Shown: piece after piece, positions 1 to 64,000 of the stretch
Layout: each line of letters starts with the position of its first letter
Numbering within the stretch: position 1 is the stretch's first letter
Source: Candidatus Accumulibacter conexus
GTDB taxonomy: Bacteria; Pseudomonadota; Gammaproteobacteria; Burkholderiales; Rhodocyclaceae
Length of the DNA stretch: 64,000 nt
Direction of reading: 5' to 3'
Assembly: GCA_017592775.1 (NCBI GenBank)
Contig: JAGFNJ010000024.1
Span: forward strand, 1 to 64,000
The notes under the pieces: model-generated
Database searches by the model: none
The model's input: the letters and a program-made list of their open reading frames with translations, nothing else
What the model was told of the DNA's origin: nothing
Translations under genes and position numbers: made by a program

Positions 1-2
1 TC

Positions 3-305
3 AAGTTCGTCGCCAGCCCGCGCCACGCCGACATGCTGCTGGTCACCGGACCGGTTTCGCGGAACATGGAAGAGGCCCTGCGCCGAACCTACGAGGCCAC
101 GCCGGCGCCCAAGCTGGTGGTTGCGGTTGGCGATTGCGGTTGTGACGGCGGGCTCTTCGGCGCGAGCTACGCGAGCTGCGGGCGCGTCGCCAACGTCATT
201 CCGGTCGACTTCGCCGTGGCCGGTTGCCCACCACCACCGATCGAGATCCTGCGCGGGATTCTGGCGGCGGTGCGACGATGTCGAACCTCGCGAGGATCGA
301 GATGA
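3..305 (+). CDS. NuoB/HyfI-like [4Fe-4S] subunit, 3' fragment
   Basis: C-terminal 100 residues of a 20-kDa iron-sulphur subunit of the complex I / group 4 [NiFe]-hydrogenase superfamily; the 5' end lies outside the window and the frame is open to its edge. Two of the cysteines that normally bind the N2-type cluster are visible, in VGDCGCDGG and GCPPPP. The GCPPPP form instead of NuoB's GCPPRPE, and the text around FGASYASC and VIPVDFAVAGC, fit HycG/HyfI/MbhJ-type hydrogenase-like subunits better than housekeeping NuoB. This protein normally sits in the hydrophilic arm next to the large catalytic subunit. The gene is convergent with the modC end of the large operon, so it is not cotranscribed with it. 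Family assignment is good; hydrogenase versus other oxidoreductase is open. Confidence 0.75.
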   Translation, partial: KFVASPRHADMLLVTGPVSRNMEEALRRTYEATPAPKLVVAVGDCGCDGGLFGASYASCGRVANVIPVDFAVAGCPPPPIEILRGILAAVRRCRTSRGSR

Positions 306-600
306 CTTGGCCGATCCCGACGAGGGACACTGCCCGCATCGGGAAAGCCCCCCGGGCTCTGCCGGGGGGATGGTTGCCTTTTGGAGTCCTTGTTCGTAGG
401 TTCGATGATGTTTTCTCAGAAAGAATTTGCCTTCGCCAAGATGTGCGCGGTGGACAGCCTCCAGTTGAGGCTTGCCAAGCGCAAGCCCTGGCCGGTCAGG
501 CAAGAAGATCAACGCTGCAGAGCCCTCCATCGGGCGCGTCGCGACGGATCTCCGACATCTCTTCCCCGTAACGGAATGCTTTGTCCGGGCACGGTACCGC
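306..600. other. gap with no supported gene
   Basis: This 295-bp stretch separates two convergent transcription units and holds a strong hairpin at 348-369. From about 370 to 600 the base composition is less GC-rich than the flanks and no reading frame looks coding; the overlapping short frames disagree and match nothing recognisable. It may include a decayed mobile-element end, but no transposase or inverted terminal pair is visible. Confidence 0.5.
348..369. terminator. GC-rich hairpin between convergent genes
   Basis: Perfect 8-bp stem CCCCCCGG / CCGGGGGG with the 6-nt loop GCTCTG, lying 43 bp after the stop of the hydrogenase-like gene. The + strand continues with a short T run (CCTTTT) about 10 nt later, so it is not a canonical intrinsic terminator. 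Its place between convergent genes makes a terminator role plausible; it could also be a repeat-element end. Confidence 0.4.
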
Positions 601-1737
601 TCATGGGGAGTGCCCCTTGCCGGACGTTCCCGCCTGCCCGGCAATCGCCACATCGCCGGGCAGCAGGCGGATCGCCGACTTCTGCAGTTGCAGCGGCACA
701 CTGGCGCCGGGGACGATTCCCCGCCGCTGCGCGACGGCGGCGCCGATGGCGAAGTTCAATGTCGCCTCGCGGCGGCCGTCGACGCGGGCGCTGACGGTGG
801 CGTGTCCGCGCCAGGCGAGGCGCTCGCTGACGACCGCGGTGACGGTGTTCTCGCGTTCGCTCTGATGCTCGCGGACGAGGATCACTGCCGCCTCGGGGAC
901 CAGCCAGGAGACCGTCTCGCCGACTGCGAAAGCAGGCTGATGCGACGCCAGCAACGGCCGCCCGAGCCACTCGATGCGCGTCGTGTCGGCCGCCGGCAGA
1001 TGCTGCAGCACCTTGCCCTCGAACAGGTTCGGCTGGTCGGTGAGGCGGGCGACGAGGGCGCTTGCCGGCTGCGCCAGCATCGCCTCGGGGGTGGCGGTCT
1101 GCAGCGTGCGGCCATGGTGCAGGACCGTCATGCGGTCGGCGAGCAGGCTGGCCTCTTCGAGGTCGTGCGTCACGAGGACGATCGGGATCGCCAGCGAGCG
1201 CCGCAGGTCGATGAGCTGGCGCAGCAGCTTGCGCCGCGTCACTTGGTCGACCGCCGAAAAGGGTTCGTCGAGCAGCAGCACCTGCGGCTCGCGCGCCAGC
1301 GCGCGGGCGAGGGCGACGCGCTGCTGCTGGCCGCCGGAAAGTTCGGCCGGGCGGCGGTCGTCGAAGCCGTCGAGATTGCAGCGCGCCAGCCAGTGGCGGG
1401 CGCGTGCCGCACGTTGTGCCGGCGGCAGATGGCCGATCGCCTGCACGACATTGGCGAGCGCGCTCAGGTGCGGGAAGAGCGCGTAATGCTGGAAGACGAA
1501 ACCGACGCGGCGCTGCTGTGGCGGGACGTCGATGCCGCGGGCGGCGTCGAACCAGGTCTCGTCGGCGCAGCGGACGTGGCCGGCTGCCGGCCGGTGCAGG
1601 CCGGCGAGGCAGCGCAGGATCGTCGATTTGCCGCTGCCGGAGGGACCGACGAGCGCCAGCAGTTCGCCGCTCGCGCAGGCGATTTCGGCGGCGAGCGGGA
1701 TCGGCGCCGTCTGCTCGAGGCGGGCGCTGAGCGTCAT
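601..1737 (-). CDS. modC: Molybdate ABC transporter ATP-binding protein ModC
   Basis: 378-aa ABC ATPase that energises molybdate import from the cytoplasmic face. Visible motifs are Walker A GPSGSGKST, the Q-loop in FVFQHYALFP, signature LSGGQQQRVALARAL, Walker B VLLLDEPF and switch VTHDLEEA. A C-terminal MOP/TOBE-type oxyanion-sensing domain follows (about residues 290-370), as in ModC. The start is the ATG at 1737, chosen because it overlaps the modB stop as ATGA; an open frame continues further upstream but only as a shadow of modB. It is the last of ten closely packed genes. Sulfate/thiosulfate CysA is the nearest alternative, but the ModA and ModB neighbours settle it. Confidence 0.9.
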   Translation of the reverse strand: MTLSARLEQTAPIPLAAEIACASGELLALVGPSGSGKSTILRCLAGLHRPAAGHVRCADETWFDAARGIDVPPQQRRVGFVFQHYALFPHLSALANVVQAIGHLPPAQRAARARHWLARCNLDGFDDRRPAELSGGQQQRVALARALAREPQVLLLDEPFSAVDQVTRRKLLRQLIDLRRSLAIPIVLVTHDLEEASLLADRMTVLHHGRTLQTATPEAMLAQPASALVARLTDQPNLFEGKVLQHLPAADTTRIEWLGRPLLASHQPAFAVGETVSWLVPEAAVILVREHQSERENTVTAVVSERLAWRGHATVSARVDGRREATLNFAIGAAVAQRRGIVPGASVPLQLQKSAIRLLPGDVAIAGQAGTSGKGHSP

Positions 1738-2396
1738 CGCCGCAGCACCGACCGGCCCAGCCGGCTGACGACGATCACGGCGACGAAGGACAGCGCCAGC
1801 AGCAGTGCCGACATCCCCGCCGCCGCCGCATCGTTGAACGCCTGCGCCTGATCGTAGATGGCGATGGCGATGGTCCTCGTCTCGCCCGGCAGGCTGCCGC
1901 CGACCATCAGCACGACGCCGAACTCGCCGAGGGTGTGGGCGAAGCTCAGCGCCAGCGCGGCGGCCATTCCTGGCCAGGCGAGCGGCAGCTCGATGCGCAG
2001 GAAGGTCTGCCAGCGCGACAGGCCGGAAACCCACGCCGCCTCGCGCAGCTCGCGCGGAATCGCCGCGAAGCTGCGCTGCATCGGTTGCACGGCGAATGGC
2101 AGGTTGACGATCAGCGAGGCGACGAGCAGGCCGTCGAAGCTGAAGACCAGTTGGCGGCCGGTCAGCGCGTGGTAGGCCTGGCCGAGCGGCGAGGCGCCGC
2201 CGAGGCCGAGCAGCAGGTAGTAGCCGAGGACCGTCGGTGGCAGCACCAGCGGCAGCAGGATCGCCGCTTCGAGCACCGCGCGGCCGCGCCAGGCCGACCA
2301 CGCCAGCAGGCGTGCCAGCCAGGCGGCCGGCGGCAGCAGCAGCAGCGAGGTGGCTGCGGCGAGTTGCAGCGACAGCGAGAGCGCCTGCCAGTCCAT
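1734..2396 (-). CDS. modB: Molybdate ABC transporter permease ModB
   Basis: 220-aa inner-membrane permease, the usual ModB length, with about five or six transmembrane segments. The cytoplasmic EAA-type loop that docks ModC is visible as ELREAAWVSGLSRWQTFLRI (about residues 137-156). HTLGEFGVVLMVGG near residue 175 is typical of the molybdate/sulfate permease family. It passes molybdate delivered by periplasmic ModA to the cytosol. The gene starts 6 nt after the modA stop and its stop overlaps the modC start, so the three genes should be translated together. Tungstate is a possible alternative substrate. Confidence 0.92.
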   Translation of the reverse strand: MDWQALSLSLQLAAATSLLLLPPAAWLARLLAWSAWRGRAVLEAAILLPLVLPPTVLGYYLLLGLGGASPLGQAYHALTGRQLVFSFDGLLVASLIVNLPFAVQPMQRSFAAIPRELREAAWVSGLSRWQTFLRIELPLAWPGMAAALALSFAHTLGEFGVVLMVGGSLPGETRTIAIAIYDQAQAFNDAAAAGMSALLLALSFVAVIVVSRLGRSVLRR

Positions 2397-2402
2397 TGTC
2401 GC

Positions 2403-3179
2403 TCAGTCGTCCGGCAGCGCGAAACCATGGCGCTCGAAGACGGCGCGCGCCGACGGTTGCTGCAGGTAGTCGTAGAAGCGCCGTGCCTCGGCCCCGGCGC
2501 GCTGCGTCAGCGCCATCCGCTGCCGCAGCGGCGGATGCCAGTCGGCGGGAATGAGCGCTGCCACGCTGCGTCTGGCCAGTTCCGGAGAACGAGCCAGCGA
2601 CCAGGCGACGATGCCGCCCTGTGCCGAGCCGCTGAGCGCGAACTGCGCCGCCTGCGCGACGTTCTCGCCGAACACCAGCCTGCCCTGCAACGGTTGCCAG
2701 AGACCCGCCCGTTCGAGGGCGGCGCGGGCGGCGCGGCCGTAGGGCGCATGCTCCGGGTTGGCGATCGCCAGCCGCTGCAGCTTGCCGGTGGCGAGCGCGC
2801 CGGCCAGCCCGCGCAGCTCGCCATCGGCCGCCACCGGCGATCCCCGCGGCAGCAGCAGCGCCAGGCGGCCGATCGCGTAGAGCCTGCCCTCGTCGCGCAG
2901 CAGCCGCTGGCGGGCGAGCTGGAAGATGTATTCCTCGTCGGCCGAGAGGAAGAGTTCGTAGGGCGCGCCCTGCGGGATCTGCCGCGCGAAGTGGCCCGAG
3001 GAACCGAAGGCGAGGACGACGTGGCCGCCATGCTCGCGCTCGAAGTTGGCGGCGATCTCGCTCAGGGCGAACTTGAGGTCGGCGGCGGCGGCGACGCTGG
3101 CCGCTGCCGCGCTGCCGGACAGCAGCAGCAGGCAAAATAGCAGAAGGCGCAGCAGGTTGCCGGACATCGCCTGCCTCAT
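2403..3179 (-). CDS. modA: Molybdate-binding periplasmic protein ModA
   Basis: 258-aa periplasmic solute-binding protein. An N-terminal signal peptide (LLRLLLFCLLLLSGSAAAA) is followed by the ModA core: AAADLKFAL, FGSSGHFARQI, APYELFLSAD, and PEHAPYGRAA, whose small polar residues contact the oxyanion in known ModA structures. The C-terminal end has the usual fold-closing segment around ARRFYDYLQQ. The start at 3179 is preferred because its ATG overlaps the upstream TGA as ATGA; an ATG 12 nt later would also fit. It captures molybdate or tungstate for ModBC. Its place behind two dehydrogenase-like genes and a Dab module, rather than beside molybdenum-cofactor genes, is unusual. Confidence 0.9.
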   Translation of the reverse strand: MRQAMSGNLLRLLLFCLLLLSGSAAAASVAAAADLKFALSEIAANFEREHGGHVVLAFGSSGHFARQIPQGAPYELFLSADEEYIFQLARQRLLRDEGRLYAIGRLALLLPRGSPVAADGELRGLAGALATGKLQRLAIANPEHAPYGRAARAALERAGLWQPLQGRLVFGENVAQAAQFALSGSAQGGIVAWSLARSPELARRSVAALIPADWHPPLRQRMALTQRAGAEARRFYDYLQQPSARAVFERHGFALPDD

Positions 3180-4132
3180 GCCACCCGGTTCTGCGGCTCG
3201 CCGCGGGCGAAAGCCTCGAGGTTGGTGGTGAGCTGGTCGGCGAGTGCCTGCATCGCCGGTTGGCTGGCCCAGGCGACGTGCGGCGTCAGCAGGAAGTTCG
3301 GCAGTGCCAGCAGTTCCGCCGTCAGCAGCGGGTTGCCGGCGGTGGGCGGCTCGACGCTGAGGACATCGAAGCCGGCACCGGCGATGTCGCCCTGGCGCAG
3401 CGCGGCGAGCAGCGCCGCCTCGTCGACCAGGCCGCCGCGCGCGGTGTTGAGCAGCAGCGCCGAGCGTTTCATCGCCTGCAGCTCGTCGGCGCCGATCAGG
3501 TTGCGCGTTCCGGCGCTCAGCGGGCAGTGGAGCGAGATCACGTCCGCCTCGCGCAGGACCTGCGCGAACGGCGTGTAGCCCGGCCGCAGCGTCGCTGCGC
3601 CCTTGCGCTCGCTGCGCAGCACGCGCATGCCGAAAGCCTCGGCAAGGCGGGCGACGCCGCTGCCGAGGCTGCCGCTGCCGATGATCGCCAGCGTCGCACC
3701 AAAGAGGTCGCGAATCGGATGGTCGAAGAAGCAGAACTGCTCGGCGCGCTGCCATCTGCCGGCGGCGACGGACTGCCGGTAGGCGACGAGGTTGCGCGAC
3801 AGCGCCAGCAGCAGCGCGAAGACATGCTCGGGAACCGTATGCACGGCATAGCCGCGGATGTTCGTGACGACGATGCCGCGCGCCCGACAGGCGTCGAGGT
3901 CCACGTTGTTGGTGCCGGTGGCGGCGACGGCGATCATCTGCAGTGCCGGCAGCGCGGCGATCAGTCCGGCGTCGAGCTGCAGCTTGTTGACGATGGCGAT
4001 GGTGGCGTCCGCCAGTCGTTCGCCGACCTCTGCCTGCTGCGTGCAGGGATGCTCCAGCCAGTGATGCGGGAACGCCGGCCGGCGGACATCGGCGACGATC
4101 GACTCGCGCTCGAGATAGACGATGCGGTGCAT
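3176..4132 (-). CDS. D-2-hydroxyacid dehydrogenase (hydroxypyruvate/glycerate type)
   Basis: 318-aa cytosolic NAD(P)-dependent 2-hydroxyacid dehydrogenase. The N-terminal catalytic half is followed by a Rossmann NAD domain with GSGSLGSG at 152-159. The catalytic triad of the family is complete: Arg232 in NTARGG, Glu261 in FDVLSVEPP and His285 in TPHVAW. The HVAW context resembles the HprA/glycerate dehydrogenase branch, so hydroxypyruvate or glyoxylate reduction is likely, but substrate cannot be fixed from sequence. It starts 3 nt after the ALDH-like gene and its stop overlaps the modA start. If the operon handles inorganic carbon, a role in 2-phosphoglycolate or glyoxylate metabolism is conceivable; that is inference. 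Confidence 0.88.
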   Translation of the reverse strand: MHRIVYLERESIVADVRRPAFPHHWLEHPCTQQAEVGERLADATIAIVNKLQLDAGLIAALPALQMIAVAATGTNNVDLDACRARGIVVTNIRGYAVHTVPEHVFALLLALSRNLVAYRQSVAAGRWQRAEQFCFFDHPIRDLFGATLAIIGSGSLGSGVARLAEAFGMRVLRSERKGAATLRPGYTPFAQVLREADVISLHCPLSAGTRNLIGADELQAMKRSALLLNTARGGLVDEAALLAALRQGDIAGAGFDVLSVEPPTAGNPLLTAELLALPNFLLTPHVAWASQPAMQALADQLTTNLEAFARGEPQNRVA

Positions 4133-4135
4133 GGC

Positions 4136-4840
4136 TCAGTCCGCGAGCTGCCGGCCGTGGCGGCCGGCGACCTCGGCGACCCGCTTCGCCAGTTCCGGTT
4201 CGCCGGCAAACAGCAGCCGGCCGAGCGCGGGGGCGGCACAAAGACCTTCGATCGCCTCCAGGTCGCCGTGCAGGACGTTGAAGGCGCCAGCCGGAAAGCC
4301 GCTCTGCGCCATCAGCTCGGCCAGCGCGACGGCGGCCGACGGGGCTTTCGGACTTGGTTTGGCGACCACCGTCGAGCCAGCCAGCAGCGTCGGAACCGCT
4401 CGCTGCAGCAGGCCCGCCAGCGGCGCCCGGTCGTCGCAGACGATGGCGACGACGCCGCCGTCGCTGGCCACCGCCGCTTCGTCGGCGGCGTTGCGCAGCA
4501 GACGCAGCGCCGCCTCCACCTCGGCTGCGGCGGTAGCGTCTTCCTGGCCGCTCTCTTCGGCGATCAGGCCGGCAAAATGGCTGCCGTAGCCCGCCAGCGC
4601 ATCGGCCAGTGTCGCCAGCAGGCGCGCGCGCTCACCCACGGCGAGCGACCGCCACGCCGGCAACGCCGCGGCGGCGGCGTCGACCGCGGTCGACGCCTGG
4701 CTGGCGCCGCACAGCGGCGTCCGCCGCCGAATCAGGCCGCTGCGCGCGTCGCGGACGTCGAAAAACGCCGGCGCCATGGTCAGGAAGGCATGGCCGTTGA
4801 TCCACAACGGAACGGCCAGGATGTCGTCGGTGTCTTTCAT
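4136..4840 (-). CDS. Half-length aldehyde dehydrogenase-like protein lacking the catalytic domain
   Basis: 234-aa protein matching only the N-terminal, NAD-binding half of the aldehyde dehydrogenase superfamily (usual length about 480 aa). Recognisable are the N-terminal WINGHAF segment and the cofactor region VAKPSPKAPSAAVALAEL...SGFPAGAFNVLHGD. The catalytic cysteine loop (GQxC) and the general-base glutamate (ELGG) are missing, and the reading frame ends cleanly 3 nt before the next gene start. It therefore cannot be a standard aldehyde dehydrogenase. It may be a regulatory or structural dinucleotide-binding protein, or a truncation that has become fixed. Coding is supported by tight operon packing; function is unknown. 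Confidence 0.7.
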   Translation of the reverse strand: MKDTDDILAVPLWINGHAFLTMAPAFFDVRDARSGLIRRRTPLCGASQASTAVDAAAAALPAWRSLAVGERARLLATLADALAGYGSHFAGLIAEESGQEDATAAAEVEAALRLLRNAADEAAVASDGGVVAIVCDDRAPLAGLLQRAVPTLLAGSTVVAKPSPKAPSAAVALAELMAQSGFPAGAFNVLHGDLEAIEGLCAAPALGRLLFAGEPELAKRVAEVAGRHGRQLAD

Positions 4841-4896
4841 CAGGTTCCTCGCAAAGAGATCGGTGGCGTGGCTGTCGCGCGTCGGGAAACTGCGGC

Positions 4897-6393
4897 TCAG
4901 AGCCCGGCAAGTGCCGCCACCCAGGCCTCGGCGGCTGGTCGCAGCAGCTCGAGGAGCGGCATCGGGTACACGCCGATGCCGAGGATCAGCGTCGCCGGCA
5001 CGAGCAGCAGCGCCATCTCGCGCGGCAGCAGATCGTCGGCGGCCGCCACTTCCGGTCCGTTCGCCGGCCCGAAGAAAGCCTGCCGGAACGGCGACAGGAA
5101 AGCAGCGGCGGCGAGCACCATGCCGAACAGCGCAGCGAGGCCGGCGCCGGTGTGGTCATGCAGCGCAGCGACGATGATCAGCAGCTCGCCCGGGAAGCCG
5201 CTGGTCCCCGGCAGGCCGATGCCGGCGAGGCCGAAGAGCAGGAAGAAGGCGCCGAGTCGGGGCATGCTGCGCAGGGCGCCGCCGAGTTGCGCGACGTCGG
5301 TCGAGCCCGTCCGCCGCTGCAGGAACGACAGGACCAGGAAGGCGCCGCCACCGGCGAGGCTGAAGTTGAGCAACTGCAGCAGGACCCCCTGCAGTCCGTA
5401 CACCGAGAACGACGCCAGGCCGAGCAGCACCAGACCGACGTGGGCCAGACTCGAGTAGGCCAGCATGCCGCGCAGATTGCTGTGCACCAGCGCGGCGACA
5501 CCGCCATAGAGGATCGCCACGGTGCCGAATCCGGCGAGCAACCAGTGCAGGTCGCGGGCGGCGATCGGCGCCAGCGGGATCGCCAGGCGGATCAGGCCGT
5601 AGGCGCCGAGTTTCAGTCCGACGAGGACGGCGGTCACCGCCACCGGCGCGCTGATCGCCAGCGGTGGCAGCCAGGTGTGCAGCGGCACCAGTGGCACCTT
5701 GGCGCCCAAGCCGAGCAGCAGGAGCAGGAAGACGAGGTACTGTCGCTGTTCCGACAGCGGCCTGGCGAGCAGCGTCGGTAGGTCGAACACCGGGGCAGCG
5801 TCGCCGGCGGGCGGGAAGGCGAGTGCCAGGAAGCCGAAGAGCAGCGGCACCCCACCCGCCAGCATGACGAGGAAATAGCGGACGGCGGCGCTCTGGCGGC
5901 CCGTGCCGATGCCCCACTGGCTGACGAGGAAGTAGAGCGGCGGCAGGGTGAACTCCCAGCAGAAGAAGAACAGGATCGTGTCGAGGGCACAGAAGACGCC
6001 GAGGGTCGCCGCTTCGAGGAGCAGCAGCATGGCGAAGTGGAAGCCCGGCGAGAGTGGCGACGCGGCGGCAGTCACCCGCCAGCCGGCGACGATCGCGCCA
6101 CAGAAGAGCAGCGCCGTTGCTGGCAGGAAGAGGAGCGACAGCCCGTCGACGCCGACCCGGTAGGCGATGCCGAGGTCGGCGATCCAGTCGACCGATTCGC
6201 ACAACTGGAAGTCGGGATCGGCACGATCGAAGACGCCGACGATCAGCAGCGAACAGAGCAGCGTCAGCAGGCTGCTGACGAAAGCGATGTGCTGCGCCAG
6301 CGGCGCCCGCCGCAGCAGTGCGCAGCCCAGCGCGCCGAGCAGCGGCAGCGCCAGCAGGGTGCTCAACAGCGGCCAGTGGGCGATCTCATTCAT
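4897..6393 (-). CDS. NuoM/MrpD-like proton-translocating membrane subunit (copy A)
   Basis: 498-aa polytopic membrane protein of the complex I / Mrp antiporter family, with about 14 helices. Residues needed for ion movement in NuoM are present: the TM5 glutamate in FFFCWEFTLPPLYFL, the TM7 lysine in LGAKVPLVPLHTWLP, the TM8 lysine in LVGLKLGAYGLIR and a TM12 glutamate in GLPGTSGFPGELLI. The start is taken at the ATG at 6393, which overlaps the previous stop by a few bases; an in-frame upstream start would add 12 residues. No nuo genes for the peripheral arm are in the operon, so it is a standalone antiporter-like subunit, probably partnering the DabA/DabB proteins encoded upstream. Confidence 0.85.
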   Translation of the reverse strand: MNEIAHWPLLSTLLALPLLGALGCALLRRAPLAQHIAFVSSLLTLLCSLLIVGVFDRADPDFQLCESVDWIADLGIAYRVGVDGLSLLFLPATALLFCGAIVAGWRVTAAASPLSPGFHFAMLLLLEAATLGVFCALDTILFFFCWEFTLPPLYFLVSQWGIGTGRQSAAVRYFLVMLAGGVPLLFGFLALAFPPAGDAAPVFDLPTLLARPLSEQRQYLVFLLLLLGLGAKVPLVPLHTWLPPLAISAPVAVTAVLVGLKLGAYGLIRLAIPLAPIAARDLHWLLAGFGTVAILYGGVAALVHSNLRGMLAYSSLAHVGLVLLGLASFSVYGLQGVLLQLLNFSLAGGGAFLVLSFLQRRTGSTDVAQLGGALRSMPRLGAFFLLFGLAGIGLPGTSGFPGELLIIVAALHDHTGAGLAALFGMVLAAAAFLSPFRQAFFGPANGPEVAAADDLLPREMALLLVPATLILGIGVYPMPLLELLRPAAEAWVAALAGL

Positions 6394-7888
6394 GCCGGAC
6401 GAAGTACTCTGCCAGTGCCGCGGTCGCACTGTCGGTCAGTTCGAGCCATGGTTGCGGATAGAAGCCGGCGGCGAGCAGCACGAGGAGCGTGGCGCCGCCA
6501 ACGAAGTACTCCATGCGGCTGGTGCGGGCGATGCGCGCCGCCGGCAGGTCGCGCGGCCGCGGCGCGAGGAAGGCGCGCTGGAAGGCCCAGAGCAGGAAGC
6601 CGGCGGCGGCGACGTTGCCGAGCGCCGTGGCGATCGTCGGCAGGGCGCCGAAGGTCTCGATCGATGCCTCGAGCACCAGATGCACGGCATCGAAGCCCGG
6701 TGTTCCCGGCATGCCGAGGATCGCCAGGCCACCGACCAGGAAGGCGACGGTGATGAAGGGGATGCGGTCGAAGAGGCCGCCGAGCCGGGCCAGCTCGGTG
6801 GTGCCGGTGCGGCGGTAGACGTAGCCGATCATCAGCAGCATCAGCGTCACCGCCAGGCCGAAGTTGACCGCCAGCAGCAGTGCGCCCTGCAATCCCGCGG
6901 GGTGCAGCGTGAACAGGCCGATGATGATCAGGCTGGTGTGGCTGACGACGGCAAAGGCCATCAGCCGGCGCAGATTGATCTGGCGAAAGGCGAGGATGGC
7001 GGCGAAGAAGACGCCGACCATGGCGAAGGCGACGACATAGGCCTGCCAGGTCATCACCGCTTCGGCGGTCAGCGGCAGCAGGAAGCGCGCCATGCCGTAG
7101 ATGCCGACCTTGACGCCGAGGAGCAGCACCGGGCCGACGGCGATCAGGCCGTAGCCGGCCGAGTTGGGGAGCCAGCCGTGCAGCGGAAACAGTGGCGTGC
7201 GGATGGCGAGGCCGTAGAACAGCAGGTAGAAGGCCACCGACTGGTACTTGCCGATCTGCGGCGTCTGCAGCAGGTCGAAGAGGTCGAAACTCCAGTGTCC
7301 ACCGAGCACGTCGACGTGGCTCCAGACGAGAACGACCGCACCGGCGACGAACAGGGCGCAGCCGAAGAACTGATACTGCAGGAAGCGCGACAGGGCGAGG
7401 TTCTCCTCGCTGGCCGACGCCCAGCGCCAGAGCAGGTAGGCGACGAGCGCCAGTTGCACCGCCGAGGCAGCGGCAAACCACAGCAGGTTCATCGTCGTCA
7501 GCATCGTCATTTGCGCGCTTTCGATCAGCAGCAGCACGCTGAGCAGGTGCACCGGCGAGATCTGCTGCCGCGCCATGCCGTAGAACGAAAGCAGGACGCC
7601 GAGCAGGGCGGTGAGCAGGATGAACAGCACGCTGATGCCGTCGGCGGCGGCGTGATAGGCCAGCAGGTCGAAGCGCTCGGCGAACTGCATGACGTTGCGC
7701 GAGACGTCGATGCGGGCATGCAGGTCGATGGCGACGACCAGTTCGCCGATCGCGAACAGGCGACCGAGGATCAGCGCCAGATCCTGCTCGCGCATCACCA
7801 GCAGCAGCAGGCCGCCGGCCAGTGGCAGCCATTGCAGCGTCGCCAGCAGCGGGTAGCCGGCCTGCGTCGCCCAGAAGATCTCGCTCAC
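6386..7888 (-). CDS. NuoM/N-like membrane subunit with degenerate ion-path residues (copy B)
   Basis: 500-aa polytopic membrane protein clearly related to NuoM, with the landmark TPLFPLHGWLP helix and LLGVKVGIYGMARF after it. It differs at positions that carry protons in NuoM. The TM5 region reads LLWFAAASAVQLALVAYLL with no glutamate. The TM7 lysine position is arginine (LAIRTPLFPLHGW). The TM12 GxxE position reads GFDAVHLV. Only the TM8 lysine remains. This suggests a structural or regulatory subunit, or a different ion path, rather than a standard antiporter. The start overlaps the DabB-like stop and its own stop overlaps copy A, so stoichiometric translation is likely. Confidence 0.82.
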   Translation of the reverse strand: MSEIFWATQAGYPLLATLQWLPLAGGLLLLVMREQDLALILGRLFAIGELVVAIDLHARIDVSRNVMQFAERFDLLAYHAAADGISVLFILLTALLGVLLSFYGMARQQISPVHLLSVLLLIESAQMTMLTTMNLLWFAAASAVQLALVAYLLWRWASASEENLALSRFLQYQFFGCALFVAGAVVLVWSHVDVLGGHWSFDLFDLLQTPQIGKYQSVAFYLLFYGLAIRTPLFPLHGWLPNSAGYGLIAVGPVLLLGVKVGIYGMARFLLPLTAEAVMTWQAYVVAFAMVGVFFAAILAFRQINLRRLMAFAVVSHTSLIIIGLFTLHPAGLQGALLLAVNFGLAVTLMLLMIGYVYRRTGTTELARLGGLFDRIPFITVAFLVGGLAILGMPGTPGFDAVHLVLEASIETFGALPTIATALGNVAAAGFLLWAFQRAFLAPRPRDLPAARIARTSRMEYFVGGATLLVLLAAGFYPQPWLELTDSATAALAEYFVRHE

Positions 7889-9431
7889 AGGATCACCACG
7901 AAGGTTGCCATGACCATCAGCATCAGGTAGCGCGGCTGCTCGAGCAGTGCTTCGACGGCGTCGGCGTAATGCCCGACCTGCCGCAGATGCCTGCCGAGCG
8001 TGCCGCCGTCACCGAGCAGCAGGCGGTTCTCGAGGGCCTGCAGGCGATTGGCGAAAGCGAACAGTGCGCGGCCGGCCAGGCCGTGGCCGCGAATCAGCTC
8101 GTCGCCGGCAACGCTCGCTGCCGACCGCTCGTCGTCGCGTGGCGCACCGAGCAGCGGATCGATGAAGCGCTCGTCGAGTGCGCGCACGTCCCGGCCGAGC
8201 GCGAGGGTCGGGCGCGTCAGCAGGCTGTTGGCCAGCGGCTCGATCCAGAAGCGCTGCAGGGCGGCCGTGTAACCCCAGCGCCAGTTCGCCAGCCAGCGTG
8301 GCAGCGGTCGCGCCGGTTGCCGCACGAGGTGCATGTAGGCCGGAGCGAGCAGGAACTGGTAGGCGCGCCAGCAGGCGTGCAGCCCGGCGTGGCAGGCCGC
8401 CAGCCAGAACAGTCCGAGACCACAGCAGAGGACCATCAGACCGACCTGGGTGACGGTTGCGAACACCAGCGCCGACTTGACGTCGCTCTGTACCAGCCCG
8501 CAGAGGCTGCCGTAGGCGGCGGTCAGCAGTCCGATCATCGCCAGCAGCGCCATCAGGTCGGGCGCCTGCAGCAACAGGCCCTGCAGCCGGCAGAGGAGGT
8601 AGACCCCGGCATGGACCAGCAGCGAGCCGTAGAAGAGCGCCGATGACGGCGTTGGGCCCTCGAGGGCGCGGCCGATCCACGGCGTGAACGGCAACTGCGC
8701 CGACTTGACCAGCGCCGCGACGACGAAGCCGGCCGCCAGCAGGCGGATGGTGACCTTGCCCATGCTGCCGTCACCGGCCAGCCAGACCCACTCGAGGGTG
8801 CCCACCGACCACACCGCGAGACCGATGCCGAGCATGAAGCCGGCATCGCCGACGCGGTTGGTGATGAAGGCGAAGAGTGCGTTGCGGGTCGCCGGCGGGC
8901 GCTCCCAGGCGTAGCCGATGAGCAGCCACGAGCTGAAACCGGCGAGTTCCCAGCCGACGAAGCAGAGGACCGCATTGCCGGCGAGGACGATCAGCAGCAT
9001 GCCGGCGAGGAACAGGCAGAGGCCGAGGAAGAAGCGCTGGAAGCCGTCTTCCCGGTGCAGGTAGGTGGCCGAGAAGCGGATCGTGATCCAGCTGATCAGC
9101 GTCACCAGCGTCGCCGCCGGCAGGCTGTAGGCGTCGAGGACGAAGGACAGGCGAACCGGCACCGCACCGATGCGCAGCCAGTCGCCGAAGGCGAGATGCG
9201 TCGGCAGCTCGCCGCCGAGGGCGGCGAGATCGAGCAGCACGAGCAGCAGCAGCGCGGCCAGCGCGGCGCCGCCGGCGATGCCGGCGGTGAGTGGCTCGCC
9301 GGCATCGCCGCCGCCGCGGCGCAGCAGCAGCCGCAGGGTGAGCAGCAGCGCCGCCAGCAGGGGCAGCAGCGGCACCAGCCAGAGGACGTCGCTGACCGCG
9401 GCGAGGGGCGCGAAGATGGTGGCGAAGGGGC

Positions 9432-9435
<4 letters not shown>
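7885..9435 (-). CDS. dabB: DabB: NuoL-like proton-conducting subunit of an inorganic-carbon transporter
   Basis: 516-aa NuoL/DabB-type membrane protein. NuoL-family marks are FVGWELAGFSSWLLIGYAWE with the conserved TM5 glutamate, KSAQLPFTPWIGRALEGPTPSSAL with the TM7 lysine, and SDVKSALVFATVTQVGLMVL. It lacks the long C-terminal lateral helix of true NuoL, as DabB proteins do. In the known DAB system DabB supplies the proton pathway that drives DabA. The ATG at 9435 overlaps the dabA stop as ATGA, which fixes the start; the longer open frame upstream is a shadow of dabA. Assignment as DabB rests mainly on adjacency to DabA. Confidence 0.85.
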
Positions 9436-12614
<3,179 letters not shown>

Positions 12615-12620
12615 CGTCGG

Positions 12621-14093
12621 TCAGGGGCCAAAACGCGCTGCCAGCCTGGCCAACGACGAGGCCATGAGCTGCAGCAGTGGTTGCGGGTGGAAGCCGATGC
12701 CGATGACGCCTGCCGTCAGCAGCCAGGCCGCCGCACACTCGACGCGACCCAGGTCGGCGAACCAGACAACGCCGGCAGGTGCGGCAGCCATCGCCCGCTC
12801 GGGTCCGGTGGACAGGCAGCGGATCGCCCGCAGGGCACAGGCGGCGGCGACCAGCATCGCTGCCGACAGCAGCAGCAGCCAGCCGCCCCAGCGGCCGTAG
12901 GCACCGACCAGGACCTGCAACTCGGCGACGAAACCGGCGCTGCCCGGCAGGCCGACGGCAGCCAGCAGGGCGAAGACGATGAAGGCGGCGAAGCGCGGCG
13001 CGATCCGGTTCAGCGAGCCGTAGGCGGCGAGGTCGCGGCTGTGCGTCCGCTCGTAGAGCAGACCGATGAGCAGGAAGAGCAGGCCGGCGGTCAGGCCGTG
13101 GGCGACCATCTGGGTGAGCGCGCCGCTGAGGCCGGCCGGGTTGAGGGTGGCAATGCCGAGCAGCACGATGCCCATGTGCGAGATCGACGAGTAGGCGATC
13201 ATCGCCTTCAGGTCGGTCTGCCGCCAGGCGAGGACGGCGCCGTACACCAGGCTGAGGAGCGCCACGCCAGCCAGCCAGTCCTGCAGCGCGAGCGCCGCCG
13301 CGGGCAGGGTGGCGACGGCGCGGATCAGGCCGTAGGCGCCCATCTTGAGCAGGATTCCCGAGAGCAGGATGGAAATCGGACTGGGCGCCTCGACGTGCGC
13401 CAGCGGCAGCCAGCCGTGCAGCGGAACGATCGGCATCTTGACGCCGAAGCCGAGCAGCAGGCCAAGAAACACCAGCACCTGCGTGCGCACCGGCAATTGT
13501 GCGCCACCGGCCGCCATGTCGGCCATCGCGAAGCTGTGGCCGGGGGCGACGTCATAGAGCAGGAGCAGGGCGATCAGCATGAACACCGATCCGCCCAGCG
13601 TGTAGAGGACGAAGTTGAGCGCTGCCCGGTGGCGATTGGCTCCGCCGAGGCGGTCGATGAGGAAGAAGAGAGGGATCAGCGTCAGTTCCCAGCAGACGTA
13701 GAACAGCGACCAGTCGCGGGCGGTGAAGACGATCAGCAGCGCCGTCTCGAGGATCAGGAGGAGCGAGAAGTACAGTTTGGCGCCGCTGCGGATGCTGGTC
13801 GAGGAAAAGATGGCGACGAAGCAGAGCAGCGTCGCGAGCAGGATCATCGGCAGCGAGATGCCGTCGACCCCGAGCGCCAGATGCGAGCCGACGCGCGGAT
13901 TCCATGGCCGGGTCTCGAAGAACTGGATGTCGGCCGTCGTCGCGTCGAAGTTCGTCAGCAGCAGACCGGCGCACAGCACCGTCGCGCCTGCGACGGCGCT
14001 CGCCAGGTGTCGCATCAGGTCGAAGCTGCGATTGGGCAGCAGGGCCACCAGGGCGGCACCGAGCAGCGGCAGCAGCAACAGTGCCTTCAGCAT
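12621..14093 (-). CDS. NuoM/MrpD-like proton-translocating membrane subunit (copy C)
   Basis: 490-aa polytopic protein, first gene of the operon and the most canonical NuoM of the set. Visible are the TM5 glutamate in SLFYVCWELTLIPLFFLI, the TM7 lysine in FGVKMPIVPLHGWLPLAHVEAPSPISI, the TM8 lysine in LLKMGAYGLIR and the TM12 glutamate in GLPGSAGFVAELQVL. It ends 6 nt before dabA. With DabB and copies A and B it makes four antiporter-family subunits beside one DabA, instead of the single DabB of the known two-gene system. The ATG at 14093 has no strong ribosome site; the divergent gene acyP lies 234 bp away. Confidence 0.87.
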   Translation of the reverse strand: MLKALLLLPLLGAALVALLPNRSFDLMRHLASAVAGATVLCAGLLLTNFDATTADIQFFETRPWNPRVGSHLALGVDGISLPMILLATLLCFVAIFSSTSIRSGAKLYFSLLLILETALLIVFTARDWSLFYVCWELTLIPLFFLIDRLGGANRHRAALNFVLYTLGGSVFMLIALLLLYDVAPGHSFAMADMAAGGAQLPVRTQVLVFLGLLLGFGVKMPIVPLHGWLPLAHVEAPSPISILLSGILLKMGAYGLIRAVATLPAAALALQDWLAGVALLSLVYGAVLAWRQTDLKAMIAYSSISHMGIVLLGIATLNPAGLSGALTQMVAHGLTAGLLFLLIGLLYERTHSRDLAAYGSLNRIAPRFAAFIVFALLAAVGLPGSAGFVAELQVLVGAYGRWGGWLLLLSAAMLVAAACALRAIRCLSTGPERAMAAAPAGVVWFADLGRVECAAAWLLTAGVIGIGFHPQPLLQLMASSLARLAARFGP

Positions 14094-14327
14094 GGCCGGG
14101 CCACGGCTGCGCGCAGCGCGGCCGCCCCCCTCGATATTCTTCTCCGCATGCGCTGATTATGCCAGCATTGGTCGCTGCCGCAGCCTGCGGCCGCATTCCG
14201 CCCGCCCTGGAGCCGGCGCGGGTGTGGCGGCTGCGCTGCCTGGGTCTTGATTTTCTCCCTTCCTTCGACGACGATTGTGCCGGCATGAGCTGCCGTCAGG
14301 GCTCTGCCGTGTCGCCGAGGGTTTCAG

Positions 14328-14621
14328 ATGAGTCGAACGATCTGCCGCCAGTTGTCCATCCGGGGCCGTGTCCAGGGCGTCGGCTACCGCTGGTCCCTTT
14401 GTGCCGAGGCGGGTCGCCTGGGCCTCACCGGCTGGGTCCGCAATCGCCGCGATGGCAGCGTCGAAGCACTGGTCAGCGGCCCGGTCGAGGCGGTCGAAGC
14501 GCTGCTGCTGTGGGCGCACCGCGGGCCGTCGATGGCGCGCGTCGACAGCGTCGTCTGCAGCGACGGAAATGCCGCCGAGATCGGGGCACGGAAGGGCTTC
14601 GAGCAGATTGCCACCCGCTGA
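14328..14621 (+). CDS. acyP: Acylphosphatase
   Basis: 97-aa cytosolic acylphosphatase, which hydrolyses carboxyl-phosphate bonds of small acyl phosphates. The substrate loop GRVQGVGYR (13-21) holds the catalytic arginine (Arg21), and [12 protein letters not shown] supplies the catalytic asparagine (Asn39). Length is exactly that of the family. It opens a + strand series divergent from the Dab operon; the 234-bp spacer should hold promoters for both directions, though no convincing -35/-10 pair stands out there. Confidence 0.93.
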
Positions 14622-14719
14622 GCCCGCGTGACGAGCAAGCGCACGACCTCGCCGCTACCACGCAGGGGACGTTCTCACCGCCCTCCGGGGCGTCATTGCC
14701 AACTGGAACTGCTGCCGCG

Positions 14720-15601
14720 ATGAACACACCGCAAGCCGGAATCCTGCTCCCCCTGCCGCCCCGGGCGCGTTACCTGAGCTTCGTGCCCGACGCCGGGGAA
14801 GGCGCTGCCGACTGCCTGCAGGCGCTCGCCAAGGTCGCCGATGGCGAGCGGACGGTCGTCGGCCTTGGCCGCTCGCTGCTGTCGGCGCTGGCGGTCGACA
14901 TCGGCGGCCTGCGGCCTTTCCCCAGCCTGGCAGGAGCTGGAGTCGAACTGCCGGCGACGCCGGCGGCCATCTGGGTCTGGCTGCGTGGTGAGGACCGCGG
15001 CGAACTCCTGCAGCGTGCGCGTCGCATCGAACGGCTCCTGGCACCGGCGTTCCGTCTCGCGGAGACGCTCGATGCCTTCGTGCACGACGGTGGCCGCGAC
15101 CTGAGCGGTTACGAGGATGGCACCGAGAACCCGGTCGGCGATGCGGCGACGGCCGCCGCGATCGTCGGCGCCGAGCGGCCGTCGCTGGCGGGGTCGAGCT
15201 TCGTTGCCGTGCAGCGCTGGCTGCACGATCTCGCCCGTTTCGAGCAGATGCCGCCCGACGATCGCGACCTGTGCATCGGCCGTCGCCGGCGCGACAACGA
15301 GGAGATCGACGATGCCCCGGAGTCGGCGCACGTCAAGCGGACGGCACAGGAGAGTTTCACGCCGCCGGCTTTCGTCCTGCGCCGTTCGATGCCGTGGACC
15401 GAAGGCCCGCGCGGTGGACTGCTGTTCGTTGCCTTCGCGACCTCGTTCGATCCCTTCGAGGCGCAATTGCGGCGAATGGTCGGCATCGAGGACGGCATCG
15501 TCGACGCCCTGTTCCGCTTCACCCGGCCGCAGTCCGGGGCCTATTTCTGGTGCCCGGCAATGCGCGCTGGCCGCCTCGACCTGTCGCCGCTGCGGCTTTA
15601 G
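14720..15601 (+). CDS. Dyp-type haem peroxidase
   Basis: 293-aa dye-decolorising peroxidase of the shorter YfeX-like class. Family residues visible are the distal aspartate in the GxxDG motif (GYEDGTENP, Asp133), a proximal haem-ligand histidine in ESAHVKR (His204) and the distal arginine in VLRRSMPW (Arg221/222). The TGGLLF-equivalent is RGGLLFVAF. No signal peptide, so cytosolic. The ATG at 14720 is preferred because family similarity begins there; the open frame extends far upstream, antisense to copy C and across acyP, and is not coding. It follows acyP by 98 bp. Physiological substrate cannot be inferred. Confidence 0.88.
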   Translation: MNTPQAGILLPLPPRARYLSFVPDAGEGAADCLQALAKVADGERTVVGLGRSLLSALAVDIGGLRPFPSLAGAGVELPATPAAIWVWLRGEDRGELLQRARRIERLLAPAFRLAETLDAFVHDGGRDLSGYEDGTENPVGDAATAAAIVGAERPSLAGSSFVAVQRWLHDLARFEQMPPDDRDLCIGRRRRDNEEIDDAPESAHVKRTAQESFTPPAFVLRRSMPWTEGPRGGLLFVAFATSFDPFEAQLRRMVGIEDGIVDALFRFTRPQSGAYFWCPAMRAGRLDLSPLRL

Positions 15602-15726
15602 CGGCTGTCGTCGGCCGTTGCTCCGCAGCGGGTTTGCCCGGGGTCCGGTTACGGGCGGTTACAAGAGTCCACGAATGATTCCCCGTCGCTGGTCATCCGT
15701 GTCCGCGGTGCAGCGTTATTCGCTTC

Positions 15727-16116
15727 ATGAAAACGACCACTACCGGTATCTCACTGGCGCTGAGCCTGATGCTCGGCTTCTCTTCCACCGCCTTCGCCGA
15801 TCATCGCCACCACCGCGGCGACTACCGCGGCGATTACCGGGGCGATTACCGGGGCGATTACCGGGGTGGGCATTACGGCCCGCGGGCCTATCCTGCGTAC
15901 CGCCATGACCGGCCGTACAAGCAGTCCTGGGTCGGGCCGGCAGCGGCGCTGGCGATTGCCGGTGTCGCCGTCGGTGTGGCTGCCTCGACGTACTACGCGC
16001 CACCGCCGGTCTATGTCGCACCACCGCCGGTCTACGTGCCGCCGCCGCGCCCGGTGTACGTCGTCCCTGCGCCAGTGCCCTATCCGCCGCCGCCGGTCCG
16101 CTACTGGGGCTACTGA
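15727..16116 (+). CDS. Small exported RGDY-repeat / PPPVYV-rich protein
   Basis: 129-aa secreted or membrane-anchored protein with a clean signal peptide (residues 1-24, ending STAFA-DHRHH). Four tandem RGDY units follow, then a basic tyrosine-rich stretch, then a hydrophobic helix around AAALAIAGVAVGVAAS, then PPPVYV repeats to the C terminus. It resembles the loosely defined exported Gly/Pro/Tyr-rich proteins annotated as hypothetical in many betaproteobacteria; an envelope or surface role is likely but unproven. Gene composition and a normal signal peptide support coding. Confidence 0.75.
   Translation: MKTTTTGISLALSLMLGFSSTAFADHRHHRGDYRGDYRGDYRGDYRGGHYGPRAYPAYRHDRPYKQSWVGPAAALAIAGVAVGVAASTYYAPPPVYVAPPPVYVPPPRPVYVVPAPVPYPPPPVRYWGY
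15817..15864 (+). repeat. Four 12-bp tandem repeats encoding RGDY
   Basis: Unit GGCGATTACCGG repeated four times without gaps; units 2-4 are identical and unit 1 differs at two positions (C for T, C for G). In-frame units make the number of RGDY blocks free to change by slippage without breaking the gene. Confidence 0.9.
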
Positions 16117-16205
16117 GCCGGCTGCCCGCCGCTGGCGGCTGCTGGCTGAGCCGATGCCGCTGCTGCGGGCGGCGCAGTCGTCGCCGGTCTGCTGAAGACG
16201 GCGCG

Positions 16206-17108
16206 ATGGCTGCAGCCGTTTGCCGACTGTTCTGCTGCCTGCTGCTCGCCGGCTCCCTGGCCCGCCCGGTCGCTGCGGCCCAGGCGACCTACCCCTTCCG
16301 CATCGTGGTCGAGGCCGCGGCTGGCGGCCACCGTCTGCTCGGGGTCAACCGCGGGCCGGCGCCGGTATCGGTGCGGTTGCTGCTGGCCGATGTCGACAAC
16401 GTCCGTGCCGATGCGCTGTTGCCCGCGTATGCGGTGCTCGCGCCCGACAGCCAGGCCGTCCTGTTGCAGGTGCGTCCCAGCGTGGCCGGGCGCCCGTATC
16501 GCTTCAGCAGTGAAGCGGCCCATGCCATCGGCAGCTACCGGGCGCAACCCGACGAGCGCTTCGCCTATCGACTGCCTTTCGCCAGAGGGCACAGCGCCAT
16601 CGTCAGCCAGAGTCACGATGGCCCGCGGCCGACGCACGACACGGCCGACAGTGAGCACGCGGTCGATTTCGCCATGCCGGCGGGAACGCCGGTCGTCGCG
16701 GCGCGCGATGGCATCGTCATCGAGGCCGAGTTTGCCAACCGCGCGGGCGGCAGGGATCGCCGGCTGCTCGGCAAGGCCAACGTCGTTCGCATCCTGCATG
16801 GCGACGGTAGCATCGCCAGTTACGCCCATCTGGCGCATGCTGTCGCACCCGTTGCCGTCGGCCAGAAGGTGACAGCAGGAACCTTCATCGGCGGCGTCGG
16901 GGCAACCGGCTACAGTGGCGGGCCACACCTGCACTTCGTGGTGCAGAAAGTGGTCGGCAGCAGCACCGGTTTCGCCACCGTTTCGTTGCCGGTCCGCTTT
17001 CTGTTCGGCAATCCGCCACGTGCCGGCAGTGTGGCGTATCGGCAGCAGTTGCGCGCCGGCGAACTGCCGGTGACCAACGTCGGCAGAACAGCGGATCGGG
17101 ATCACTGA
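16206..17108 (+). CDS. M23-family (LytM-type) metallopeptidase, exported
   Basis: 300-aa exported protein with a signal peptide (about residues 1-25) and a C-terminal M23/LytM domain. Zinc and catalytic residues are present: His151 and Asp154 in HAVDF, His208 in YAHLAH, and His241 and His243 in GPHLHF. It should therefore be an active glycyl- or peptidoglycan-endopeptidase rather than a degenerate NlpD/EnvC-like activator. The N-terminal 120 residues form a beta-rich region with no recognised family. It follows the repeat protein by 89 bp and may share its transcript. Confidence 0.88.
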   Translation: MAAAVCRLFCCLLLAGSLARPVAAAQATYPFRIVVEAAAGGHRLLGVNRGPAPVSVRLLLADVDNVRADALLPAYAVLAPDSQAVLLQVRPSVAGRPYRFSSEAAHAIGSYRAQPDERFAYRLPFARGHSAIVSQSHDGPRPTHDTADSEHAVDFAMPAGTPVVAARDGIVIEAEFANRAGGRDRRLLGKANVVRILHGDGSIASYAHLAHAVAPVAVGQKVTAGTFIGGVGATGYSGGPHLHFVVQKVVGSSTGFATVSLPVRFLFGNPPRAGSVAYRQQLRAGELPVTNVGRTADRDH

Positions 17109-17257
17109 GGGTCAACGGGTCGGCCCGCGAGCCGTGATCGCCGCCGGTGCGACAGGGATGACTCGAGTCTTCCAGTTGACGACGGTTGGACGCAGGTTCC
17201 ATACTCGGCAGGGGTCGAGGTAGGTCGTGTCTTGCACGCATCATGGGAGGGGCAGCC

Positions 17258-18658
17258 ATGCTTGGCATTCTGGGGATCCTGGTCTCACTTCTGCTGCTGA
17301 TCGTTCTTGCCTATCGCGGCTGGAACGTCATCCTGATCGCGCCGCTCTGTGCGCTCGTCGGCCTGCTGCTGGGCGACTTCGATGCGCCGGTTCTCGCCAC
17401 CTACACGCAGGTGTTCATGCCCGCTCTGGGCAACTACCTGATCAAGTTCTTCCCGCTCTTCCTGCTCGGTGCCGTGTTCGGCAAGCTGATGGACGATTCC
17501 GGCTGTGCGCGCACGATCGCCCACCAGATAGTCGAATGGACGGGCAAGGAGCGCGCCATCATCGCCATCATCCTGGCCTGCGGCGTCCTCACCTATGGTG
17601 GCGTGTCCCTGTTCGTCGTCGCCTTTGCCGTCTTCCCCGTCGCCATCCAGATGTTTCGCGAGGGCAATCTGCCGAAGCGGCTGATTCCCGCCACCATCGC
17701 GCTGGGCTCCTTCACCTTCACGATGTCGGCGCTGCCCGGCTCGCCGGCGATCCAGAACGCCATCCCGATGCCCTATTTCCATACCGACGCCTTCGCCGCT
17801 CCGGGTCTCGGTCTCATCGCCGGTGTCGTCATGTTCGTCTGCGGCAGCCTCTGGTTGATGCTGCGGGCCCGTCGCGCCCGCGCTGCCGGCGAAGGCTTCG
17901 GTGACGAGGCCCCGGCGGCTGCCGCCAGCGCGCCCGCGACGACGCCTCTGGGCGAGATGCCGTCCTTTGCGGTCGCCATCACACCGGTGATCCTCGTGCT
18001 GGCGGTCAACTTCGTCTTCAGCAAGTACGTCATCGCCGATCTCGACACCTCGTACCTGGCGACACCGAAGTACGGCAAGACGACCGTCGCCGCCGTCGGC
18101 GGTACCTGGGCGATCATCATCGCCATGCTGACCGCCTGCGTCGTGCTGATTGCGCTCACCTGGAAGCGGTTCCAGAACGTTCGCCAGTCACTGACCGATG
18201 GGGCTCTGGGCTCGATGTTGCCGATCCTCAATGTCGGATCGGAGGTCGCCTACGGTGGCGTCATCGCCAGTCTCGCCGCCTTTGCGATCATCAAGGACTG
18301 GTTGATGGGGCTGACCGACAATCCGGTCGTCGGCCTGGCAATCATCGTCAACGTTCTCGCCGGCATCACCGGCTCGGCGTCGGGCGGCATGAGCATCGCC
18401 CTGCAGGCCGTCGGGCAGCAGTACCTCGAGCTGGCGCAGGCTGCCGGACTGACGCCGCAGATCCTGCACCGCGTTGCGGCGCTGGCCTCGGGTGGCCTCG
18501 ACGCACTGCCGCACAACGGTGCCGTGATCACGCTGCTGGCGATTTGCGGGCTGAATCACAAGCAGTCGTACTTCGACATCTTCATGGTGGCCGTTGCCTT
18601 TCCGCTGCTGTCGATGGTGCTGGTGATCGTGCTCAACGGCCTCTTCGGCACTTTCTGA
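17258..18658 (+). CDS. GntP-family H+:sugar-acid/organic-acid symporter
   Basis: 466-aa inner-membrane permease of the GntP (gluconate:H+) family with about 12-13 helices. Family landmarks include the buried FFPLFLLGAVFGKLMDDSG segment, GVSLFVVAFAVFPVA, the ALPGSPAIQNAIP loop and ITGSASGGMSIAL. The second ATG (17258) is chosen over one 15 nt upstream because GGGAGGGG sits just before it. Substrate could be gluconate, another aldonate or a small hydroxy-acid. The next gene encodes a periplasmic binding protein starting 11 nt after the stop, although GntP carriers normally work without one. Confidence 0.88.
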   Translation: MLGILGILVSLLLLIVLAYRGWNVILIAPLCALVGLLLGDFDAPVLATYTQVFMPALGNYLIKFFPLFLLGAVFGKLMDDSGCARTIAHQIVEWTGKERAIIAIILACGVLTYGGVSLFVVAFAVFPVAIQMFREGNLPKRLIPATIALGSFTFTMSALPGSPAIQNAIPMPYFHTDAFAAPGLGLIAGVVMFVCGSLWLMLRARRARAAGEGFGDEAPAAAASAPATTPLGEMPSFAVAITPVILVLAVNFVFSKYVIADLDTSYLATPKYGKTTVAAVGGTWAIIIAMLTACVVLIALTWKRFQNVRQSLTDGALGSMLPILNVGSEVAYGGVIASLAAFAIIKDWLMGLTDNPVVGLAIIVNVLAGITGSASGGMSIALQAVGQQYLELAQAAGLTPQILHRVAALASGGLDALPHNGAVITLLAICGLNHKQSYFDIFMVAVAFPLLSMVLVIVLNGLFGTF

Positions 18659-18669
18659 GGGAGGGAACC

Positions 18670-19494
18670 GTGCGCATCCTCACGCTCCTCCTGGCCGCGC
18701 TCGTCGTCTGCGCGCCACATGCCTTGGCGCAGGGGCAGGCGCGGCCGAAGGAACTGCGCCTGCTGGCCGCCGAGCTGCCGCCCTACACGTTCCAGGTTCC
18801 GCCGGCCAGCGTCAGCGAGACGCCCGGTGTCGATCATGGTCTGGTCCTCGAGGTCGTCAGCGAGATGGCGAGGCGGCTCGGCCACAGTGGCCTCGTCGAG
18901 TTCATGCCCTGGGGCGAGGCCCAGCGCCTGGCGCAGACGCAGCCGAACATCGGCATCCTGGCGCTGACGCGAACGCCCGAACGCGAGGACCGCTACCGCT
19001 GGCTGGCGCGCATCGTCACCGACGACCTCATTCTGGTCGGTGGTCAGGGAATCGACGTTTCCAGCCTCGACAGGGTGCGCGAACGTCCCGTCGGCGTTCT
19101 CGGCCGTTCGGGCGCCGAGGCGCTGCTCAAGGAGCGCGGCTTCAGCCGCATCAAGGCGCAGCCGGAGGAGTGGATGAACGCACGCCTGATGCAGCAGCGG
19201 CGGATCGATGCCTGGCTGGCGCCACGGCTGATGGTCATCCATGCCATGCGCGAGGTTGGTGGCAACCTGGCGGCGCTCAACTTCGGCGAGATCGTTCGCC
19301 CGAGCGAGATCTATCTCGCGGCATCAAGGGATTTGCCCGACGCCGAGGCGCTGAAATGGGAGAAGGCCCTGGCGGCGATGAAGGCCGATGGCAGCTACCA
19401 GCGGATCGTCGACGAATACAGTCGCCTGCAGATCACGCCGATACCCGACGAACTTCGGCGCCGCTTCGCGCAGCCCGTCTGGGAGGGTCGGTAG
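18670..19494 (+). CDS. Periplasmic solute-binding protein (family 3 fold)
   Basis: 274-aa exported protein with signal peptide (RILTLLLAALVVCAPHALAQ) and an amino-acid-type substrate-binding domain: ELRLLAAELPPYTF, GLVLEVVSEMARRLG, FMPWGEAQRLAQTQPNIGILALTRTPERE, and a GVLGRSGAEALLKERGF hinge. It starts at GTG 18670 behind GAGGGAGGGA. No ABC permease or ATPase is nearby. It lies directly after the GntP carrier and 23 bp before the EamA gene, so it may be a standalone sensor or scavenging protein. The variant ligand pocket does not reveal the solute. Confidence 0.83.
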   Translation: MRILTLLLAALVVCAPHALAQGQARPKELRLLAAELPPYTFQVPPASVSETPGVDHGLVLEVVSEMARRLGHSGLVEFMPWGEAQRLAQTQPNIGILALTRTPEREDRYRWLARIVTDDLILVGGQGIDVSSLDRVRERPVGVLGRSGAEALLKERGFSRIKAQPEEWMNARLMQQRRIDAWLAPRLMVIHAMREVGGNLAALNFGEIVRPSEIYLAASRDLPDAEALKWEKALAAMKADGSYQRIVDEYSRLQITPIPDELRRRFAQPVWEGR

Positions 19495-19517
19495 GCTCCG
19501 GTGGCCCGGCGGTGGTG

Positions 19518-20426
19518 ATGGCGCAACGGACACCCCCGGGCGTCGCCGCGTTCGCGTTGATGGTGCTGCTCTGCGCGACCTGGGGCTTCCAGCAGGTCAC
19601 CATCAAGATCGCCGGCGAGGGCATCAGCCCGGTTCTGCAGGCGGGGTTGCGCTCGGCGATCGCCCTCTTGCTGCTGCTCGGCTGGGCGCGCTGGCGTCGC
19701 CTGCCGCTCGGCGAAGCCGACGGCACGCTGCGCTGCGGCCTGCTGGCCGGACTGCTGTTCGCACTCGAGTTCGTCTTCATCTATCTCGGGCTGGCGTACA
19801 CGACGGCGTCGCGGATGATCGTCGTTCTCTATACTGCGCCCTGCTTCACGGTTCTCGGCCTGCATCTCTTCGTCGCCGGCGAACGGATGCGCTGGCGACA
19901 TTTCCTCGGCGTCGCGCTGGCCTTCGCCGGCATCGTCCTCGCCTTCGCCGGCAGAAGCGGCAGCCGACCGGATGCCTGGATCGGCGACCTCCTCGGTCTG
20001 CTGGCGGCGCTCGGCTGGGCGGCGACGACCGTCCTCATCCGGGCGACGTCGCTGGCGACGATCAGCGCGACCAAAGTCCTCTTCTACCAGCTTGCGGTAT
20101 CCGCACTGGTCATGCTGCCGCTCTCGCCATTGCTCGGCGAGAGCGGATTCGGCAACCTGAGCGTCCCGGTGCTGCTGGCGCTGGCCTATCAGGGCGTGAT
20201 CGTCGCCTTTGCCAGCTACTTGGCGTGGTTCTGGTTGCTCACCCGCTACCTGACCGCGCGCCTGTCCGTCTTCTCCTTCCTGACGCCGCTGTTCGGCATC
20301 GCCTTTGGCGTTCTCCTGCTTGGCGACCGCCTGACGCCGGGCTTCGTCGCCGCCGCGGTCTGCGTCAGCACGGGCATCGTGTTGGTCAACCTGCCGGGCC
20401 AGCGGCAGCGCGACGGTGTCGGTTGA
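19518..20426 (+). CDS. EamA-family (DMT superfamily) exporter
   Basis: 302-aa inner-membrane protein with ten predicted helices arranged as two EamA repeats: CATWGFQQVTIKIAGEGISPVLQAG in the first half and LLAALGWAATTVLIRAT in the second. Typical marks are YLGLAYTTASRMIVVLYTAP and SFLTPLFGIAFGVLLLGDRLTP near the end. Such proteins export amino acids or other metabolites. The ATG at 19518 is used; two GTG codons immediately before it are alternatives. Close spacing with the binding-protein gene suggests cotranscription. Confidence 0.88.
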   Translation: MAQRTPPGVAAFALMVLLCATWGFQQVTIKIAGEGISPVLQAGLRSAIALLLLLGWARWRRLPLGEADGTLRCGLLAGLLFALEFVFIYLGLAYTTASRMIVVLYTAPCFTVLGLHLFVAGERMRWRHFLGVALAFAGIVLAFAGRSGSRPDAWIGDLLGLLAALGWAATTVLIRATSLATISATKVLFYQLAVSALVMLPLSPLLGESGFGNLSVPVLLALAYQGVIVAFASYLAWFWLLTRYLTARLSVFSFLTPLFGIAFGVLLLGDRLTPGFVAAAVCVSTGIVLVNLPGQRQRDGVG

Positions 20427-20489
20427 TGGCCGGGTGCCTGCCGCCGGCAGCGTCTGCTGCGGACGGATCGACGAACTGATGCCAACCCC

Positions 20490-20517
20490 TTGGCCGGCAT
20501 GAGTTTTCCGCTAAAAT
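20490..20517 (+). promoter_or_regulatory. Candidate sigma-70 promoter for the propeller-GGDEF gene
   Basis: TTGGCC (20490-20495) and TAAAAT (20512-20517) with a 16-bp spacer, in the 235-bp gap before the large GGDEF gene. The -10 is good (5 of 6) and the -35 fair (4 of 6). It would give a leader of about 140 nt. Confidence 0.4.
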
Positions 20518-20661
20518 GGGTGACGCGGGCAGGGGAATGGTTTCCCGCCGGATTCAGCCGGCCTGCAGTTGCGGCGGCCTGCCGCCGGCCGGCAAGGCTG
20601 GCGGTGATGCGGCCCCGGGCGGCGCTGCCGTTGTCCAGTCCAGCCTCGGGGAAGGAGGGTC

Positions 20662-23600
20662 GTGCCGTTGGCGTTGCGCGCTATGCCTGGACCTGGCAGA
20701 GTTGCCCAGTTACGGTTGCCGTGGCTGCTGCTGGCCGCCGTGGCGGTGACCGTTGCCGCCGCCGGTTCGCCGGCAGGCTCGTCGCCGGTCGAGCCGCGGT
20801 TCGAGTCGGTCGGGGTTGGCATCATCCCACGCCATGTCGTGCCCGTCATTGCCCAGGACCGTGCGGGCTTTCTCTGGATCGCGACTGGCGACGGCCTGAT
20901 GCGTTTCGATGGCTACCGCTTCCGGCCGCAGGAACGACCGAGCCCGGATCCCGCGACGCGCAACCTGGGCTGGATCCGCTCCCTGCTGGCCGGTCGCGAC
21001 GGGCGGCTGTGGATTGGCACCGAGTTCGATGGCCTGGCGGTACATGATCCACTCAGCGAGACGATCGGCACCTGCGGCGGCGACAGCCGGGAGCATGGCG
21101 GCGCCCTGCCAACGATCCGCGCACTGGCGGAAGATGCCGCGGGCAGCATCTGGGTGGGCAGCGAAGGCGGCGGCCTGGAGCGTTACGATGCACAATGCCG
21201 CAGGATTGCCCGCTACCGCCATGCGGAGCAGCCCGGAAGCCTGCCGGACGATCGGGTGCAGGCGCTGCTGCTCGATCGGCAGGGCGTACTCTGGCTCGGG
21301 ACCTGGGCCGGCCTGAGCCGTCACGACGCGGTCGGCGAGCGTTTCGTGCCGGTGTTCGCCGGTGGTGGCACCGGCACCGGCCTCGCCGGGCGCATCGTGC
21401 AGGCGCTGTTGCAGGCGTCCGACGGACGCATCTGGGTCGGCACGCAGCAGGGTGAGCTGGCCATCGTCGATCCTGTCACCGGTGCGGGCGTCCTGCTCGA
21501 ACCGGCACTCGAGGCCGCGAGCCCGGGCGGGGTCTCGAGCCTGGTCGAGGCACCTGGGGGGCAGATGTGGGTCGGACGCGTCTCCGGCATCGAAATCCGT
21601 GACGTGCACAGTGGCGCCCTGTTGCAGCGCCTGCGCCACGATCTGCACAATCCGCGCGGCCTGGCGGCAAACGAGGTGACCACCCTGTTGCTCGATCACT
21701 CGGGCCTGATCTGGGTTGGCGGTTTCGGTGTCGGGCTGCAGCGACACGATCCGGGCCGGCGCAGCCTGTGGCTGCGCGGCGCCGATCGGCAGCCCGGCAG
21801 CATCCTCTCCGTCCCCGATGTGCGCAGCCTGCTGCAGGTGGACAACGGCGAAATCTGGGCCGCGACGCACAATGGCGGCGTTGCCGTTCTCGACCAGAGC
21901 CTGCGGACCACGGGTGCCGTAGTGCCGCGGCTGCCGGCGCCGGCGGGCGGCGACGATCTGCCGACCGCGCGCATCGAGGCCATGGCGCAGGCGCGCGATG
22001 GCTCGGTCTGGTTGGGGGCCGATTCGCGGATCTATCAGTTCAGCGCCGATCATCGACAACTGCGCATGCTGCGACATCGTGGCGGTGCGACGCGAAAGCT
22101 GCTCGCTGGCAGCGACGGGGCGTTGTGGATCGGCACCCAGGATGGGGTCTTTCGCCTGCCGGCGGGGGCGACGGATGTTGTCCGCATCGCCCAGCGGGAT
22201 GGACAACTGCTGCGAGCCGACATCAATGCCCTCGTCGAAGCGGCCGACGGCAGCGTCTGGGTGGGCAGCGGCAAGGGCCTGTTTCGCGTTGCCGCGGGCG
22301 CCAACCAGCTGCAGGCGGTCGGGCAGCAGGAGGGAGCCGGCCTTGGCAATCCGAGCGTCATCGGTCTGCTCTTCGACCGCCGGCAGACCCTCTGGGTGGA
22401 TACTGCGGTGACGGGGCTGCACCGCCTGCGGCAGTGGGATGGCGAGCGCGCTGCCTTCGAGCGCATCAGCCAGCGACACGGAGTCGTCAGCCGGCCGTTT
22501 GGCGGCAATCTGATGCAGGATGGGCGCGGCCGCATCTGGACGCAGATGTACGTCTACGACCCTGCCAGCGACCGGATGGACGAGCTGACCGCCGCCGATG
22601 GTGCCGATCTCGGCATCGGCTGGTTTCTCGCCCACGCCATGACGCCTGATGGCCGCATGCTGTTCGGTGGCAGCAAGGGGATCCTGGTCGTCCGGCCGGA
22701 GCACTTCGACGCCTCGTCGTACGCGCCACCGCTGCTGATCTCCGAACTGCTGATCAATGGTCTGCCGCAGCCGGCCGGGCGCATCGTCGACGGGCTCGAG
22801 CTGGCGCCATGGCAGCGCAGCTTCAGCATCGGTTTCACGGCACTCGATTACAGTGACCCGGGCCGCATCCGCTACGCCTACCGGCTGCAGGGCTTCGACC
22901 CCGACTGGATCGCCACGGCGGCCGATTCGCGCGTCGCCGCCTACAGCAACCTGGACCCTGGTACCTATGTCCTGCGCGTTCGCGCGAGCAACCGCAGTGG
23001 CATCTGGAGTCCGCACGAACTGGCGATCCCGGTGCGCATCGTGCCCGCCTGGTGGCAGAGCTGGTGGTTCCGTTCGCTGGCGGGCTCGGCCCTCGTGCTG
23101 CTGGTTCTTGCCCTGCTGCAGTTGCGTACCCGCCGTCTGCGCCGGCGGCAGGTGGAACTCGAACGAACCGTCCGCGAGCGCACTGCCGATCTGGAGAAGG
23201 TGGCGCTGGCGTTGCAGCAGGAGTCGGCGGCGCTCGCCGAGTCCAGCCTCACCGACCCGCTGACCGGTTTGCGCAATCGCCGCTTCCTGACCCAGCACAT
23301 CGATGCCGACTGCGCGCTGACGGTACGTGCCTACGAGGGGCACCGCCTGTACGGGGCAGAGCTGCCGGCCGATCCCGACCTGATCTTCTTCCTGTTCGAC
23401 ATCGACCACTTCAAACGAGTGAACGACGAACATGGCCACGCCGCGGGTGATGCCGTCCTGCTGCAGGTGTGCCGCCGGCTGGCGGGAGTCTTTCGTGACA
23501 CCGATTACCTGGTTCGCTGGGGTGGCGAGGAGTTTCTCGTCGTTGCCCGCGCGACGGCGCGCGCCGGTGCCGCCGAACTTGCGGAGCGCGCGCGCGCGGC

Positions 23601-23937
23601 GGTCGCGGATCAGCCTTTCACGCTGGACGACGGCAGCCTGCTCGCGCGCACCTGCTCGGTCGGCTTCTGCTGCCTGCCGCTATCGAGCCAGCATCCGGCT
23701 GCCGTCGACTGGAGTGCCGCGGTCAACATCGCCGATGCCGCGCTCTATCTCGTCAAGAGCAGCGGTCGCAATGGCTGGCTCGGAGTCACCAGCGCGCGCG
23801 GCGAATCGGCCGCAGCGCTGCGCCACTGGTCGCGCCGGCCGCTGCCCGAGTGGTTGCGATCGGGCGACGTGCAAATGGTCTGTTCGCCGGCTCTTGCCGG
23901 CCTGGTGGATGCGCAGTGGCAGGCGGCCGCAGCCTGA
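20662..23937 (+). CDS. Beta-propeller / Y_Y_Y sensor diguanylate cyclase
   Basis: 1091-aa membrane-bound sensor predicted to make c-di-GMP. In order: signal/anchor segment (about 15-36); roughly a dozen two-component-regulator propeller repeats with xxGxxWxGT cores (for example GRLWIGT, GSIWVGS, GVLWLGT, GALWIGT); a Y_Y_Y domain (LEYRYRLQGFDPDW-like, about 720-790); one transmembrane helix (about 805-825); a short coiled coil; and a GGDEF domain with active RWGGEEF. The periplasmic propeller should sense a ligand, perhaps a polysaccharide fragment as in Bacteroides hybrid two-component systems, but the output is a cyclase instead of a kinase. An AAGGAGGG lies just before GTG 20662; TTG 20668 or ATG 20683 are alternative starts. 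Confidence 0.88.
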   Translation: MPLALRAMPGPGRVAQLRLPWLLLAAVAVTVAAAGSPAGSSPVEPRFESVGVGIIPRHVVPVIAQDRAGFLWIATGDGLMRFDGYRFRPQERPSPDPATRNLGWIRSLLAGRDGRLWIGTEFDGLAVHDPLSETIGTCGGDSREHGGALPTIRALAEDAAGSIWVGSEGGGLERYDAQCRRIARYRHAEQPGSLPDDRVQALLLDRQGVLWLGTWAGLSRHDAVGERFVPVFAGGGTGTGLAGRIVQALLQASDGRIWVGTQQGELAIVDPVTGAGVLLEPALEAASPGGVSSLVEAPGGQMWVGRVSGIEIRDVHSGALLQRLRHDLHNPRGLAANEVTTLLLDHSGLIWVGGFGVGLQRHDPGRRSLWLRGADRQPGSILSVPDVRSLLQVDNGEIWAATHNGGVAVLDQSLRTTGAVVPRLPAPAGGDDLPTARIEAMAQARDGSVWLGADSRIYQFSADHRQLRMLRHRGGATRKLLAGSDGALWIGTQDGVFRLPAGATDVVRIAQRDGQLLRADINALVEAADGSVWVGSGKGLFRVAAGANQLQAVGQQEGAGLGNPSVIGLLFDRRQTLWVDTAVTGLHRLRQWDGERAAFERISQRHGVVSRPFGGNLMQDGRGRIWTQMYVYDPASDRMDELTAADGADLGIGWFLAHAMTPDGRMLFGGSKGILVVRPEHFDASSYAPPLLISELLINGLPQPAGRIVDGLELAPWQRSFSIGFTALDYSDPGRIRYAYRLQGFDPDWIATAADSRVAAYSNLDPGTYVLRVRASNRSGIWSPHELAIPVRIVPAWWQSWWFRSLAGSALVLLVLALLQLRTRRLRRRQVELERTVRERTADLEKVALALQQESAALAESSLTDPLTGLRNRRFLTQHIDADCALTVRAYEGHRLYGAELPADPDLIFFLFDIDHFKRVNDEHGHAAGDAVLLQVCRRLAGVFRDTDYLVRWGGEEFLVVARATARAGAAELAERARAAVADQPFTLDDGSLLARTCSVGFCCLPLSSQHPAAVDWSAAVNIADAALYLVKSSGRNGWLGVTSARGESAAALRHWSRRPLPEWLRSGDVQMVCSPALAGLVDAQWQAAAA

Positions 23938-23967
23938 GGCCCGGTGCCGGGATCGTCACGCCAGCGG

Positions 23968-24753
23968 CTACGGGCGCTGCCGGGCAAAGGGGCCGAGCAT
24001 CGACTGCAGGCCATGCTCGAACAGTTCCTGCAACGGCTGCGCCAGATGCGCCAGGCCGAGCATCAGGGCGGCGAAGCCGAGGGCGATGGTCAGCGGAAAG
24101 CCGATGGCCATCAGGTTGAGCTGCGGCGCGGCACGGCCGAGTATGGCCAGCGCCAGGTTGGTGATCAGCAGCGCGACGACGATCGGCAACGCCAGCAGCA
24201 ATCCATAGGAGAAGATGATGCCGCCGCTGGCGGCCAGCTGCCACCAGGTGTCGGGCCAGAGGCGGGTGGCGCCGATCGGCATGACGCTGAAGCTGTGCGT
24301 CAGGGTGGCGATGACCATCAGGTGGCCATTGATCGCCATGAACACCAGCAACGCCAGCAGGCCGAGGAACTCGGACACGACCACGGTCTGCCCGGCCGTC
24401 TGCGGGTCATACGAGCTGGCAAAGCCGATCCCCATCTGCAGGCTGATCAGGCTGCCGGCCATGTCGACGGCGCTGAAGACCAAGCGCATGGCAAAGCCCA
24501 TCGCGAAGCCGATCAGCAACTGCTGCGCGAGCAGCAGCAGGCCGACTCCTGACCCCGGGTCGAGTACCGGTATCGGCGGCAGCACCGGCGCGACGCCCAG
24601 GGTCACGGCGAGGCCGGCCATCAGCCGCACGCGTGCCGGCAGTGCCGGGTTGTTGAACGGCGGTGCGGTGGCCATCAGCGCCAGGACGCGTGCCAGCGGG
24701 AAGAAGAAGGCGGCCACCCAGGCGTTGATCTCGGCGCTGCTGAGGCTGATCAT
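23968..24753 (-). CDS. fliR: Flagellar export gate protein FliR
   Basis: 261-aa FliR with about six transmembrane helices, part of the FliPQR core of the flagellar type III export gate. The N-terminal EINAWVAAFFFPLARVLALMATAPPF and RVRLMAGLAVTL segments and the central GFAMRLVFSAVDMAGSLISLQMGIGFASSYDP are characteristic. It is the last gene of the fliK-R unit, 7 nt after fliQ, and is convergent with the propeller-GGDEF gene 30 bp away. Confidence 0.95.
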   Translation of the reverse strand: MISLSSAEINAWVAAFFFPLARVLALMATAPPFNNPALPARVRLMAGLAVTLGVAPVLPPIPVLDPGSGVGLLLLAQQLLIGFAMGFAMRLVFSAVDMAGSLISLQMGIGFASSYDPQTAGQTVVVSEFLGLLALLVFMAINGHLMVIATLTHSFSVMPIGATRLWPDTWWQLAASGGIIFSYGLLLALPIVVALLITNLALAILGRAAPQLNLMAIGFPLTIALGFAALMLGLAHLAQPLQELFEHGLQSMLGPFARQRP

Positions 24754-24760
24754 CCGGGGT

Positions 24761-25030
24761 TCAGCCGATCAGTTGGGGAATGCTCTCGAACAGTCGTCGC
24801 ACGTAGTCGACCATGAGCTGCAGCATCCAGGGGCCGGCGGCGAGAAGGACCAGGAAGACGCCGACCAGCTTCGGGATGAACGACAGGGTCTGCTCGTTGA
24901 TCTGCGTTGCCGCCTGGAAGATGCTGACGACGAGGCCGATCAGCAGGGCCGCGAGAAGCAGTGGCGCGGAGAGCAGCAAGGTCATTTCGACCGCCTGCCG
25001 CCCGATGTCCATCACCGTCGATGGGGTCAT
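24761..25030 (-). CDS. fliQ: Flagellar export gate protein FliQ
   Basis: 89-aa FliQ with two transmembrane helices and the family core [36 protein letters not shown]. Length is standard. The ATG at 25030 overlaps the fliP stop as ATGA, implying translational coupling in the gate. Confidence 0.95.
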
Positions 25031-25782
25031 GCAGCGAAGCTGGCGACCAGCGAACCGAGGAGAAGATGCCAGCCATCGACCAGCACGAACAGCATCAGCT
25101 TGAACGGCAGCGCCACCATCACCGGCGACATCATCATCATGCCCATCGACATCAGCACGCTGGCGACCACCATGTCGACGATCAGGAAGGGAATGAAGAT
25201 GACGAAGCCGATCTGGAACGCGGTTTTCAGTTCACTGGTGACAAAGGCGGGAATCAGCAGGCGCATCGGGATCTCGGCAGTGGACGCGAAGCCCGGGCTT
25301 CGGCTCATGCGCACGAAGAGCGCGATATCGGATTCGCGAGTCTGCTTCAGCATGAACTCGCGCAGCGGCACGGCGCTGCGCTCGACGGCCGCACTGAAGC
25401 TGATCCTGTCCTCCGACAGCGGCACGTAGGCCTCGCTGTGGATGCGGTCGAGAACCGGCGACATGATGAAGAAGCTCAGGAAGAGCGCCAGCCCGACCAG
25501 AACCTGGTTCGGCGGCGAGGTCTGGGTGCCGAGCGCGTGCCGCAGGAGCGAGAGGACGATGATGATGCGCGTGAAGCTGGTCATCATCAGCAGTGCTGCC
25601 GGAATGAAGGTGAGCGCGGTCAGCGTCAGCAACGTCTGTACCGACAGCGTGTAGGTCTGGCTACCGTCGGCAGCGGGCGTGCTGGTGACCATCGGCAGCC
25701 CGCCAGCCTGTGCCCAGGTGGCGAAAGGCGCCAGCAGGAGCAGGAGGAAGCACAGGCGGCGGCTGAGGTCAGCCGTCCTCAT
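25027..25782 (-). CDS. fliP: Flagellar export gate protein FliP
   Basis: 251-aa FliP with a cleavable signal peptide (ending ATWAQA) and four transmembrane helices. Family marks are [41 protein letters not shown], the [18 protein letters not shown] segment, and the methionine-rich [10 protein letters not shown] loop that forms the gate gasket. Its start overlaps the end of fliO by 14 bp. Confidence 0.96.
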
Positions 25783-26251
25783 TCTTGCGCTCGGAGATGC
25801 GTTTCAGCCACTGGGCAAAGTGCTTCTCACCGTCGCCCCCGGCGTGCAGGTCACCCTTGGGCAGGGTATGCAGGGTACGAATCTGCCCCGGGGCGATGCC
25901 GACGACGATCCAGGTTTCATCGACCTCGACGAGCACGATGCGCTCGCGCGGACCGATCATCAGCCCGCCGACGAGGCGCAGCGGTCCGCCGCCGCCGAAG
26001 CCGCGGCCGCCGTTGAGCCGGCGCAGCAGCCAGGCGCCAAGGAACAGCAGCGCCACCACCAGCGCCAGGGCAAGAGTCGCCTGCAGCAGCGTGCCGGCGC
26101 CGAAAGGCGGTACCTCGCTGCCGGCTGTCTGCGCCAGCACGGTTGTCGGCAGCGTGGCCAGCAGGGCAGCGGCGCGGACACGACGACCACGGTGTACGGA
26201 GAAGCGTCGAATCAAGAGGGTTGGCCCGGTGAGGATGCTGGTCGACATCAT
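25769..26251 (-). CDS. fliO: Flagellar biosynthesis protein FliO
   Basis: 160-aa FliO, the assembly factor for the FliP ring. A signal-like N terminus (ending TTVLAQ) precedes a transmembrane helix ([21 protein letters not shown]) and the cytoplasmic domain with [39 protein letters not shown]. The double ATG at 26248/26251 is chosen because it puts the signal peptide at the N terminus. A GTG at 26356, 7 nt after fliN, keeps the frame open and would add 35 charged residues; this alternative cannot be excluded. Confidence 0.88.
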
Positions 26252-26362
26252 AATCCAAGTGCCGTCCGGGTGAACAGTCTGCACGGCTGCGATTGGCAGC
26301 CGTTCGTTCGCTCCATCGCGCCTTGCATCCCGGTCGGATCGCGACTTCCTCTTCACGACCTC

Positions 26363-26800
26363 TCAGTGGCCGAGTCGGCGTGCGCGCTCCGACGGCGTGA
26401 CGATATCGGTCAGGCGGATGCCGAACTTGTCATTGACGACGACGACTTCGCCCTGGGCGATCAGCGTGCCGTTCACGAAGACGTTCAGCGGTTCGCCCGC
26501 CATTGCATCCAGCTCGACGACCGAGCCATGCGCCAGCAACAGGAGATTCCTGATCGTCATCTTGGTGCGTCCGAGCTCGACGGCGATCTGGACCGGGATG
26601 TCCAGGATCATGTCGAGTTCGTTCATCAATGATCCCTTGCCTCCCGCCTCGTCAAAGTTCGGGAAGATGCTGGCTGCCTGCGCCTTGCCAGCCGGCGCGG
26701 CTTCGGCCATCGCCTGCTCGGCCATCGCCGCTGCCCAGTCGTCGTCAAGCCCGGCGTCGTCGGTTGCGGGCGTTCCCGGTTCGTCCATGTCGCTAGCCAT
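26363..26800 (-). CDS. fliN: Flagellar motor switch protein FliN
   Basis: 145-aa FliN. An acidic, alanine-rich N terminus leads into the SpoA/SurA-type domain: LDMILDIPVQIAVELGRTKMTIRNLL and GEPLNVFVNGTLIAQGEVVVVNDKFGIRLTDI. It forms the lower C-ring that changes rotation direction and receives export cargo. The ATG at 26800 is chosen because GGAGAA lies 5 nt before it and it overlaps the fliM stop (ATGGCTAG); an upstream in-frame extension is a fliM shadow. Confidence 0.95.
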   Translation of the reverse strand: MASDMDEPGTPATDDAGLDDDWAAAMAEQAMAEAAPAGKAQAASIFPNFDEAGGKGSLMNELDMILDIPVQIAVELGRTKMTIRNLLLLAHGSVVELDAMAGEPLNVFVNGTLIAQGEVVVVNDKFGIRLTDIVTPSERARRLGH

Positions 26801-27797
26801 TGCTTTCTCCGGCGGAGTTCTCCGCCCGTTCTGCCGCCAGGAAGCGCTCGACCTTGAGCGCGTACTGTCCGCCCTGTTGCCCATAGCGGCATTCCATCAG
26901 GGGCACCCCGTCGACCAGGGCGACGACGGTCTCCGGAATCTCCAGCGGGATGATGTCGCCGGCCTTCATCTCGAGGATCCGGCGCAGACTGACGCTCGCC
27001 GTCGCCAGCGTCGCCGTCAGCTCGACCTCGGCATTCTTCAACTGCTTGCGCAGGGTGTTGATCCAGCGCCGGTCGGTCGTCAGTTGATCGCTCTGCATGG
27101 CGCTGTAGAGCAGTTCCCTGATCGGTTCGAGCATCGAGTACGGGAAGCAGATGTGCATGTCGGCGCTTGAACCGCCGAACTCCAGCGAAAAGGTCGTCGA
27201 CACGACGATCTCGGAGGGTGTCGCGATGTTGGCGAATTGCGAGTTCATCTCGGAACGGATGTATTCGAAGCCGAGGTCATAGACCGGTTTCCAGGAGCGC
27301 GTGTACTCGGTGAAGATGACCCGCAGCAGCCCCTGGATGATGCGCTGTTCGGTGGCGGTGAAGTCGCGGCCTTCGACGCGAGTGTGGAAACGGCCGTCGC
27401 CGCCGAACATGTTGTCCACCACGAGGAAGACCAGGCTGGGGTCGAGGACGAACAGGGCCGTACCGCGCAGCGGTCTGGCGGCGACCAGATTGAGGTTGGT
27501 CGGCACCACCAGGTTGCGGGTGAACTCGCTGTACTTCTGGACGCGGATCGAACCGACCGAAATTTCGGCACTGCGATGAAGATAGTTGAAGAGGCCGATT
27601 CGCAGGTAGCGGGCAAAGCGCTCGTTGACCAGTTCGAGCGTCGGCATGCGTCCGCGGACGATGCGCTCCTGGGTTCCCAGATTGTACGGGCGAGGCCCTG
27701 CACCTCCCTCGTCCACCTCATCGCTGATGTCGGCTTCGCCGGTGACGCCTTTCAGCAGGGCGTCAACCTCATCCTGGGAGAGGAAGTCGGCGCTCAT
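26793..27797 (-). CDS. fliM: Flagellar motor switch protein FliM
   Basis: 334-aa FliM. The N-terminal CheY-P-binding peptide (FLSQDEVDALLKGV, residues 5-18) is intact, followed by the CheC-like middle domain and a C-terminal SpoA domain (ELTATLATASVSLRRILEMKAGDIIPLEIPE). It links CheY signalling to the FliG torque ring. It starts 6 nt after fliL and overlaps fliN by 8 bp. Confidence 0.96.
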   Translation of the reverse strand: MSADFLSQDEVDALLKGVTGEADISDEVDEGGAGPRPYNLGTQERIVRGRMPTLELVNERFARYLRIGLFNYLHRSAEISVGSIRVQKYSEFTRNLVVPTNLNLVAARPLRGTALFVLDPSLVFLVVDNMFGGDGRFHTRVEGRDFTATEQRIIQGLLRVIFTEYTRSWKPVYDLGFEYIRSEMNSQFANIATPSEIVVSTTFSLEFGGSSADMHICFPYSMLEPIRELLYSAMQSDQLTTDRRWINTLRKQLKNAEVELTATLATASVSLRRILEMKAGDIIPLEIPETVVALVDGVPLMECRYGQQGGQYALKVERFLAAERAENSAGESNG

Positions 27798-27803
27798 GCG
27801 GGA

Positions 27804-28355
27804 TTACTGGATGATGAACGAGGTGAAGAGTACTTCCTTGATCGGCCAGTCCCGCTTCTTGCCCTTGCCGGCCGGGTCGAGGACGCCGTTCATCTGTTCC
27901 CTGATTTCCTGCGCCAGGGTCTCCTTGCCTTCCTTGGTGATCAACTGCGACGCCTTCTTGCTCGACAGAAGCAGGGTGATGTCGTTGCGCAGCTTCGGTG
28001 TGTAGAGCTTGATGTGCTCGCCGACCTGCGGGTCGTCGACTTCGACCGAGACGATCAGCTGCAGGAACTGGTCACCGTTCTCCGGCACGAGATTGACCGT
28101 GAATGCGTCGAGGGCGACGTAGACCGGTGGTGCGTTCAGGTCCACCTTCTTCTTTTTCGCCGGTTTGGCCTTCTCGACCACCGCCTCGTCGCCATCGTCC
28201 TCATGCGCGGCGTTGCCCCGCAACAGGAGGAAGGCGCTCAGCCCGCCGAGGCCGACCACCAGCACCACGAGCAGAATGATGATCAGAAGCTTCTTGCTGC
28301 TCTTCGCCGGCGCAGCATCACCGATTTCAGTCGCAGGTTTGGCGTCCTTGGCCAT
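27804..28355 (-). CDS. fliL: Flagellar basal body-associated protein FliL
   Basis: 183-aa single-pass membrane protein. A charged cytoplasmic tail precedes the helix KKLLIIILLVVLVVGLGGLSAFLLL (about 20-45). A lysine/glutamate linker and the periplasmic FliL domain follow (FTVNLVPENGDQFLQLIVSVEV and a C-terminal VLFTSFIIQ). FliL assists stator function. It lies 66 bp after fliK and before fliM. Confidence 0.93.
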   Translation of the reverse strand: MAKDAKPATEIGDAAPAKSSKKLLIIILLVVLVVGLGGLSAFLLLRGNAAHEDDGDEAVVEKAKPAKKKKVDLNAPPVYVALDAFTVNLVPENGDQFLQLIVSVEVDDPQVGEHIKLYTPKLRNDITLLLSSKKASQLITKEGKETLAQEIREQMNGVLDPAGKGKKRDWPIKEVLFTSFIIQ

Positions 28356-28421
28356 GCGGCGTTTCTCTCCCTGATTACTTCAGCCATCCTTGGGCCGACG
28401 CTGCGCCAGCGTGCTGCAGAC

Positions 28422-29462
28422 TCAGGCGAAAACGTCGATCATCGCCTGGCCGTGGCGTGTGGCAGCCGGCGCCACGAGCACGCCGGCAGGCGGACCGGAG
28501 CCAAGTATAGCCGCATCGGGCAGCCGGTGGGTGGCGGGCGATGAATCTGCCTGTCCCTGCGACTGCTGCCCGAGAGACTGGCTGCCGACACTGAGTTGCC
28601 CGAGCTCGATGCCGGCGCTGGCGAACATCTCGCGCAGGCGCGGCATGGCCGCTTCGATGACGCCGCGCACCTCGGCATTCGGCGACGCGAAGTGCGCCGT
28701 GGCGCCGTCGCGATCAAGGTTCAGGCTGATCTCGATGACGCCCAGTTGCGGCGGGTGGACGGTGATCTGTGCGCGCTGCTGCTCGTTGCTGGCAAACCAG
28801 ACGAGCTTCTGACCGAACTCGCTGGCCCAGGACGGATCACGCAACGGGACCTGCAGGTTGTGTGCGGTGGCAGAGGAGGTGGCGGCAGCCCCGGCCGCCG
28901 CACCGCCGGCGCCTGCCGCCGTGGCGTGTGCCGGCAGCACTGGCGCCAGCGGCTCGCTCTCTTCTGCCACAGTCGGCTCGCGCGGCATGGCGGCGAGGTC
29001 GGGCGCGGCAAGAATTGCCGCCTTGGGCCCGGCGTCGGTTGCCGCTGCCGGTAGCTGCCCGCTGGCGGCAGTCGGCCGCACGGGTTCCGCTGCGCCAGAT
29101 GCGCTGCGGGCAGGCAGCAGGGCGGCGAGCGTTTCGGCAGCGGCGGACCCCGGGCCGGCGACCCTCTGGCCATCGCCGCTGCCGACGGGCGGCGGGTGGT
29201 ATGGCGTCGGTGGCAGCTGCTGGCTCAACACGAGCATGTCGACGGCAGCGGTCGCCGCTGCCGCTTCGGCGGCAGGCTCTGGACGGTCAGCGATGCCCGT
29301 TGCCGGCGCTGCGGCGCTGGCGGTCATCGCCGGCAGGGCGAGCAGTATGCTGAAGAAGTCGTTGCCGGGAACCGCCTCGTCAGCGCGCGCGCTGGTCTCA
29401 CCGGCGACGGCGGGGAGGCCTGGTTGTGCGACGAGTGCCGCGGTGACGATGCTGATGGCCAT
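28422..29462 (-). CDS. fliK: Flagellar hook-length control protein FliK
   Basis: 346-aa FliK. The long N-terminal part is alanine/proline-rich, as in most FliK rulers. The conserved C-terminal domain (about 235-315) reads LQVPLRDPSWASEFGQKLVWFASNEQQRAQITVHPPQLGVIEISL. It measures hook length and switches export specificity through FlhB. The ATG at 29462 is set by the ribosome site AAAGGA 7 nt upstream; the longer open frame runs antisense-like through fliJ. It is the first gene after a sigma-54 promoter at 29498-29513. Confidence 0.9.
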   Translation of the reverse strand: MAISIVTAALVAQPGLPAVAGETSARADEAVPGNDFFSILLALPAMTASAAAPATGIADRPEPAAEAAAATAAVDMLVLSQQLPPTPYHPPPVGSGDGQRVAGPGSAAAETLAALLPARSASGAAEPVRPTAASGQLPAAATDAGPKAAILAAPDLAAMPREPTVAEESEPLAPVLPAHATAAGAGGAAAGAAATSSATAHNLQVPLRDPSWASEFGQKLVWFASNEQQRAQITVHPPQLGVIEISLNLDRDGATAHFASPNAEVRGVIEAAMPRLREMFASAGIELGQLSVGSQSLGQQSQGQADSSPATHRLPDAAILGSGPPAGVLVAPAATRHGQAMIDVFA

Positions 29463-29497
29463 GGGATGTCCTTTTCGCAAGCTTCGGCCGTACTTGA

Positions 29498-29513
29498 AGC
29501 AAATGCCGTGCCA
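29498..29513 (-). promoter_or_regulatory. Sigma-54 (-24/-12) promoter of the fliKLMNOPQR unit
   Basis: Read on the - strand: TGGCACG-GCAT-TTGCT, a full match to the RpoN consensus TGGCACG-N4-TTGCW, with GG and GC exactly 10 nt apart. It lies in the 59-bp gap after fliJ and ends 35 bp before the fliK ATG. The enhancer-binding activator is likely the FlrC-like protein encoded at 36229-37608. Confidence 0.88.
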
Positions 29514-29521
29514 TGCGCTGG

Positions 29522-29968
29522 CTACTGCTCCTGCTGCTCGTCCCTGCCGCGCGCGGCAAACTCGTCCTGCAGCTTCTGCTCGTGACGGAGTTCGCGTCGA
29601 GCCTCGCCTGCACGATGACGTTCCGAGAGCGTGTCGAAGGCGTTGAGGCGGCTTCGCTGGCTTTGCCACTCGGCCTGCCCGGCGGCGGTATGCGCCGCCT
29701 TCAGGCTTGCTGCCTGCTCCTGCTGCCGCACTGCCTCGTCGAGGCGGTCGAGGAACTCCTGATAGTTGCGCCATTCTGGCTGGCCCAGCCCGTCCTGCAC
29801 CGCCTGGCGGAAGCGGGTGGTGTATTCGTCGCGATACTGCAGCAACATCGCCAGCGTCTTGCGGGCGTCCCTTTCGGCAGCGATCAGCGCGGCGAGTCGC
29901 TGCGTCGCCGCATCGTTGCGGCTGCGCATCAGGTCGAGGACGGATTGCAGGGGAAAGGGTCTGGACAC
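29522..29968 (-). CDS. fliJ: Flagellar export chaperone FliJ
   Basis: 148-aa, almost entirely helical coiled-coil protein with the FliJ N-terminal pattern PFPLQSVLDLMRSRNDAATQRLAALIAAE and many charged heptads. FliJ sits in the FliI hexamer and helps escort export substrates. It follows fliI by 44 bp and is the last gene before the internal sigma-54 promoter. Confidence 0.85.
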   Translation of the reverse strand: MSRPFPLQSVLDLMRSRNDAATQRLAALIAAERDARKTLAMLLQYRDEYTTRFRQAVQDGLGQPEWRNYQEFLDRLDEAVRQQEQAASLKAAHTAAGQAEWQSQRSRLNAFDTLSERHRAGEARRELRHEQKLQDEFAARGRDEQQEQ

Positions 29969-30012
29969 GATGACTCCGTTGACCGGGCGTCACACCTCAG
30001 GAGAAGGGCATT

Positions 30013-31446
30013 CTAGCCCGTTGGCGCCGCCGGTGCGGGGCCGAACAGGTCGTGCAACTGGGCGATGCTGCTGGCGAGGTCGGCTCGTTGCCCCAGGCTC
30101 TGCTGCAGGAGCCCTTCGAAGCGCGGGTAGATGGCGATCGCCTGGTCGAGCTGCGGGTCCGAACCGGCGGCATAGGCACCGACGCTGAGCAGGTCGCGCG
30201 AGCGCTGATAGCGCGAGAAGAGGCTCTTGAAGCGCCTGATCTGCTCGAGGTGCGCGGGGCTGACGAGGTTGGCCATGGCGCGCGAGATCGACTGCTCGAT
30301 GTCGATCGCGGGATAATGGCCGGCGTCCGCGAGCGTGCGCGAGAGGACGATGTGGCCATCGAGGATGGCGCGTGCGGCATCGGCGATCGGATCCTGCTGA
30401 TCGTCGCCCTCAGCCAGTACGGTGTAGAAGCCGGTGATCGAACCACCGCCATCGCGGCCATTGCCCGCCCGCTCGACCAGTTGCGGCAGGCGGGCAAAGA
30501 CCGAAGGCGGGTAGCCGCGGGTCACCGGCGGCTCGCCGATGGCGAGGGCAATCTCGCGCTGGGCCATCGCGTAGCGGGTGAGCGAGTCCATGATCAGCAG
30601 CACGTGCCGGCCGCGATCGCGGAAATACTCGGCGATGCTGGTGGCGTAGGCGGCGCCCTGCAGGCGCATCAGCGGGCTGACGTCGGCCGGGGCGGCAACG
30701 ACGACGGCGCGCTGCAGCCCCTCTTCGCCGAGAATCTGTTCGATGAACTCCTTGACTTCGCGGCCGCGTTCGCCGATCAGGCCGACGACGATCACCTCGG
30801 CTGCGGTGTAGCGGGCCATCATTCCGAGGAGGACGCTCTTGCCGACGCCGGAGCCGGCGAAGAGCCCCATGCGCTGGCCACGACCGACGCTGAGGAGCGC
30901 ATTGATGGCGCGCACGCCGACATCGAGTGCCTGTTCAATCGGCGCGCGCGACATCGGGTTCACCGGCCGGCTCTGCAGCGGGCGCAACGATCGGGCGTTG
31001 AGCGGCCCGAGTTGGTCGAGCGGGCGGCCGGCGCCGTCGAGGACGCGCCCGAGCAGCGATTCGCCGACCGGGACGAGTTTCGCCCGGTCGATCGAACGTC
31101 TTCGTGCCGGCGGTGGCTGGCCGACTCGTGGTGGTCCGTTGGGGGTTTCGAGGGCCACCACCCGGGCGCCCGGCGAAAGCCCGTAGACGTCCTCGGTCGG
31201 CATCAGGAACAGGCGCTCACCATGAAAGCCGACCACTTCGGCCTCGATCGGCGAGCCGCCGGACGGCATGATCCGGCATGAGCTTCCCAGTGGCAGCTTG
31301 AGTCCCGACGCCTCCATGACGAGGCCGTTGATTCGCGTCAGGTGGCCGCTGGGCAGCAGCGAGCTGACCTGCGTCGCTGCCTGGCGGCAGCCGGTGATGA
31401 AGGCACGCCAGGCGTCGAGGTGCGGATTGCCGGTGGCTTCAGTCAT
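30013..31446 (-). CDS. fliI: Flagellum-specific ATPase FliI
   Basis: 477-aa export ATPase related to the F1 beta subunit. Walker A GSGVGKS at 198-204, Walker B in [14 protein letters not shown], and the catalytic glutamate in [13 protein letters not shown] are present. [20 protein letters not shown] and [15 protein letters not shown] are FliI-type. A proline/arginine-rich insert (about residues 104-120) precedes the nucleotide domain. It powers substrate unfolding and delivery to the FlhA/FlhB gate; FliH from the gene just upstream regulates it. Confidence 0.96.
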
Positions 31447-31461
31447 CGCCGGCGGTGGTGA

Positions 31462-32211
31462 TCACGGTTGCGCCTTGAGCCATTCGGGGCTGACGCCGAT
31501 GGCTTCGACGATCCGTCGCCAGCGCGTCTCGACGGTCGCATCGACTTCGCTGGCGCCGAGTTCGACGCGACAGCCGCCGGCAGTCAGCGTCGTGTCGTCG
31601 ATGATCCGCCAGTTGCCGTGCGCGAGTTGGTCGCCGAGCCGCTCGCGTACCAGCACCGCATCGTCGGGGTGCAGGAAGAGTTGCGGCTGACCATGATGCG
31701 GATGCAACGCGGTCACGGCTTCCCTGACCAGTGGCAGGATGAGTTCCGGTTGCAGGCGCAGGCTCTGCCGCATCACCTGATTGGCAATCTCGATCGCCAG
31801 CGTCAGCAACTGGTCGGCGATCTGCTGCTCGATGCCGGCGACGGCCTGTGTCAGATTGTCCAGCACGGTCGCCAGTTTCGCCGCGGTTGCCTGCGCCTGG
31901 CTGCTTCCCTCGGCTTGGCCGGCGGCGTAGCCGGCCGCCTGTGCCGCGGCGAGGACGCGCTCGATTTCCTCGGCCGTCGGCTGAAGCACCGCCGGCTCGG
32001 CCGGCAGGGCGGCCGGCTGCGCCTCTTCCGGAGTTGTCGTCGTGTCGGTCGCTGGCGGTTCACCAGGGCGCGTTGCCGCCACGGCCGCCGGCCCGGCAGC
32101 GGACGCGACAACGGCCTGGGCAGCGGACTCGGCGGTGGCCGGGCGATCGAAGGCCGTGACCTGCCAGCGCCGATAGGCGGTTAACTTGCCGTCTGGAATC
32201 CCGTCGCTCAC
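31462..32211 (-). CDS. fliH: Flagellar assembly protein FliH
   Basis: 249-aa FliH, the negative regulator and stalk partner of FliI. The N-terminal 90 residues are alanine/proline-rich and poorly conserved. A small-residue heptad region (AAQAAGYAAGQAEG, around 100) matches the glycine-repeat helix of FliH, and the C-terminal V-ATPase E-like domain has LLTLAIEIANQVMRQSL and IDDTTLTAGGCRVELGASEVDAT. It lies between fliG (12 nt) and fliI (15 nt). Confidence 0.9.
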   Translation of the reverse strand: MSDGIPDGKLTAYRRWQVTAFDRPATAESAAQAVVASAAGPAAVAATRPGEPPATDTTTTPEEAQPAALPAEPAVLQPTAEEIERVLAAAQAAGYAAGQAEGSSQAQATAAKLATVLDNLTQAVAGIEQQIADQLLTLAIEIANQVMRQSLRLQPELILPLVREAVTALHPHHGQPQLFLHPDDAVLVRERLGDQLAHGNWRIIDDTTLTAGGCRVELGASEVDATVETRWRRIVEAIGVSPEWLKAQP

Positions 32212-32223
32212 TGGCGTCCGTTC

Positions 32224-33222
32224 TCAGATCATTTCGCCGCCGCCCGCGGCACCGAGGACGATCTGACCTTCGTCGGCCAGCCGGCGGACGACCTTGAGGA
32301 TCTCCTTCTGTTCGGCTTCGACCTCGGAAAGCCGCACCGGGCCGCGCGACTCCAGATCTTCGCGCAGCATCTCGGAGGCGCGCTGCGACATGTTGCGGAA
32401 GATCTTCTCGCGCAGCGCTTCGTTCGCACCCTTCATCGCCAGGATCAGCGACTCGGACTGAATCTCGCGCAGCAACAGCTGGATGGCCCGATCGTCCAGC
32501 TCGAGCAGGTTCTCGAAAACGAACATCTCGTCGAGGATTTGCTGCGCCAGATCCGGATCGTACTCGCGGATCGAGTCGAGAACGGCAGTTTCGTTGGCGG
32601 TACCCATGAAATTGAGCATTTCGGCAACCGTCCGCACGCCGCCCTTGGCGGCCTTCTTCATGTTCGCGGAACCGGAGAGCAGGCGCAGCATGACGTCGTT
32701 GAGTTCCCGCAGGGCCTCTGGCTGGATTCCCTCGAGTGTCGCGACGCGCAGCACCACATCGTTGCGCAGGCGCTCCGAGAACTGGTTGAGGATGTCGCTG
32801 GCGTGGTCATGCGCGAGATGCACGAGAATCGTCGCGATGATCTGCGGGTGCTCGTTGCGGATCAGGTCGGCGACCGTCGGCGCGTCCATCCACTTCAGCC
32901 CTTCGATGCCATTGGTGTCGCCGGGTTGCAGGATGCGCGCGATCAGGTTCGAGGCCTTGTCGTCGCCGAGTGCCTTGGTCAGCACCGAGCGCACGTAGGC
33001 GTCGGTATCGACGTTCACCGCCGCCGATTCCTCGGCGGACTGCTGGAACTCGCTGAGCACCTCTTCGATGCGCGCGCGTGGAACCGACTTCAGCGTCGAC
33101 ATGGCCTGGCCGAGTTTGTGCACTTCCTTCGGCCCAAGGTGCTTCAGCACCTCGGCGGCGTGGTCTTCGCCGAGAGCGATCAGCAGGATGGCGCTCTTCT
33201 CGATCCCGTCTTCAGCCGGCAT
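32224..33222 (-). CDS. fliG: Flagellar motor switch protein FliG
   Basis: 332-aa FliG, the torque-generating C-ring protein. Three ARM-type domains are visible: an N-terminal one with KSAILLIALGEDHAAEVLKHL that binds FliF, a middle one with the EHPQIIATILVHL motif that binds FliM, and a C-terminal domain with charged torque-helix residues (FENLLELDDRAIQLLLREIQ). Its start overlaps the end of fliF by 11 bp, suggesting coupled synthesis of the MS/C-ring pair. Confidence 0.97.
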   Translation of the reverse strand: MPAEDGIEKSAILLIALGEDHAAEVLKHLGPKEVHKLGQAMSTLKSVPRARIEEVLSEFQQSAEESAAVNVDTDAYVRSVLTKALGDDKASNLIARILQPGDTNGIEGLKWMDAPTVADLIRNEHPQIIATILVHLAHDHASDILNQFSERLRNDVVLRVATLEGIQPEALRELNDVMLRLLSGSANMKKAAKGGVRTVAEMLNFMGTANETAVLDSIREYDPDLAQQILDEMFVFENLLELDDRAIQLLLREIQSESLILAMKGANEALREKIFRNMSQRASEMLREDLESRGPVRLSEVEAEQKEILKVVRRLADEGQIVLGAAGGGEMI

Positions 33223-34939
33223 TGGCGCCCGTCCATTGCTTGATGATGTTGGCTACCGCCTGCGGGTCCTGCTGCGCAAGCGCGCGCACCGCGGCGAGTT
33301 GCCTTTCGAGCAACTCGCCCGCCGTCGGGACGTGTTCGGCGCCGGTCTCTTCGCCTTCCTCTTCGGCGCGGACATCGATCTGGCTGCCGATCGTCTTGTC
33401 GCTCGCCGGCGGGCCGACCATCGTCCGCACCAGCGGTCGCACGACACCGAGCAGGAGGTAGGCGATGATGGCGGCGATGACTCCGTACTTGACGAGTTCC
33501 TTCGCCAGCGACAGGGTTTCCGGGTCGCGCCAGAGCGGCACGCCATCGTCCTTCTCGATGGCGGTGAACGGCGCGTTGGCCACCGAGATCGTGTCACCCC
33601 TGTCCTTGTTGAAACCCATCGCTTCCTTGACGAGGTCGCTGATCTGCTTCAGCTCGGCGTCCGGCAGCGGTTTGCTGACGGATTTGCCATCCTTGGCGGT
33701 TTCCTTGCGCTGATTGACCACCACCGCTGCCGAAAGGCGCTTGATGCTGCCGACCGACTGCCGGACGTGGCGGATCGTCTTGTCGACCTCGTAGTTGATG
33801 GTCGAACTCTTGCTCGTGGTCAACGGCTGGCCAACGCTGGCGATCGGCGCCTGCACGCCGGCGGCATTGATCTGTCCCGGCAGCGGCGTCGGCGCGGCGC
33901 CGGCGGCGGGTGGTACCGCCGGTTGCGTCAATGGTGCGGTCGCCGGCACCGGCGGCTGGTTGCTGAGTGCGCCGGGAACTCCCTGCGCCGTCGGGCTGGT
34001 GCTGGCGCTTTCGTTCGTCTGCTGGCTGCGAATGCTGATCTCTGGCGGCGTCGTGTTCGGCCGATGCGTCTCGGCGGTGTGCTCGCTTTGCGAGAAGTCG
34101 ATGTCGGCGGCGATCTGCACGCGTGCGTTGCCGGCGCCGACGATCGGCGTCAGGATGTCCTCGACGCGCTTGATGATGCTGGCCTCGATTTCGTTGACAT
34201 ATTTGACCTGCGTCGGATCGAGTCCGGCTTCGAGCAGCTTGCTCTTCATCTGTGACAGCAGCGTGCCGCTCTGGTCGAGCAGCGTCACGCTCGCGGGTGA
34301 CAGTTGCGGGACGCTGGCCGCAACCAGGTTCTGGATGCCGGCAATCTGCGCCGCGTCGAGCGAGCGGCCGGGGTAAAGCCTGAGCATGACCGAGGCCGAC
34401 GGCTTCAGCTCCTCGCGCATGAAGACGCTCGGCTTCGGGATGGCCAGATGCACGCGCGCCGCCTCGACCGCGGCAATCGATTGCACCGTGCGCGACAGTT
34501 CGCCCTCCAGTCCGCGCTGATAGTTGAGCTGTTCGGCAAACTGGCTGATGCCGAACTTCTGGCTTTCCATCAGCTCGAAGCCGACTGCTCCGCCGCGCGG
34601 CAGTCCCTGCGACGCGAGTCGCAGGCGGACGTCGTGGACGCGGGCGGCGGGGACCAGGATCGCGCTGCCGGAGTCGTTGAAGCGGAACGGCACGTTCATC
34701 TGCTCGAGCGCGGCAATGATCGCGCCGCCGTCGCGTTCGCCGACGTTGGAGAAGAGGATGCGGAACTCACTTTGCCGGAGCAGCGTCGCCGCCGCCACGA
34801 GCAGCGCGATGAGCGCGGCGATGGCGACCATCAGCACCACCTTCTGCCGGTTGTCCAGGCGTGCCAAGGCGGCGCGTGCACGTTCCAGAGGAGCGCTCGC
34901 GACTGCTGTTTCGGTGGTTTCGGTTGCGGCTGCCGCCAT
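33212..34939 (-). CDS. fliF: Flagellar MS-ring protein FliF
   Basis: 575-aa MS-ring protein. A first transmembrane helix (VVLMVAIAALIALLVAAATLL) precedes ring-building motifs: the RIRLASQGLPRGG-equivalent, FGISQFAEQLNYQRGLEGELSRTV and ARVHLAIPKPSVF. A low-complexity linker follows (about 300-360), then the second transmembrane helix (YGVIAAIIAYLLLGVVRPLV) and a C-terminal FliG-binding tail. The ATG at 34939 is chosen; a TTG at 34978 keeps the frame open but has no ribosome site and would run through a hairpin. It is the first gene of the fliFGHIJ unit. Confidence 0.94.
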   Translation of the reverse strand: MAAAATETTETAVASAPLERARAALARLDNRQKVVLMVAIAALIALLVAAATLLRQSEFRILFSNVGERDGGAIIAALEQMNVPFRFNDSGSAILVPAARVHDVRLRLASQGLPRGGAVGFELMESQKFGISQFAEQLNYQRGLEGELSRTVQSIAAVEAARVHLAIPKPSVFMREELKPSASVMLRLYPGRSLDAAQIAGIQNLVAASVPQLSPASVTLLDQSGTLLSQMKSKLLEAGLDPTQVKYVNEIEASIIKRVEDILTPIVGAGNARVQIAADIDFSQSEHTAETHRPNTTPPEISIRSQQTNESASTSPTAQGVPGALSNQPPVPATAPLTQPAVPPAAGAAPTPLPGQINAAGVQAPIASVGQPLTTSKSSTINYEVDKTIRHVRQSVGSIKRLSAAVVVNQRKETAKDGKSVSKPLPDAELKQISDLVKEAMGFNKDRGDTISVANAPFTAIEKDDGVPLWRDPETLSLAKELVKYGVIAAIIAYLLLGVVRPLVRTMVGPPASDKTIGSQIDVRAEEEGEETGAEHVPTAGELLERQLAAVRALAQQDPQAVANIIKQWTGANAG

Positions 34940-34958
34940 GCCAGCGTTCGGGTCAAGA

Positions 34959-34976
34959 GCCTGCCCGGAGGCAGGC
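34959..34976. other. Perfect hairpin upstream of fliF
   Basis: Stem GCCTGCC / GGCAGGC with loop CGGA, 20 bp before the fliF ATG in the divergent fliF-flrB spacer. It lacks a T tract on its 3' side in the - direction, so it is not a terminator of that transcript. It may shape the fliF leader or mark a protein-binding site. Confidence 0.4.
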
Positions 34977-35044
34977 AAAAAGCGAAAAAGGGCTGATAAT
35001 TACTCTGCTATTGTAGCTGTTTCTTGATTTGGACCTTCAATTCG

Positions 35045-36223
35045 ATGATCGACGCCGGGCAATCGTCAGCTCAGGAGGGCAGGGCGCAGGAACTGCAGCG
35101 CGCATTCGACGCCTTCAACCAGGTTTCGCAGGCGCTGACGACGGCCTACCAGGGACTGCAGGGCCGCGTCGAGTCGTTGACGGCCGAACTGGCGACGGCG
35201 AACGGTGAGCTGCGCCGGCAGCACGACGCCAAGGAGGCGCTGGCCGAACGCCTGCGGTTGCTGCTCAACGCCTTGCCGGCCGGAGTCATCGTGCTCGACG
35301 GCGATGCGCGCGTCAGTGAAGCCAATCCGGCGGCGCGCCGCATCCTTGGGCGCGAGATGGTCGGTGAACCCTGGCCGGCGCTGCTGCGCAGTCTGCTGGT
35401 GGCCACCGAAACCCCGGCGGAGTGGCAGTGCGGCGGCTGCCGGGCGGCGATCGTCGAGAGCCCGATCGATTCGACCGGCGGACGGATCATCCTGGTGCAC
35501 GATGTCACCGCCGCGCACAGCCTGAAGGCTGAGCTGGAACGTAACCAGCGGCTGGTGGCAATGGGCGAGATGGCTGCGTCGCTGGCGCATCAGCTGCGTA
35601 CGCCGCTGGCGACTGCGCTGCTCTACAGTGCCAACCTCTGTCAGCCCGAACTGGCGGATGCGGCCCGCATCCGTTTCGCCGAGAAGACGAAGGCGCAGCT
35701 CAGGCGGCTCGAGCGTCTGATCCGGGAGGTCCTGCTCTTCGCCCGTGGCGAGCGGGCGGGCAGTGACCGGATGCTGGTCGGTGAGTTGCTGGCCGATGCG
35801 GCGCAGACGGTGCAGCCGCTGTTCCGCGAGAAGGACGTCGCCTATCGGGTAGACTGCGAAGCGGCGCAGGAGCAGCTCATTGGCAGCCGCAAGGCGCTCG
35901 CGGGGGCACTGGTGAATCTGCTCGAGAACGCCCTGCAGGCTTGCTCTGCGGGCGGCGAGGTGAGGCTCACGGCGCACGCTGCCGATGGGCAGTTGCGCAT
36001 CGGTGTGCGCGACACGGGGCAGGGAATCGCTCCCGAGGTGCAGGCGCGGGTGTTCGAGCCCTTCTTCACCACCCGCGCCCAGGGAACCGGGCTCGGACTG
36101 GCGATCGCGCTCGGTGTCGCGCGCGCCCACGGCGGCAGCATCAGGCTCATCTCGGCCCTTGATCAGGGGTCGGAGTTCGTGCTCGTGCTGCCGGTCGAAA
36201 CGAAAACGCGGCAGGAGGGTTGA
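35045..36223 (+). CDS. flrB: Flagellar sensor histidine kinase FleS/FlrB-like
   Basis: 392-aa soluble kinase. An N-terminal coiled coil precedes a PAS domain (LNALPAGVIVLDGDARVSEANPAARRILG, about 74-150) and the HisKA domain with phospho-acceptor His182 in ASLAHQLRTPL. The HATPase core has N box ALVNLLENAL, DTGQGI and GTGLGLAIAL. No transmembrane helix, as in FleS/FlrB. It should phosphorylate the FlrC-like regulator whose start lies 6 nt downstream, at the middle tier of flagellar gene control. The ATG at 35045 is used; a TTG seven codons earlier is less likely. Confidence 0.9.
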   Translation: MIDAGQSSAQEGRAQELQRAFDAFNQVSQALTTAYQGLQGRVESLTAELATANGELRRQHDAKEALAERLRLLLNALPAGVIVLDGDARVSEANPAARRILGREMVGEPWPALLRSLLVATETPAEWQCGGCRAAIVESPIDSTGGRIILVHDVTAAHSLKAELERNQRLVAMGEMAASLAHQLRTPLATALLYSANLCQPELADAARIRFAEKTKAQLRRLERLIREVLLFARGERAGSDRMLVGELLADAAQTVQPLFREKDVAYRVDCEAAQEQLIGSRKALAGALVNLLENALQACSAGGEVRLTAHAADGQLRIGVRDTGQGIAPEVQARVFEPFFTTRAQGTGLGLAIALGVARAHGGSIRLISALDQGSEFVLVLPVETKTRQEG

Positions 36224-36228
36224 GGGGG

Positions 36229-37608
36229 ATGGAAGCGATGCGCCAGGGATTGCCGATCCTCGTCGTCGAGGACGACGCCGCGCTGCGCGAGGCGGTGTGC
36301 GACACCCTCGAACTCGCCGGACAGCCCGTGCTCGCCGCCGGCGGTGGCGACGAGGCGCTGCAGGTCCTTGCCGCCAACGAGGTGTCCCTCGTCGTCAGTG
36401 ACGTGCGCATGCTGCCGATGGATGGCATCTCGCTGCTGAAGGAGATACGCAGTCGCTTGCCACAGCTGCCGGTCGTCCTGATGACGGCGTTCGCCGACGT
36501 CGACCGGGCGGTCGAAGCGATGCGGGCCGGTGCCTGCGATTTCCTCCTCAAGCCCTTCGAACCACAGGCCCTGCTCGCGCACGTACTGCGTTACCGTCTG
36601 CCGGAGAAGCTCGACGAGCAGGGGGTGATTGCTGTCGACGCGGTGACGAAGAACCTTTTCGCGCTCGCGCGGCGTGTGGCGCAGACCGATACGACGGTGC
36701 TGCTGAGCGGCGAGAGCGGCGTCGGCAAGGAAGTGGTTGCGCGCCATATCCACCGCTGCTCGGCGCGCTGTGCCGGTCCTTTCGTCGCCATCAACTGTGC
36801 GGCGATTCCCGACAGCCTCCTCGAAGCAACGCTCTTCGGACATGAAAAGGGGGCCTTCAGCGGCGCCCAGAGTGCGCAGGCCGGCAAGTTCGAACAGGCG
36901 CAGAATGGTACGCTCCTGCTCGACGAGATCACCGAGATGCCGCTGGCCCTGCAGGCCAAGCTGCTAAGGGTTCTGCAGGAGCGCGAGGTGGAGCGGGTCG
37001 GCGGCAAGAAGCCGATCGCCCTCGACATCCGCATCATCGCCACCTCCAATCGCGACATTGCCGACGCCGTCGCCAGCGGCCACTTTCGCGAAGATCTGTT
37101 CTACCGGCTGAACGTCTTTCCGCTGCTGATTCCCGCCCTGCGCCAGCGCGCCGGCGACATCGTGCCGCTGGCGCGGCACTTCCTGGCGACGCACGGCACC
37201 CGCGCCGGTCGGGCCGGCCTGCGTCTCGCGCCGGCGGCCGAGGATGCCCTGCAGCAGCACGCGTGGCCGGGGAACGTTCGCGAACTGGAGAATGTCATGC
37301 AGCGGGCGGTGATTCTGGCCGCGGCAGAGGTCGTCGAGGTCGATGCGCTCTTGCTGGGCGCGCAGCGCCCGGTCGACCCGGCCGCGGCAGCGACGATGTC
37401 GACGCCGTCGACGGCGGGCGATGACGCACTGCCGGGCGCCAGCCGGCAGACCGCAGAACTGCGCGAGGTCGAACGGCAGCACATTCTTGATACGCTGGCG
37501 GCTGCGGGCGGGTCGAGAAAGCTGGCCGGGCAGCGCCTCGGGATGCCGGAAAGAACGCTACGCCACAAGCTGCGGCAGTACCGTGAGGAGGGTTTCCTCA
37601 AGTCTTGA
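36229..37608 (+). CDS. flrC: Sigma-54 response regulator FleR/FlrC-like
   Basis: 459-aa NtrC-family activator. REC domain with phospho-acceptor Asp58 and Lys108; AAA+ domain with Walker A GESGVGKE (161-168), sigma-54 contact loop GAFSGA (208-213, serine instead of the usual threonine), Walker B TLLLDEIT and the R-finger region; C-terminal Fis-type helix-turn-helix (SRKLAGQRLGMPERTLRHKLRQY). It should activate the sigma-54 promoters found before fliE and fliK. ATG 36229 lies 9-10 nt after AGGAGGG; ATG 36238 is an alternative. Confidence 0.93.
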   Translation: MEAMRQGLPILVVEDDAALREAVCDTLELAGQPVLAAGGGDEALQVLAANEVSLVVSDVRMLPMDGISLLKEIRSRLPQLPVVLMTAFADVDRAVEAMRAGACDFLLKPFEPQALLAHVLRYRLPEKLDEQGVIAVDAVTKNLFALARRVAQTDTTVLLSGESGVGKEVVARHIHRCSARCAGPFVAINCAAIPDSLLEATLFGHEKGAFSGAQSAQAGKFEQAQNGTLLLDEITEMPLALQAKLLRVLQEREVERVGGKKPIALDIRIIATSNRDIADAVASGHFREDLFYRLNVFPLLIPALRQRAGDIVPLARHFLATHGTRAGRAGLRLAPAAEDALQQHAWPGNVRELENVMQRAVILAAAEVVEVDALLLGAQRPVDPAAAATMSTPSTAGDDALPGASRQTAELREVERQHILDTLAAAGGSRKLAGQRLGMPERTLRHKLRQYREEGFLKS

Positions 37609-37645
37609 GGATCCTGCCCGGCCCTTTGGGCGCGGCGTTGAGCAG

Positions 37646-37661
37646 TGGCGCAGTTTTTGCT
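37646..37661 (+). promoter_or_regulatory. Sigma-54 (-24/-12) promoter of fliE
   Basis: TGGCGCA-GTTT-TTGCT fits the RpoN consensus with GG and GC 10 nt apart; only two -24 flank positions deviate. It lies 32 bp before the fliE ATG in the gap after flrC, so fliE can be switched on by FlrC independently of flrBC readthrough. Confidence 0.85.
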
Positions 37662-37692
37662 TGTATTGACCAGGCAGTCGCCGGAGGAAAGA

Positions 37693-38022
37693 ATGGACCA
37701 CATGGGTATCGATCAGGTACTGAGCGCCCTGCGCGCAAGTTCGGCTGCGGCTTCCGGGCGCACCGCCCCGGCGACCGCCACGGCTGCCGCCGGGGCGCCG
37801 ACGGACTTTGCGCAGGTCCTGCAGGCGTCGCTGGCGCAGGTCAGCCAGACGCAGCAGCGCGCCGACGCGATGGCGGCAAATTTTGCCGCCGGCAATGGGG
37901 GTGCCGACCTGCACGACGTGATGATCGAACTGCAGAAGGCCAGCATATCGTTTCAGGAGATGGTCCAGGTGCGCAACAAGCTGGTGTCGGCGTACCAGGA
38001 TGTGATGAACATGCAGGTCTGA
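37693..38022 (+). CDS. fliE: Flagellar hook-basal body protein FliE
   Basis: 109-aa FliE, the adapter joining the MS ring or gate to the rod. An alanine-rich N terminus precedes DFAQVLQASLAQVSQTQQRADAMAANFAAG and the conserved end DLHDVMIELQKASISFQEMVQVRNKLVSAYQDVMNMQV. The ATG at 37693 follows GGAGG by 5 nt; an upstream in-frame ATG would place the sigma-54 promoter inside the gene. It is separated from fliF by flrBC and reads in the opposite direction, unlike the common fliEFGHIJ order. Confidence 0.95.
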   Translation: MDHMGIDQVLSALRASSAAASGRTAPATATAAAGAPTDFAQVLQASLAQVSQTQQRADAMAANFAAGNGGADLHDVMIELQKASISFQEMVQVRNKLVSAYQDVMNMQV

Positions 38023-38174
38023 GAGCCGCGGAAGTGGGCGTCGGCAGCGGACGCGGATGCAGGGCGCGCGGCGGCGGCGCGCCGTCGCCAGTCGATGCGC
38101 GCGGGCAGAAGAGCCGGTGGGGCCGCGCGGCGGATTCACTGACGGCTGCCGCGCGTTGCTCAATACGGAAGGGC

Positions 38175-38203
38175 TTGAGTTTTCGGCTGCTGGCACCCAT
38201 AAT
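38175..38203 (+). promoter_or_regulatory. Sigma-70 promoter of ssrA
   Basis: TTGAGT (38175-38180) and CATAAT (38198-38203) with an ideal 17-bp spacer. It predicts transcription from about 38209, just upstream of the acceptor half of the permuted tmRNA. Confidence 0.7.
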
Positions 38204-38208
38204 CCGTG

Positions 38209-38440
38209 GCATGGTCGTAATTCCGGCAAACCGGATGCGTTCTGGACGCGGGTTCGATTCCCGCCACCTCCACCACTGCGGGGGTGTACTGGTTTCGACA
38301 GGGCGAGAGATGGCGCGCAGGCGACCCGAAAGGCGACGGACGTAATCCGAGCAAATCCACAAACGCCAACGATGAGCGTTTCGCACTGGCCGCTTAAGGC
38401 CTGCTGAGGACGTAGCCGTCCAATAAACAGAATGGCTATC
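38209..38440 (+). ncRNA. ssrA: Circularly permuted (two-piece) tmRNA
   Basis: tmRNA that rescues stalled ribosomes, with gene order reversed. The acceptor half comes first: T-arm GCGGG-TTCGATT-CCCGC (38248-38264), acceptor strand CACCTCC (38265-38271), discriminator A and encoded CCA (38273-38275). Only CTGC (38276-38279) separates it from the coding half, which begins GGGGGTG (38280-38286). The two strands form a 7-bp acceptor stem with the G3-U70 pair that specifies alanine. CGTTCTG (38238-38244) pairs with CAGGGCG (38299-38305) as helix P2. The tag frame at 38365-38397 encodes ANDERFALAA and a stop. The 5' end is inferred from the promoter and the 3' end from the terminator. Confidence 0.93.
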
Positions 38441-38462
38441 GGCGGGGGCTTCGGCCCCCGCC
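38441..38462 (+). terminator. ssrA terminator hairpin
   Basis: Nine-base-pair stem GGCGGGGGC / GCCCCCGCC closed by the stable tetraloop TTCG, followed by GTCATTTGT. The T run is weak but the hairpin strength and position make it the likely tmRNA end. Confidence 0.8.
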
Positions 38463-38692
38463 GTCATTTGTCGGTACGACAGGCAGTGCCGGCTGCCGAC
38501 GATCGGCTGCGTGGGGACGGCCGCCGGCAGCGGGAGCGCACGCGCGTGGCTGGCGGATGTGGTGCTGCGGATGTGGTGCCCGGGTTGCGCTGCTGCGGCG
38601 AGGCCCGCCGCAACGAGGTTTTCGCCGCAACGGCCAAGCGGCGGGCTTCGCCAGCTGCGCGTCCGGACGGTGTGTCGTGGGGTGCTACCCGT

Positions 38693-39064
38693 TCAACCCT
38701 CTTTGGCGGTGGTAACTTGTCGCCGATGCTGCCGGGCGTTGTCGTCGAAGCCTGTGAGCTGCGACTCGAGTGCGTCGAAAGCGCTGGCGGTGGCCGGCGT
38801 CAGGCGCGACAACCGTCGCAGCAGGCGCTGCTGGGCAAAGGTTTCGGTCGGGTCCGGCTTGCCGAGCACGTATTCGGAGCCGCGTCGGGTCGTCACGACC
38901 ATCGAATTGCCGTCGAGGGTGTAAGCGGTGATCGGCGAGGTCCGGATGTGCGAGGACGAAGGAAAACGCGGGTTGCTCCCGTAGACGCGTCCTTCGATGC
39001 ACACCAGTTCTTCACCATCGCGGGTGACGAGATCGAGCATCTTCCAATTGTTCAGGATATTCAT
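38693..39064 (-). CDS. Unrecognised 123-aa cytosolic protein
   Basis: I do not recognise this family. The 123-aa product begins MNILNNWKMLDLVTRDGEEL and has a beta-rich first half with VYGSNPRFPSSSHIRTSPIT and TTRRGSEYVLGKPDP, then a helical, arginine- and glutamine-rich second half. No signal peptide or membrane helix. The ATG at 39064 is chosen because the longer open frame upstream is compositionally unlike protein. The gene stands alone on the - strand between ssrA and a 555-bp gap. The SSSHIRTSPI segment could serve as a signature in database searches. Coding is probable, from codon pattern and amino-acid composition. Confidence 0.6.
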   Translation of the reverse strand: MNILNNWKMLDLVTRDGEELVCIEGRVYGSNPRFPSSSHIRTSPITAYTLDGNSMVVTTRRGSEYVLGKPDPTETFAQQRLLRRLSRLTPATASAFDALESQLTGFDDNARQHRRQVTTAKEG

Positions 39065-39619
39065 GGCGTTGCCCCAATCCAGGCGAGACGAGAAGAGCCG
39101 AAGGCAGGAGCGATTGTACGCCATCTCGGGGTTCTGTGGACCGTCTCGCGGCCGACAATCCCGGAGGCACCGCGTCGGCGCCGACAGGCCTTTGAAAAAA
39201 AACTCATCATCTTCTCGAAGCTTCCTGCAAATCGTTGATGTGTTGTGTCGTTGAAGCCCGAGCGTGCCTGCAGCAACGGACTGCAGGGCGGTTCTTCCGC
39301 ACGCGTGACGCCGCGCCCGGGCGGCGCATTGCCGATGCCAGCGCAAGCGACCCATGCGACGGTCGCGAGATGCTTCCCGGCCGTCGCCGAGCGCCAGAAG
39401 CAGCTGCAGCGAGCAAGGCCCAACGCCTTGCGGCGGACCGTACTAGCAGACAGCAAGAACTGTGCTAACCCTGATCGCGCTACGGATAGGTCCATTAAAG
39501 CAGTCATCTGTCTGCACTGCGCGGCGGCAGGCAGGAGTCGGGTGTAAAATTTCTCGACAGGCGGCGCCGGGCCAAGCCTGCCGCCGGTCGTCTGGCTGGC
39601 AGCCGCGCAGCGGCGATCG
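39065..39619. other. 555-bp gap without a supported gene
   Basis: No reading frame here gives a convincing protein. The segment has lower GC content in places (for example CCTTTGAAAAAAAACTC near 39188) and probably holds the promoter of the - strand 123-aa gene. Near 39560-39585 the - strand can form GGCGGC...GCCGCC followed by GAAATTTTA, a weak candidate terminator for the APH/AAA gene. Confidence 0.5.
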
Positions 39620-41161
39620 TCAATCACGCTGGCGGCCTTGCGGCTCGCCTGAACCGGGGCGCCGACCGGGCAGCAGGTGCGCGCGTTCGGCGTCGCCGAG
39701 CGCTTCGATACGGGCAAGCTGGCCGGCGAGTACGCTCAGGTCGGCTTCGGAGGCATCGTGCCCCTTGGCGAGGCGACCGCGGACGCGTGCGGCAAGCTGG
39801 CCGGGCGTTGCCGCTGGCGCGACGATGAAGAAGGCGGCGCCGGCGTCGGTCGCCAGGCGGTGGAAGCTTTCGCGCCGGCGACGTTCGAGGAAGGCGGCGT
39901 CGATGATGACCGACCAGCCGGCGGCGAGCAGGCCCCGCGCCAGTTCGCGCAGCCGCTCGTAGGTGCGCTCGCTGGCATCGCCGGAATAGATGCCGCCGTC
40001 CATCGGCGAGCCGCTGCTGGCACTGGCGGCAAGGCCGAACAGCCGCTTGCGCTCGACATCCGAGCGCAGGCGCAGGGTGGCCGCCGCGTCATCGGCCAGC
40101 AGCAGCTCGCGCGAGGCGCGCGTCTTGCCGCAGCCGGCGACGCCGTGGGTAATGATCAGGCGGGGCTCCGGCGGTACGATGAGGCGCTCGGCGAGCGCCA
40201 GGTAGCCGCCTGCCTGACCGTCATCGGGACCATCCTGACGGCCGCGGATGGCGGCGACCTTGGCCCGCACGAGCGCGCGATAGACGGCGTAGAAGCGCAG
40301 CACCTGCGCTGCGTCGTAGTCGCCGCTGCACGTCAGCCACTCGTTCAGCAGCCAGCAGGCGAGGCCGGGCTGGCGGTGGTCGAGGAGGTCGATGTAGGTG
40401 AAGGCGAGTTCGCTGGCGACGTCTATCCAGCGCAGTGCCTCGCTGAACTCGATGCAGTCGAAGAGGGTCACTCGACCATCGATGACGACGAGATTGCCGA
40501 GGTGCAGGTCACCGTGGCACTCGCGAATCCGGCCGTCTGCCTTGCGGGCAGCGAAGTGCGTCGGCAGGCGGTCGAACTCGGCCTGTGTCCAGTCACGCAG
40601 CCGGGCCAGACGCGCCCCGGCGGCGTCGCCGGGCAGCAGGTCGCGCAGTTCGTCGAAGTTGGCGAGTGCCGGGGCGACGACCTGCTCCGGTTCACCGAAG
40701 GGCGATTCTGGCGGGGCGGTTGCCGCAGCGGCGTGGAAAGTGGCGAGCGTGGCTGCGAGATCGGAGACCTGCTGTCGTCCGAGCTGACCGCGGGCGCACA
40801 GCCGGTCGAGGCGGCCGTCTTCGGCGAAACGGCGCATCCTGACTGCGTACTCGATGGCCTCTCCGGCACCGCCGATCTGCGGATCTTCGGCCTCGCCAAC
40901 GATCGGCAGCACCGCCAGGTAGAGCTGCGGCGCAAAGCGGCGGTTCAGGCGCAGTTCGGCCTCGCAGCAGGCACGGCGCCGCTCGAGCGTACCGTAGTCG
41001 AGGAAGGGCAGGACGACCGCCTTCTTGATCTTGTAGGCGAAGTCGCCTGCCAGCAGCAGCCACGATGCATGCGTTTCGATCAATTCGACAGCCGCCACCG
41101 GGTGCGGATAGCGTGCCGGGTCGAGCAGAGCCCTGATCAGCGGCGGCAGCGGCGGCGACAT
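39620..41161 (-). CDS. Fusion of aminoglycoside-phosphotransferase-like and P-loop kinase domains
   Basis: 513-aa cytosolic protein with two kinase-type domains. The N-terminal half (about 20-300) is an APH/ChoK-like fold with catalytic loop HGDLHLGN (216-223) and metal-binding LFDCIEF. The C-terminal half (about 330-500) is a P-loop NTPase with Walker A GVAGCGKT (340-347) and an adenylylsulfate-kinase/zeta-like layout. Such bifunctional APH/AAA proteins are widespread and uncharacterised; natural substrates are unknown and drug resistance should not be assumed. It starts 3 nt after the P-type ATPase stop, so both probably act in one process. Confidence 0.85.
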   Translation of the reverse strand: MSPPLPPLIRALLDPARYPHPVAAVELIETHASWLLLAGDFAYKIKKAVVLPFLDYGTLERRRACCEAELRLNRRFAPQLYLAVLPIVGEAEDPQIGGAGEAIEYAVRMRRFAEDGRLDRLCARGQLGRQQVSDLAATLATFHAAAATAPPESPFGEPEQVVAPALANFDELRDLLPGDAAGARLARLRDWTQAEFDRLPTHFAARKADGRIRECHGDLHLGNLVVIDGRVTLFDCIEFSEALRWIDVASELAFTYIDLLDHRQPGLACWLLNEWLTCSGDYDAAQVLRFYAVYRALVRAKVAAIRGRQDGPDDGQAGGYLALAERLIVPPEPRLIITHGVAGCGKTRASRELLLADDAAATLRLRSDVERKRLFGLAASASSGSPMDGGIYSGDASERTYERLRELARGLLAAGWSVIIDAAFLERRRRESFHRLATDAGAAFFIVAPAATPGQLAARVRGRLAKGHDASEADLSVLAGQLARIEALGDAERAHLLPGRRPGSGEPQGRQRD

Positions 41162-41164
41162 GCC

Positions 41165-43843
41165 TCAGCTCCGCTCGCCGCGGCGCAGCCAGGCCTTGCG
41201 CAGCTCTTCGAGCGCGCACATCAGGATGGCGCAGCCGGCAGCCAGGAGCCAGCTGCCGCCGCCGATCGCCGCCGTACCGAAGAGCCAGTTGCCGGCCGGC
41301 GTGTAGAGGATGAACAGGATCACCGCCAGCTCGGCGGCGATTCCCAGCAGCAGGTAGCGATTGCCGCCCAGGCCGTAGCTCAGCATCGACTGCCGTGGGT
41401 GGCGACAGAGGTAGAGGTTCACCATCTGCATGACGACGATCGTCGCCAGGCAGGCGGAGGTCGCCTGCAGGTACAGCGGGTCGAGACGGTCGAGCGTCTG
41501 TCCATGCTGCCAGCCGGCGGCATCGAGGACGAAGAAGAAGGCCAGCATCGCTGCCGTCGCCTCGAGGACACCGAGAAAGAGGTAGGCGCGGGCGAGCAGG
41601 CCCGACGACAACAGCCGCTCGCCGCGCTTGCGTGGGGGGCGTTGCATCACTGCCGGGTCGGGCTTCTCGGCGCCGAGCGCCAGCGCCGGCAGCATGTCGG
41701 TGCCGAGGTCGACGGCCAGGATCTGGATGATGGTCAGCGGCAGCGGTATGCGGAAGAGGACGAAGGCCAGGTAGGGTACCAACTCGGGGATGTTCGAGCT
41801 GAGGATGTAGGTCAGGAACTTGCGGATGTTCTCGAACACCGCCCGCCCTTCCTCGATCGCCGCGACGATGCTGGCGAAGTTGTCATCGAGCAGGATCAGG
41901 TCGGCAGCCTCCTTGGCGACGTCGGTGCCGCTGATGCCCATGGCGATGCCGATGTCTGCCGCCTTCAGCGCCGGCGCGTCGTTGACGCCATCGCCGGTGA
42001 CGGCGACGATCTCGCCCTTGTTCTTCAGCGCTTCGACGATGCGCATCTTCTGCTCGGCGGCGACGCGGGCGAAGAGGATCTCCGGCGCATCGAGCGCCAG
42101 TTGCAGTTGCGTTGGCGACATCAGTCGCAGTTGCTCGCCGCTGATCACGACCGGCGCATCGCCCCGGACGAGGCCGATCTGGCGGGCGATCGCGAGGCCG
42201 GTGTGCGGGTGGTCGCCGGTGACCATGATGATCCGGATGCCCGCTTCCTCGCAGCGGGCGATTGCTTCCGGCACCTCGGGCCGTGGCGGATCCTCGAGGC
42301 CGATCAGCCCGGCAAGGATCATCCCCTGTTCGTCGCCGGGCACGCCTGTCTCATCGAGGGCCCGATGGGCAAAGGCGAGAACGCGCAGACCCCCACTCGC
42401 CATCTCGTCCTGCGCCGCCAGCAGGCGGGTGCGGGCGGCTGGATCGAGTGGCGCGACGCCGGCGTCGAACTCGATGAAGCGGCAGCCGGCGAGCACCGTC
42501 TCGAGAGCGCCCTTGCAGTAGAGCATGCGGCCCTGCGGCGTCTCGCAGATCACCGACATGCGCTTGCGGTCGGTGTCGAACGGAATCTCGTCAACGCGCT
42601 GGAAGCCGGCAAGATCGCCGGCGAGATCGCGGCCGATCTCGGCCAGTGCGATCTCCATCGGATCGCCACGCAGGCTGTGCCGGCCCTGCTCATCGACCTC
42701 CTTCAGGTTGTGGCAAAGCGCGGCATTGACGAACAGCGCACGGTGATCGTGTACCACATGCGCCCGCTGCGCCAGATCGGCGCATGGCATGAACGCGCCG
42801 CCGATCCACAGTTGCTGCACCGACATCCGGTTCTGCGTCAGCGTGCCGGTCTTGTCGCTGCAGATCACCGTCGTCGAGCCGAGCGTCTCGACCGCCGGCA
42901 GGTGGCGTACCAGTGCGTTGCGCCTCGCCATTCGCTGGGTGGCGATGGCCAGCGACAGGGTGACGGTCGGCAGGAGTCCCTCGGGGACGTTGGCGACGAT
43001 GATGCCGATGGCGAACAGCAGATTCTCCCACGTCGGCAGCCCGATGGCCTGACCGACGAGGAACAGCAGCAACCCTATGCCAGTGGCCAGGCAGGCGACG
43101 ATCCGCGACAGGCGGGCGATCTCGCGCTGCAGCGGCGAGCTGGTCTCGCCGGCGGTCTGCGTCAGGTGGGCGATGCGGCCGAACTCGGTGCGCATGCCGG
43201 TAGCGTAGACCACGGCGCGCGCCTGTCCGGAAACGATCGAGGTGCCAGCGAGGACGATGTTCGCCGCCTGCAGCGGCGACTCCTCGTTGCTCGGCTCGAG
43301 CGTGCGTGCCTTGGCGAGCGATTCGCCGGTCACCGTCGACAAGTTGACGCGCAGCCCGGAGACTTCGGTCAGGCGGCAGTCGGCCGGCACGAAATCGCCT
43401 TCTTCGAGCAGCACGATGTCGCCCGGTACCAGTTCGCTGGCGAGCAGGCCGGTGATTTCGCCGGCGCGCAGCGCCTTCACCTTCTGCGGCAGCAATTGGC
43501 GCAGCGCTGCCACCGCACGCTCCGCCCTGTACTCCTGCCAGAACGAGAAGACGCCGTTGATGATGATGACGCCGACGATGGCCAGCCCCAGCTTCGCCAT
43601 CCCCTGTCCCGGGTCGAAGTGCTCGGCAACGAACGACAGACCGGCGCCGATCCAGAGGACGATGGCGAAGAAATGGGTGAATTCCTGTGCGAAGCGCAGC
43701 AGCAGGTGCTGCTGCTCGACTTCTTCGAGCAGGTTGGGCCCGAACTCGCCGAGCCGGCGCACCGCCTCGCCCGTTTCCAGCCCGGAGAGTGAAGCGTTCA
43801 GGCTGCTCAGAGCCTGTTCTACAGTCAGCCAATGAATACGCAC
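41165..43843 (-). CDS. P2-type cation-transporting ATPase
   Basis: 892-aa P-type ATPase with about ten transmembrane helices. Actuator motif TGES (172-175), TM4 ion-site motif NVPEGLLPTVTLSLA (about 285-299), phosphorylated Asp330 in CSDKTGTLTQN, and hinge TGDGVNDAPALKAADIGIAMG are present. The PEGLLPTVT form resembles type IIC (Na/K-like) more than Ca2+ pumps, but bacterial P2 pumps with this form transport assorted cations, so the ion is open. It follows a CorA-like gene by 99 bp and precedes the APH/AAA gene, giving a cation-homeostasis flavour to the cluster. Confidence 0.9.
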   Translation of the reverse strand: MRIHWLTVEQALSSLNASLSGLETGEAVRRLGEFGPNLLEEVEQQHLLLRFAQEFTHFFAIVLWIGAGLSFVAEHFDPGQGMAKLGLAIVGVIIINGVFSFWQEYRAERAVAALRQLLPQKVKALRAGEITGLLASELVPGDIVLLEEGDFVPADCRLTEVSGLRVNLSTVTGESLAKARTLEPSNEESPLQAANIVLAGTSIVSGQARAVVYATGMRTEFGRIAHLTQTAGETSSPLQREIARLSRIVACLATGIGLLLFLVGQAIGLPTWENLLFAIGIIVANVPEGLLPTVTLSLAIATQRMARRNALVRHLPAVETLGSTTVICSDKTGTLTQNRMSVQQLWIGGAFMPCADLAQRAHVVHDHRALFVNAALCHNLKEVDEQGRHSLRGDPMEIALAEIGRDLAGDLAGFQRVDEIPFDTDRKRMSVICETPQGRMLYCKGALETVLAGCRFIEFDAGVAPLDPAARTRLLAAQDEMASGGLRVLAFAHRALDETGVPGDEQGMILAGLIGLEDPPRPEVPEAIARCEEAGIRIIMVTGDHPHTGLAIARQIGLVRGDAPVVISGEQLRLMSPTQLQLALDAPEILFARVAAEQKMRIVEALKNKGEIVAVTGDGVNDAPALKAADIGIAMGISGTDVAKEAADLILLDDNFASIVAAIEEGRAVFENIRKFLTYILSSNIPELVPYLAFVLFRIPLPLTIIQILAVDLGTDMLPALALGAEKPDPAVMQRPPRKRGERLLSSGLLARAYLFLGVLEATAAMLAFFFVLDAAGWQHGQTLDRLDPLYLQATSACLATIVVMQMVNLYLCRHPRQSMLSYGLGGNRYLLLGIAAELAVILFILYTPAGNWLFGTAAIGGGSWLLAAGCAILMCALEELRKAWLRRGERS

Positions 43844-43942
43844 CAGCGCGAACTCTCGTCGGATTCAGGACGACAATCTACACCCTTGGCGGCAAGAAAG
43901 CAGCACGGCGGAACGACCTTTCGTCCACTCTCGCGCTGCCGT

Positions 43943-45604
43943 TCAGCCGCTGCCCGGCGGTCGCCTGCTGCGCCAGACGGCGAGCAGCGTCGCCAGCCGG
44001 TCTCGCTGCGACAGACGCTCGTCGGAAAGTGCCTCGAGAAAATCCGAAAGTCGTTTCGACCGGACGATCGCGAAACCGGTGAGCAGGGCCGAAAGCACGA
44101 ACACCAGCGCGAAGAGGAGAAGTCGGTCGGGCAGCGGTTCCTGTGCCGCGTCGATCAGGTTCATGCCGAGGAAGCCGGTACTGATCGTCGCGATCAGGCC
44201 GGCGGTGGTGACCACAGTCAGCCGCACGACGGTGTTCGCCTGCCGGCGCAGGCTGTCGCTGTCGAGGTATTGACTCATGTCCTGGATTTCCTCGCGCAGT
44301 TCGGCGTACAGGCGCTCGGTGCCGAGGTGCCCGCGGGTCATGGCGAACAGCGCCCGCGCCTGTGCCTGGTCGGAGATCTCGGTGAACCAGTAGCGGTGGG
44401 TGAAGCGCAGGAAGACTTCGAGCACTTCGCGGATGTCGCGCTTGAAGGTCTTGACCGACTCGGCGTTGCCGATCTGCAGCCGGGTGAGCGCCGTCACCAG
44501 GCGATCGGAAAGCATCAGCAGTGCCGCCTTGTGGAAGTGGGGAATCAGTGCCAGGAGAAAGAACTGGTGACGGAACTGCCCGAGCAGCCCGTTCTCGGCG
44601 CCGGTGAAGTAGGCATCGCGGGCGCTGCCGACCATGATGAACGCGTGACCGCAGGAGAGCAGCCGGGTGCCGCTCTGCTCCGCCTGCGGATGCCAGTAGC
44701 GGTCGTAGCAGAAGCGCGCCTCGAAATCCTCGAGGTGCTGGTCGGAATACGGCAGCGAGCCGCTCCTGCCGGGGCCGCTGACCAGCACCAGGCGGGCGAA
44801 GTCACCGCGATCGAGGCGGCGCGGATCGTCCATCGCCAGATAGGCGAGCAGCGGCATGCGGTGATACTCGATCTGCCGGTAGCGCACCGGACCCTCCTCG
44901 TCCGAGTGGTGCAGAACCAGCGGCCGCAGCAGGAACTCCCAGTGCGACGAGATGCATGGGGCACGGAAGCGGCTGACGAAAGCCAGGTACTTGCTGCGCT
45001 TCTCGTAGTCCGAGGTGGCCAGGACCCGGCCGTCGGCGGCGAGCCACTCGCTGCGTCGCAGGCAGTGGCCACCGCTGCCATCGTCGTCCCAGTACGGCGG
45101 ATAGGCGCGGCCGAAACGGTAGAGCGTGTCCTGTACCTGTCGCAGGTCGAGATCGTCGGCGGCGATCTCGACGACGAGAATGACGACGTCGATGTCGTGG
45201 AAGAAGTACAGGTCGAGGTGAATGATGTCGAAGCACAACGGCGTTTCGCTGTCCTTGAAACTCATCCGCACCTGTGCCACGTCGTGGCGGCGGAAGACAC
45301 GGATCGGCGATCCCCCCTGCTGTGGATTGTCGTCGTTGCCACCTCCTTCGCCGTAGAGAAAGCGCTGCACGTAGGGCAGGAAGGTGACGAATTCGCTGTA
45401 GTGACGTTCCTGGAACTGCTCGGGATCGCCGCCGAACTCGTCCGCGAGTTCGCGCCACGGCTGGCTGGCGCTCTCCTGCGCGAGCACCTGATGGTGCTGC
45501 TGCAAGGGGCCGCCGGCGGCCAACGGCATCAACTGCAGTGGCCAGAGGAGGATTTGCCGGAAGTGTCCGACCCGTTGTTCCTGTTGGCGGCTGGGGATGT
45601 CCAT
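43943..45604 (-). CDS. CorA-like divalent-cation transport protein with long N-terminal domain
   Basis: 553-aa CorA-superfamily protein. The C-terminal 100 residues hold two transmembrane helices separated by FLGMNLIDAAQEPL, which carries the GMN signature of CorA (Mg2+/Co2+) channels. The preceding 450 residues form a soluble helical domain much longer than in classic CorA (about 316 aa total). It includes YSEFVTFLPYVQRFLYG and DIIHLDLYFFHDIDVVILVVEI. Start at ATG 45604 is preferred, with GGAG 8 nt upstream. It lies 48 bp after the fructosamine-kinase gene and before the P-type ATPase. Confidence 0.8.
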   Translation of the reverse strand: MDIPSRQQEQRVGHFRQILLWPLQLMPLAAGGPLQQHHQVLAQESASQPWRELADEFGGDPEQFQERHYSEFVTFLPYVQRFLYGEGGGNDDNPQQGGSPIRVFRRHDVAQVRMSFKDSETPLCFDIIHLDLYFFHDIDVVILVVEIAADDLDLRQVQDTLYRFGRAYPPYWDDDGSGGHCLRRSEWLAADGRVLATSDYEKRSKYLAFVSRFRAPCISSHWEFLLRPLVLHHSDEEGPVRYRQIEYHRMPLLAYLAMDDPRRLDRGDFARLVLVSGPGRSGSLPYSDQHLEDFEARFCYDRYWHPQAEQSGTRLLSCGHAFIMVGSARDAYFTGAENGLLGQFRHQFFLLALIPHFHKAALLMLSDRLVTALTRLQIGNAESVKTFKRDIREVLEVFLRFTHRYWFTEISDQAQARALFAMTRGHLGTERLYAELREEIQDMSQYLDSDSLRRQANTVVRLTVVTTAGLIATISTGFLGMNLIDAAQEPLPDRLLLFALVFVLSALLTGFAIVRSKRLSDFLEALSDERLSQRDRLATLLAVWRSRRPPGSG

Positions 45605-45652
45605 CGCTTTTCTCCGGGCCGGGGGCCGCAAGCCGGTCGCTCGACCGGCGGT

Positions 45653-46570
45653 TCAGTCGCCGATCTCGGCCAGCAGTCGGCCGACCATCCGCTCGGCCTG
45701 TTGCAGGTAGCCACCGCCGAACAGGTTCAGATGGTTGAGCACATGGTAGAGCTGGTACAGCAGCTTGCGCTGGGCGCAACCGTCGGTCAGTGGCCAGGCT
45801 TCCCGGTAGGCGGCGTGGAAGCTGTCGGGAAAACCGCCGAACAGCTCGCTCATCGCCAGATCGGTTTCGCGATCGCCCCAGTAGACGGCCGGATCGAAGA
45901 GCGCCAGCCGGCCGCTGTCGTCGAGCGCGGCGTTGCCGGACCAGAGATCGCCGTGCAGCAGACTCGGCTGCGGCTGATGATCGACGAACAGCGCCGGCAG
46001 TGCGTCGGCCAGACGCTCGCCGCTGGCGATCAGCCGGCCAGGCTGGCGATGCCGTTTCGCCAGTTCCAGTTGCGGCAGCAGGCGCTGGCGAGCGAAGAAC
46101 AGCGGCCACGTCGGCTGCGCGGCGTTGCACTGCGGGCTGCTGCCGATGAAGTTGTCGCGCGGCCAGCCGAAGTGGCTGCCCGTGATGCGGTGCATCGCCG
46201 CCAGCGCGTGGCCGGCGGCAGCGCCTGCTGCATGCCCGCGCAGGGGAGCGAGCGCCAGATGCTCGAGTGCCAGCCAGGCATGCCGGCCACTGACTCCCTG
46301 GCCGCAGACGCGTGGCACGCGCAGTGCCGGACAGGCCGCCAGCGCCGCCAGGCCGTCGGCTTCGGCGGCGAACATCGCCGCCAGACGGGCGTCGTTGAGC
46401 TTGACGAAGCAGCGGCGCTGGCCGCTGCGCACCACCATGGTGCGCGAGATCGACCCGCCGCCGACCTCGCTGATCGAGTCGAGCGCGGCAACGGCGTCGC
46501 CGTCGCTGCCGAGCAGCGCGCGCAAGGCGGCGTCGAGATCGGCATCGAGGATCTGCTGGCCGGAGATCAT
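45653..46570 (-). CDS. Fructosamine-3-kinase family protein
   Basis: 305-aa cytosolic kinase of the fructosamine-3-kinase family, which phosphorylates glycated amines so they decompose. Visible are the glycine-rich VGGGSISRTMVV loop, the ATP lysine in CFVKLN, catalytic loop HGDLWSGN (206-213), metal ligand Asp226 in LFDPAVYWGDRETDLAM and the family end NHLNLFGGGYLQQAERMV. The ATG at 46570 is chosen near a GGGAGCGG ribosome site; an ATG 18 nt upstream is possible. It begins a - strand run with CorA-like, P-type ATPase and APH/AAA genes. Confidence 0.87.
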   Translation of the reverse strand: MISGQQILDADLDAALRALLGSDGDAVAALDSISEVGGGSISRTMVVRSGQRRCFVKLNDARLAAMFAAEADGLAALAACPALRVPRVCGQGVSGRHAWLALEHLALAPLRGHAAGAAAGHALAAMHRITGSHFGWPRDNFIGSSPQCNAAQPTWPLFFARQRLLPQLELAKRHRQPGRLIASGERLADALPALFVDHQPQPSLLHGDLWSGNAALDDSGRLALFDPAVYWGDRETDLAMSELFGGFPDSFHAAYREAWPLTDGCAQRKLLYQLYHVLNHLNLFGGGYLQQAERMVGRLLAEIGD

Positions 46571-46842
46571 TCCGCTCCCGGAAAGCATCGGCGGAGTGGC
46601 TGCGGGCATGCGGCTGGCGACCCGCGTCGTGCCGGAGGTTGGCACACGCCGCGCGCTGACCGGCAGCCGGCAGCGGCGAACGGGTTTACGGACGCCGGCG
46701 AATATGGTCTCATACGCACCCCGCGCCGGCGTGCGGCGGCACTGACGGTCGGCCGGCGGGCTGCTCGCTCGTCGGCGAAGAACGGCCCGGGCGATCGCCT
46801 GCCGGCGTGCCGCCGCCAACTTCCAACCCAGGAGTCAAAGCC

Positions 46843-47169
46843 ATGAAGATTCGCCTGATTCTCGTTTCCGCCCTGCTCGCGATCGGTCTTGCCGGTTGTG
46901 GCGAAGATGCCAAGAAAGCCGAGGCCGCCAAGGCCGAGGCCGCAAGACTCGCAGCCGAGGCCAAGCAGAAGGCCGACGAAGCGGCCAAGAAGGCCGGCGA
47001 GGCCGTCGGGGCCGCTGCCGACGCGACCAAGGAGGCCGGCAAGGAGGCCGTTGCGGCAACCAAGGAAGCCGGCAAGGAGATGGTCGTCAAGGCCGCCGAT
47101 GCGACCAAGGACGCTGCCGATGCGACCAAGGACGCAGCCGACAAGGCGAAGGCGGCAGTCGGCAAGTAG
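46843..47169 (+). CDS. Small repetitive Lys/Ala-rich lipoprotein
   Basis: 108-aa exported lipoprotein. The signal peptide ends in the lipobox LAGC at residues 16-19 (LLAIGLAGC). The mature part consists almost only of A, K, D, E, T and V in heptad or 11-mer repeats such as KEAGKEAVAATKEAGKE and TKDAADATKDAADKAK. It should form one long amphipathic helix, reminiscent of LEA-like or Lpp-like proteins. AGGAG lies 8 nt before the ATG. An envelope-stabilising or stress role is plausible; the exact function is unknown. It is divergent from the fructosamine-kinase gene. Confidence 0.82.
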   Translation: MKIRLILVSALLAIGLAGCGEDAKKAEAAKAEAARLAAEAKQKADEAAKKAGEAVGAAADATKEAGKEAVAATKEAGKEMVVKAADATKDAADATKDAADKAKAAVGK

Positions 47170-47192
47170 GACTCGTTTCGTTCCGTGACGGC

Positions 47193-47209
47193 GGCGGGCA
47201 GTGCCCGCC
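47193..47209. terminator. Hairpin between convergent genes
   Basis: GGCGGGC-AGT-GCCCGCC, a perfect 7-bp stem in the 61-bp gap between the lipoprotein gene and the convergent hemerythrin-GGDEF gene. No T tract follows, so a role as bidirectional terminator is only likely. Confidence 0.5.
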
Positions 47210-47230
47210 CGCCGCTGTTCAGCGTTCGCC

Positions 47231-48700
47231 TCACAGCGCATCGACCGGCGAGGTTGCCGCGTCGGGGCGCCCGGACGGCGCCGCCGCCGCAGGTGGCCGC
47301 AGGTAGTCGAAGAACATCCGGTCGGCGCCGAGCATGTGTTTCGTCACCACCTCATAGGCGAGGAACTGGAAGACGTCGCCGACCCCGCGCGTGCCGCTGC
47401 GGTAGTCGTCGAGCAGCCGGTGCGCCTCGGCGGTCAGCGCCTCGTGCAGCAGCAGATGCTCGGCAACTGCCGGGAAGCCGGCGGCGGTGATGACGGTCTC
47501 CTCGTCGCGGAAGTGCCCGACGACGTCGGCCAGCAACTGGTCGACGATCGCGCCGCGCTGTTCTCCGGACTGCTCGGAGAGGATCGCCGCCAGCAGCCGG
47601 TTGGCGTCGGCGAAGAGCTGGCGGTGACCGCGGTCGATGACCTCGTTGCCGCATTCGTATGCCGGGCGCCAGACGAGCTGTACGAAGTTGGCGGCGACAT
47701 GGCCCTCGCCGTCTTCGTGACACGGGTGTTCCGCAGCCACTTGCACCTGGTTGCGGCCGCCGCTCTTGGCGCGGTAGAGCGCCGCGTCGGCGCGTGCGAA
47801 CCACTCCTCCCAGCTCTCCCCGGCGCCGCATTCGGCCACCCCGATGCTCACCGAGACGCTGCCGACGCTGGCGAAGTGGGCGGCCGCCACCTCCCGCCGC
47901 AGCCGCTCGGCGACCGCCGACGCAGTCGCCCGCGCGGTATTCGGACAGAGGACGACGAACTCCTCGCCGCCCCAGCGGCTCAGTGAGTCGACCTTGCGCA
48001 GCGCCGCCTGCAGCAGCGCCGTCAGGCGCTGCAGGACGGCGTCGCCGACGGTATGGCCATATTGATCGTTGATCGGCTTGAAGCGGTCGACGTCGATCAG
48101 CAGCAGGCAGAGCGACTGCCCGTAGCGCGCCATCCGTTCCATCTCGCTGCGGACGCTCTCTTCCAGACGGCGACGGTTCCAGGCGCCGGTCAGGCGGTCG
48201 GTGCTGGCCACTTCCTCGAGTTCGACGACCATCTGCTGCAGGTCGCGATTCGCCTCCTGCAGCCGCTGCAGCGTCTCCTGGATCGCCAGCGAAGCCTGCT
48301 GCCGCGTCGCCGGTTCGATCAGCGATGCGATCGCCTGCAGCGTCCGGTCGGGGGCCAGGATCGCCATCTTCAGCCACCAGTAGCGCCTGCTCTGGCCGTT
48401 GCATGCGAGTTCGACGTCGGCCCCGGCCGACGCCTCGCCGGCGAGGATTTGTCGGTCGCATTCGGCGAGCAGGCTGCACGCCGGCGGTGGCACGAGTTCC
48501 TCTTCCGCCTTGCCGGTCAGGTGCTCGCCCGGCCGACAGAGCAGCCCTTCGATCGCCGGGTTGGCCAGGCGATAGCGCCCGTCGAGCCCCTTCAGCGCGA
48601 AACCGACGGCGCTGGTCGGCATCAGCAGCCGCAGCAGCCCCGACATCGGCACCAGTGCCTCGCCGACCACGGCGTCGACCGGCTGCATGTCGTCGGTCAC
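47231..48700 (-). CDS. PAS-GGDEF-hemerythrin diguanylate cyclase
   Basis: 489-aa soluble protein. PAS-like N-terminal domain (about 25-130), coiled-coil linker, GGDEF domain with active GGEEF at 244-248, and a C-terminal bacteriohemerythrin domain (about 345-460). All di-iron ligands of hemerythrin are present in order: H in GHRQL, H and E in GHFRDEE, the HxxxH pair in EHLLLHEAL, and H and D in TKHMLGAD. It should make c-di-GMP under control of oxygen, redox or iron state. The GTG at 48700 is the longest start; ATG 48688 is an alternative. The domain order is known from a few diguanylate cyclases but remains uncommon. Confidence 0.9.
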   Translation of the reverse strand: MTDDMQPVDAVVGEALVPMSGLLRLLMPTSAVGFALKGLDGRYRLANPAIEGLLCRPGEHLTGKAEEELVPPPACSLLAECDRQILAGEASAGADVELACNGQSRRYWWLKMAILAPDRTLQAIASLIEPATRQQASLAIQETLQRLQEANRDLQQMVVELEEVASTDRLTGAWNRRRLEESVRSEMERMARYGQSLCLLLIDVDRFKPINDQYGHTVGDAVLQRLTALLQAALRKVDSLSRWGGEEFVVLCPNTARATASAVAERLRREVAAAHFASVGSVSVSIGVAECGAGESWEEWFARADAALYRAKSGGRNQVQVAAEHPCHEDGEGHVAANFVQLVWRPAYECGNEVIDRGHRQLFADANRLLAAILSEQSGEQRGAIVDQLLADVVGHFRDEETVITAAGFPAVAEHLLLHEALTAEAHRLLDDYRSGTRGVGDVFQFLAYEVVTKHMLGADRMFFDYLRPPAAAAPSGRPDAATSPVDAL

Positions 48701-48780
48701 CGGTCTGTCTCGCCCGGGCTGCCGTGGCGCTGCAGCCGGGTGCCGGCCACCGTCCTGCCCCCGGCGATCCCGGGCCGGCG

Positions 48781-48799
48781 CGGCGCGGATCCCGCGCCG
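48781..48799 (-). terminator. Hairpin after the 350-aa GGDEF gene
   Basis: CGGCGCGG-ATC-CCGCGCCG, an 8-bp perfect stem in the 136-bp gap between two - strand GGDEF genes. It could terminate the upstream operon and make the hemerythrin cyclase a separate unit. No T tract; call is tentative. Confidence 0.35.
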
Positions 48800-48836
48800 G
48801 TCGCGCCCCGCCGGCGCCGGCCAGGGAGCGGCGAAC

Positions 48837-49889
48837 TCACTGGCCGGCCTTCACCGCAGGACGCGGGGCGAGGACGACGCGGTTGCGTCCCTGCATCTTG
48901 GCGGCGTAAAGGGCGCGATCGGCCCGGCTGACGAGATCGGTCGCCGACTCGCCGGCGACATGATCGGCGACGCCGATCGACACCGAGATGTTGCCCACCA
49001 GGACCTCGCGGTCGCCGCTGCGGCGGACGCGGCTGGCGGCGACCAGCGCGCGCAGCGCCTCGGCGAGGCCGACGGCACCACCGCGCGGCGTGTTCGGCAG
49101 GACGACGGCGAACTCTTCACCACCGTAGCGCGCGGCGGTGTCGTTGCCCTTGACGTTGGCACGCAGGATCTGCCCGACGCTGGCCAGGACCCGGTCACCG
49201 AAGACGTGTCCCTGGCCGTCGTTGATCTTCTTGAAGTGGTCGAGGTCGATCATCAGCAGGCACGGCCCGATGGATTCCGCTTGCAGCTCGGCAAGGCAGG
49301 CCGCCAGAGCAAGATCGAATCCCTTGCGGTTGACGAGGCCGGTGAGGCCGTCGATCAGCGCCTCCTCGCGCGCGCGCGCCACCTCTTGGCGCAAGTGCTC
49401 GGTTTCGCGCACGCTCTCGGCAAGACGCGTCTTCAGGGTGCTGATCGCTTCCTGCATCTGCCGTGTCCCGCGCAGGATGTCTTCGACGCCGCTGGCGAGG
49501 GCGTCGTTGCCGGTCGCCGGATCGATCAGCTCCTCGTTCCAGCGTACCAGACAATCGCCGAAGCGGGTCGCCTCGTCGCCCGCCGCCGCGGTTGACTCCG
49601 AGACATGGCTGACGAGTTGCGTGACGCTGTCGCCGATGCGCAGCGCCGTCCTGGCGTCGAGTTCGTTGATGTGCCGGGAATGGAGGTCGTCAATCGTCGG
49701 GTCGTTGATCCGCCCACCGCGCTGCAGGAGCGAGTCGAGTTCGCTGTGCAGGGCCGGATTGGCGCCGGACACATACTCGTACCACACCGCGTAGCTGGTC
49801 GGGTGCATGCCGGCGTCGTGCTGGGCCATGTGCTTGATTGCCAGCCGCAGGTATTCGGTACTCTGGGCGGCGCTGTGTCGGTACTTCAT
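48837..49889 (-). CDS. GGDEF-domain diguanylate cyclase
   Basis: 350-aa soluble protein. A helical N-terminal domain (1-130) with RHSAAQSTEYLRLAIKHMAQHD and HPTSYAVWYEYVSGANPAL is followed by a coiled coil and a GGDEF domain with intact RYGGEEF (256-260). The N terminus matches the domain of unknown function common before GGDEF in betaproteobacterial cyclases. An RxxD-type inhibitory site is not obvious. The ATG at 49889 follows GGAGG by 5 nt, which rules out the longer frame. It lies 91 bp after the REC-GGDEF-EAL gene on the same strand. Confidence 0.88.
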   Translation of the reverse strand: MKYRHSAAQSTEYLRLAIKHMAQHDAGMHPTSYAVWYEYVSGANPALHSELDSLLQRGGRINDPTIDDLHSRHINELDARTALRIGDSVTQLVSHVSESTAAAGDEATRFGDCLVRWNEELIDPATGNDALASGVEDILRGTRQMQEAISTLKTRLAESVRETEHLRQEVARAREEALIDGLTGLVNRKGFDLALAACLAELQAESIGPCLLMIDLDHFKKINDGQGHVFGDRVLASVGQILRANVKGNDTAARYGGEEFAVVLPNTPRGGAVGLAEALRALVAASRVRRSGDREVLVGNISVSIGVADHVAGESATDLVSRADRALYAAKMQGRNRVVLAPRPAVKAGQ

Positions 49890-49980
49890 CCCGTCCTCCA
49901 TTTGCAGGCCGGTTCGAACGCTGATCCTGACATGTCTTCCCCTTCCCTCTTGTTGTTCTTCGGCGAGCCAGAGTGCCCGT

Positions 49981-52080
49981 TCAGATGCGGCCCTGCAGCA
50001 GCAGTCGCTCGACTTCCGCGGGCGGCAGCGGGCGGCTGAACAGGTAGCCCTGCAGTTTGTCACATTGCGCCCGGCGCAGGAAATCGGCCTGCTGCGAATT
50101 CTCGACGCCTTCGGCGATGACTTCGAGACCGAGGCTGCGCGCCATGGCGATGATGGCCGTCGTGATGCCGGCATCGTTGGCGCTCTCCGGCAGTCCGCGG
50201 ACGAAGCTCTGGTCGATCTTCAGCATGGTGATCGGGAAGCGCTTGACGTACGACAACGACGAATAGCCGGTGCCGAAGTCGTCGATCGAAAAATGCACGC
50301 CGCGTGCGCGCAGCCGGGACAAGCCCTCGATGCGCCGCATGTCCGGGTCCATCAGGATGCTCTCGGTCAGCTCCAGCTCGAGCTGGTCGGCGCCGATTCC
50401 CGTCTCGTCGATGATGCTCGCCACGGTGCCGATGAAATCGGCGCCGCGCACCTGCGTCGCCGAGACATTGACCGCCACCCGCGGCACGGCTGCCCCGCGT
50501 TCCTGCCACGCGACGAGCTGCCGGCATGCCGTCCGCAGCACCCATTCGCCGAGCGGAACCATCAGGCCGCTGTCCTCGGCCACCGGGATGAACTCGCCTG
50601 GCGACACCAGCCCGTGCTCGGGATGCTGCCAGCGGAGCAGCGCCTCGACGCCGACGATCGTGCCGTCTGCGGCCAGGACCTGCGGCTGATAGAAGAGGCG
50701 GAACTCGTCCCGTTCGATGCCCTTGCGCATGTCGTTTTCGAGTGCCAGGCGCCTCACCGCCGTCGTCGTCAGCGATCGGTCGTAGAGCTGCCAGTTGTTG
50801 CGGCCCAGTGCCTTGGCGTGGTACATCGCCGTGTCGGCATGCTTGAGCAGCGTCGATGCGTCGTCGCCGTCGCCGGGAAAGAGCGCGATGCCGATGCTCG
50901 AGGTCACCGTCACTTCCTGCGCGCCGATGTGGAATGGCTGTTCGAGCATCGCCTGCAGGCGGGTGGCGATCAGGCCGACGACCTGTGCATCCTCGAGATG
51001 CGGCAGGACGACCGTGAACTCGTCGCCGCCGAGGCGGGCGAGGTGCATGCCGCTCCCGTCGAGCGCCGGGCGGGCGACGAAGTCGTCGCCGCGCAGCCGC
51101 TCCTTCAGGCGATCGGCCACCGCCTGCAACAACTGGTCGCCGACGCTGTGTCCGAGGGTGTCATTGACCCGCTTGAAGCCGTCGAGGTCGAGGAAGAGCA
51201 GGGCGACGACGCGGCCCTGGCGACGCGCGCGCAGCAACTCGTCGTCGAGTCGCTCGAGAAAGCTCTGCCGATTCGGCATTCCGGTGAGTGTGTCGAAATA
51301 GGCGAGGCGCCGGATGCGGTCTTCATTCAGCTTTTGCAGCGTGATGTCGCGGACGACGATGACGACCTTGTCGGCGCCGCTGGGTGCCAGGCGCGCCTCG
51401 TAATGGTGGGTTCCGTCGGCCAGCGGCAGCTTGTAGACCAGTGACTCGATGCGGCCCTCCTGCAGGGTGCGCTCGATAGCGCGCAGGACGAGTTCGGCGA
51501 CCTCGCCGGGCAGGATCTCCGCCACATGGCGGTCGACGATGGCATCCGGAACGAGCCCGGGTGTCGCGCCAAAACCGGCCTTGAAGTCGAGATAGGTTCC
51601 CCGTCGGTCGGTGAGGAAGATCGTGTCGGGTATCGCCTGCACGATCGCCGCCTGTTTCTCCTTCAGCTCGTGCAGCTCGCGCACCGCCTGGGCCGAACGC
51701 AGGACGTAGCGTGCCCGATGGCCGAGGATCGGCCAGTTGATCTGCTTCGAGACGAAGTCGTTGGCGCCCGACTGGTAGGCCTCGTTGATCGACTCGACAT
51801 CGTCCATGCCGGTGACCATGATGATCGGCAGGCGGGTCATGTCCCAGCGTTGGCGAACCCGCCGGCAGAGCTCGAAGCCGTTCATTCCCGGCATGTCCAC
51901 GTCAAGCAGCAGCAGGTCGGGAACCAGCGTCGACAGCAGGTCCAGCGCCGCGTGGGCGTCGCTTGCTTCGTGGACGGCGAAGTCGAACTGGGACAGCGTC
52001 TCGTACTCGAGCAGTCGCATCACGTCATCGTCGTCGACGATCAGTGCGGTGGCCTGCCGCGATGGCTGCGGTGTCGGCAT
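49981..52080 (-). CDS. REC-PAS-GGDEF-EAL response regulator
   Basis: 699-aa cytosolic regulator with both c-di-GMP synthesis and breakdown modules. REC (1-130) has phospho-acceptor Asp60, but the conserved lysine (Lys112) is followed by Gln where nearly all receivers have Pro (SKQINW). A PAS domain follows (about 140-255), then GGDEF with intact RLGGDEF, then EAL with catalytic EALLRW, NVSATQ, ELTES, IDDFGTGYSSL, KIDQSFV and EGVEN. All catalytic residues look intact, so direction of activity cannot be told. It starts 1 nt after the stop of the hybrid kinase, its likely phosphodonor. Confidence 0.92.
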   Translation of the reverse strand: MPTPQPSRQATALIVDDDDVMRLLEYETLSQFDFAVHEASDAHAALDLLSTLVPDLLLLDVDMPGMNGFELCRRVRQRWDMTRLPIIMVTGMDDVESINEAYQSGANDFVSKQINWPILGHRARYVLRSAQAVRELHELKEKQAAIVQAIPDTIFLTDRRGTYLDFKAGFGATPGLVPDAIVDRHVAEILPGEVAELVLRAIERTLQEGRIESLVYKLPLADGTHHYEARLAPSGADKVVIVVRDITLQKLNEDRIRRLAYFDTLTGMPNRQSFLERLDDELLRARRQGRVVALLFLDLDGFKRVNDTLGHSVGDQLLQAVADRLKERLRGDDFVARPALDGSGMHLARLGGDEFTVVLPHLEDAQVVGLIATRLQAMLEQPFHIGAQEVTVTSSIGIALFPGDGDDASTLLKHADTAMYHAKALGRNNWQLYDRSLTTTAVRRLALENDMRKGIERDEFRLFYQPQVLAADGTIVGVEALLRWQHPEHGLVSPGEFIPVAEDSGLMVPLGEWVLRTACRQLVAWQERGAAVPRVAVNVSATQVRGADFIGTVASIIDETGIGADQLELELTESILMDPDMRRIEGLSRLRARGVHFSIDDFGTGYSSLSYVKRFPITMLKIDQSFVRGLPESANDAGITTAIIAMARSLGLEVIAEGVENSQQADFLRRAQCDKLQGYLFSRPLPPAEVERLLLQGRI

Positions 52081-52081
52081 G

Positions 52082-54862
52082 TCAGTGGTCCGGGTTCCTC
52101 AGGGTTGCCAGCGCCGCGAGCACGCGCGGCAGTTGCGATTCTACGCCAGTCAGCAGGGTTTTCGCCGCTTCGACGCTGCCGCTACGGCCAAGGCTCTCGA
52201 TCTCGCGGCAGAGCGCCGACAACTGTTCGGCACCGACATTGGCGCTGCTCGACTTCAGCGCATGTGCGGCGCGGCGCAGCGCATCGGCGTCGCCGGCGGC
52301 AGCGGCAGCCTGCAGTTGCGCGAGGCGTGCCGGTGCGTCGCCGACATACGCGGCGACCACCTTCTGCACCAGCAGCTCGCCGTTCGGGCCCGGGAGCTGG
52401 CGAATCGCGTCGAGCGCGCGCGGGTTGATCGCCTCGTCGCCGGTCGGCGCTGCCGCCGCCGCTGCCACCACCGCTGCTGCTGGCGTGGCCGCTGTCCCGG
52501 CGGCTGGCGGCTGCGGCAGCCAGCGCTGCAGGATGGCGGCGAGTTGCTCGCGGCCGAAGGGCTTGCTCAGGTAATCGTCCATGCCGGCGGCGAGGCAGCG
52601 TTCGCGGTCGCCGGCCACCGCGTTGGCGGTCAGCGCGACGATCGGCAGGTGCTGCTTTAGGGCACCGCTGCGCTGCCCGTCGCGGATGCGGGAGGTGGTC
52701 TCGAAGCCATCCATTTCGGGCATCTGGCAATCCATCAGAACGAGGTCGAAGCGCTCGTTGAGGGCGCGCTCGAGCGCGATGCGGCCGTTCTCGGCGAGGC
52801 TGTAGCTGAGCCCGAGCGATTCGAGCATGGCGGCGGCCACCTCCTGGTTGACCGGATTGTCCTCGGCGACCAGCACGCGGCCGGCGAGCCGCGGCTCGCC
52901 GGCGACGGCAGCCGGCGTCGCCGTTGCCGGCAGTGGCCGCTCCGCCGGCGGCCGCCTGGCGACGGTGGTGGCAATCGCATCGTAGAGGTCGGACTGGCGA
53001 ACCGGCTTCGTCAGGTAGCAGTCGAGCATCGCCCGCTGCTGGCCTCGTTCGCCGGCGCCGACGCTGACCGATGACAGCATCAGCAGCGGCAGGTCCGCCC
53101 AGCGCGGGTCGCCACGAATCGCGTCCGCCAGTTCGAAACCGTCCATTGCCGGCATGTGCAGATCGAGGATGGCGAGGTCGAACGCTGCCGTGGTTGCCGC
53201 CAACTGCTGCAGGGCATCGTGCGCATCGACGGCGGCGCTGTGCAGCATTCTCCAGCCGGCGAGCTGGTTGGCGAGGATCTCGCGGTTGGTGGCGTTGTCA
53301 TCGACGACCAGGACGCGCAGGCCGGCGAGGTGGCCGGCGAGGTCGAGTGGCGCGCGCGCGCTGGGCTCCTGCTTGCGCAGCGGGATCTCGAACCAGAACA
53401 GCGTACCCTTGCCGGCCTGGCTATGCAGGCCGATCTCCCCCTGCATCAGGTCGACGAGCCGGCGGGCGATCGCCAGTCCGAGTCCGCTGCCGCCGAAACG
53501 CCTGGTCGTCGACCCGTCGGCCTGAACGAAGGCCTGGAACAGCCGCGCCTGCGCCTCCTCGCTGATGCCGATGCCACTGTCCTGAACCTCGAAGCGCAGC
53601 CGGGCCTGCCACACATCCTCGGCGAGCAGCGAGACGCGGACGACGATCTCGCCCTGGCTGGTGAACTTGATGGCGTTGCTGACCAGATTGGTCAGGATCT
53701 GGCGCAGGCGAACCGGATCGCCCTGCACGGCCACCGGCAGGTCGTGCGGCACGCTGCACACCATCTCGAGGCCCTTGCTCTCCGCCGGGCGGGCAAACAG
53801 GCAGGCGAGATCCTCGACCAGTTGCCGCAGGTTGAAGTGAATGCTTTCCAGATGCAGTTTGTCGGCCTCGATCTTCGAGAAGTCGAGGATGTCGTTGATG
53901 ATCGACAACAGGTGTTCGCCCGATTGCTGGACGGAGTCGGCGAAGCGGCGCTGCTGCGCACTGAGCATCGTGTTGCGCAGCAGTTCGGTCATGCCGAGGA
54001 TGCCGTTCATCGGCGTCCTGATCTCATGGCTCATGGTGGCGAGGAACTCGCTTTTCGCACGGCTGCCGGCTTCGGCGAGGTCCTTGGCGTGCCGCAACTC
54101 GGCGGTGCGCGCCTCGACCTCGCGCTCGAGTTCGTCGCGGTGCGCCGCCAGGTGGCGGTCGCGCTCCTCGATCTGTTCGAGCATGGCGTTGAAGCCGCTG
54201 GCCAGGCGGCCGATCTCGTCACTCGACTCGATCGGCGCCCGGGCAGCGTAGTCGCCCTTCTGCGAGACTTCGGACATCGTCTGCACGAGGCTCGACACCG
54301 GCGCGGTGATGATGCGGTTCAGGCGCGACAGGAGCAGCAGCGAGGCGGCCAGTGCCAGCAGCATGAGCAGGGTGAAACCCGCCGCATGGGTCAGCAGCCG
54401 CTGTTGCAGCTCGGCGAGGTCGACGCGCAGGGCGATCGTGCCGAGCAGGCGGCCGTCAGCGCTCACCGGTTGCGCCAGGTCGAGGAAGCGCAGTCCCATG
54501 GCGTGGCCGGGCGCCGCGGCTGGTGCGATCTCGCCGGCGTCCCCGCGCGGCGAGCGATAGGCCGCCAACTCCTGGCCCTGGCGGTCGCGCAGTACCGCCA
54601 GCATGATGTTCTCGTCCTCGGCGAGCGACGAGAGCAGCTCGTTTGCCGCCCGCGGGTCATCGAAGAGCAGCGCCGAAGCGCTGTTGCGGCCGATCACCTG
54701 CGCCTTGACCTGACTGTCCCGCAGCAGTTCGCTGCTCAGGTTGAGATAGTCGTAGCCGGTCAGCAGCAGGATGCTGATGAGAAACGCGCTGCCGATGGTG
54801 AGCAGGTTGATGCGGCGCAGCTTCTCCCGCAGCGAGCCGCGCCGCAACAGTCGGCTAAGCAT
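52082..54862 (-). CDS. Hybrid histidine kinase (CHASE8-HAMP-HisKA-HATPase-REC-REC-Hpt)
   Basis: 926-aa inner-membrane hybrid kinase. First transmembrane helix (about 19-40), CHASE8-like periplasmic domain with [20 protein letters not shown], second helix (about 160-180), HAMP, HisKA with His279 in [12 protein letters not shown], HATPase with SNAIKF, DSGIGIS and [13 protein letters not shown]1 (DLHMPAMDG), REC2 (DCQMPEMDG) and a C-terminal Hpt with [13 protein letters not shown] full internal phosphorelay can thus end on the REC of the next gene. The start is ATG 54862, which overlaps the preceding small gene as ATGCTTAG. Confidence 0.92.
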
Positions 54863-55187
54863 GCCTGCCCCGCAACCGGCCGCCGATCCTCGCCAGAGCG
54901 GGCCAGCCCCGGTCCAGGCGCGACGATGATGGCAGGAAGCGCGGCGCCCCGTGACCGAACCCGATTCGCTCGATCGGGTTGAGGTCGATCGACTGCTCGC
55001 TTGCCGCACCAGCCGCGTCGTGGCCGGCGCCGACGGTCACGCGATCCGGCCCTTGCCCGCCCGGATCCTCCGCAGCGACCTGCTCGGGCGGCTGCCAGGC
55101 ACCGGCCAGCACGAGCGCCAGGACAGCGGTCAGGTGCACGCGCGTGGCGCCGCGCCGCAGCGGGTCGACTGCCGGGGAATTCCTCAT
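54855..55187 (-). CDS. Small exported protein coupled to the hybrid kinase
   Basis: I do not recognise this 110-aa protein. It begins MRNSPAV, has a signal-like hydrophobic stretch ([14 protein letters not shown], about 19-32), and a mature part rich in Gly/Arg with [20 protein letters not shown] sits 5 nt before the ATG at 55187, one of the best ribosome sites in the window, and its stop overlaps the kinase start by 8 bp, both good signs of a real gene. A small periplasmic partner of the CHASE8 sensor is a reasonable guess, not a finding. No similar family is known to me. Confidence 0.62.
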
Positions 55188-55299
55188 CGATGCCTCCTTC
55201 AAGCCAGGGATCCGCCGCCGTCGCTGCCTTTCGCTGGCGACGGAGCTGCTGGCTGGGTCAACGGCACCTCGGCGAGAAACTTGAGGCGATCCCCGGCAT

Positions 55300-55327
55300 T
55301 AAAGTTCCTGGCGGCAAGAGCCGTTAT
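55300..55327 (+). promoter_or_regulatory. FliA (sigma-28)-like promoter of the TonB-YfiR-kinase operon
   Basis: TAAAGTTC (55300-55307), 12-bp spacer, GCCGTTAT (55320-55327). The FliA consensus is TAAAGTTT-N11-GCCGATAA; the match is 7/8 and 6/8 with a spacer one base longer than ideal. It is 128 bp before the receptor ATG, in the divergent gap. Flagellar genes in the same window make a FliA factor in this cell likely. Confidence 0.5.
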
Positions 55328-55354
55328 ATCATGCGTGGCGAGCGGGGGAGCCAA

Positions 55355-55388
55355 CTGCCGCGCAGGCCGGAAAGCCGGCAGCGCGCAG
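55355..55388 (+). other. Large stem-loop in the TonB-receptor leader
   Basis: CTGC-c-GCGC-AG-GCCGG-AAAG-CCGGC-A-GCGC-GCAG: an almost complete long hairpin with one bulge and a small internal loop, between the FliA-like element and the receptor start. No T tract follows, so it may act as an RNA-stability or translational element. Confidence 0.45.
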
Positions 55389-55454
55389 GGATCTGCAAGG
55401 CGATGTTGGCAGGCGATGTTCCGCTCGCAGCTTTTTCTACTTGGAGGATGAAGG

Positions 55455-57524
55455 ATGCTGCAATGGACAAATTCGCGGCCGGTTCGTCTCGGCCTGCTGC
55501 TGACCGCCGCGTGCCTGAGCCCGCCGCTGCTGGCGGAGGAACCGGCGGCGCCGGATGCAGCCGTTGCGGTCGACATGAGCCTCGAGGACCTGCTCAACGT
55601 CGAGATCACCAGCGCGGCACGCAAGTCGCAACGGCTCAACGACGTCGCGGCAGCGGTCTACGTCATCAGTCGCGAGGACATCGAACGTTCGGGAGCGACC
55701 AACATTCCGGAAGCCCTGCGTCTGGCGCCGGGGGTCAACGTCGCACGCCTGGCGAACAACCGCTGGGCGGTCAGCGTGCGCGGCTTCAACAGCCGCTTTT
55801 CCAACAAGCTGCTGGTGCTGATGGATGGCCGCAGCATGTACTCGCACCTCTTCTCGGGCGTGTTGTGGGAGGTCGAGGACACGCTGCTCGAAGACATCGA
55901 GCGCATCGAAGTGATTCGCGGGCCGGGCGCGGCGATGTGGGGTGCGAACGCGGTCAACGGGGTGATCAACATCATCACGCGGCGGGCGCGCGACACTCAG
56001 GGCAGCCTGCTGGTCGCCGGTGCCGGCAGCGAGGAAAGCGCCTTTGCCTCGTTTCGCCATGGCATGGCGGCGGGCGACGGGCACCTGCGGGTGTGGGGCA
56101 AGGGGTTCGCGCGCGACGAGTCGGTGACGCCGCAAGGAGAGACGGGGAACGACTACTGGCGCGCCGGGCGCGCCGGTTTCCGCGGCGACTGGATGATGGG
56201 CGGCGGTCACCGGCTGACGCTCAGCGGTCAGGCCTACTATGGAACGTCGGGCGACACTTGGCACGTGCCGGACATCGGCTCGCCGGCAGGCGTGACGCTC
56301 ACCGACATGCGGCAGAAGGCAAGCGGCGGTTTCCTCATGGCGCGCAACGAATGGACGCTGCAAGGCGGCTCGGAAGCAGCCGTTCAGGCCTATGTTGCTG
56401 CCAGCGAGCTGGAGATCGCCGGCGCCTTCAAGGAACAGCGCACGACCGTCGACCTCGATTTCCAGCATCGCATTCTCCTCGGGGACCGGCATGACCTGGT
56501 CTGGGGCCTCGGCTACCGCCATTCGCAGGACGACATCAGCAGCGGCGGGATGATCAACATCCAGCCGCAGAAGCGGAGCTTCAGCCTCGTCAGCGCTTTC
56601 ATCCAGGACGAGATCACCCTCGTGCCCGATACCCTGCGCCTGCTGCTCGGCCTGCGCCTCGAGGACAACAGCTTTTCCGGCTTCGCGCCGCAGCCCAATG
56701 CGCGCATGATCTGGACGCCGAGTGCCAACCAGTCGCTGTGGGCGTCGGTTTCGCGCGCCGTGCGCACGCCATCGCGAGCCGAACTCGATGGGCAGGTGGA
56801 CGCTTTCGTCGTCCCGGCCCGATCGCCGGTCAATCCGACGCCGTTGCCGCTCGTCGTCAGCAACATCCCGAACGGGCAGGATTTGCCCAACGAAACACTC
56901 ACCGCCTATGAAATCGGTTACCGTCACCAGTTCGGCCCGGGCCTTTCGGCTGACGTCGCACTGTTCTACAACCTTTACGACGAACTGCGGGCACAGATGA
57001 CCGGCAGCCCGCGGTTGGTGCTGGCGCAGCCGCAGCCGTACGTGCTGCTGCCCGTGAGCCCCGACGACAGCGCCAAGGCACGCACGCACGGTGTCGAGAT
57101 TGCCGTCGACTGGTACCCGCTGCCATGGTGGCGAATCCAGCCGATCTACTCGTACCTCGACCTGCGTGCCTCGTCGAAGACCGGTGATCCGGCCTCGCTG
57201 CTCAGCGTCGAGACCACCAACAGCGGCAGTCCGCAGCACCAGTGGGCGCTGCGCTCGTCGATGTCCCTGTCGGAGCGGCAGCATTTCGACCTCTGGTTGC
57301 GCCATGTCGGCAAGCTCGCCGCATCCGGCTCGCCGCTCTACGTTCCGGCCTACACGACGCTCGATCTGCGCTACGCCTGGCGACCGACGCGCGATTTCGA
57401 ACTGTCGCTGGTCGGCCAGAACCTGCTCGACGGGCAGCACCCCGAGTCGGTCGCGAGCCTGCTGCCATCGCGCAATCTGGAGATCGAGCGCGGCTACTAC
57501 CTGAAGGCCCGGTGGCAGTTCTAG
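55455..57524 (+). CDS. TonB-dependent outer-membrane receptor
   Basis: 689-aa outer-membrane receptor. Signal peptide (ends SPPLLA), then a short N-terminal DMSLEDLLNVEITSAA segment, plug domain (VYVISREDIERSGATNIPEALRLAPGV, DGRSMYSHLFSGVLWEV, VIRGPGAAMWGANAVNGVINIITR) and a beta-barrel ending in aromatic F (ARWQF). It is of the Cir-like group found beside YfiR-family and hybrid-kinase genes in several betaproteobacteria; the ligand is unknown. ATG 55455 follows GGAGGATGAAGG. Ten bp separate it from the YfiR gene, so it probably heads the operon. Confidence 0.9.
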   Translation: MLQWTNSRPVRLGLLLTAACLSPPLLAEEPAAPDAAVAVDMSLEDLLNVEITSAARKSQRLNDVAAAVYVISREDIERSGATNIPEALRLAPGVNVARLANNRWAVSVRGFNSRFSNKLLVLMDGRSMYSHLFSGVLWEVEDTLLEDIERIEVIRGPGAAMWGANAVNGVINIITRRARDTQGSLLVAGAGSEESAFASFRHGMAAGDGHLRVWGKGFARDESVTPQGETGNDYWRAGRAGFRGDWMMGGGHRLTLSGQAYYGTSGDTWHVPDIGSPAGVTLTDMRQKASGGFLMARNEWTLQGGSEAAVQAYVAASELEIAGAFKEQRTTVDLDFQHRILLGDRHDLVWGLGYRHSQDDISSGGMINIQPQKRSFSLVSAFIQDEITLVPDTLRLLLGLRLEDNSFSGFAPQPNARMIWTPSANQSLWASVSRAVRTPSRAELDGQVDAFVVPARSPVNPTPLPLVVSNIPNGQDLPNETLTAYEIGYRHQFGPGLSADVALFYNLYDELRAQMTGSPRLVLAQPQPYVLLPVSPDDSAKARTHGVEIAVDWYPLPWWRIQPIYSYLDLRASSKTGDPASLLSVETTNSGSPQHQWALRSSMSLSERQHFDLWLRHVGKLAASGSPLYVPAYTTLDLRYAWRPTRDFELSLVGQNLLDGQHPESVASLLPSRNLEIERGYYLKARWQF

Positions 57525-57534
57525 GAGCCTGAGC

Positions 57535-58089
57535 GTGCGCTCCTTTCTTGGCAGCGGGCTGCTGGCGCTCGCCTGCGCTGTCGCCACCGCCGCCCAGGTG
57601 GCGGCGCAGACGGCAGTCAGCGAGGCGCAGGCGAAAGCCGGCTTCGTGCTCAACTTCGCGCGCTACGTCGAGTGGCCGGAGCGGGTTTTCGCCGCCCGTG
57701 ACGCGCCGATCCTGCTCTGTGTGCTCGGCCGCGATGAGGTGGCGACGGCATTGACCGCGCTCGACGGCCGCCAGGTCCAGGGGCGGCCGATTGCCGTCCG
57801 CCGCCTGGCGAACGCGGACGAGGCACGCCCGTGCCAGGTGCTGTTCATTGCCGAGTCGGAATCGCGGCGGTTGGCGCTGACGCTGCGCGCGGTTGCCGGC
57901 CAGCCGCTGTTGACGGTCAGCGACGCCGATGCTTTCATCGATGCCGGTGGCGCGATCGGCATCGTCCGCGGTGACGGACGCCTGCAGTTCGAGGTCAACC
58001 GTGCGGCGCTCGATCAGGCACAGCTCAAGGCCAGCTCGAACCTGTTGAAACTGGCGCGCAACCTTGCTGAAGCGAAGGGAAGGAATTGA
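57535..58089 (+). CDS. YfiR-family periplasmic regulator
   Basis: 184-aa exported protein of the YfiR/DUF4154 family. Signal peptide ends QVAAQ; the mature part has the family pattern [77 protein letters not shown] and a C-terminal helix [14 protein letters not shown]. In Pseudomonas, YfiR holds the membrane cyclase YfiN inactive in the periplasm. Here the neighbour is a CHASE8 hybrid kinase, whose sensor domain is of the same type as YfiN, so YfiR-like control of that kinase is a good hypothesis. GTG start at 57535, 8 nt after AGGAG. Confidence 0.9.
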
Positions 58090-60476
58090 TGCTGCGCTTT
58101 GGCGATCTGCCGCTGCGGCAGAAACTGATGCTGATCATCGCACTGACGGCGGGTGCCGGCCTGCTGATCAGCACGCTGCTGTTCGCCGTTTCCGAGATCG
58201 AGGACAACCGCGCGGCCGAACTCGCCAAGCTGACCGGCATGGCCGAAGTGCTGGCCGCCAGCACCGCGCCGGCGATCGCCTTCGACGACGCGCGCACGGC
58301 GGCCGAGGCACTCGCCGGCCTGCGCGTTCGTCCGGAGTTCGTGCAGGCGACGATCACCCTGCCGGGCGGACAGGTGTTCGCACATTATCCGCCGGCAGCG
58401 GCGGCGATGACGCCGAACCAGTTGGGGGGGTCGGAACTGCAGGTGATCGGTTCCTTGTGGGGAGCGACGCTGCGCATCGAGTACCCGATCCGGCAGGGCA
58501 ACGAGGTCATCGGTACGCTGGCGATCGAATCCGATCTGGCGCCGATGTGGTCGGACATCGCGCAACGAATGCTGGTCGTTCTGGCCGGTGCCGCCATTGC
58601 ATTCGCTGGCGCGCTGGTGCTCGCGGCGCGCCTGCAGCGCTCGGTCTCGGAGCCGATCGGCGAACTGACGAAGGCCATGCGGCAGGTGGCGGGCGAGCGC
58701 GATTACTCGCTGCGCGTGTCCTTGCCCGACCGCCGCGACGAAGTCGGCGAACTGGTCGCCGGCTTCAACCGCATGCTCGGCGAGATCGCGGCGCGTGACG
58801 ACGAGCTGCGCCAGCACCGGGCGACGCTCGAGGAGCAGATCGAGCGCCGCACGGCGCAGTTGCGGCTGGCCAAGGAAGAGGCCGAGGCGGCGAACGTCGC
58901 CAAATCGCGCTTTCTCGCCAACATGAGCCACGAGATCCGGACGCCGATGAACGGCGTCATCGGCATGGCCGATCTGCTGCGCGATACGCCGCTGGCCGAG
59001 CAGCAGCGGCACTATCTCGGGACGCTGCGGCAGTCGGCGGAGTCGCTGCTGCATCTCCTGAACAACGTTCTCGACCTGTCGAAGATCGAGTCCGGGCGGC
59101 TCGATCTGGAGAACATCGCGTTCAGCCCGCAGCGGCTGGTCGAGGAGGTGGCGCAACCGTTCATGCACGCGGCGTCGGCGAAGGGGGTGCTGCTGACGGT
59201 CGTCGTCGGCGCCGACGTGCCGCCGGCGGTGCTCGGCGACCCGTTTCGCATCCGGCAGATCGTCAGCAACCTGCTGACGAACGCAGTCAAGTTCACCGAG
59301 CGCGGAACGATCGCCGTCTCGCTGACCTGCGAATGCGATGCCGGCGCGGCTGCCGGCGAAGTCGACGAGTGCCGGCTGTGCTACGCGGTGAGCGACACCG
59401 GCGTCGGCATTGCGCCGGCGGCGGCGGCGAAGCTGTTCGCGCCGTTCTCGCAGGCCGACAGTTCGACGACGCGGCGCTTCGGCGGTACCGGACTCGGGTT
59501 GGTGATCATCCGCGAACTGGCGCAGCGGATGGGTGGCGAGGTCGGTTTCGAGAGCGAGGAAGGACGTGGCTCGACCTTCTGGTTCCGGCAGCGTGCCGCG
59601 CGCCACGCCGGCCCGCTGGCGGGCGAGCAGGCGTCGGTGCTGGCCGGCAGCCTGGCGGGTGCGCGAGTCCTGGTCGCCGAAGACAACGCCGTCAACCGCG
59701 AGATCGCGGCGGCGATCCTGGAAGGTCTCGGCTGCGTGGTCGAGCTGGCGGAGGATGGCGCGCAGGCGGTGGTCGCGGCGCGTGCCGGCGCCCATGACGC
59801 GATCCTGATGGATTGCCAGATGCCGCTGATGGACGGCTACGCGGCGAGTCGCGCCATCCGCCGCGACGAGCAGGCGGGCGGCCGGGCGGCGGTGCCGATC
59901 ATCGCCCTGACGGCAAATGCGCTGGCCGGCGACCGCGAGCAGTGCCTGGCGGCCGGCATGGACGAGCATGTCGCCAAGCCGGTGACGCGCGAACAGCTTG
60001 CCGCGGCGCTGCGGCGTCACCTGCAGCCGCGGGCGGCAGCGACTGTCGCCACGGTGGCGGCGCCCGCCGACGAGCCGGCGCCGCACGGCGAGAGGCGGGC
60101 GGCGCTGGTCTTCGACGCCAGCGTCGTGCAGTCGCTGCCGATGGTCGCCGATGGCAGCAACCCGGGTTTCGCCGACCGGGTGCTCGATATGTTCGACCGC
60201 AACACGCGGCAGATGCTCGACGAGATCGACACCGCCAGCCGGCAGGGCGACCTGCCGACGCTGCAGCGGGCGGCGCACACGCTGAAGTCGTCGAGTGCGA
60301 CGGTCGGCGCGCTGGCGCTGTCCGAGCAGGCGAAGCAGCTCGAGATGCTGCTGCGTGCCGGCCGCGAGCCGGCCGGCGACTGGCCGGCTGTGTTGCGCGC
60401 CGCGCATGCGCAGTTCGCCGAGGCGCTGGCGCAGCATCGCGCCGCGGTGGCAACCGTCGCCGCTGAGGATCGTTGA
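58089..60476 (+). CDS. Hybrid histidine kinase 1 (CHASE8-HAMP-HisKA-HATPase-REC-Hpt)
   Basis: 795-aa inner-membrane hybrid kinase. First helix (about 13-33), CHASE8-like domain with [21 protein letters not shown], second helix (about 160-180), HAMP, HisKA with His281 in [12 protein letters not shown], HATPase ([29 protein letters not shown]), one REC with DCQMPLMDG and an Hpt with [12 protein letters not shown]. Its ATG overlaps the YfiR stop (TGATG). From about residue 275 to the end it is almost identical to the next kinase at DNA level. The YfiR-like protein is the likely periplasmic ligand. Confidence 0.92.
58911..60449 (+). repeat. Direct repeat, copy 1 (kinase catalytic-REC-Hpt segment)
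   Basis: About 1539 bp repeated at offset 2424 (copy 2 at 61335-62873). I saw only a handful of differences, four of them within the first 170 bp (around 58988 and 59055-59061) and one or two in the last 30 bp; the middle 1.3 kb appears identical. Boundaries coincide with [12 protein letters not shown] and the end of the Hpt domain. Confidence 0.92.
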
Positions 60477-60620
60477 ACCCGTGGTGATGGCAGCGATCCG
60501 CGCCGGTGGCCGCCATGTCGTATCATGCGGTCGCAGTCCGGTCGGCAGTGGGGTGGTCCTGCTGCCGACCACCGGTCGCCGTGCGCCCGGCTTGTTGCGA
60601 TGACCCGTTCCCGAGGCCCG

Positions 60621-62900
60621 ATGAGGATTCCCGCGGCGATGAGCAGTGAAGGGATGCCGCCCGACGGCGGCATGGCGACGGTGGTCGACCAGGGCCTCCG
60701 GGTCGAGCTGGAGTTGACCGGCAGCGCGATCGGCAAGGCCAGTGCTTCGGCGGTGGCGATGGTCTTCGGCCAGGCGGTGGTCGCCACGGTCAGTGCGGCC
60801 CATCTGTCGCTTCCGCTGGGCGTGCTGATCCTGCTCGTGGCGATCGCCGGTGCCGTCTGGCGCCGTTTGCTGCACCGCAAGTGGCCGCAACTCGCGCTGA
60901 CGCCGGCCGGTTATCGCCGGGCGTGCCGGTCTTTCCTCGGCATGACCGGGCTACTGGCGGCGAACAACGTGCTCGGTATCGCGGTGCTCTACCCGCAGGT
61001 CGCGCCGCAGGCGGCCGCGCTGGTGTTGATCGTCCTCCTGGCTTCGCTGACCGTCGCCGCGCTGTTCCTGACCCTCGTGCGCTGGGCGCTGATGCTGTGG
61101 CTGGTGCCGCCGTTGCTGGCGACGATGATCGTCTCGCTGCTGCAGGGCGATGGGCATGGCTATGTCCTGGCGTTCATTGCGCCGGTGTACGGGCTGATCG
61201 TTCTGCGCGCTGCGCGCGAGCAACTGGCGGCGGCCACGGAGCAGGTGCGGCAGCGGATCGAGGTCGAAGAGAGCGCCCGCGAGCTGGCCCGTGCCAAGCA
61301 GCAGGCCGAGGCGGCGAGCGCAGCCAAGTCGCTGTTTCTCGCCAACATGAGCCACGAGATCCGGACGCCGATGAACGGCGTCATCGGCATGGCCGATCTG
61401 CTGCGCGACACGCCGCTGGCCGAGCAGCAGCGGCACTATCTCGGGACGCTGCGGCAGTCGGCGGAGTCGCTGCTGCACCTGTTGAACAACGTTCTCGACC
61501 TGTCGAAGATCGAGTCCGGGCGGCTCGATCTGGAGAACATCGCGTTCAGCCCGCAGCGGCTGGTCGAGGAGGTGGCGCAACCGTTCATGCACGCGGCGTC
61601 GGCGAAGGGGGTGCTGCTGACGGTCGTCGTCGGCGCCGACGTGCCGCCGGCGGTGCTCGGCGACCCGTTTCGCATCCGGCAGATCGTCAGCAACCTGCTG
61701 ACGAACGCAGTCAAGTTCACCGAGCGCGGAACGATCGCCGTCTCGCTGACCTGCGAATGCGATGCCGGCGCGGCTGCCGGCGAAGTCGACGAGTGCCGGC
61801 TGTGCTACGCGGTGAGCGACACCGGCGTCGGCATTGCGCCGGCGGCGGCGGCGAAGCTGTTCGCGCCGTTCTCGCAGGCCGACAGTTCGACGACGCGGCG
61901 CTTCGGCGGTACCGGACTCGGGTTGGTGATCATCCGCGAACTGGCGCAGCGGATGGGTGGCGAGGTCGGTTTCGAGAGCGAGGAAGGACGTGGCTCGACC
62001 TTCTGGTTCCGGCAGCGTGCCGCGCGCCACGCCGGCCCGCTGGCGGGCGAGCAGGCGTCGGTGCTGGCCGGCAGCCTGGCGGGTGCGCGAGTCCTGGTCG
62101 CCGAAGACAACGCCGTCAACCGCGAGATCGCGGCGGCGATCCTGGAAGGTCTCGGCTGCGTGGTCGAGCTGGCGGAGGATGGCGCGCAGGCGGTGGTCGC
62201 GGCGCGTGCCGGCGCCCATGACGCGATCCTGATGGATTGCCAGATGCCGCTGATGGACGGCTACGCGGCGAGTCGCGCCATCCGCCGCGACGAGCAGGCG
62301 GGCGGCCGGGCGGCGGTGCCGATCATCGCCCTGACGGCAAATGCGCTGGCCGGCGACCGCGAGCAGTGCCTGGCGGCCGGCATGGACGAGCATGTCGCCA
62401 AGCCGGTGACGCGCGAACAGCTTGCCGCGGCGCTGCGGCGTCACCTGCAGCCGCGGGCGGCAGCGACTGTCGCCACGGTGGCGGCGCCCGCCGACGAGCC
62501 GGCGCCGCACGGCGAGAGGCGGGCGGCGCTGGTCTTCGACGCCAGCGTCGTGCAGTCGCTGCCGATGGTCGCCGATGGCAGCAACCCGGGTTTCGCCGAC
62601 CGGGTGCTCGATATGTTCGACCGCAACACGCGGCAGATGCTCGACGAGATCGACACCGCCAGCCGGCAGGGCGACCTGCCGACGCTGCAGCGGGCGGCGC
62701 ACACGCTGAAGTCGTCGAGTGCGACGGTCGGCGCGCTGGCGCTGTCCGAGCAGGCGAAGCAGCTCGAGATGCTGCTGCGTGCCGGCCGCGAGCCGGCCGG
62801 CGACTGGCCGGCTGTGTTGCGCGCCGCGCATGCGCAGTTCGCCGAGGCTCTGGCGCAGCATCGCGCCGCAGTGACGGCTGCAGGGGAGAAGGCCGCATGA
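60621..62900 (+). CDS. Hybrid histidine kinase 2 (multi-TM sensor-HisKA-HATPase-REC-Hpt)
   Basis: 759-aa hybrid kinase with a different sensor: five or six closely spaced transmembrane helices (about 45-195; [55 protein letters not shown]) and no large periplasmic domain. HisKA has His245. From there to the C terminus it equals kinase 1 at nearly every base. ATG 60621 is preferred, 4 nt after GAGG; several in-frame ATGs upstream (60525, 60600) and downstream exist. The shared REC and Hpt mean both kinases probably phosphorylate the same partner, the next gene, whose ATG overlaps its stop. Confidence 0.9.
61335..62873 (+). repeat. Direct repeat, copy 2 (kinase catalytic-REC-Hpt segment)
   Basis: Second copy of the 1539-bp unit in kinase 2. 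Sequence before the boundary is only loosely similar to copy 1 (GCCGAGGCGGCGA then divergence), and after it the two genes differ fully. Confidence 0.92.
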
Positions 62901-64000
62901 GCACAACGACCGACCAGGGACACCTCCTGCTCGTCGACGACGACGAGATGATCCGCATGCTGGCCTCCGAGTCGCTGCAGCACGCCGGCTTCACGGTCAG
63001 CGAGGCGGGCGATGGCGATGCCGCGCTGCGCCTCGTCGCGGAGCAGGAGTTCGACCTGCTGCTGCTCGACGTGGTGATGCCCGGCATCGACGGCTACGAC
63101 GTCTGCCGGGCGATCCGCCGCAGTCCGCGCGGGCAGTCGCTGCCGATCATGATGCTCACTGGGCTCAACGACACCGAGTCGATCGAGCGTGCGTACGCGG
63201 CTGGCGCCACCGACTTCGTCACCAAGCCGATCAACTGGCTGCTGCTGACCCAGCGCGTGCGTTACGGCCTGCGTGCGGGGCGTGCGCAGGCGGCCGTGCG
63301 GCATGGCCGGGAGAGCCTCGAGCGCGCGCAGCGGCTGGCGCGGATGGGAAGCTGGGAGTGGTCGCTGGCGCTGGCACGTTTCAGTTGTTCCGAGCAGTTG
63401 CGGCGAATCTGCGACGACATCGAACTCACCGGCAGCAGCACCCCGGAGCGTTTTCTCGAGCGGGTGCAGCGCAGCGACCGTGCGGTCGTCGCGGCGGCGC
63501 GGCAGCGGCTGATGAGCGAGGGAACGCCCTACCAGGCGACCTACGGCCTGCGACGCGGCGATGGTTCGCTGGTCGAGGTGTTCGAGGAGGCGATCGCCAT
63601 CCGCGACGCTGCCGGTCGCATCGTCAAGCTGGAAGGGATCACCCAGGACATCAGCGAACTGGTGCAGGCGCAGCGCCGGATCGAGCACCTGGCGCTGCAC
63701 GATCAGCTGACCGGGCTTGCCAACCGGCAGTTCTTCAACGAACTGGTGACGCTGGAACTCGAGCGCGCGCAGCGCGTCGCGACTGCGTGCGCGATCATCC
63801 ACATCGATCTCGATCACTTCAAGAGCTTCAACGATGCGCTTGGCGACGCCAGCGGCGACCGCCTGCTGTGCGGCGTCGCCGAACGCCTGCAGCGCTTCGT
63901 CAGCGGCCGTGAGGCGCAGAACCTGAAACCACCGATGCGGGCCCACGAGACGGTGGCGCGGATCGACGGCGACTCGTTTGCGCTGCTGCTGGTCGACCTG
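62897..64000 (+). CDS. REC-PAS-GGDEF response regulator, 5' part (window end)
   Basis: First 368 residues of a response regulator; the frame is open at the window edge. REC with Asp58 and Lys110 (VTKPINW), PAS domain (about 150-265: [31 protein letters not shown]), then a GGDEF domain ([30 protein letters not shown]) whose active-site motif reads RIDGDSF instead of RxGGDEF. With two key positions changed it is unlikely to make c-di-GMP. A downstream EAL domain is probable but out of view. Its REC closely resembles that of the regulator at 49981-52080, and the ATG overlaps the kinase 2 stop. Confidence 0.9.

Follow-up and report, generated by a model that had tools for sequence, protein, structure and literature searches.

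Judged from sequence, five genes in the order M1-DabA-L-Mx-M2, in a 64,000-nt stretch of DNA from Candidatus Accumulibacter conexus (hereafter the window), probably encode a single membrane complex, an expanded DAB1-type system that would accumulate inorganic carbon. This reading is built on gene order and its conservation, on zinc ligands and residue classes, on phylogeny and on missing hydrophobic segments. A larger membrane complex around DabA had been proposed in an earlier note on this DNA, and the proposal gains support from the recurrence of the complete block, from L-Mx pairs in genomes where the block is broken up and from residue signatures.

Gene organization of the locus

Open reading frame and profile checks identified all ten minus-strand genes, tightly packed and with one 56-bp gap, just as the earlier note had described them (Table 1). 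Between M1 and M2 a 6-nt spacer is followed by overlaps, and the gap comes after M2; from the aldehyde dehydrogenase (ALDH) half to modC the junctions are a 3-nt spacer, an overlap (or 8 nt), a 6-nt spacer and an overlap. The ATG start of L overlaps the stop codon of DabA as ATGA, and a longer alternative starts with GTG at 9555. The ALDH half covers the N-terminal half of its family profile. The modC-like ABC ATPase is below the cut-offs of TIGR02142 (223 bits; cut-off 285) and TIGR03265 (227 bits; cut-off 458) in a scan that used the longer frame 601–3135, and it is named mod because of its place behind modAB. The initial description of a DabB plus three NuoM-like proteins holds in part: there are four PF00361 genes and the NuoM-like trio is present, but the supposed DabB (L) is closer to NuoL by phylogeny, and M1 sits upstream of DabA.

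Table 1. Features of the ten-gene region of the window
Feature	Position (nt)	Strand	Basis
M1, NuoM-like antiporter subunit	12621–14093	-	TIGR01972, 450 bits
DabA, extended class, 1060 aa	9432–12614	-	PF10070, 790 bits, E 3e-237, cut-off 25
L, NuoL-derived subunit	7885–9435	-	ATG at 9435
Mx, degenerate NuoM-like subunit	6386–7888	-	Pfam, 110 bits
M2, NuoM-like subunit	4897–6393	-	TIGR01972, 406 bits
56-nt gap, seam between two modules	4841–4896	-	occurrence of the modules apart elsewhere
Half-length aldehyde dehydrogenase (ALDH half)	4136–4840	-	PF00171, profile positions 14–230 of 461 only
D-2-hydroxyacid dehydrogenase (HADH)	3176–4132	-	PF02826/PF00389
modA, molybdate-binding protein	2403–3179 (or ATG 3167)	-	TIGR01256, 171 bits, cut-off 62.5
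modB, molybdate permease	1734–2396	-	TIGR02141, 213 bits, cut-off 182.6
modC-like ABC ATPase	601–1737	-	PF00005

Internal terminators or promoters had been named as what might split the dehydrogenase and mod genes from the dab genes. Terminator-like sites were not above chance (8, compared with 5.6 ± 2.5 in shuffled sequence), and the single sigma-70-like site within positions 1–18000 is on the plus strand; the support that such scans lend to a single transcript is weak. None of the ten genes encodes a redox subunit of the NuoB, C, D, E, F, G or I kind, which sets the region apart from complex I and NDH-1. A PF01058 (NuoB-like) fragment lies on the other strand at 3–305, outside the module and at the left edge of the window; at the loci L178 and L187, inspection of the ORFs by eye revealed neither a NuoB-like gene beyond modC nor a conserved link to modABC.

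Distribution of the five-gene block

The order M1-DabA-L-Mx-M2 (module 1; 4897–14093, minus strand) recurs in Accumulibacter, Dechloromonas, Methylococcales, Magnetococcales and Rubrobacter. DabA classes were assigned from sequence length, gene order and phylogenetic tree. Among long-DabA loci clear of contig edges, 69 of 82 carry the complete block and 2 more carry it with an additional antiporter-like ORF; it is found at 0/36 short-DabA loci. The module DabA is present in 26 of 28 Accumulibacter genomes, and many methane oxidisers are found among the 72 named loci; most of these hosts are not known as classic autotrophs. Our DabA alignment comprised 108 long and 36 short sequences, 20 of the 164 loci being left out as exact duplicates or contig-edge loci. 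From a list of DabA places 60 were sampled; fragments, four long sequences (G121, G208, G212, G224) and a short one (G426) were left out. Because named loci and those of the G series overlap in genomes, antiporter counts refer to 82 unique sequences, except where 90 are given.

The exceptions to the block are of several kinds. All seven genomes checked in which DabA is separated from L, Mx and M2 carry an L-Mx pair elsewhere, with no DabA before it, and in the two such genomes from the phylum sample (G216 and G220) an M2-type gene lies directly before L. The L genes of these broken-up genomes are not part of second complete blocks, with the exception of a single L locus in G470, which has two. 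Minimal relatives (L092, L097 and L172) have DabA-L-Mx-like genes without M2. M1 is absent too from those whose upstream side is readable, the Planctomycetes loci L092 and L097 and also L093; L172 starts at a contig end. Some function thus does not strictly require M1 and M2, and the core must be capable of something by itself. At four loci (L073, L080, L084 and L102) M1 is found beside DabA without the rest of the block.

Active site and finger of the long DabA class

The DabA of the window is a PF10070 protein with a phmmer match of 222 bits to DabA2 (9rd0_A). Column mapping to DabA2 places its zinc site at Cys528, His721 and Cys736, with an Asp530-Arg532 dyad; the DabA2 counterparts (C351, H524 and C539, with D353/R355) are kept in 108/108 long and 36/36 short sequences. 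A PF10070 score above cut-off, the beta-carbonic-anhydrase-like Cys-His-Cys and Asp-Arg residues and four PF00361 partners place the protein among DAB/DAC systems. The features of the DAB2 type are not found: Glu444 of the finger is replaced by Ser629 and Leu658 by His859, and L, in the place of DabB, has the TM5 Glu and lies downstream of DabA.

Both replacements extend to the whole class, and as each class is one clade, the residue counts do not represent independent events. The Glu444 column holds Glu in 36/36 short and 0/108 long sequences, although the register of the finger is uncertain (of 109 sequences, including a short one, 22 carry a single acidic residue here and 3 carry two). Glu444 is essential in the DAB2 proton path (PMC13144422), and in its absence the long DabA would need a different ion path. 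Position 658 of DabA2, the transition-state position, also served to define the classes, in agreement with the tree; it is His in 108/108 long and Leu in 36/36 short sequences. Beta-carbonic anhydrases carry Gln or His at this position, and in DAB2 the change of Leu658 to Gln, Gly, Ala or Asn leaves in vivo activity unimpaired (PMC13144422), so His859 may mean little.

Signatures of the antiporter-like subunits

L groups with NuoL, apart from DabB, with a support of 1.0. The NuoL residues E144, R175, D178 and K229, which make up interface ion pairs in complex I, are all present in 82/82 L sequences and in 0/35 solo DabB. L has the TM5 Glu in all 82 unique orthologues; DAB2 has Ile at the Glu position, and the mutation I151E halves its growth yield (PMC13144422). 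In 88 of 90 L sequences no strong hydrophobic segment was detected from TM11 to the C-terminus, that is, no segments resembling TM12–15. A C-terminal hydrophobic segment marks 80 of 82 L sequences (two just miss the threshold of 1.3, at 1.28–1.29) versus none of the 35 solo DabB, and the minimal L proteins (L172, L092 and L097) showed none. The L tail matches the stretch of NuoL between TM15 and TM16 weakly (hhalign probability 32%, P 5e-4; 14% against whole NuoL). An assignment of L as an ordinary DabB was rejected by phylogeny, interface residues and hydrophobic segments taken together; its sequence features make L a probable coupling partner of DabA.

M1 groups with canonical NuoM (support 0.93) and has 14 hydrophobic peaks; its channel residues form a full set, the TM5 Glu, TM7 Lys, TM8 Lys and TM12 Glu being kept in 81–82 of 82 unique orthologues. 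M2 has the full set as well, with TM5 Glu, TM7 Lys and TM8 Lys in 82/82 and TM12 Glu in 81/82 (one gap). In Mx the set is incomplete: the TM5 Glu is found in 0/82 and the TM12 Glu in 1/82 unique orthologues, Arg replaces the TM7 Lys in 81/82, and the TM8 Lys is kept. Taken together, these residue signatures fit a multi-subunit arm.

Proposed mechanism

In the complex that we infer, DabA would work on the cytoplasmic side, hydrating CO2 to bicarbonate at its beta-carbonic-anhydrase-like zinc site, and would sit on L, a relative of NuoL that appears to have lost the second half-channel and kept the interface ion pairs. The DabA finger would be expected to fill the place of the missing TM12–15, and the lateral tail of L to run across the M subunits. 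L may act mainly as a coupling subunit that passes conformational or electrostatic changes sideways to M1 and M2, by a route that could comprise its TM5 Glu and a lateral-helix-like tail with the C-terminal TM as anchor. The NuoM-type M1 and M2 are the likely ion channels, and Mx could be a non-conducting spacer or linker. Flow of protons (or sodium) down their gradient through M1 and M2 would then make CO2 hydration one-way without electron input, and a stoichiometry of more channels per turnover might allow operation at low proton-motive force. By our own arithmetic, one H+ at 150 mV would permit an accumulation of roughly 350-fold, and two H+ one of roughly 10^5-fold. Overall, the membrane arm of complex I would have been re-used around a carbonic anhydrase. 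It is more tentative, and in our estimate somewhat short of an even chance, that this represents a widespread carbonic-anhydrase class, in which a redox-free complex-I arm drives a DabA with its own proton path dismantled, catalysis and channels reside in separate subunits with sideways coupling as in complex I, and the number of channels works as a gear for low proton-motive force.

Alternative explanations

The earlier note had gone further and raised the idea that all ten genes form one functional unit that combines CO2 hydration with molybdate supply for a Mo/W-dependent CO2 or formate enzyme. The tight spacing in the window, the same gene order in 4 relatives and a formate dehydrogenase alpha gene in the genome speak for such a unit, which is nevertheless very improbable given how the tail behaves elsewhere. 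The tail, ALDH half-HADH-modABC (module 2; 601–4840, minus strand), follows module 1 at 5 of the 19 genus loci that can be read for at least 3 kb beyond M2 and is missing at the other 14, so that the linkage expected among relatives exists in a minority; among the 72 named loci it occurs only at L031, L032 and L034, all from Accumulibacter. The same gene order occurs with no dab gene in the stretch in 8 of the 10 dehydrogenase-containing stretches that were read in other genomes of the genus, 8 of the 10 having been chosen for closely spaced HADH and modA matches. The ALDH half precedes HADH in all ten, and in 8 stretches HADH orthologues of 77% or more adjoin modA without dab genes. In two genomes tail and dab share a contig, with ~108 and ~270 kb between them. 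Nor is a special molybdate supply supported: modA is present in 28/28 genomes of the genus, and the Mo enzymes of the genome itself, NapA and formate dehydrogenase alpha, need molybdate anyway. ALDH-HADH-modABC is a separate module that adjoins the dab block only in one small Accumulibacter branch, and since the two modules occur apart elsewhere, the 56-nt gap marks their seam. The joint ten-gene unit was rejected on linkage, stand-alone tails and genus-wide modA.

Within module 1, DabA, L and Mx alone could form a working DAB1-like unit, with M1 and M2 as a separate antiporter or a regulatory or leak element of the same operon that, for example, exports the proton released by CO2 hydration. 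The minimal loci and the four loci with M1 alone beside DabA favour this division, as does DAB1 itself, which works in E. coli with two PF00361 genes (PMC7714395). We still consider it unlikely: the L-Mx pair is kept in all seven broken-up genomes, with an M2-type gene before L in two of them; the C-terminal TM of L in the expanded class would suit clamping to added subunits; and the second half-channel known from DAB2 is missing both in L and in the DabA finger. Less likely again is a system that serves ion transport, with CO2/HCO3- chemistry or Na+-HCO3- symport used for ion movement or for pH or Na+ homeostasis. Such a role would be in line with the exergonic pump suggested by the COGNAT authors, who proposed that how many ions are pumped might depend on how many membrane subunits there are (PMC5700660), with the Na+/HCO3- symport proposed for MpsAB (PMC13144422) and with the two beta-carbonic anhydrases of the host, which count against our main reading. 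By our own arithmetic, however, the energy of CO2 hydration is too small for pumping several ions; DAB2 is described as sodium-independent and does not rescue a strain deficient in Na+ transporters (PMC13144422), and DAB1 supplies inorganic carbon (PMC7714395).

Implications

How antiporter-like subunits are coupled laterally in complex I has long been a puzzle. If M1-DabA-L-Mx-M2 is indeed one complex, one end of an arm of the same type, with the same interface ion pairs, would host a simple hydration reaction, and coupling could be tested without electron transfer or redox chemistry. The proton path of DAB2 through the finger Glu444, seen in the 2026 structure, would then not be general, as this residue is missing throughout the long class. 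A carbon-supply role would be suggested for a module whose DabA is found in nearly all Accumulibacter genomes and in many methane oxidisers.

Comparison with known systems

Besides the study of Desmarais 2019 there is that of Schmid 2021, which reportedly concerns one to three subunits. Literature searches on multi-NuoM DAB systems found no report of the five-gene anatomy. DAB1 of Halothiobacillus neapolitanus combines DabA1 and DabB1 with an interstitial PF00361 gene, and its active-site Cys is at 462 (PMC7714395); its third gene is elsewhere given as a small hypothetical membrane protein (PMC13144422). DAB1 rescues carbonic-anhydrase-free E. coli; the CCM strain no longer grows in air when DabA1 carries C462A/D464A (PMC7714395). 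The window resembles DAB1 in a PF10070 protein with two PF00361 genes (here L and Mx, which follow DabA), a Cys far from the N-terminus and the presumed role, inorganic carbon supply being known for DAB1 in E. coli (PMC7714395); it differs in the addition of M1 upstream and M2 downstream, giving four PF00361 genes. The Cys is at 466 or 473 in L172 and at 330–369 in 10 of 12 sampled short sequences; its position varies among minimal relatives (404 or 421 in L093, 541 in L092, 518 or 525 in L097). Placing DAB1 in the long class rests on composition, gene order and one Cys position rather than on a DabA1 alignment. Compared with the minimal relatives, L of the window has an extra C-terminal TM.

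DAB2 (DabA2-DabB2; PDB 9rd0, 9rd8 and 9rd9) shares with the window the DabA family, the zinc ligands, the Asp-Arg dyad and a NuoL-like partner. Its single DabB, which is without the TM5 Glu, and its Glu444 finger and Leu658 are missing from the window, where the zinc Cys is at 528 instead of 351 and there are four membrane subunits. MpsAB of Staphylococcus aureus, a DAC homologue, is likened here by description and differs in having two main genes and a proposed Na+/HCO3- symport (PMC13144422). Operons with an extra NuoM were already noted in 2017: in the 'clade C' ybcC operons of COGNAT, ybcC (DabA) precedes a nuoL homologue, NuoM or sulfate-permease genes are often present too, and subunit number was tied to ion number (PMC5700660). 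The catalytic role was unknown then, and the available text of that paper does not contain the five-gene order, the loss of Glu444 or the loss of TM12–15 (PMC5700660).

The closest likeness to the membrane subunits is the arm of complex I: L is nearest to NuoL, M1 is nearest to NuoM, and the interface ion pairs are kept. The module differs from complex I in that it has no redox subunits, L is truncated, Mx is degenerate and the arm would be attached to DabA. In NDH-1MS, a membrane arm of the complex-I type bears the CO2-hydrating subunit, with coupling to ferredoxin oxidation. These cyanobacterial complexes are described as CO2-hydrating (PMC13144422); the module of the window may work similarly, with no redox gene.

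Results

Two modules in the ten-gene run

The window (C20:1-64000 of a 4.87-Mb genome) holds a DabA whose closest named relatives are from Candidatus Accumulibacter. All ten minus-strand genes proposed in the earlier note were recovered by Pfam, NCBIfam and start-codon inspection, with overlaps at DabA-L, L-Mx, Mx-M2 and modB-modC, and the single clear gap remains the 56 nt from M2 to the ALDH half. This gap is the seam between module 1 (M1-DabA-L-Mx-M2; M1, Mx and M2 NuoM-like, L NuoL-like) and module 2 (ALDH half-HADH-modABC; HADH, 2-hydroxyacid dehydrogenase). The module 1 order was found in 21 of 25 loci (24 from the genus plus the window), the remaining four being cut by contig ends. The module 2 tail follows M2 in five genomes and is absent from 14 others with at least 8 kb past M2, and likewise from one further genus locus with 2 kb. 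All 28 genus genomes have modA, and 25 of 28 have HADH of at least 73% identity (two of these genes cut). Ten stretches around HADH were read in other genus genomes; the eight chosen for close HADH and modA matches have the order ALDH half-HADH-modA-modB-modC, the other two have ALDH half-HADH with mod not nearby, and dab-module genes occur in none of the ten. In seven of these ten genomes the dab block was read without the tail (the rest being G004, which is cut, G023, in which no DabA is seen, and G009, whose block lay outside the set of loci read), and in G017 and G019 the module 2 cluster lies ~270 and ~108 kb from dab on the same contig.

Since the tail is absent or apart elsewhere in the genus, module 2 is an independent unit that adjoins module 1 within one small group. 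A single transcript for both is possible in the five linked genomes; the joint function of dab, dehydrogenases and ModABC that had been proposed is unsupported. In the host genome RuBisCO is present once (NF010002, 906 bits) and beta-CA twice, and the six PF00384 matches include NapA, NuoG and a formate dehydrogenase alpha that scores above its cut-off. These explain the needs for bicarbonate and for molybdate separately. The half-length ALDH, kept next to the same HADH across the genus, is for that reason probably functional and not debris. At the other end of the run, the true start of the Dyp-type peroxidase probably lies further in, divergent from M1. The NuoB-type fragment may, as we presume from resemblance, be part of a group-4 hydrogenase-like set.

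Features of the window and of compared loci
Feature	Location	Strand	Observation
Module 1	window 4897-14093	-	M1-DabA-L-Mx-M2
Module 2	window 601-4840	-	ALDH half-HADH-modABC
Half-length ALDH	window 4136-4840	-	N-terminal half only; also at L253-L262; 61-95% identity genus-wide
Dyp-type peroxidase	window 13904-15601	+	open frame overlaps M1 5' end
NuoB/20-kDa-type subunit fragment	window 3-305	+	PF01058, 88 bits; runs off contig end, convergent with modC
M1 of Methylobacter sp. KS41	L060 8481-9956		lacks TM5 Glu and TM12 Glu, unlike the other 81
Fifth antiporter-like gene, Rubrobacter	L089 15634-17217		Lys at TM12 position, Asn at TM8
Large ORF after DabA-L-Mx, Planctomycetes	L092 10000-12671; L097 10326-12431		
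Short second DabA-like fragment	G022 C13:51727-51891		~12 kb from full gene

Two classes of DabA

Of 164 DabA loci read (72 named, 60 from a 398-genome phylum sample, 31 from relatives, and the window), 144 entered the alignment, where DabA forms two clades split at support 1.0. None of the 36 short-class (DabA2-like) loci has the M1-DabA-L-Mx-M2 block. In 31 of them a single PF00361 gene was detected upstream; the profile missed it in the other five, in four of which an ORF on that side was interpreted as DabB. The long class, with an extended DabA like that of the window, comprises 108 loci, 82 of them without a contig edge. Among these 82, 69 have the full block, two the block plus one extra antiporter-like ORF (a split frame in L067), four M1-DabA, three a lone DabA, and four start at DabA with one to three antiporter ORFs. 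Where DabA is alone or with M1 only, a full-length L-type gene of 43-47% identity occurs elsewhere in 7/7 genomes; each of these (L241-L247) has Mx or M2 before or after it, and none is preceded by DabA. In G470 a complete block is present besides the separate L gene. The order is M2-L-Mx at L244 and L245 (G216, G220), a rearranged form of the block in genomes that carry a lone DabA. In G009 (C40), G149, G129 and G082 the DabA match is divided between two frames or contigs, by a break either in the assembly or in the gene itself.

Neither the zinc ligands nor the Asp-Arg dyad of DabA2 vary in either class. Glu444, whose change to Ala or Gln abolishes DAB2 activity in vivo according to PMC13144422, is present in 36/36 short-class and 0/108 long-class sequences, and 84 of the 109 DabA filed as long (one of them a misfiled short sequence) have no acidic residue in the whole finger segment. 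Position 658 is Leu in 36/36 short-class sequences, in agreement with the strict conservation across 150 homologues stated in that paper, and His in 108/108 of the long class; the canonical beta-CA residue is given there as Gln or His. Position 356 is Glu in the long class and Ser in the short, and the conserved N-terminal motif lies a median of 516 versus 300 residues from the zinc Cys.

Membrane subunits of the long class

The best PDB matches of L are NuoL-type chains (174 bits; DabB2, 110), and those of M1, Mx and M2 are NuoM-type. In a FastTree phylogeny of 158 sequences, with canonical NuoL/NuoM labels set by length and position, M1, L, DabB and Mx (support only 0.57) are monophyletic, as is M2 for 25/26; M1 groups with NuoM (0.93), and Mx and M2 are sisters. 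L, previously called DabB, joins NuoL in a group that leaves DabB outside (1.0).

Channel residues were counted in 82 unique sets. The TM5 Glu is found in L (82), M1 (81) and M2 (82), in no Mx and in 0/35 solo DabB (the partner of short DabA); the TM7 Lys in all L, M1 and M2, with Arg in 81 Mx; the TM8 Lys in all M1, Mx and M2, with His in 77 L; and the TM12 Glu in 81 M1, 81 M2 (plus one gap) and one Mx. The NuoL interface set E144, R175, D178 and K229 is complete in 82/82 L and 0/35 DabB. Hydropathy peaks number 14 each in M1, Mx and M2, 16 in NuoL, 13 in DabB and 11 in L. From residue 331 up to its last peak, at 513, L shows none, although TM11 as such stayed below threshold. The L tail matches the region intervening between NuoL TM15 and TM16 weakly; the terminal TM occurs in 80/82 expanded L, 0/3 minimal L checked and 0/35 DabB. 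Judged from its sequence, the fifth gene of L089 may extend the membrane arm further.

Discussion

The simplest account would make M1 and M2 later additions to a DabA-L-Mx core. Ion conduction by M1 and M2, with coupling through L, is what we infer because the core lacks the finger Glu and a second half-channel, whereas M1 and M2 are complete, and because the interface ion pairs persist in L. Against conduction by M1 and M2, however, minimal relatives live without them, so that the core must hold some coupling of its own. In the Planctomycetes locus L092, the ORF after the large one contains a CGHTSCG stretch, which we take to resemble the beta-carbonic anhydrase motif; a natural pairing of both CA kinds is possible there.

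Extra NuoM genes beside ybcC (=dabA) appear in a 2017 report, with the idea that ion number might follow subunit number (PMC5700660), and two- and three-subunit systems are mentioned in the DAB2 structure paper (PMC13144422). The five-gene class, its residue signatures and its NuoL/NuoM origin were not found described in the literature searched, a search with many subscription papers and supplements outside its scope. Module 1 forms a distinct class.

Among systems tested by experiment, the closest to it is probably DAB1 of H. neapolitanus. According to PMC7714395, DAB1 consists of DabA1, DabB1 and an interstitial PF00361 gene, and rescues carbonic-anhydrase-free E. coli, and the C462A/D464A change in DabA1 leaves a reconstituted CCM strain no longer able to grow in air; in PMC13144422 the interstitial product is a small hypothetical membrane protein. 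Supply of bicarbonate by the long class would be the simplest account. Compared by place only, Cys462 of DabA1 lies near the Cys of the long-class locus L172 (466 or 473) and away from that of the short class (330-369 in 10/12 sampled), whereas in other minimal relatives the Cys place differs from that of L172 and DabA1.
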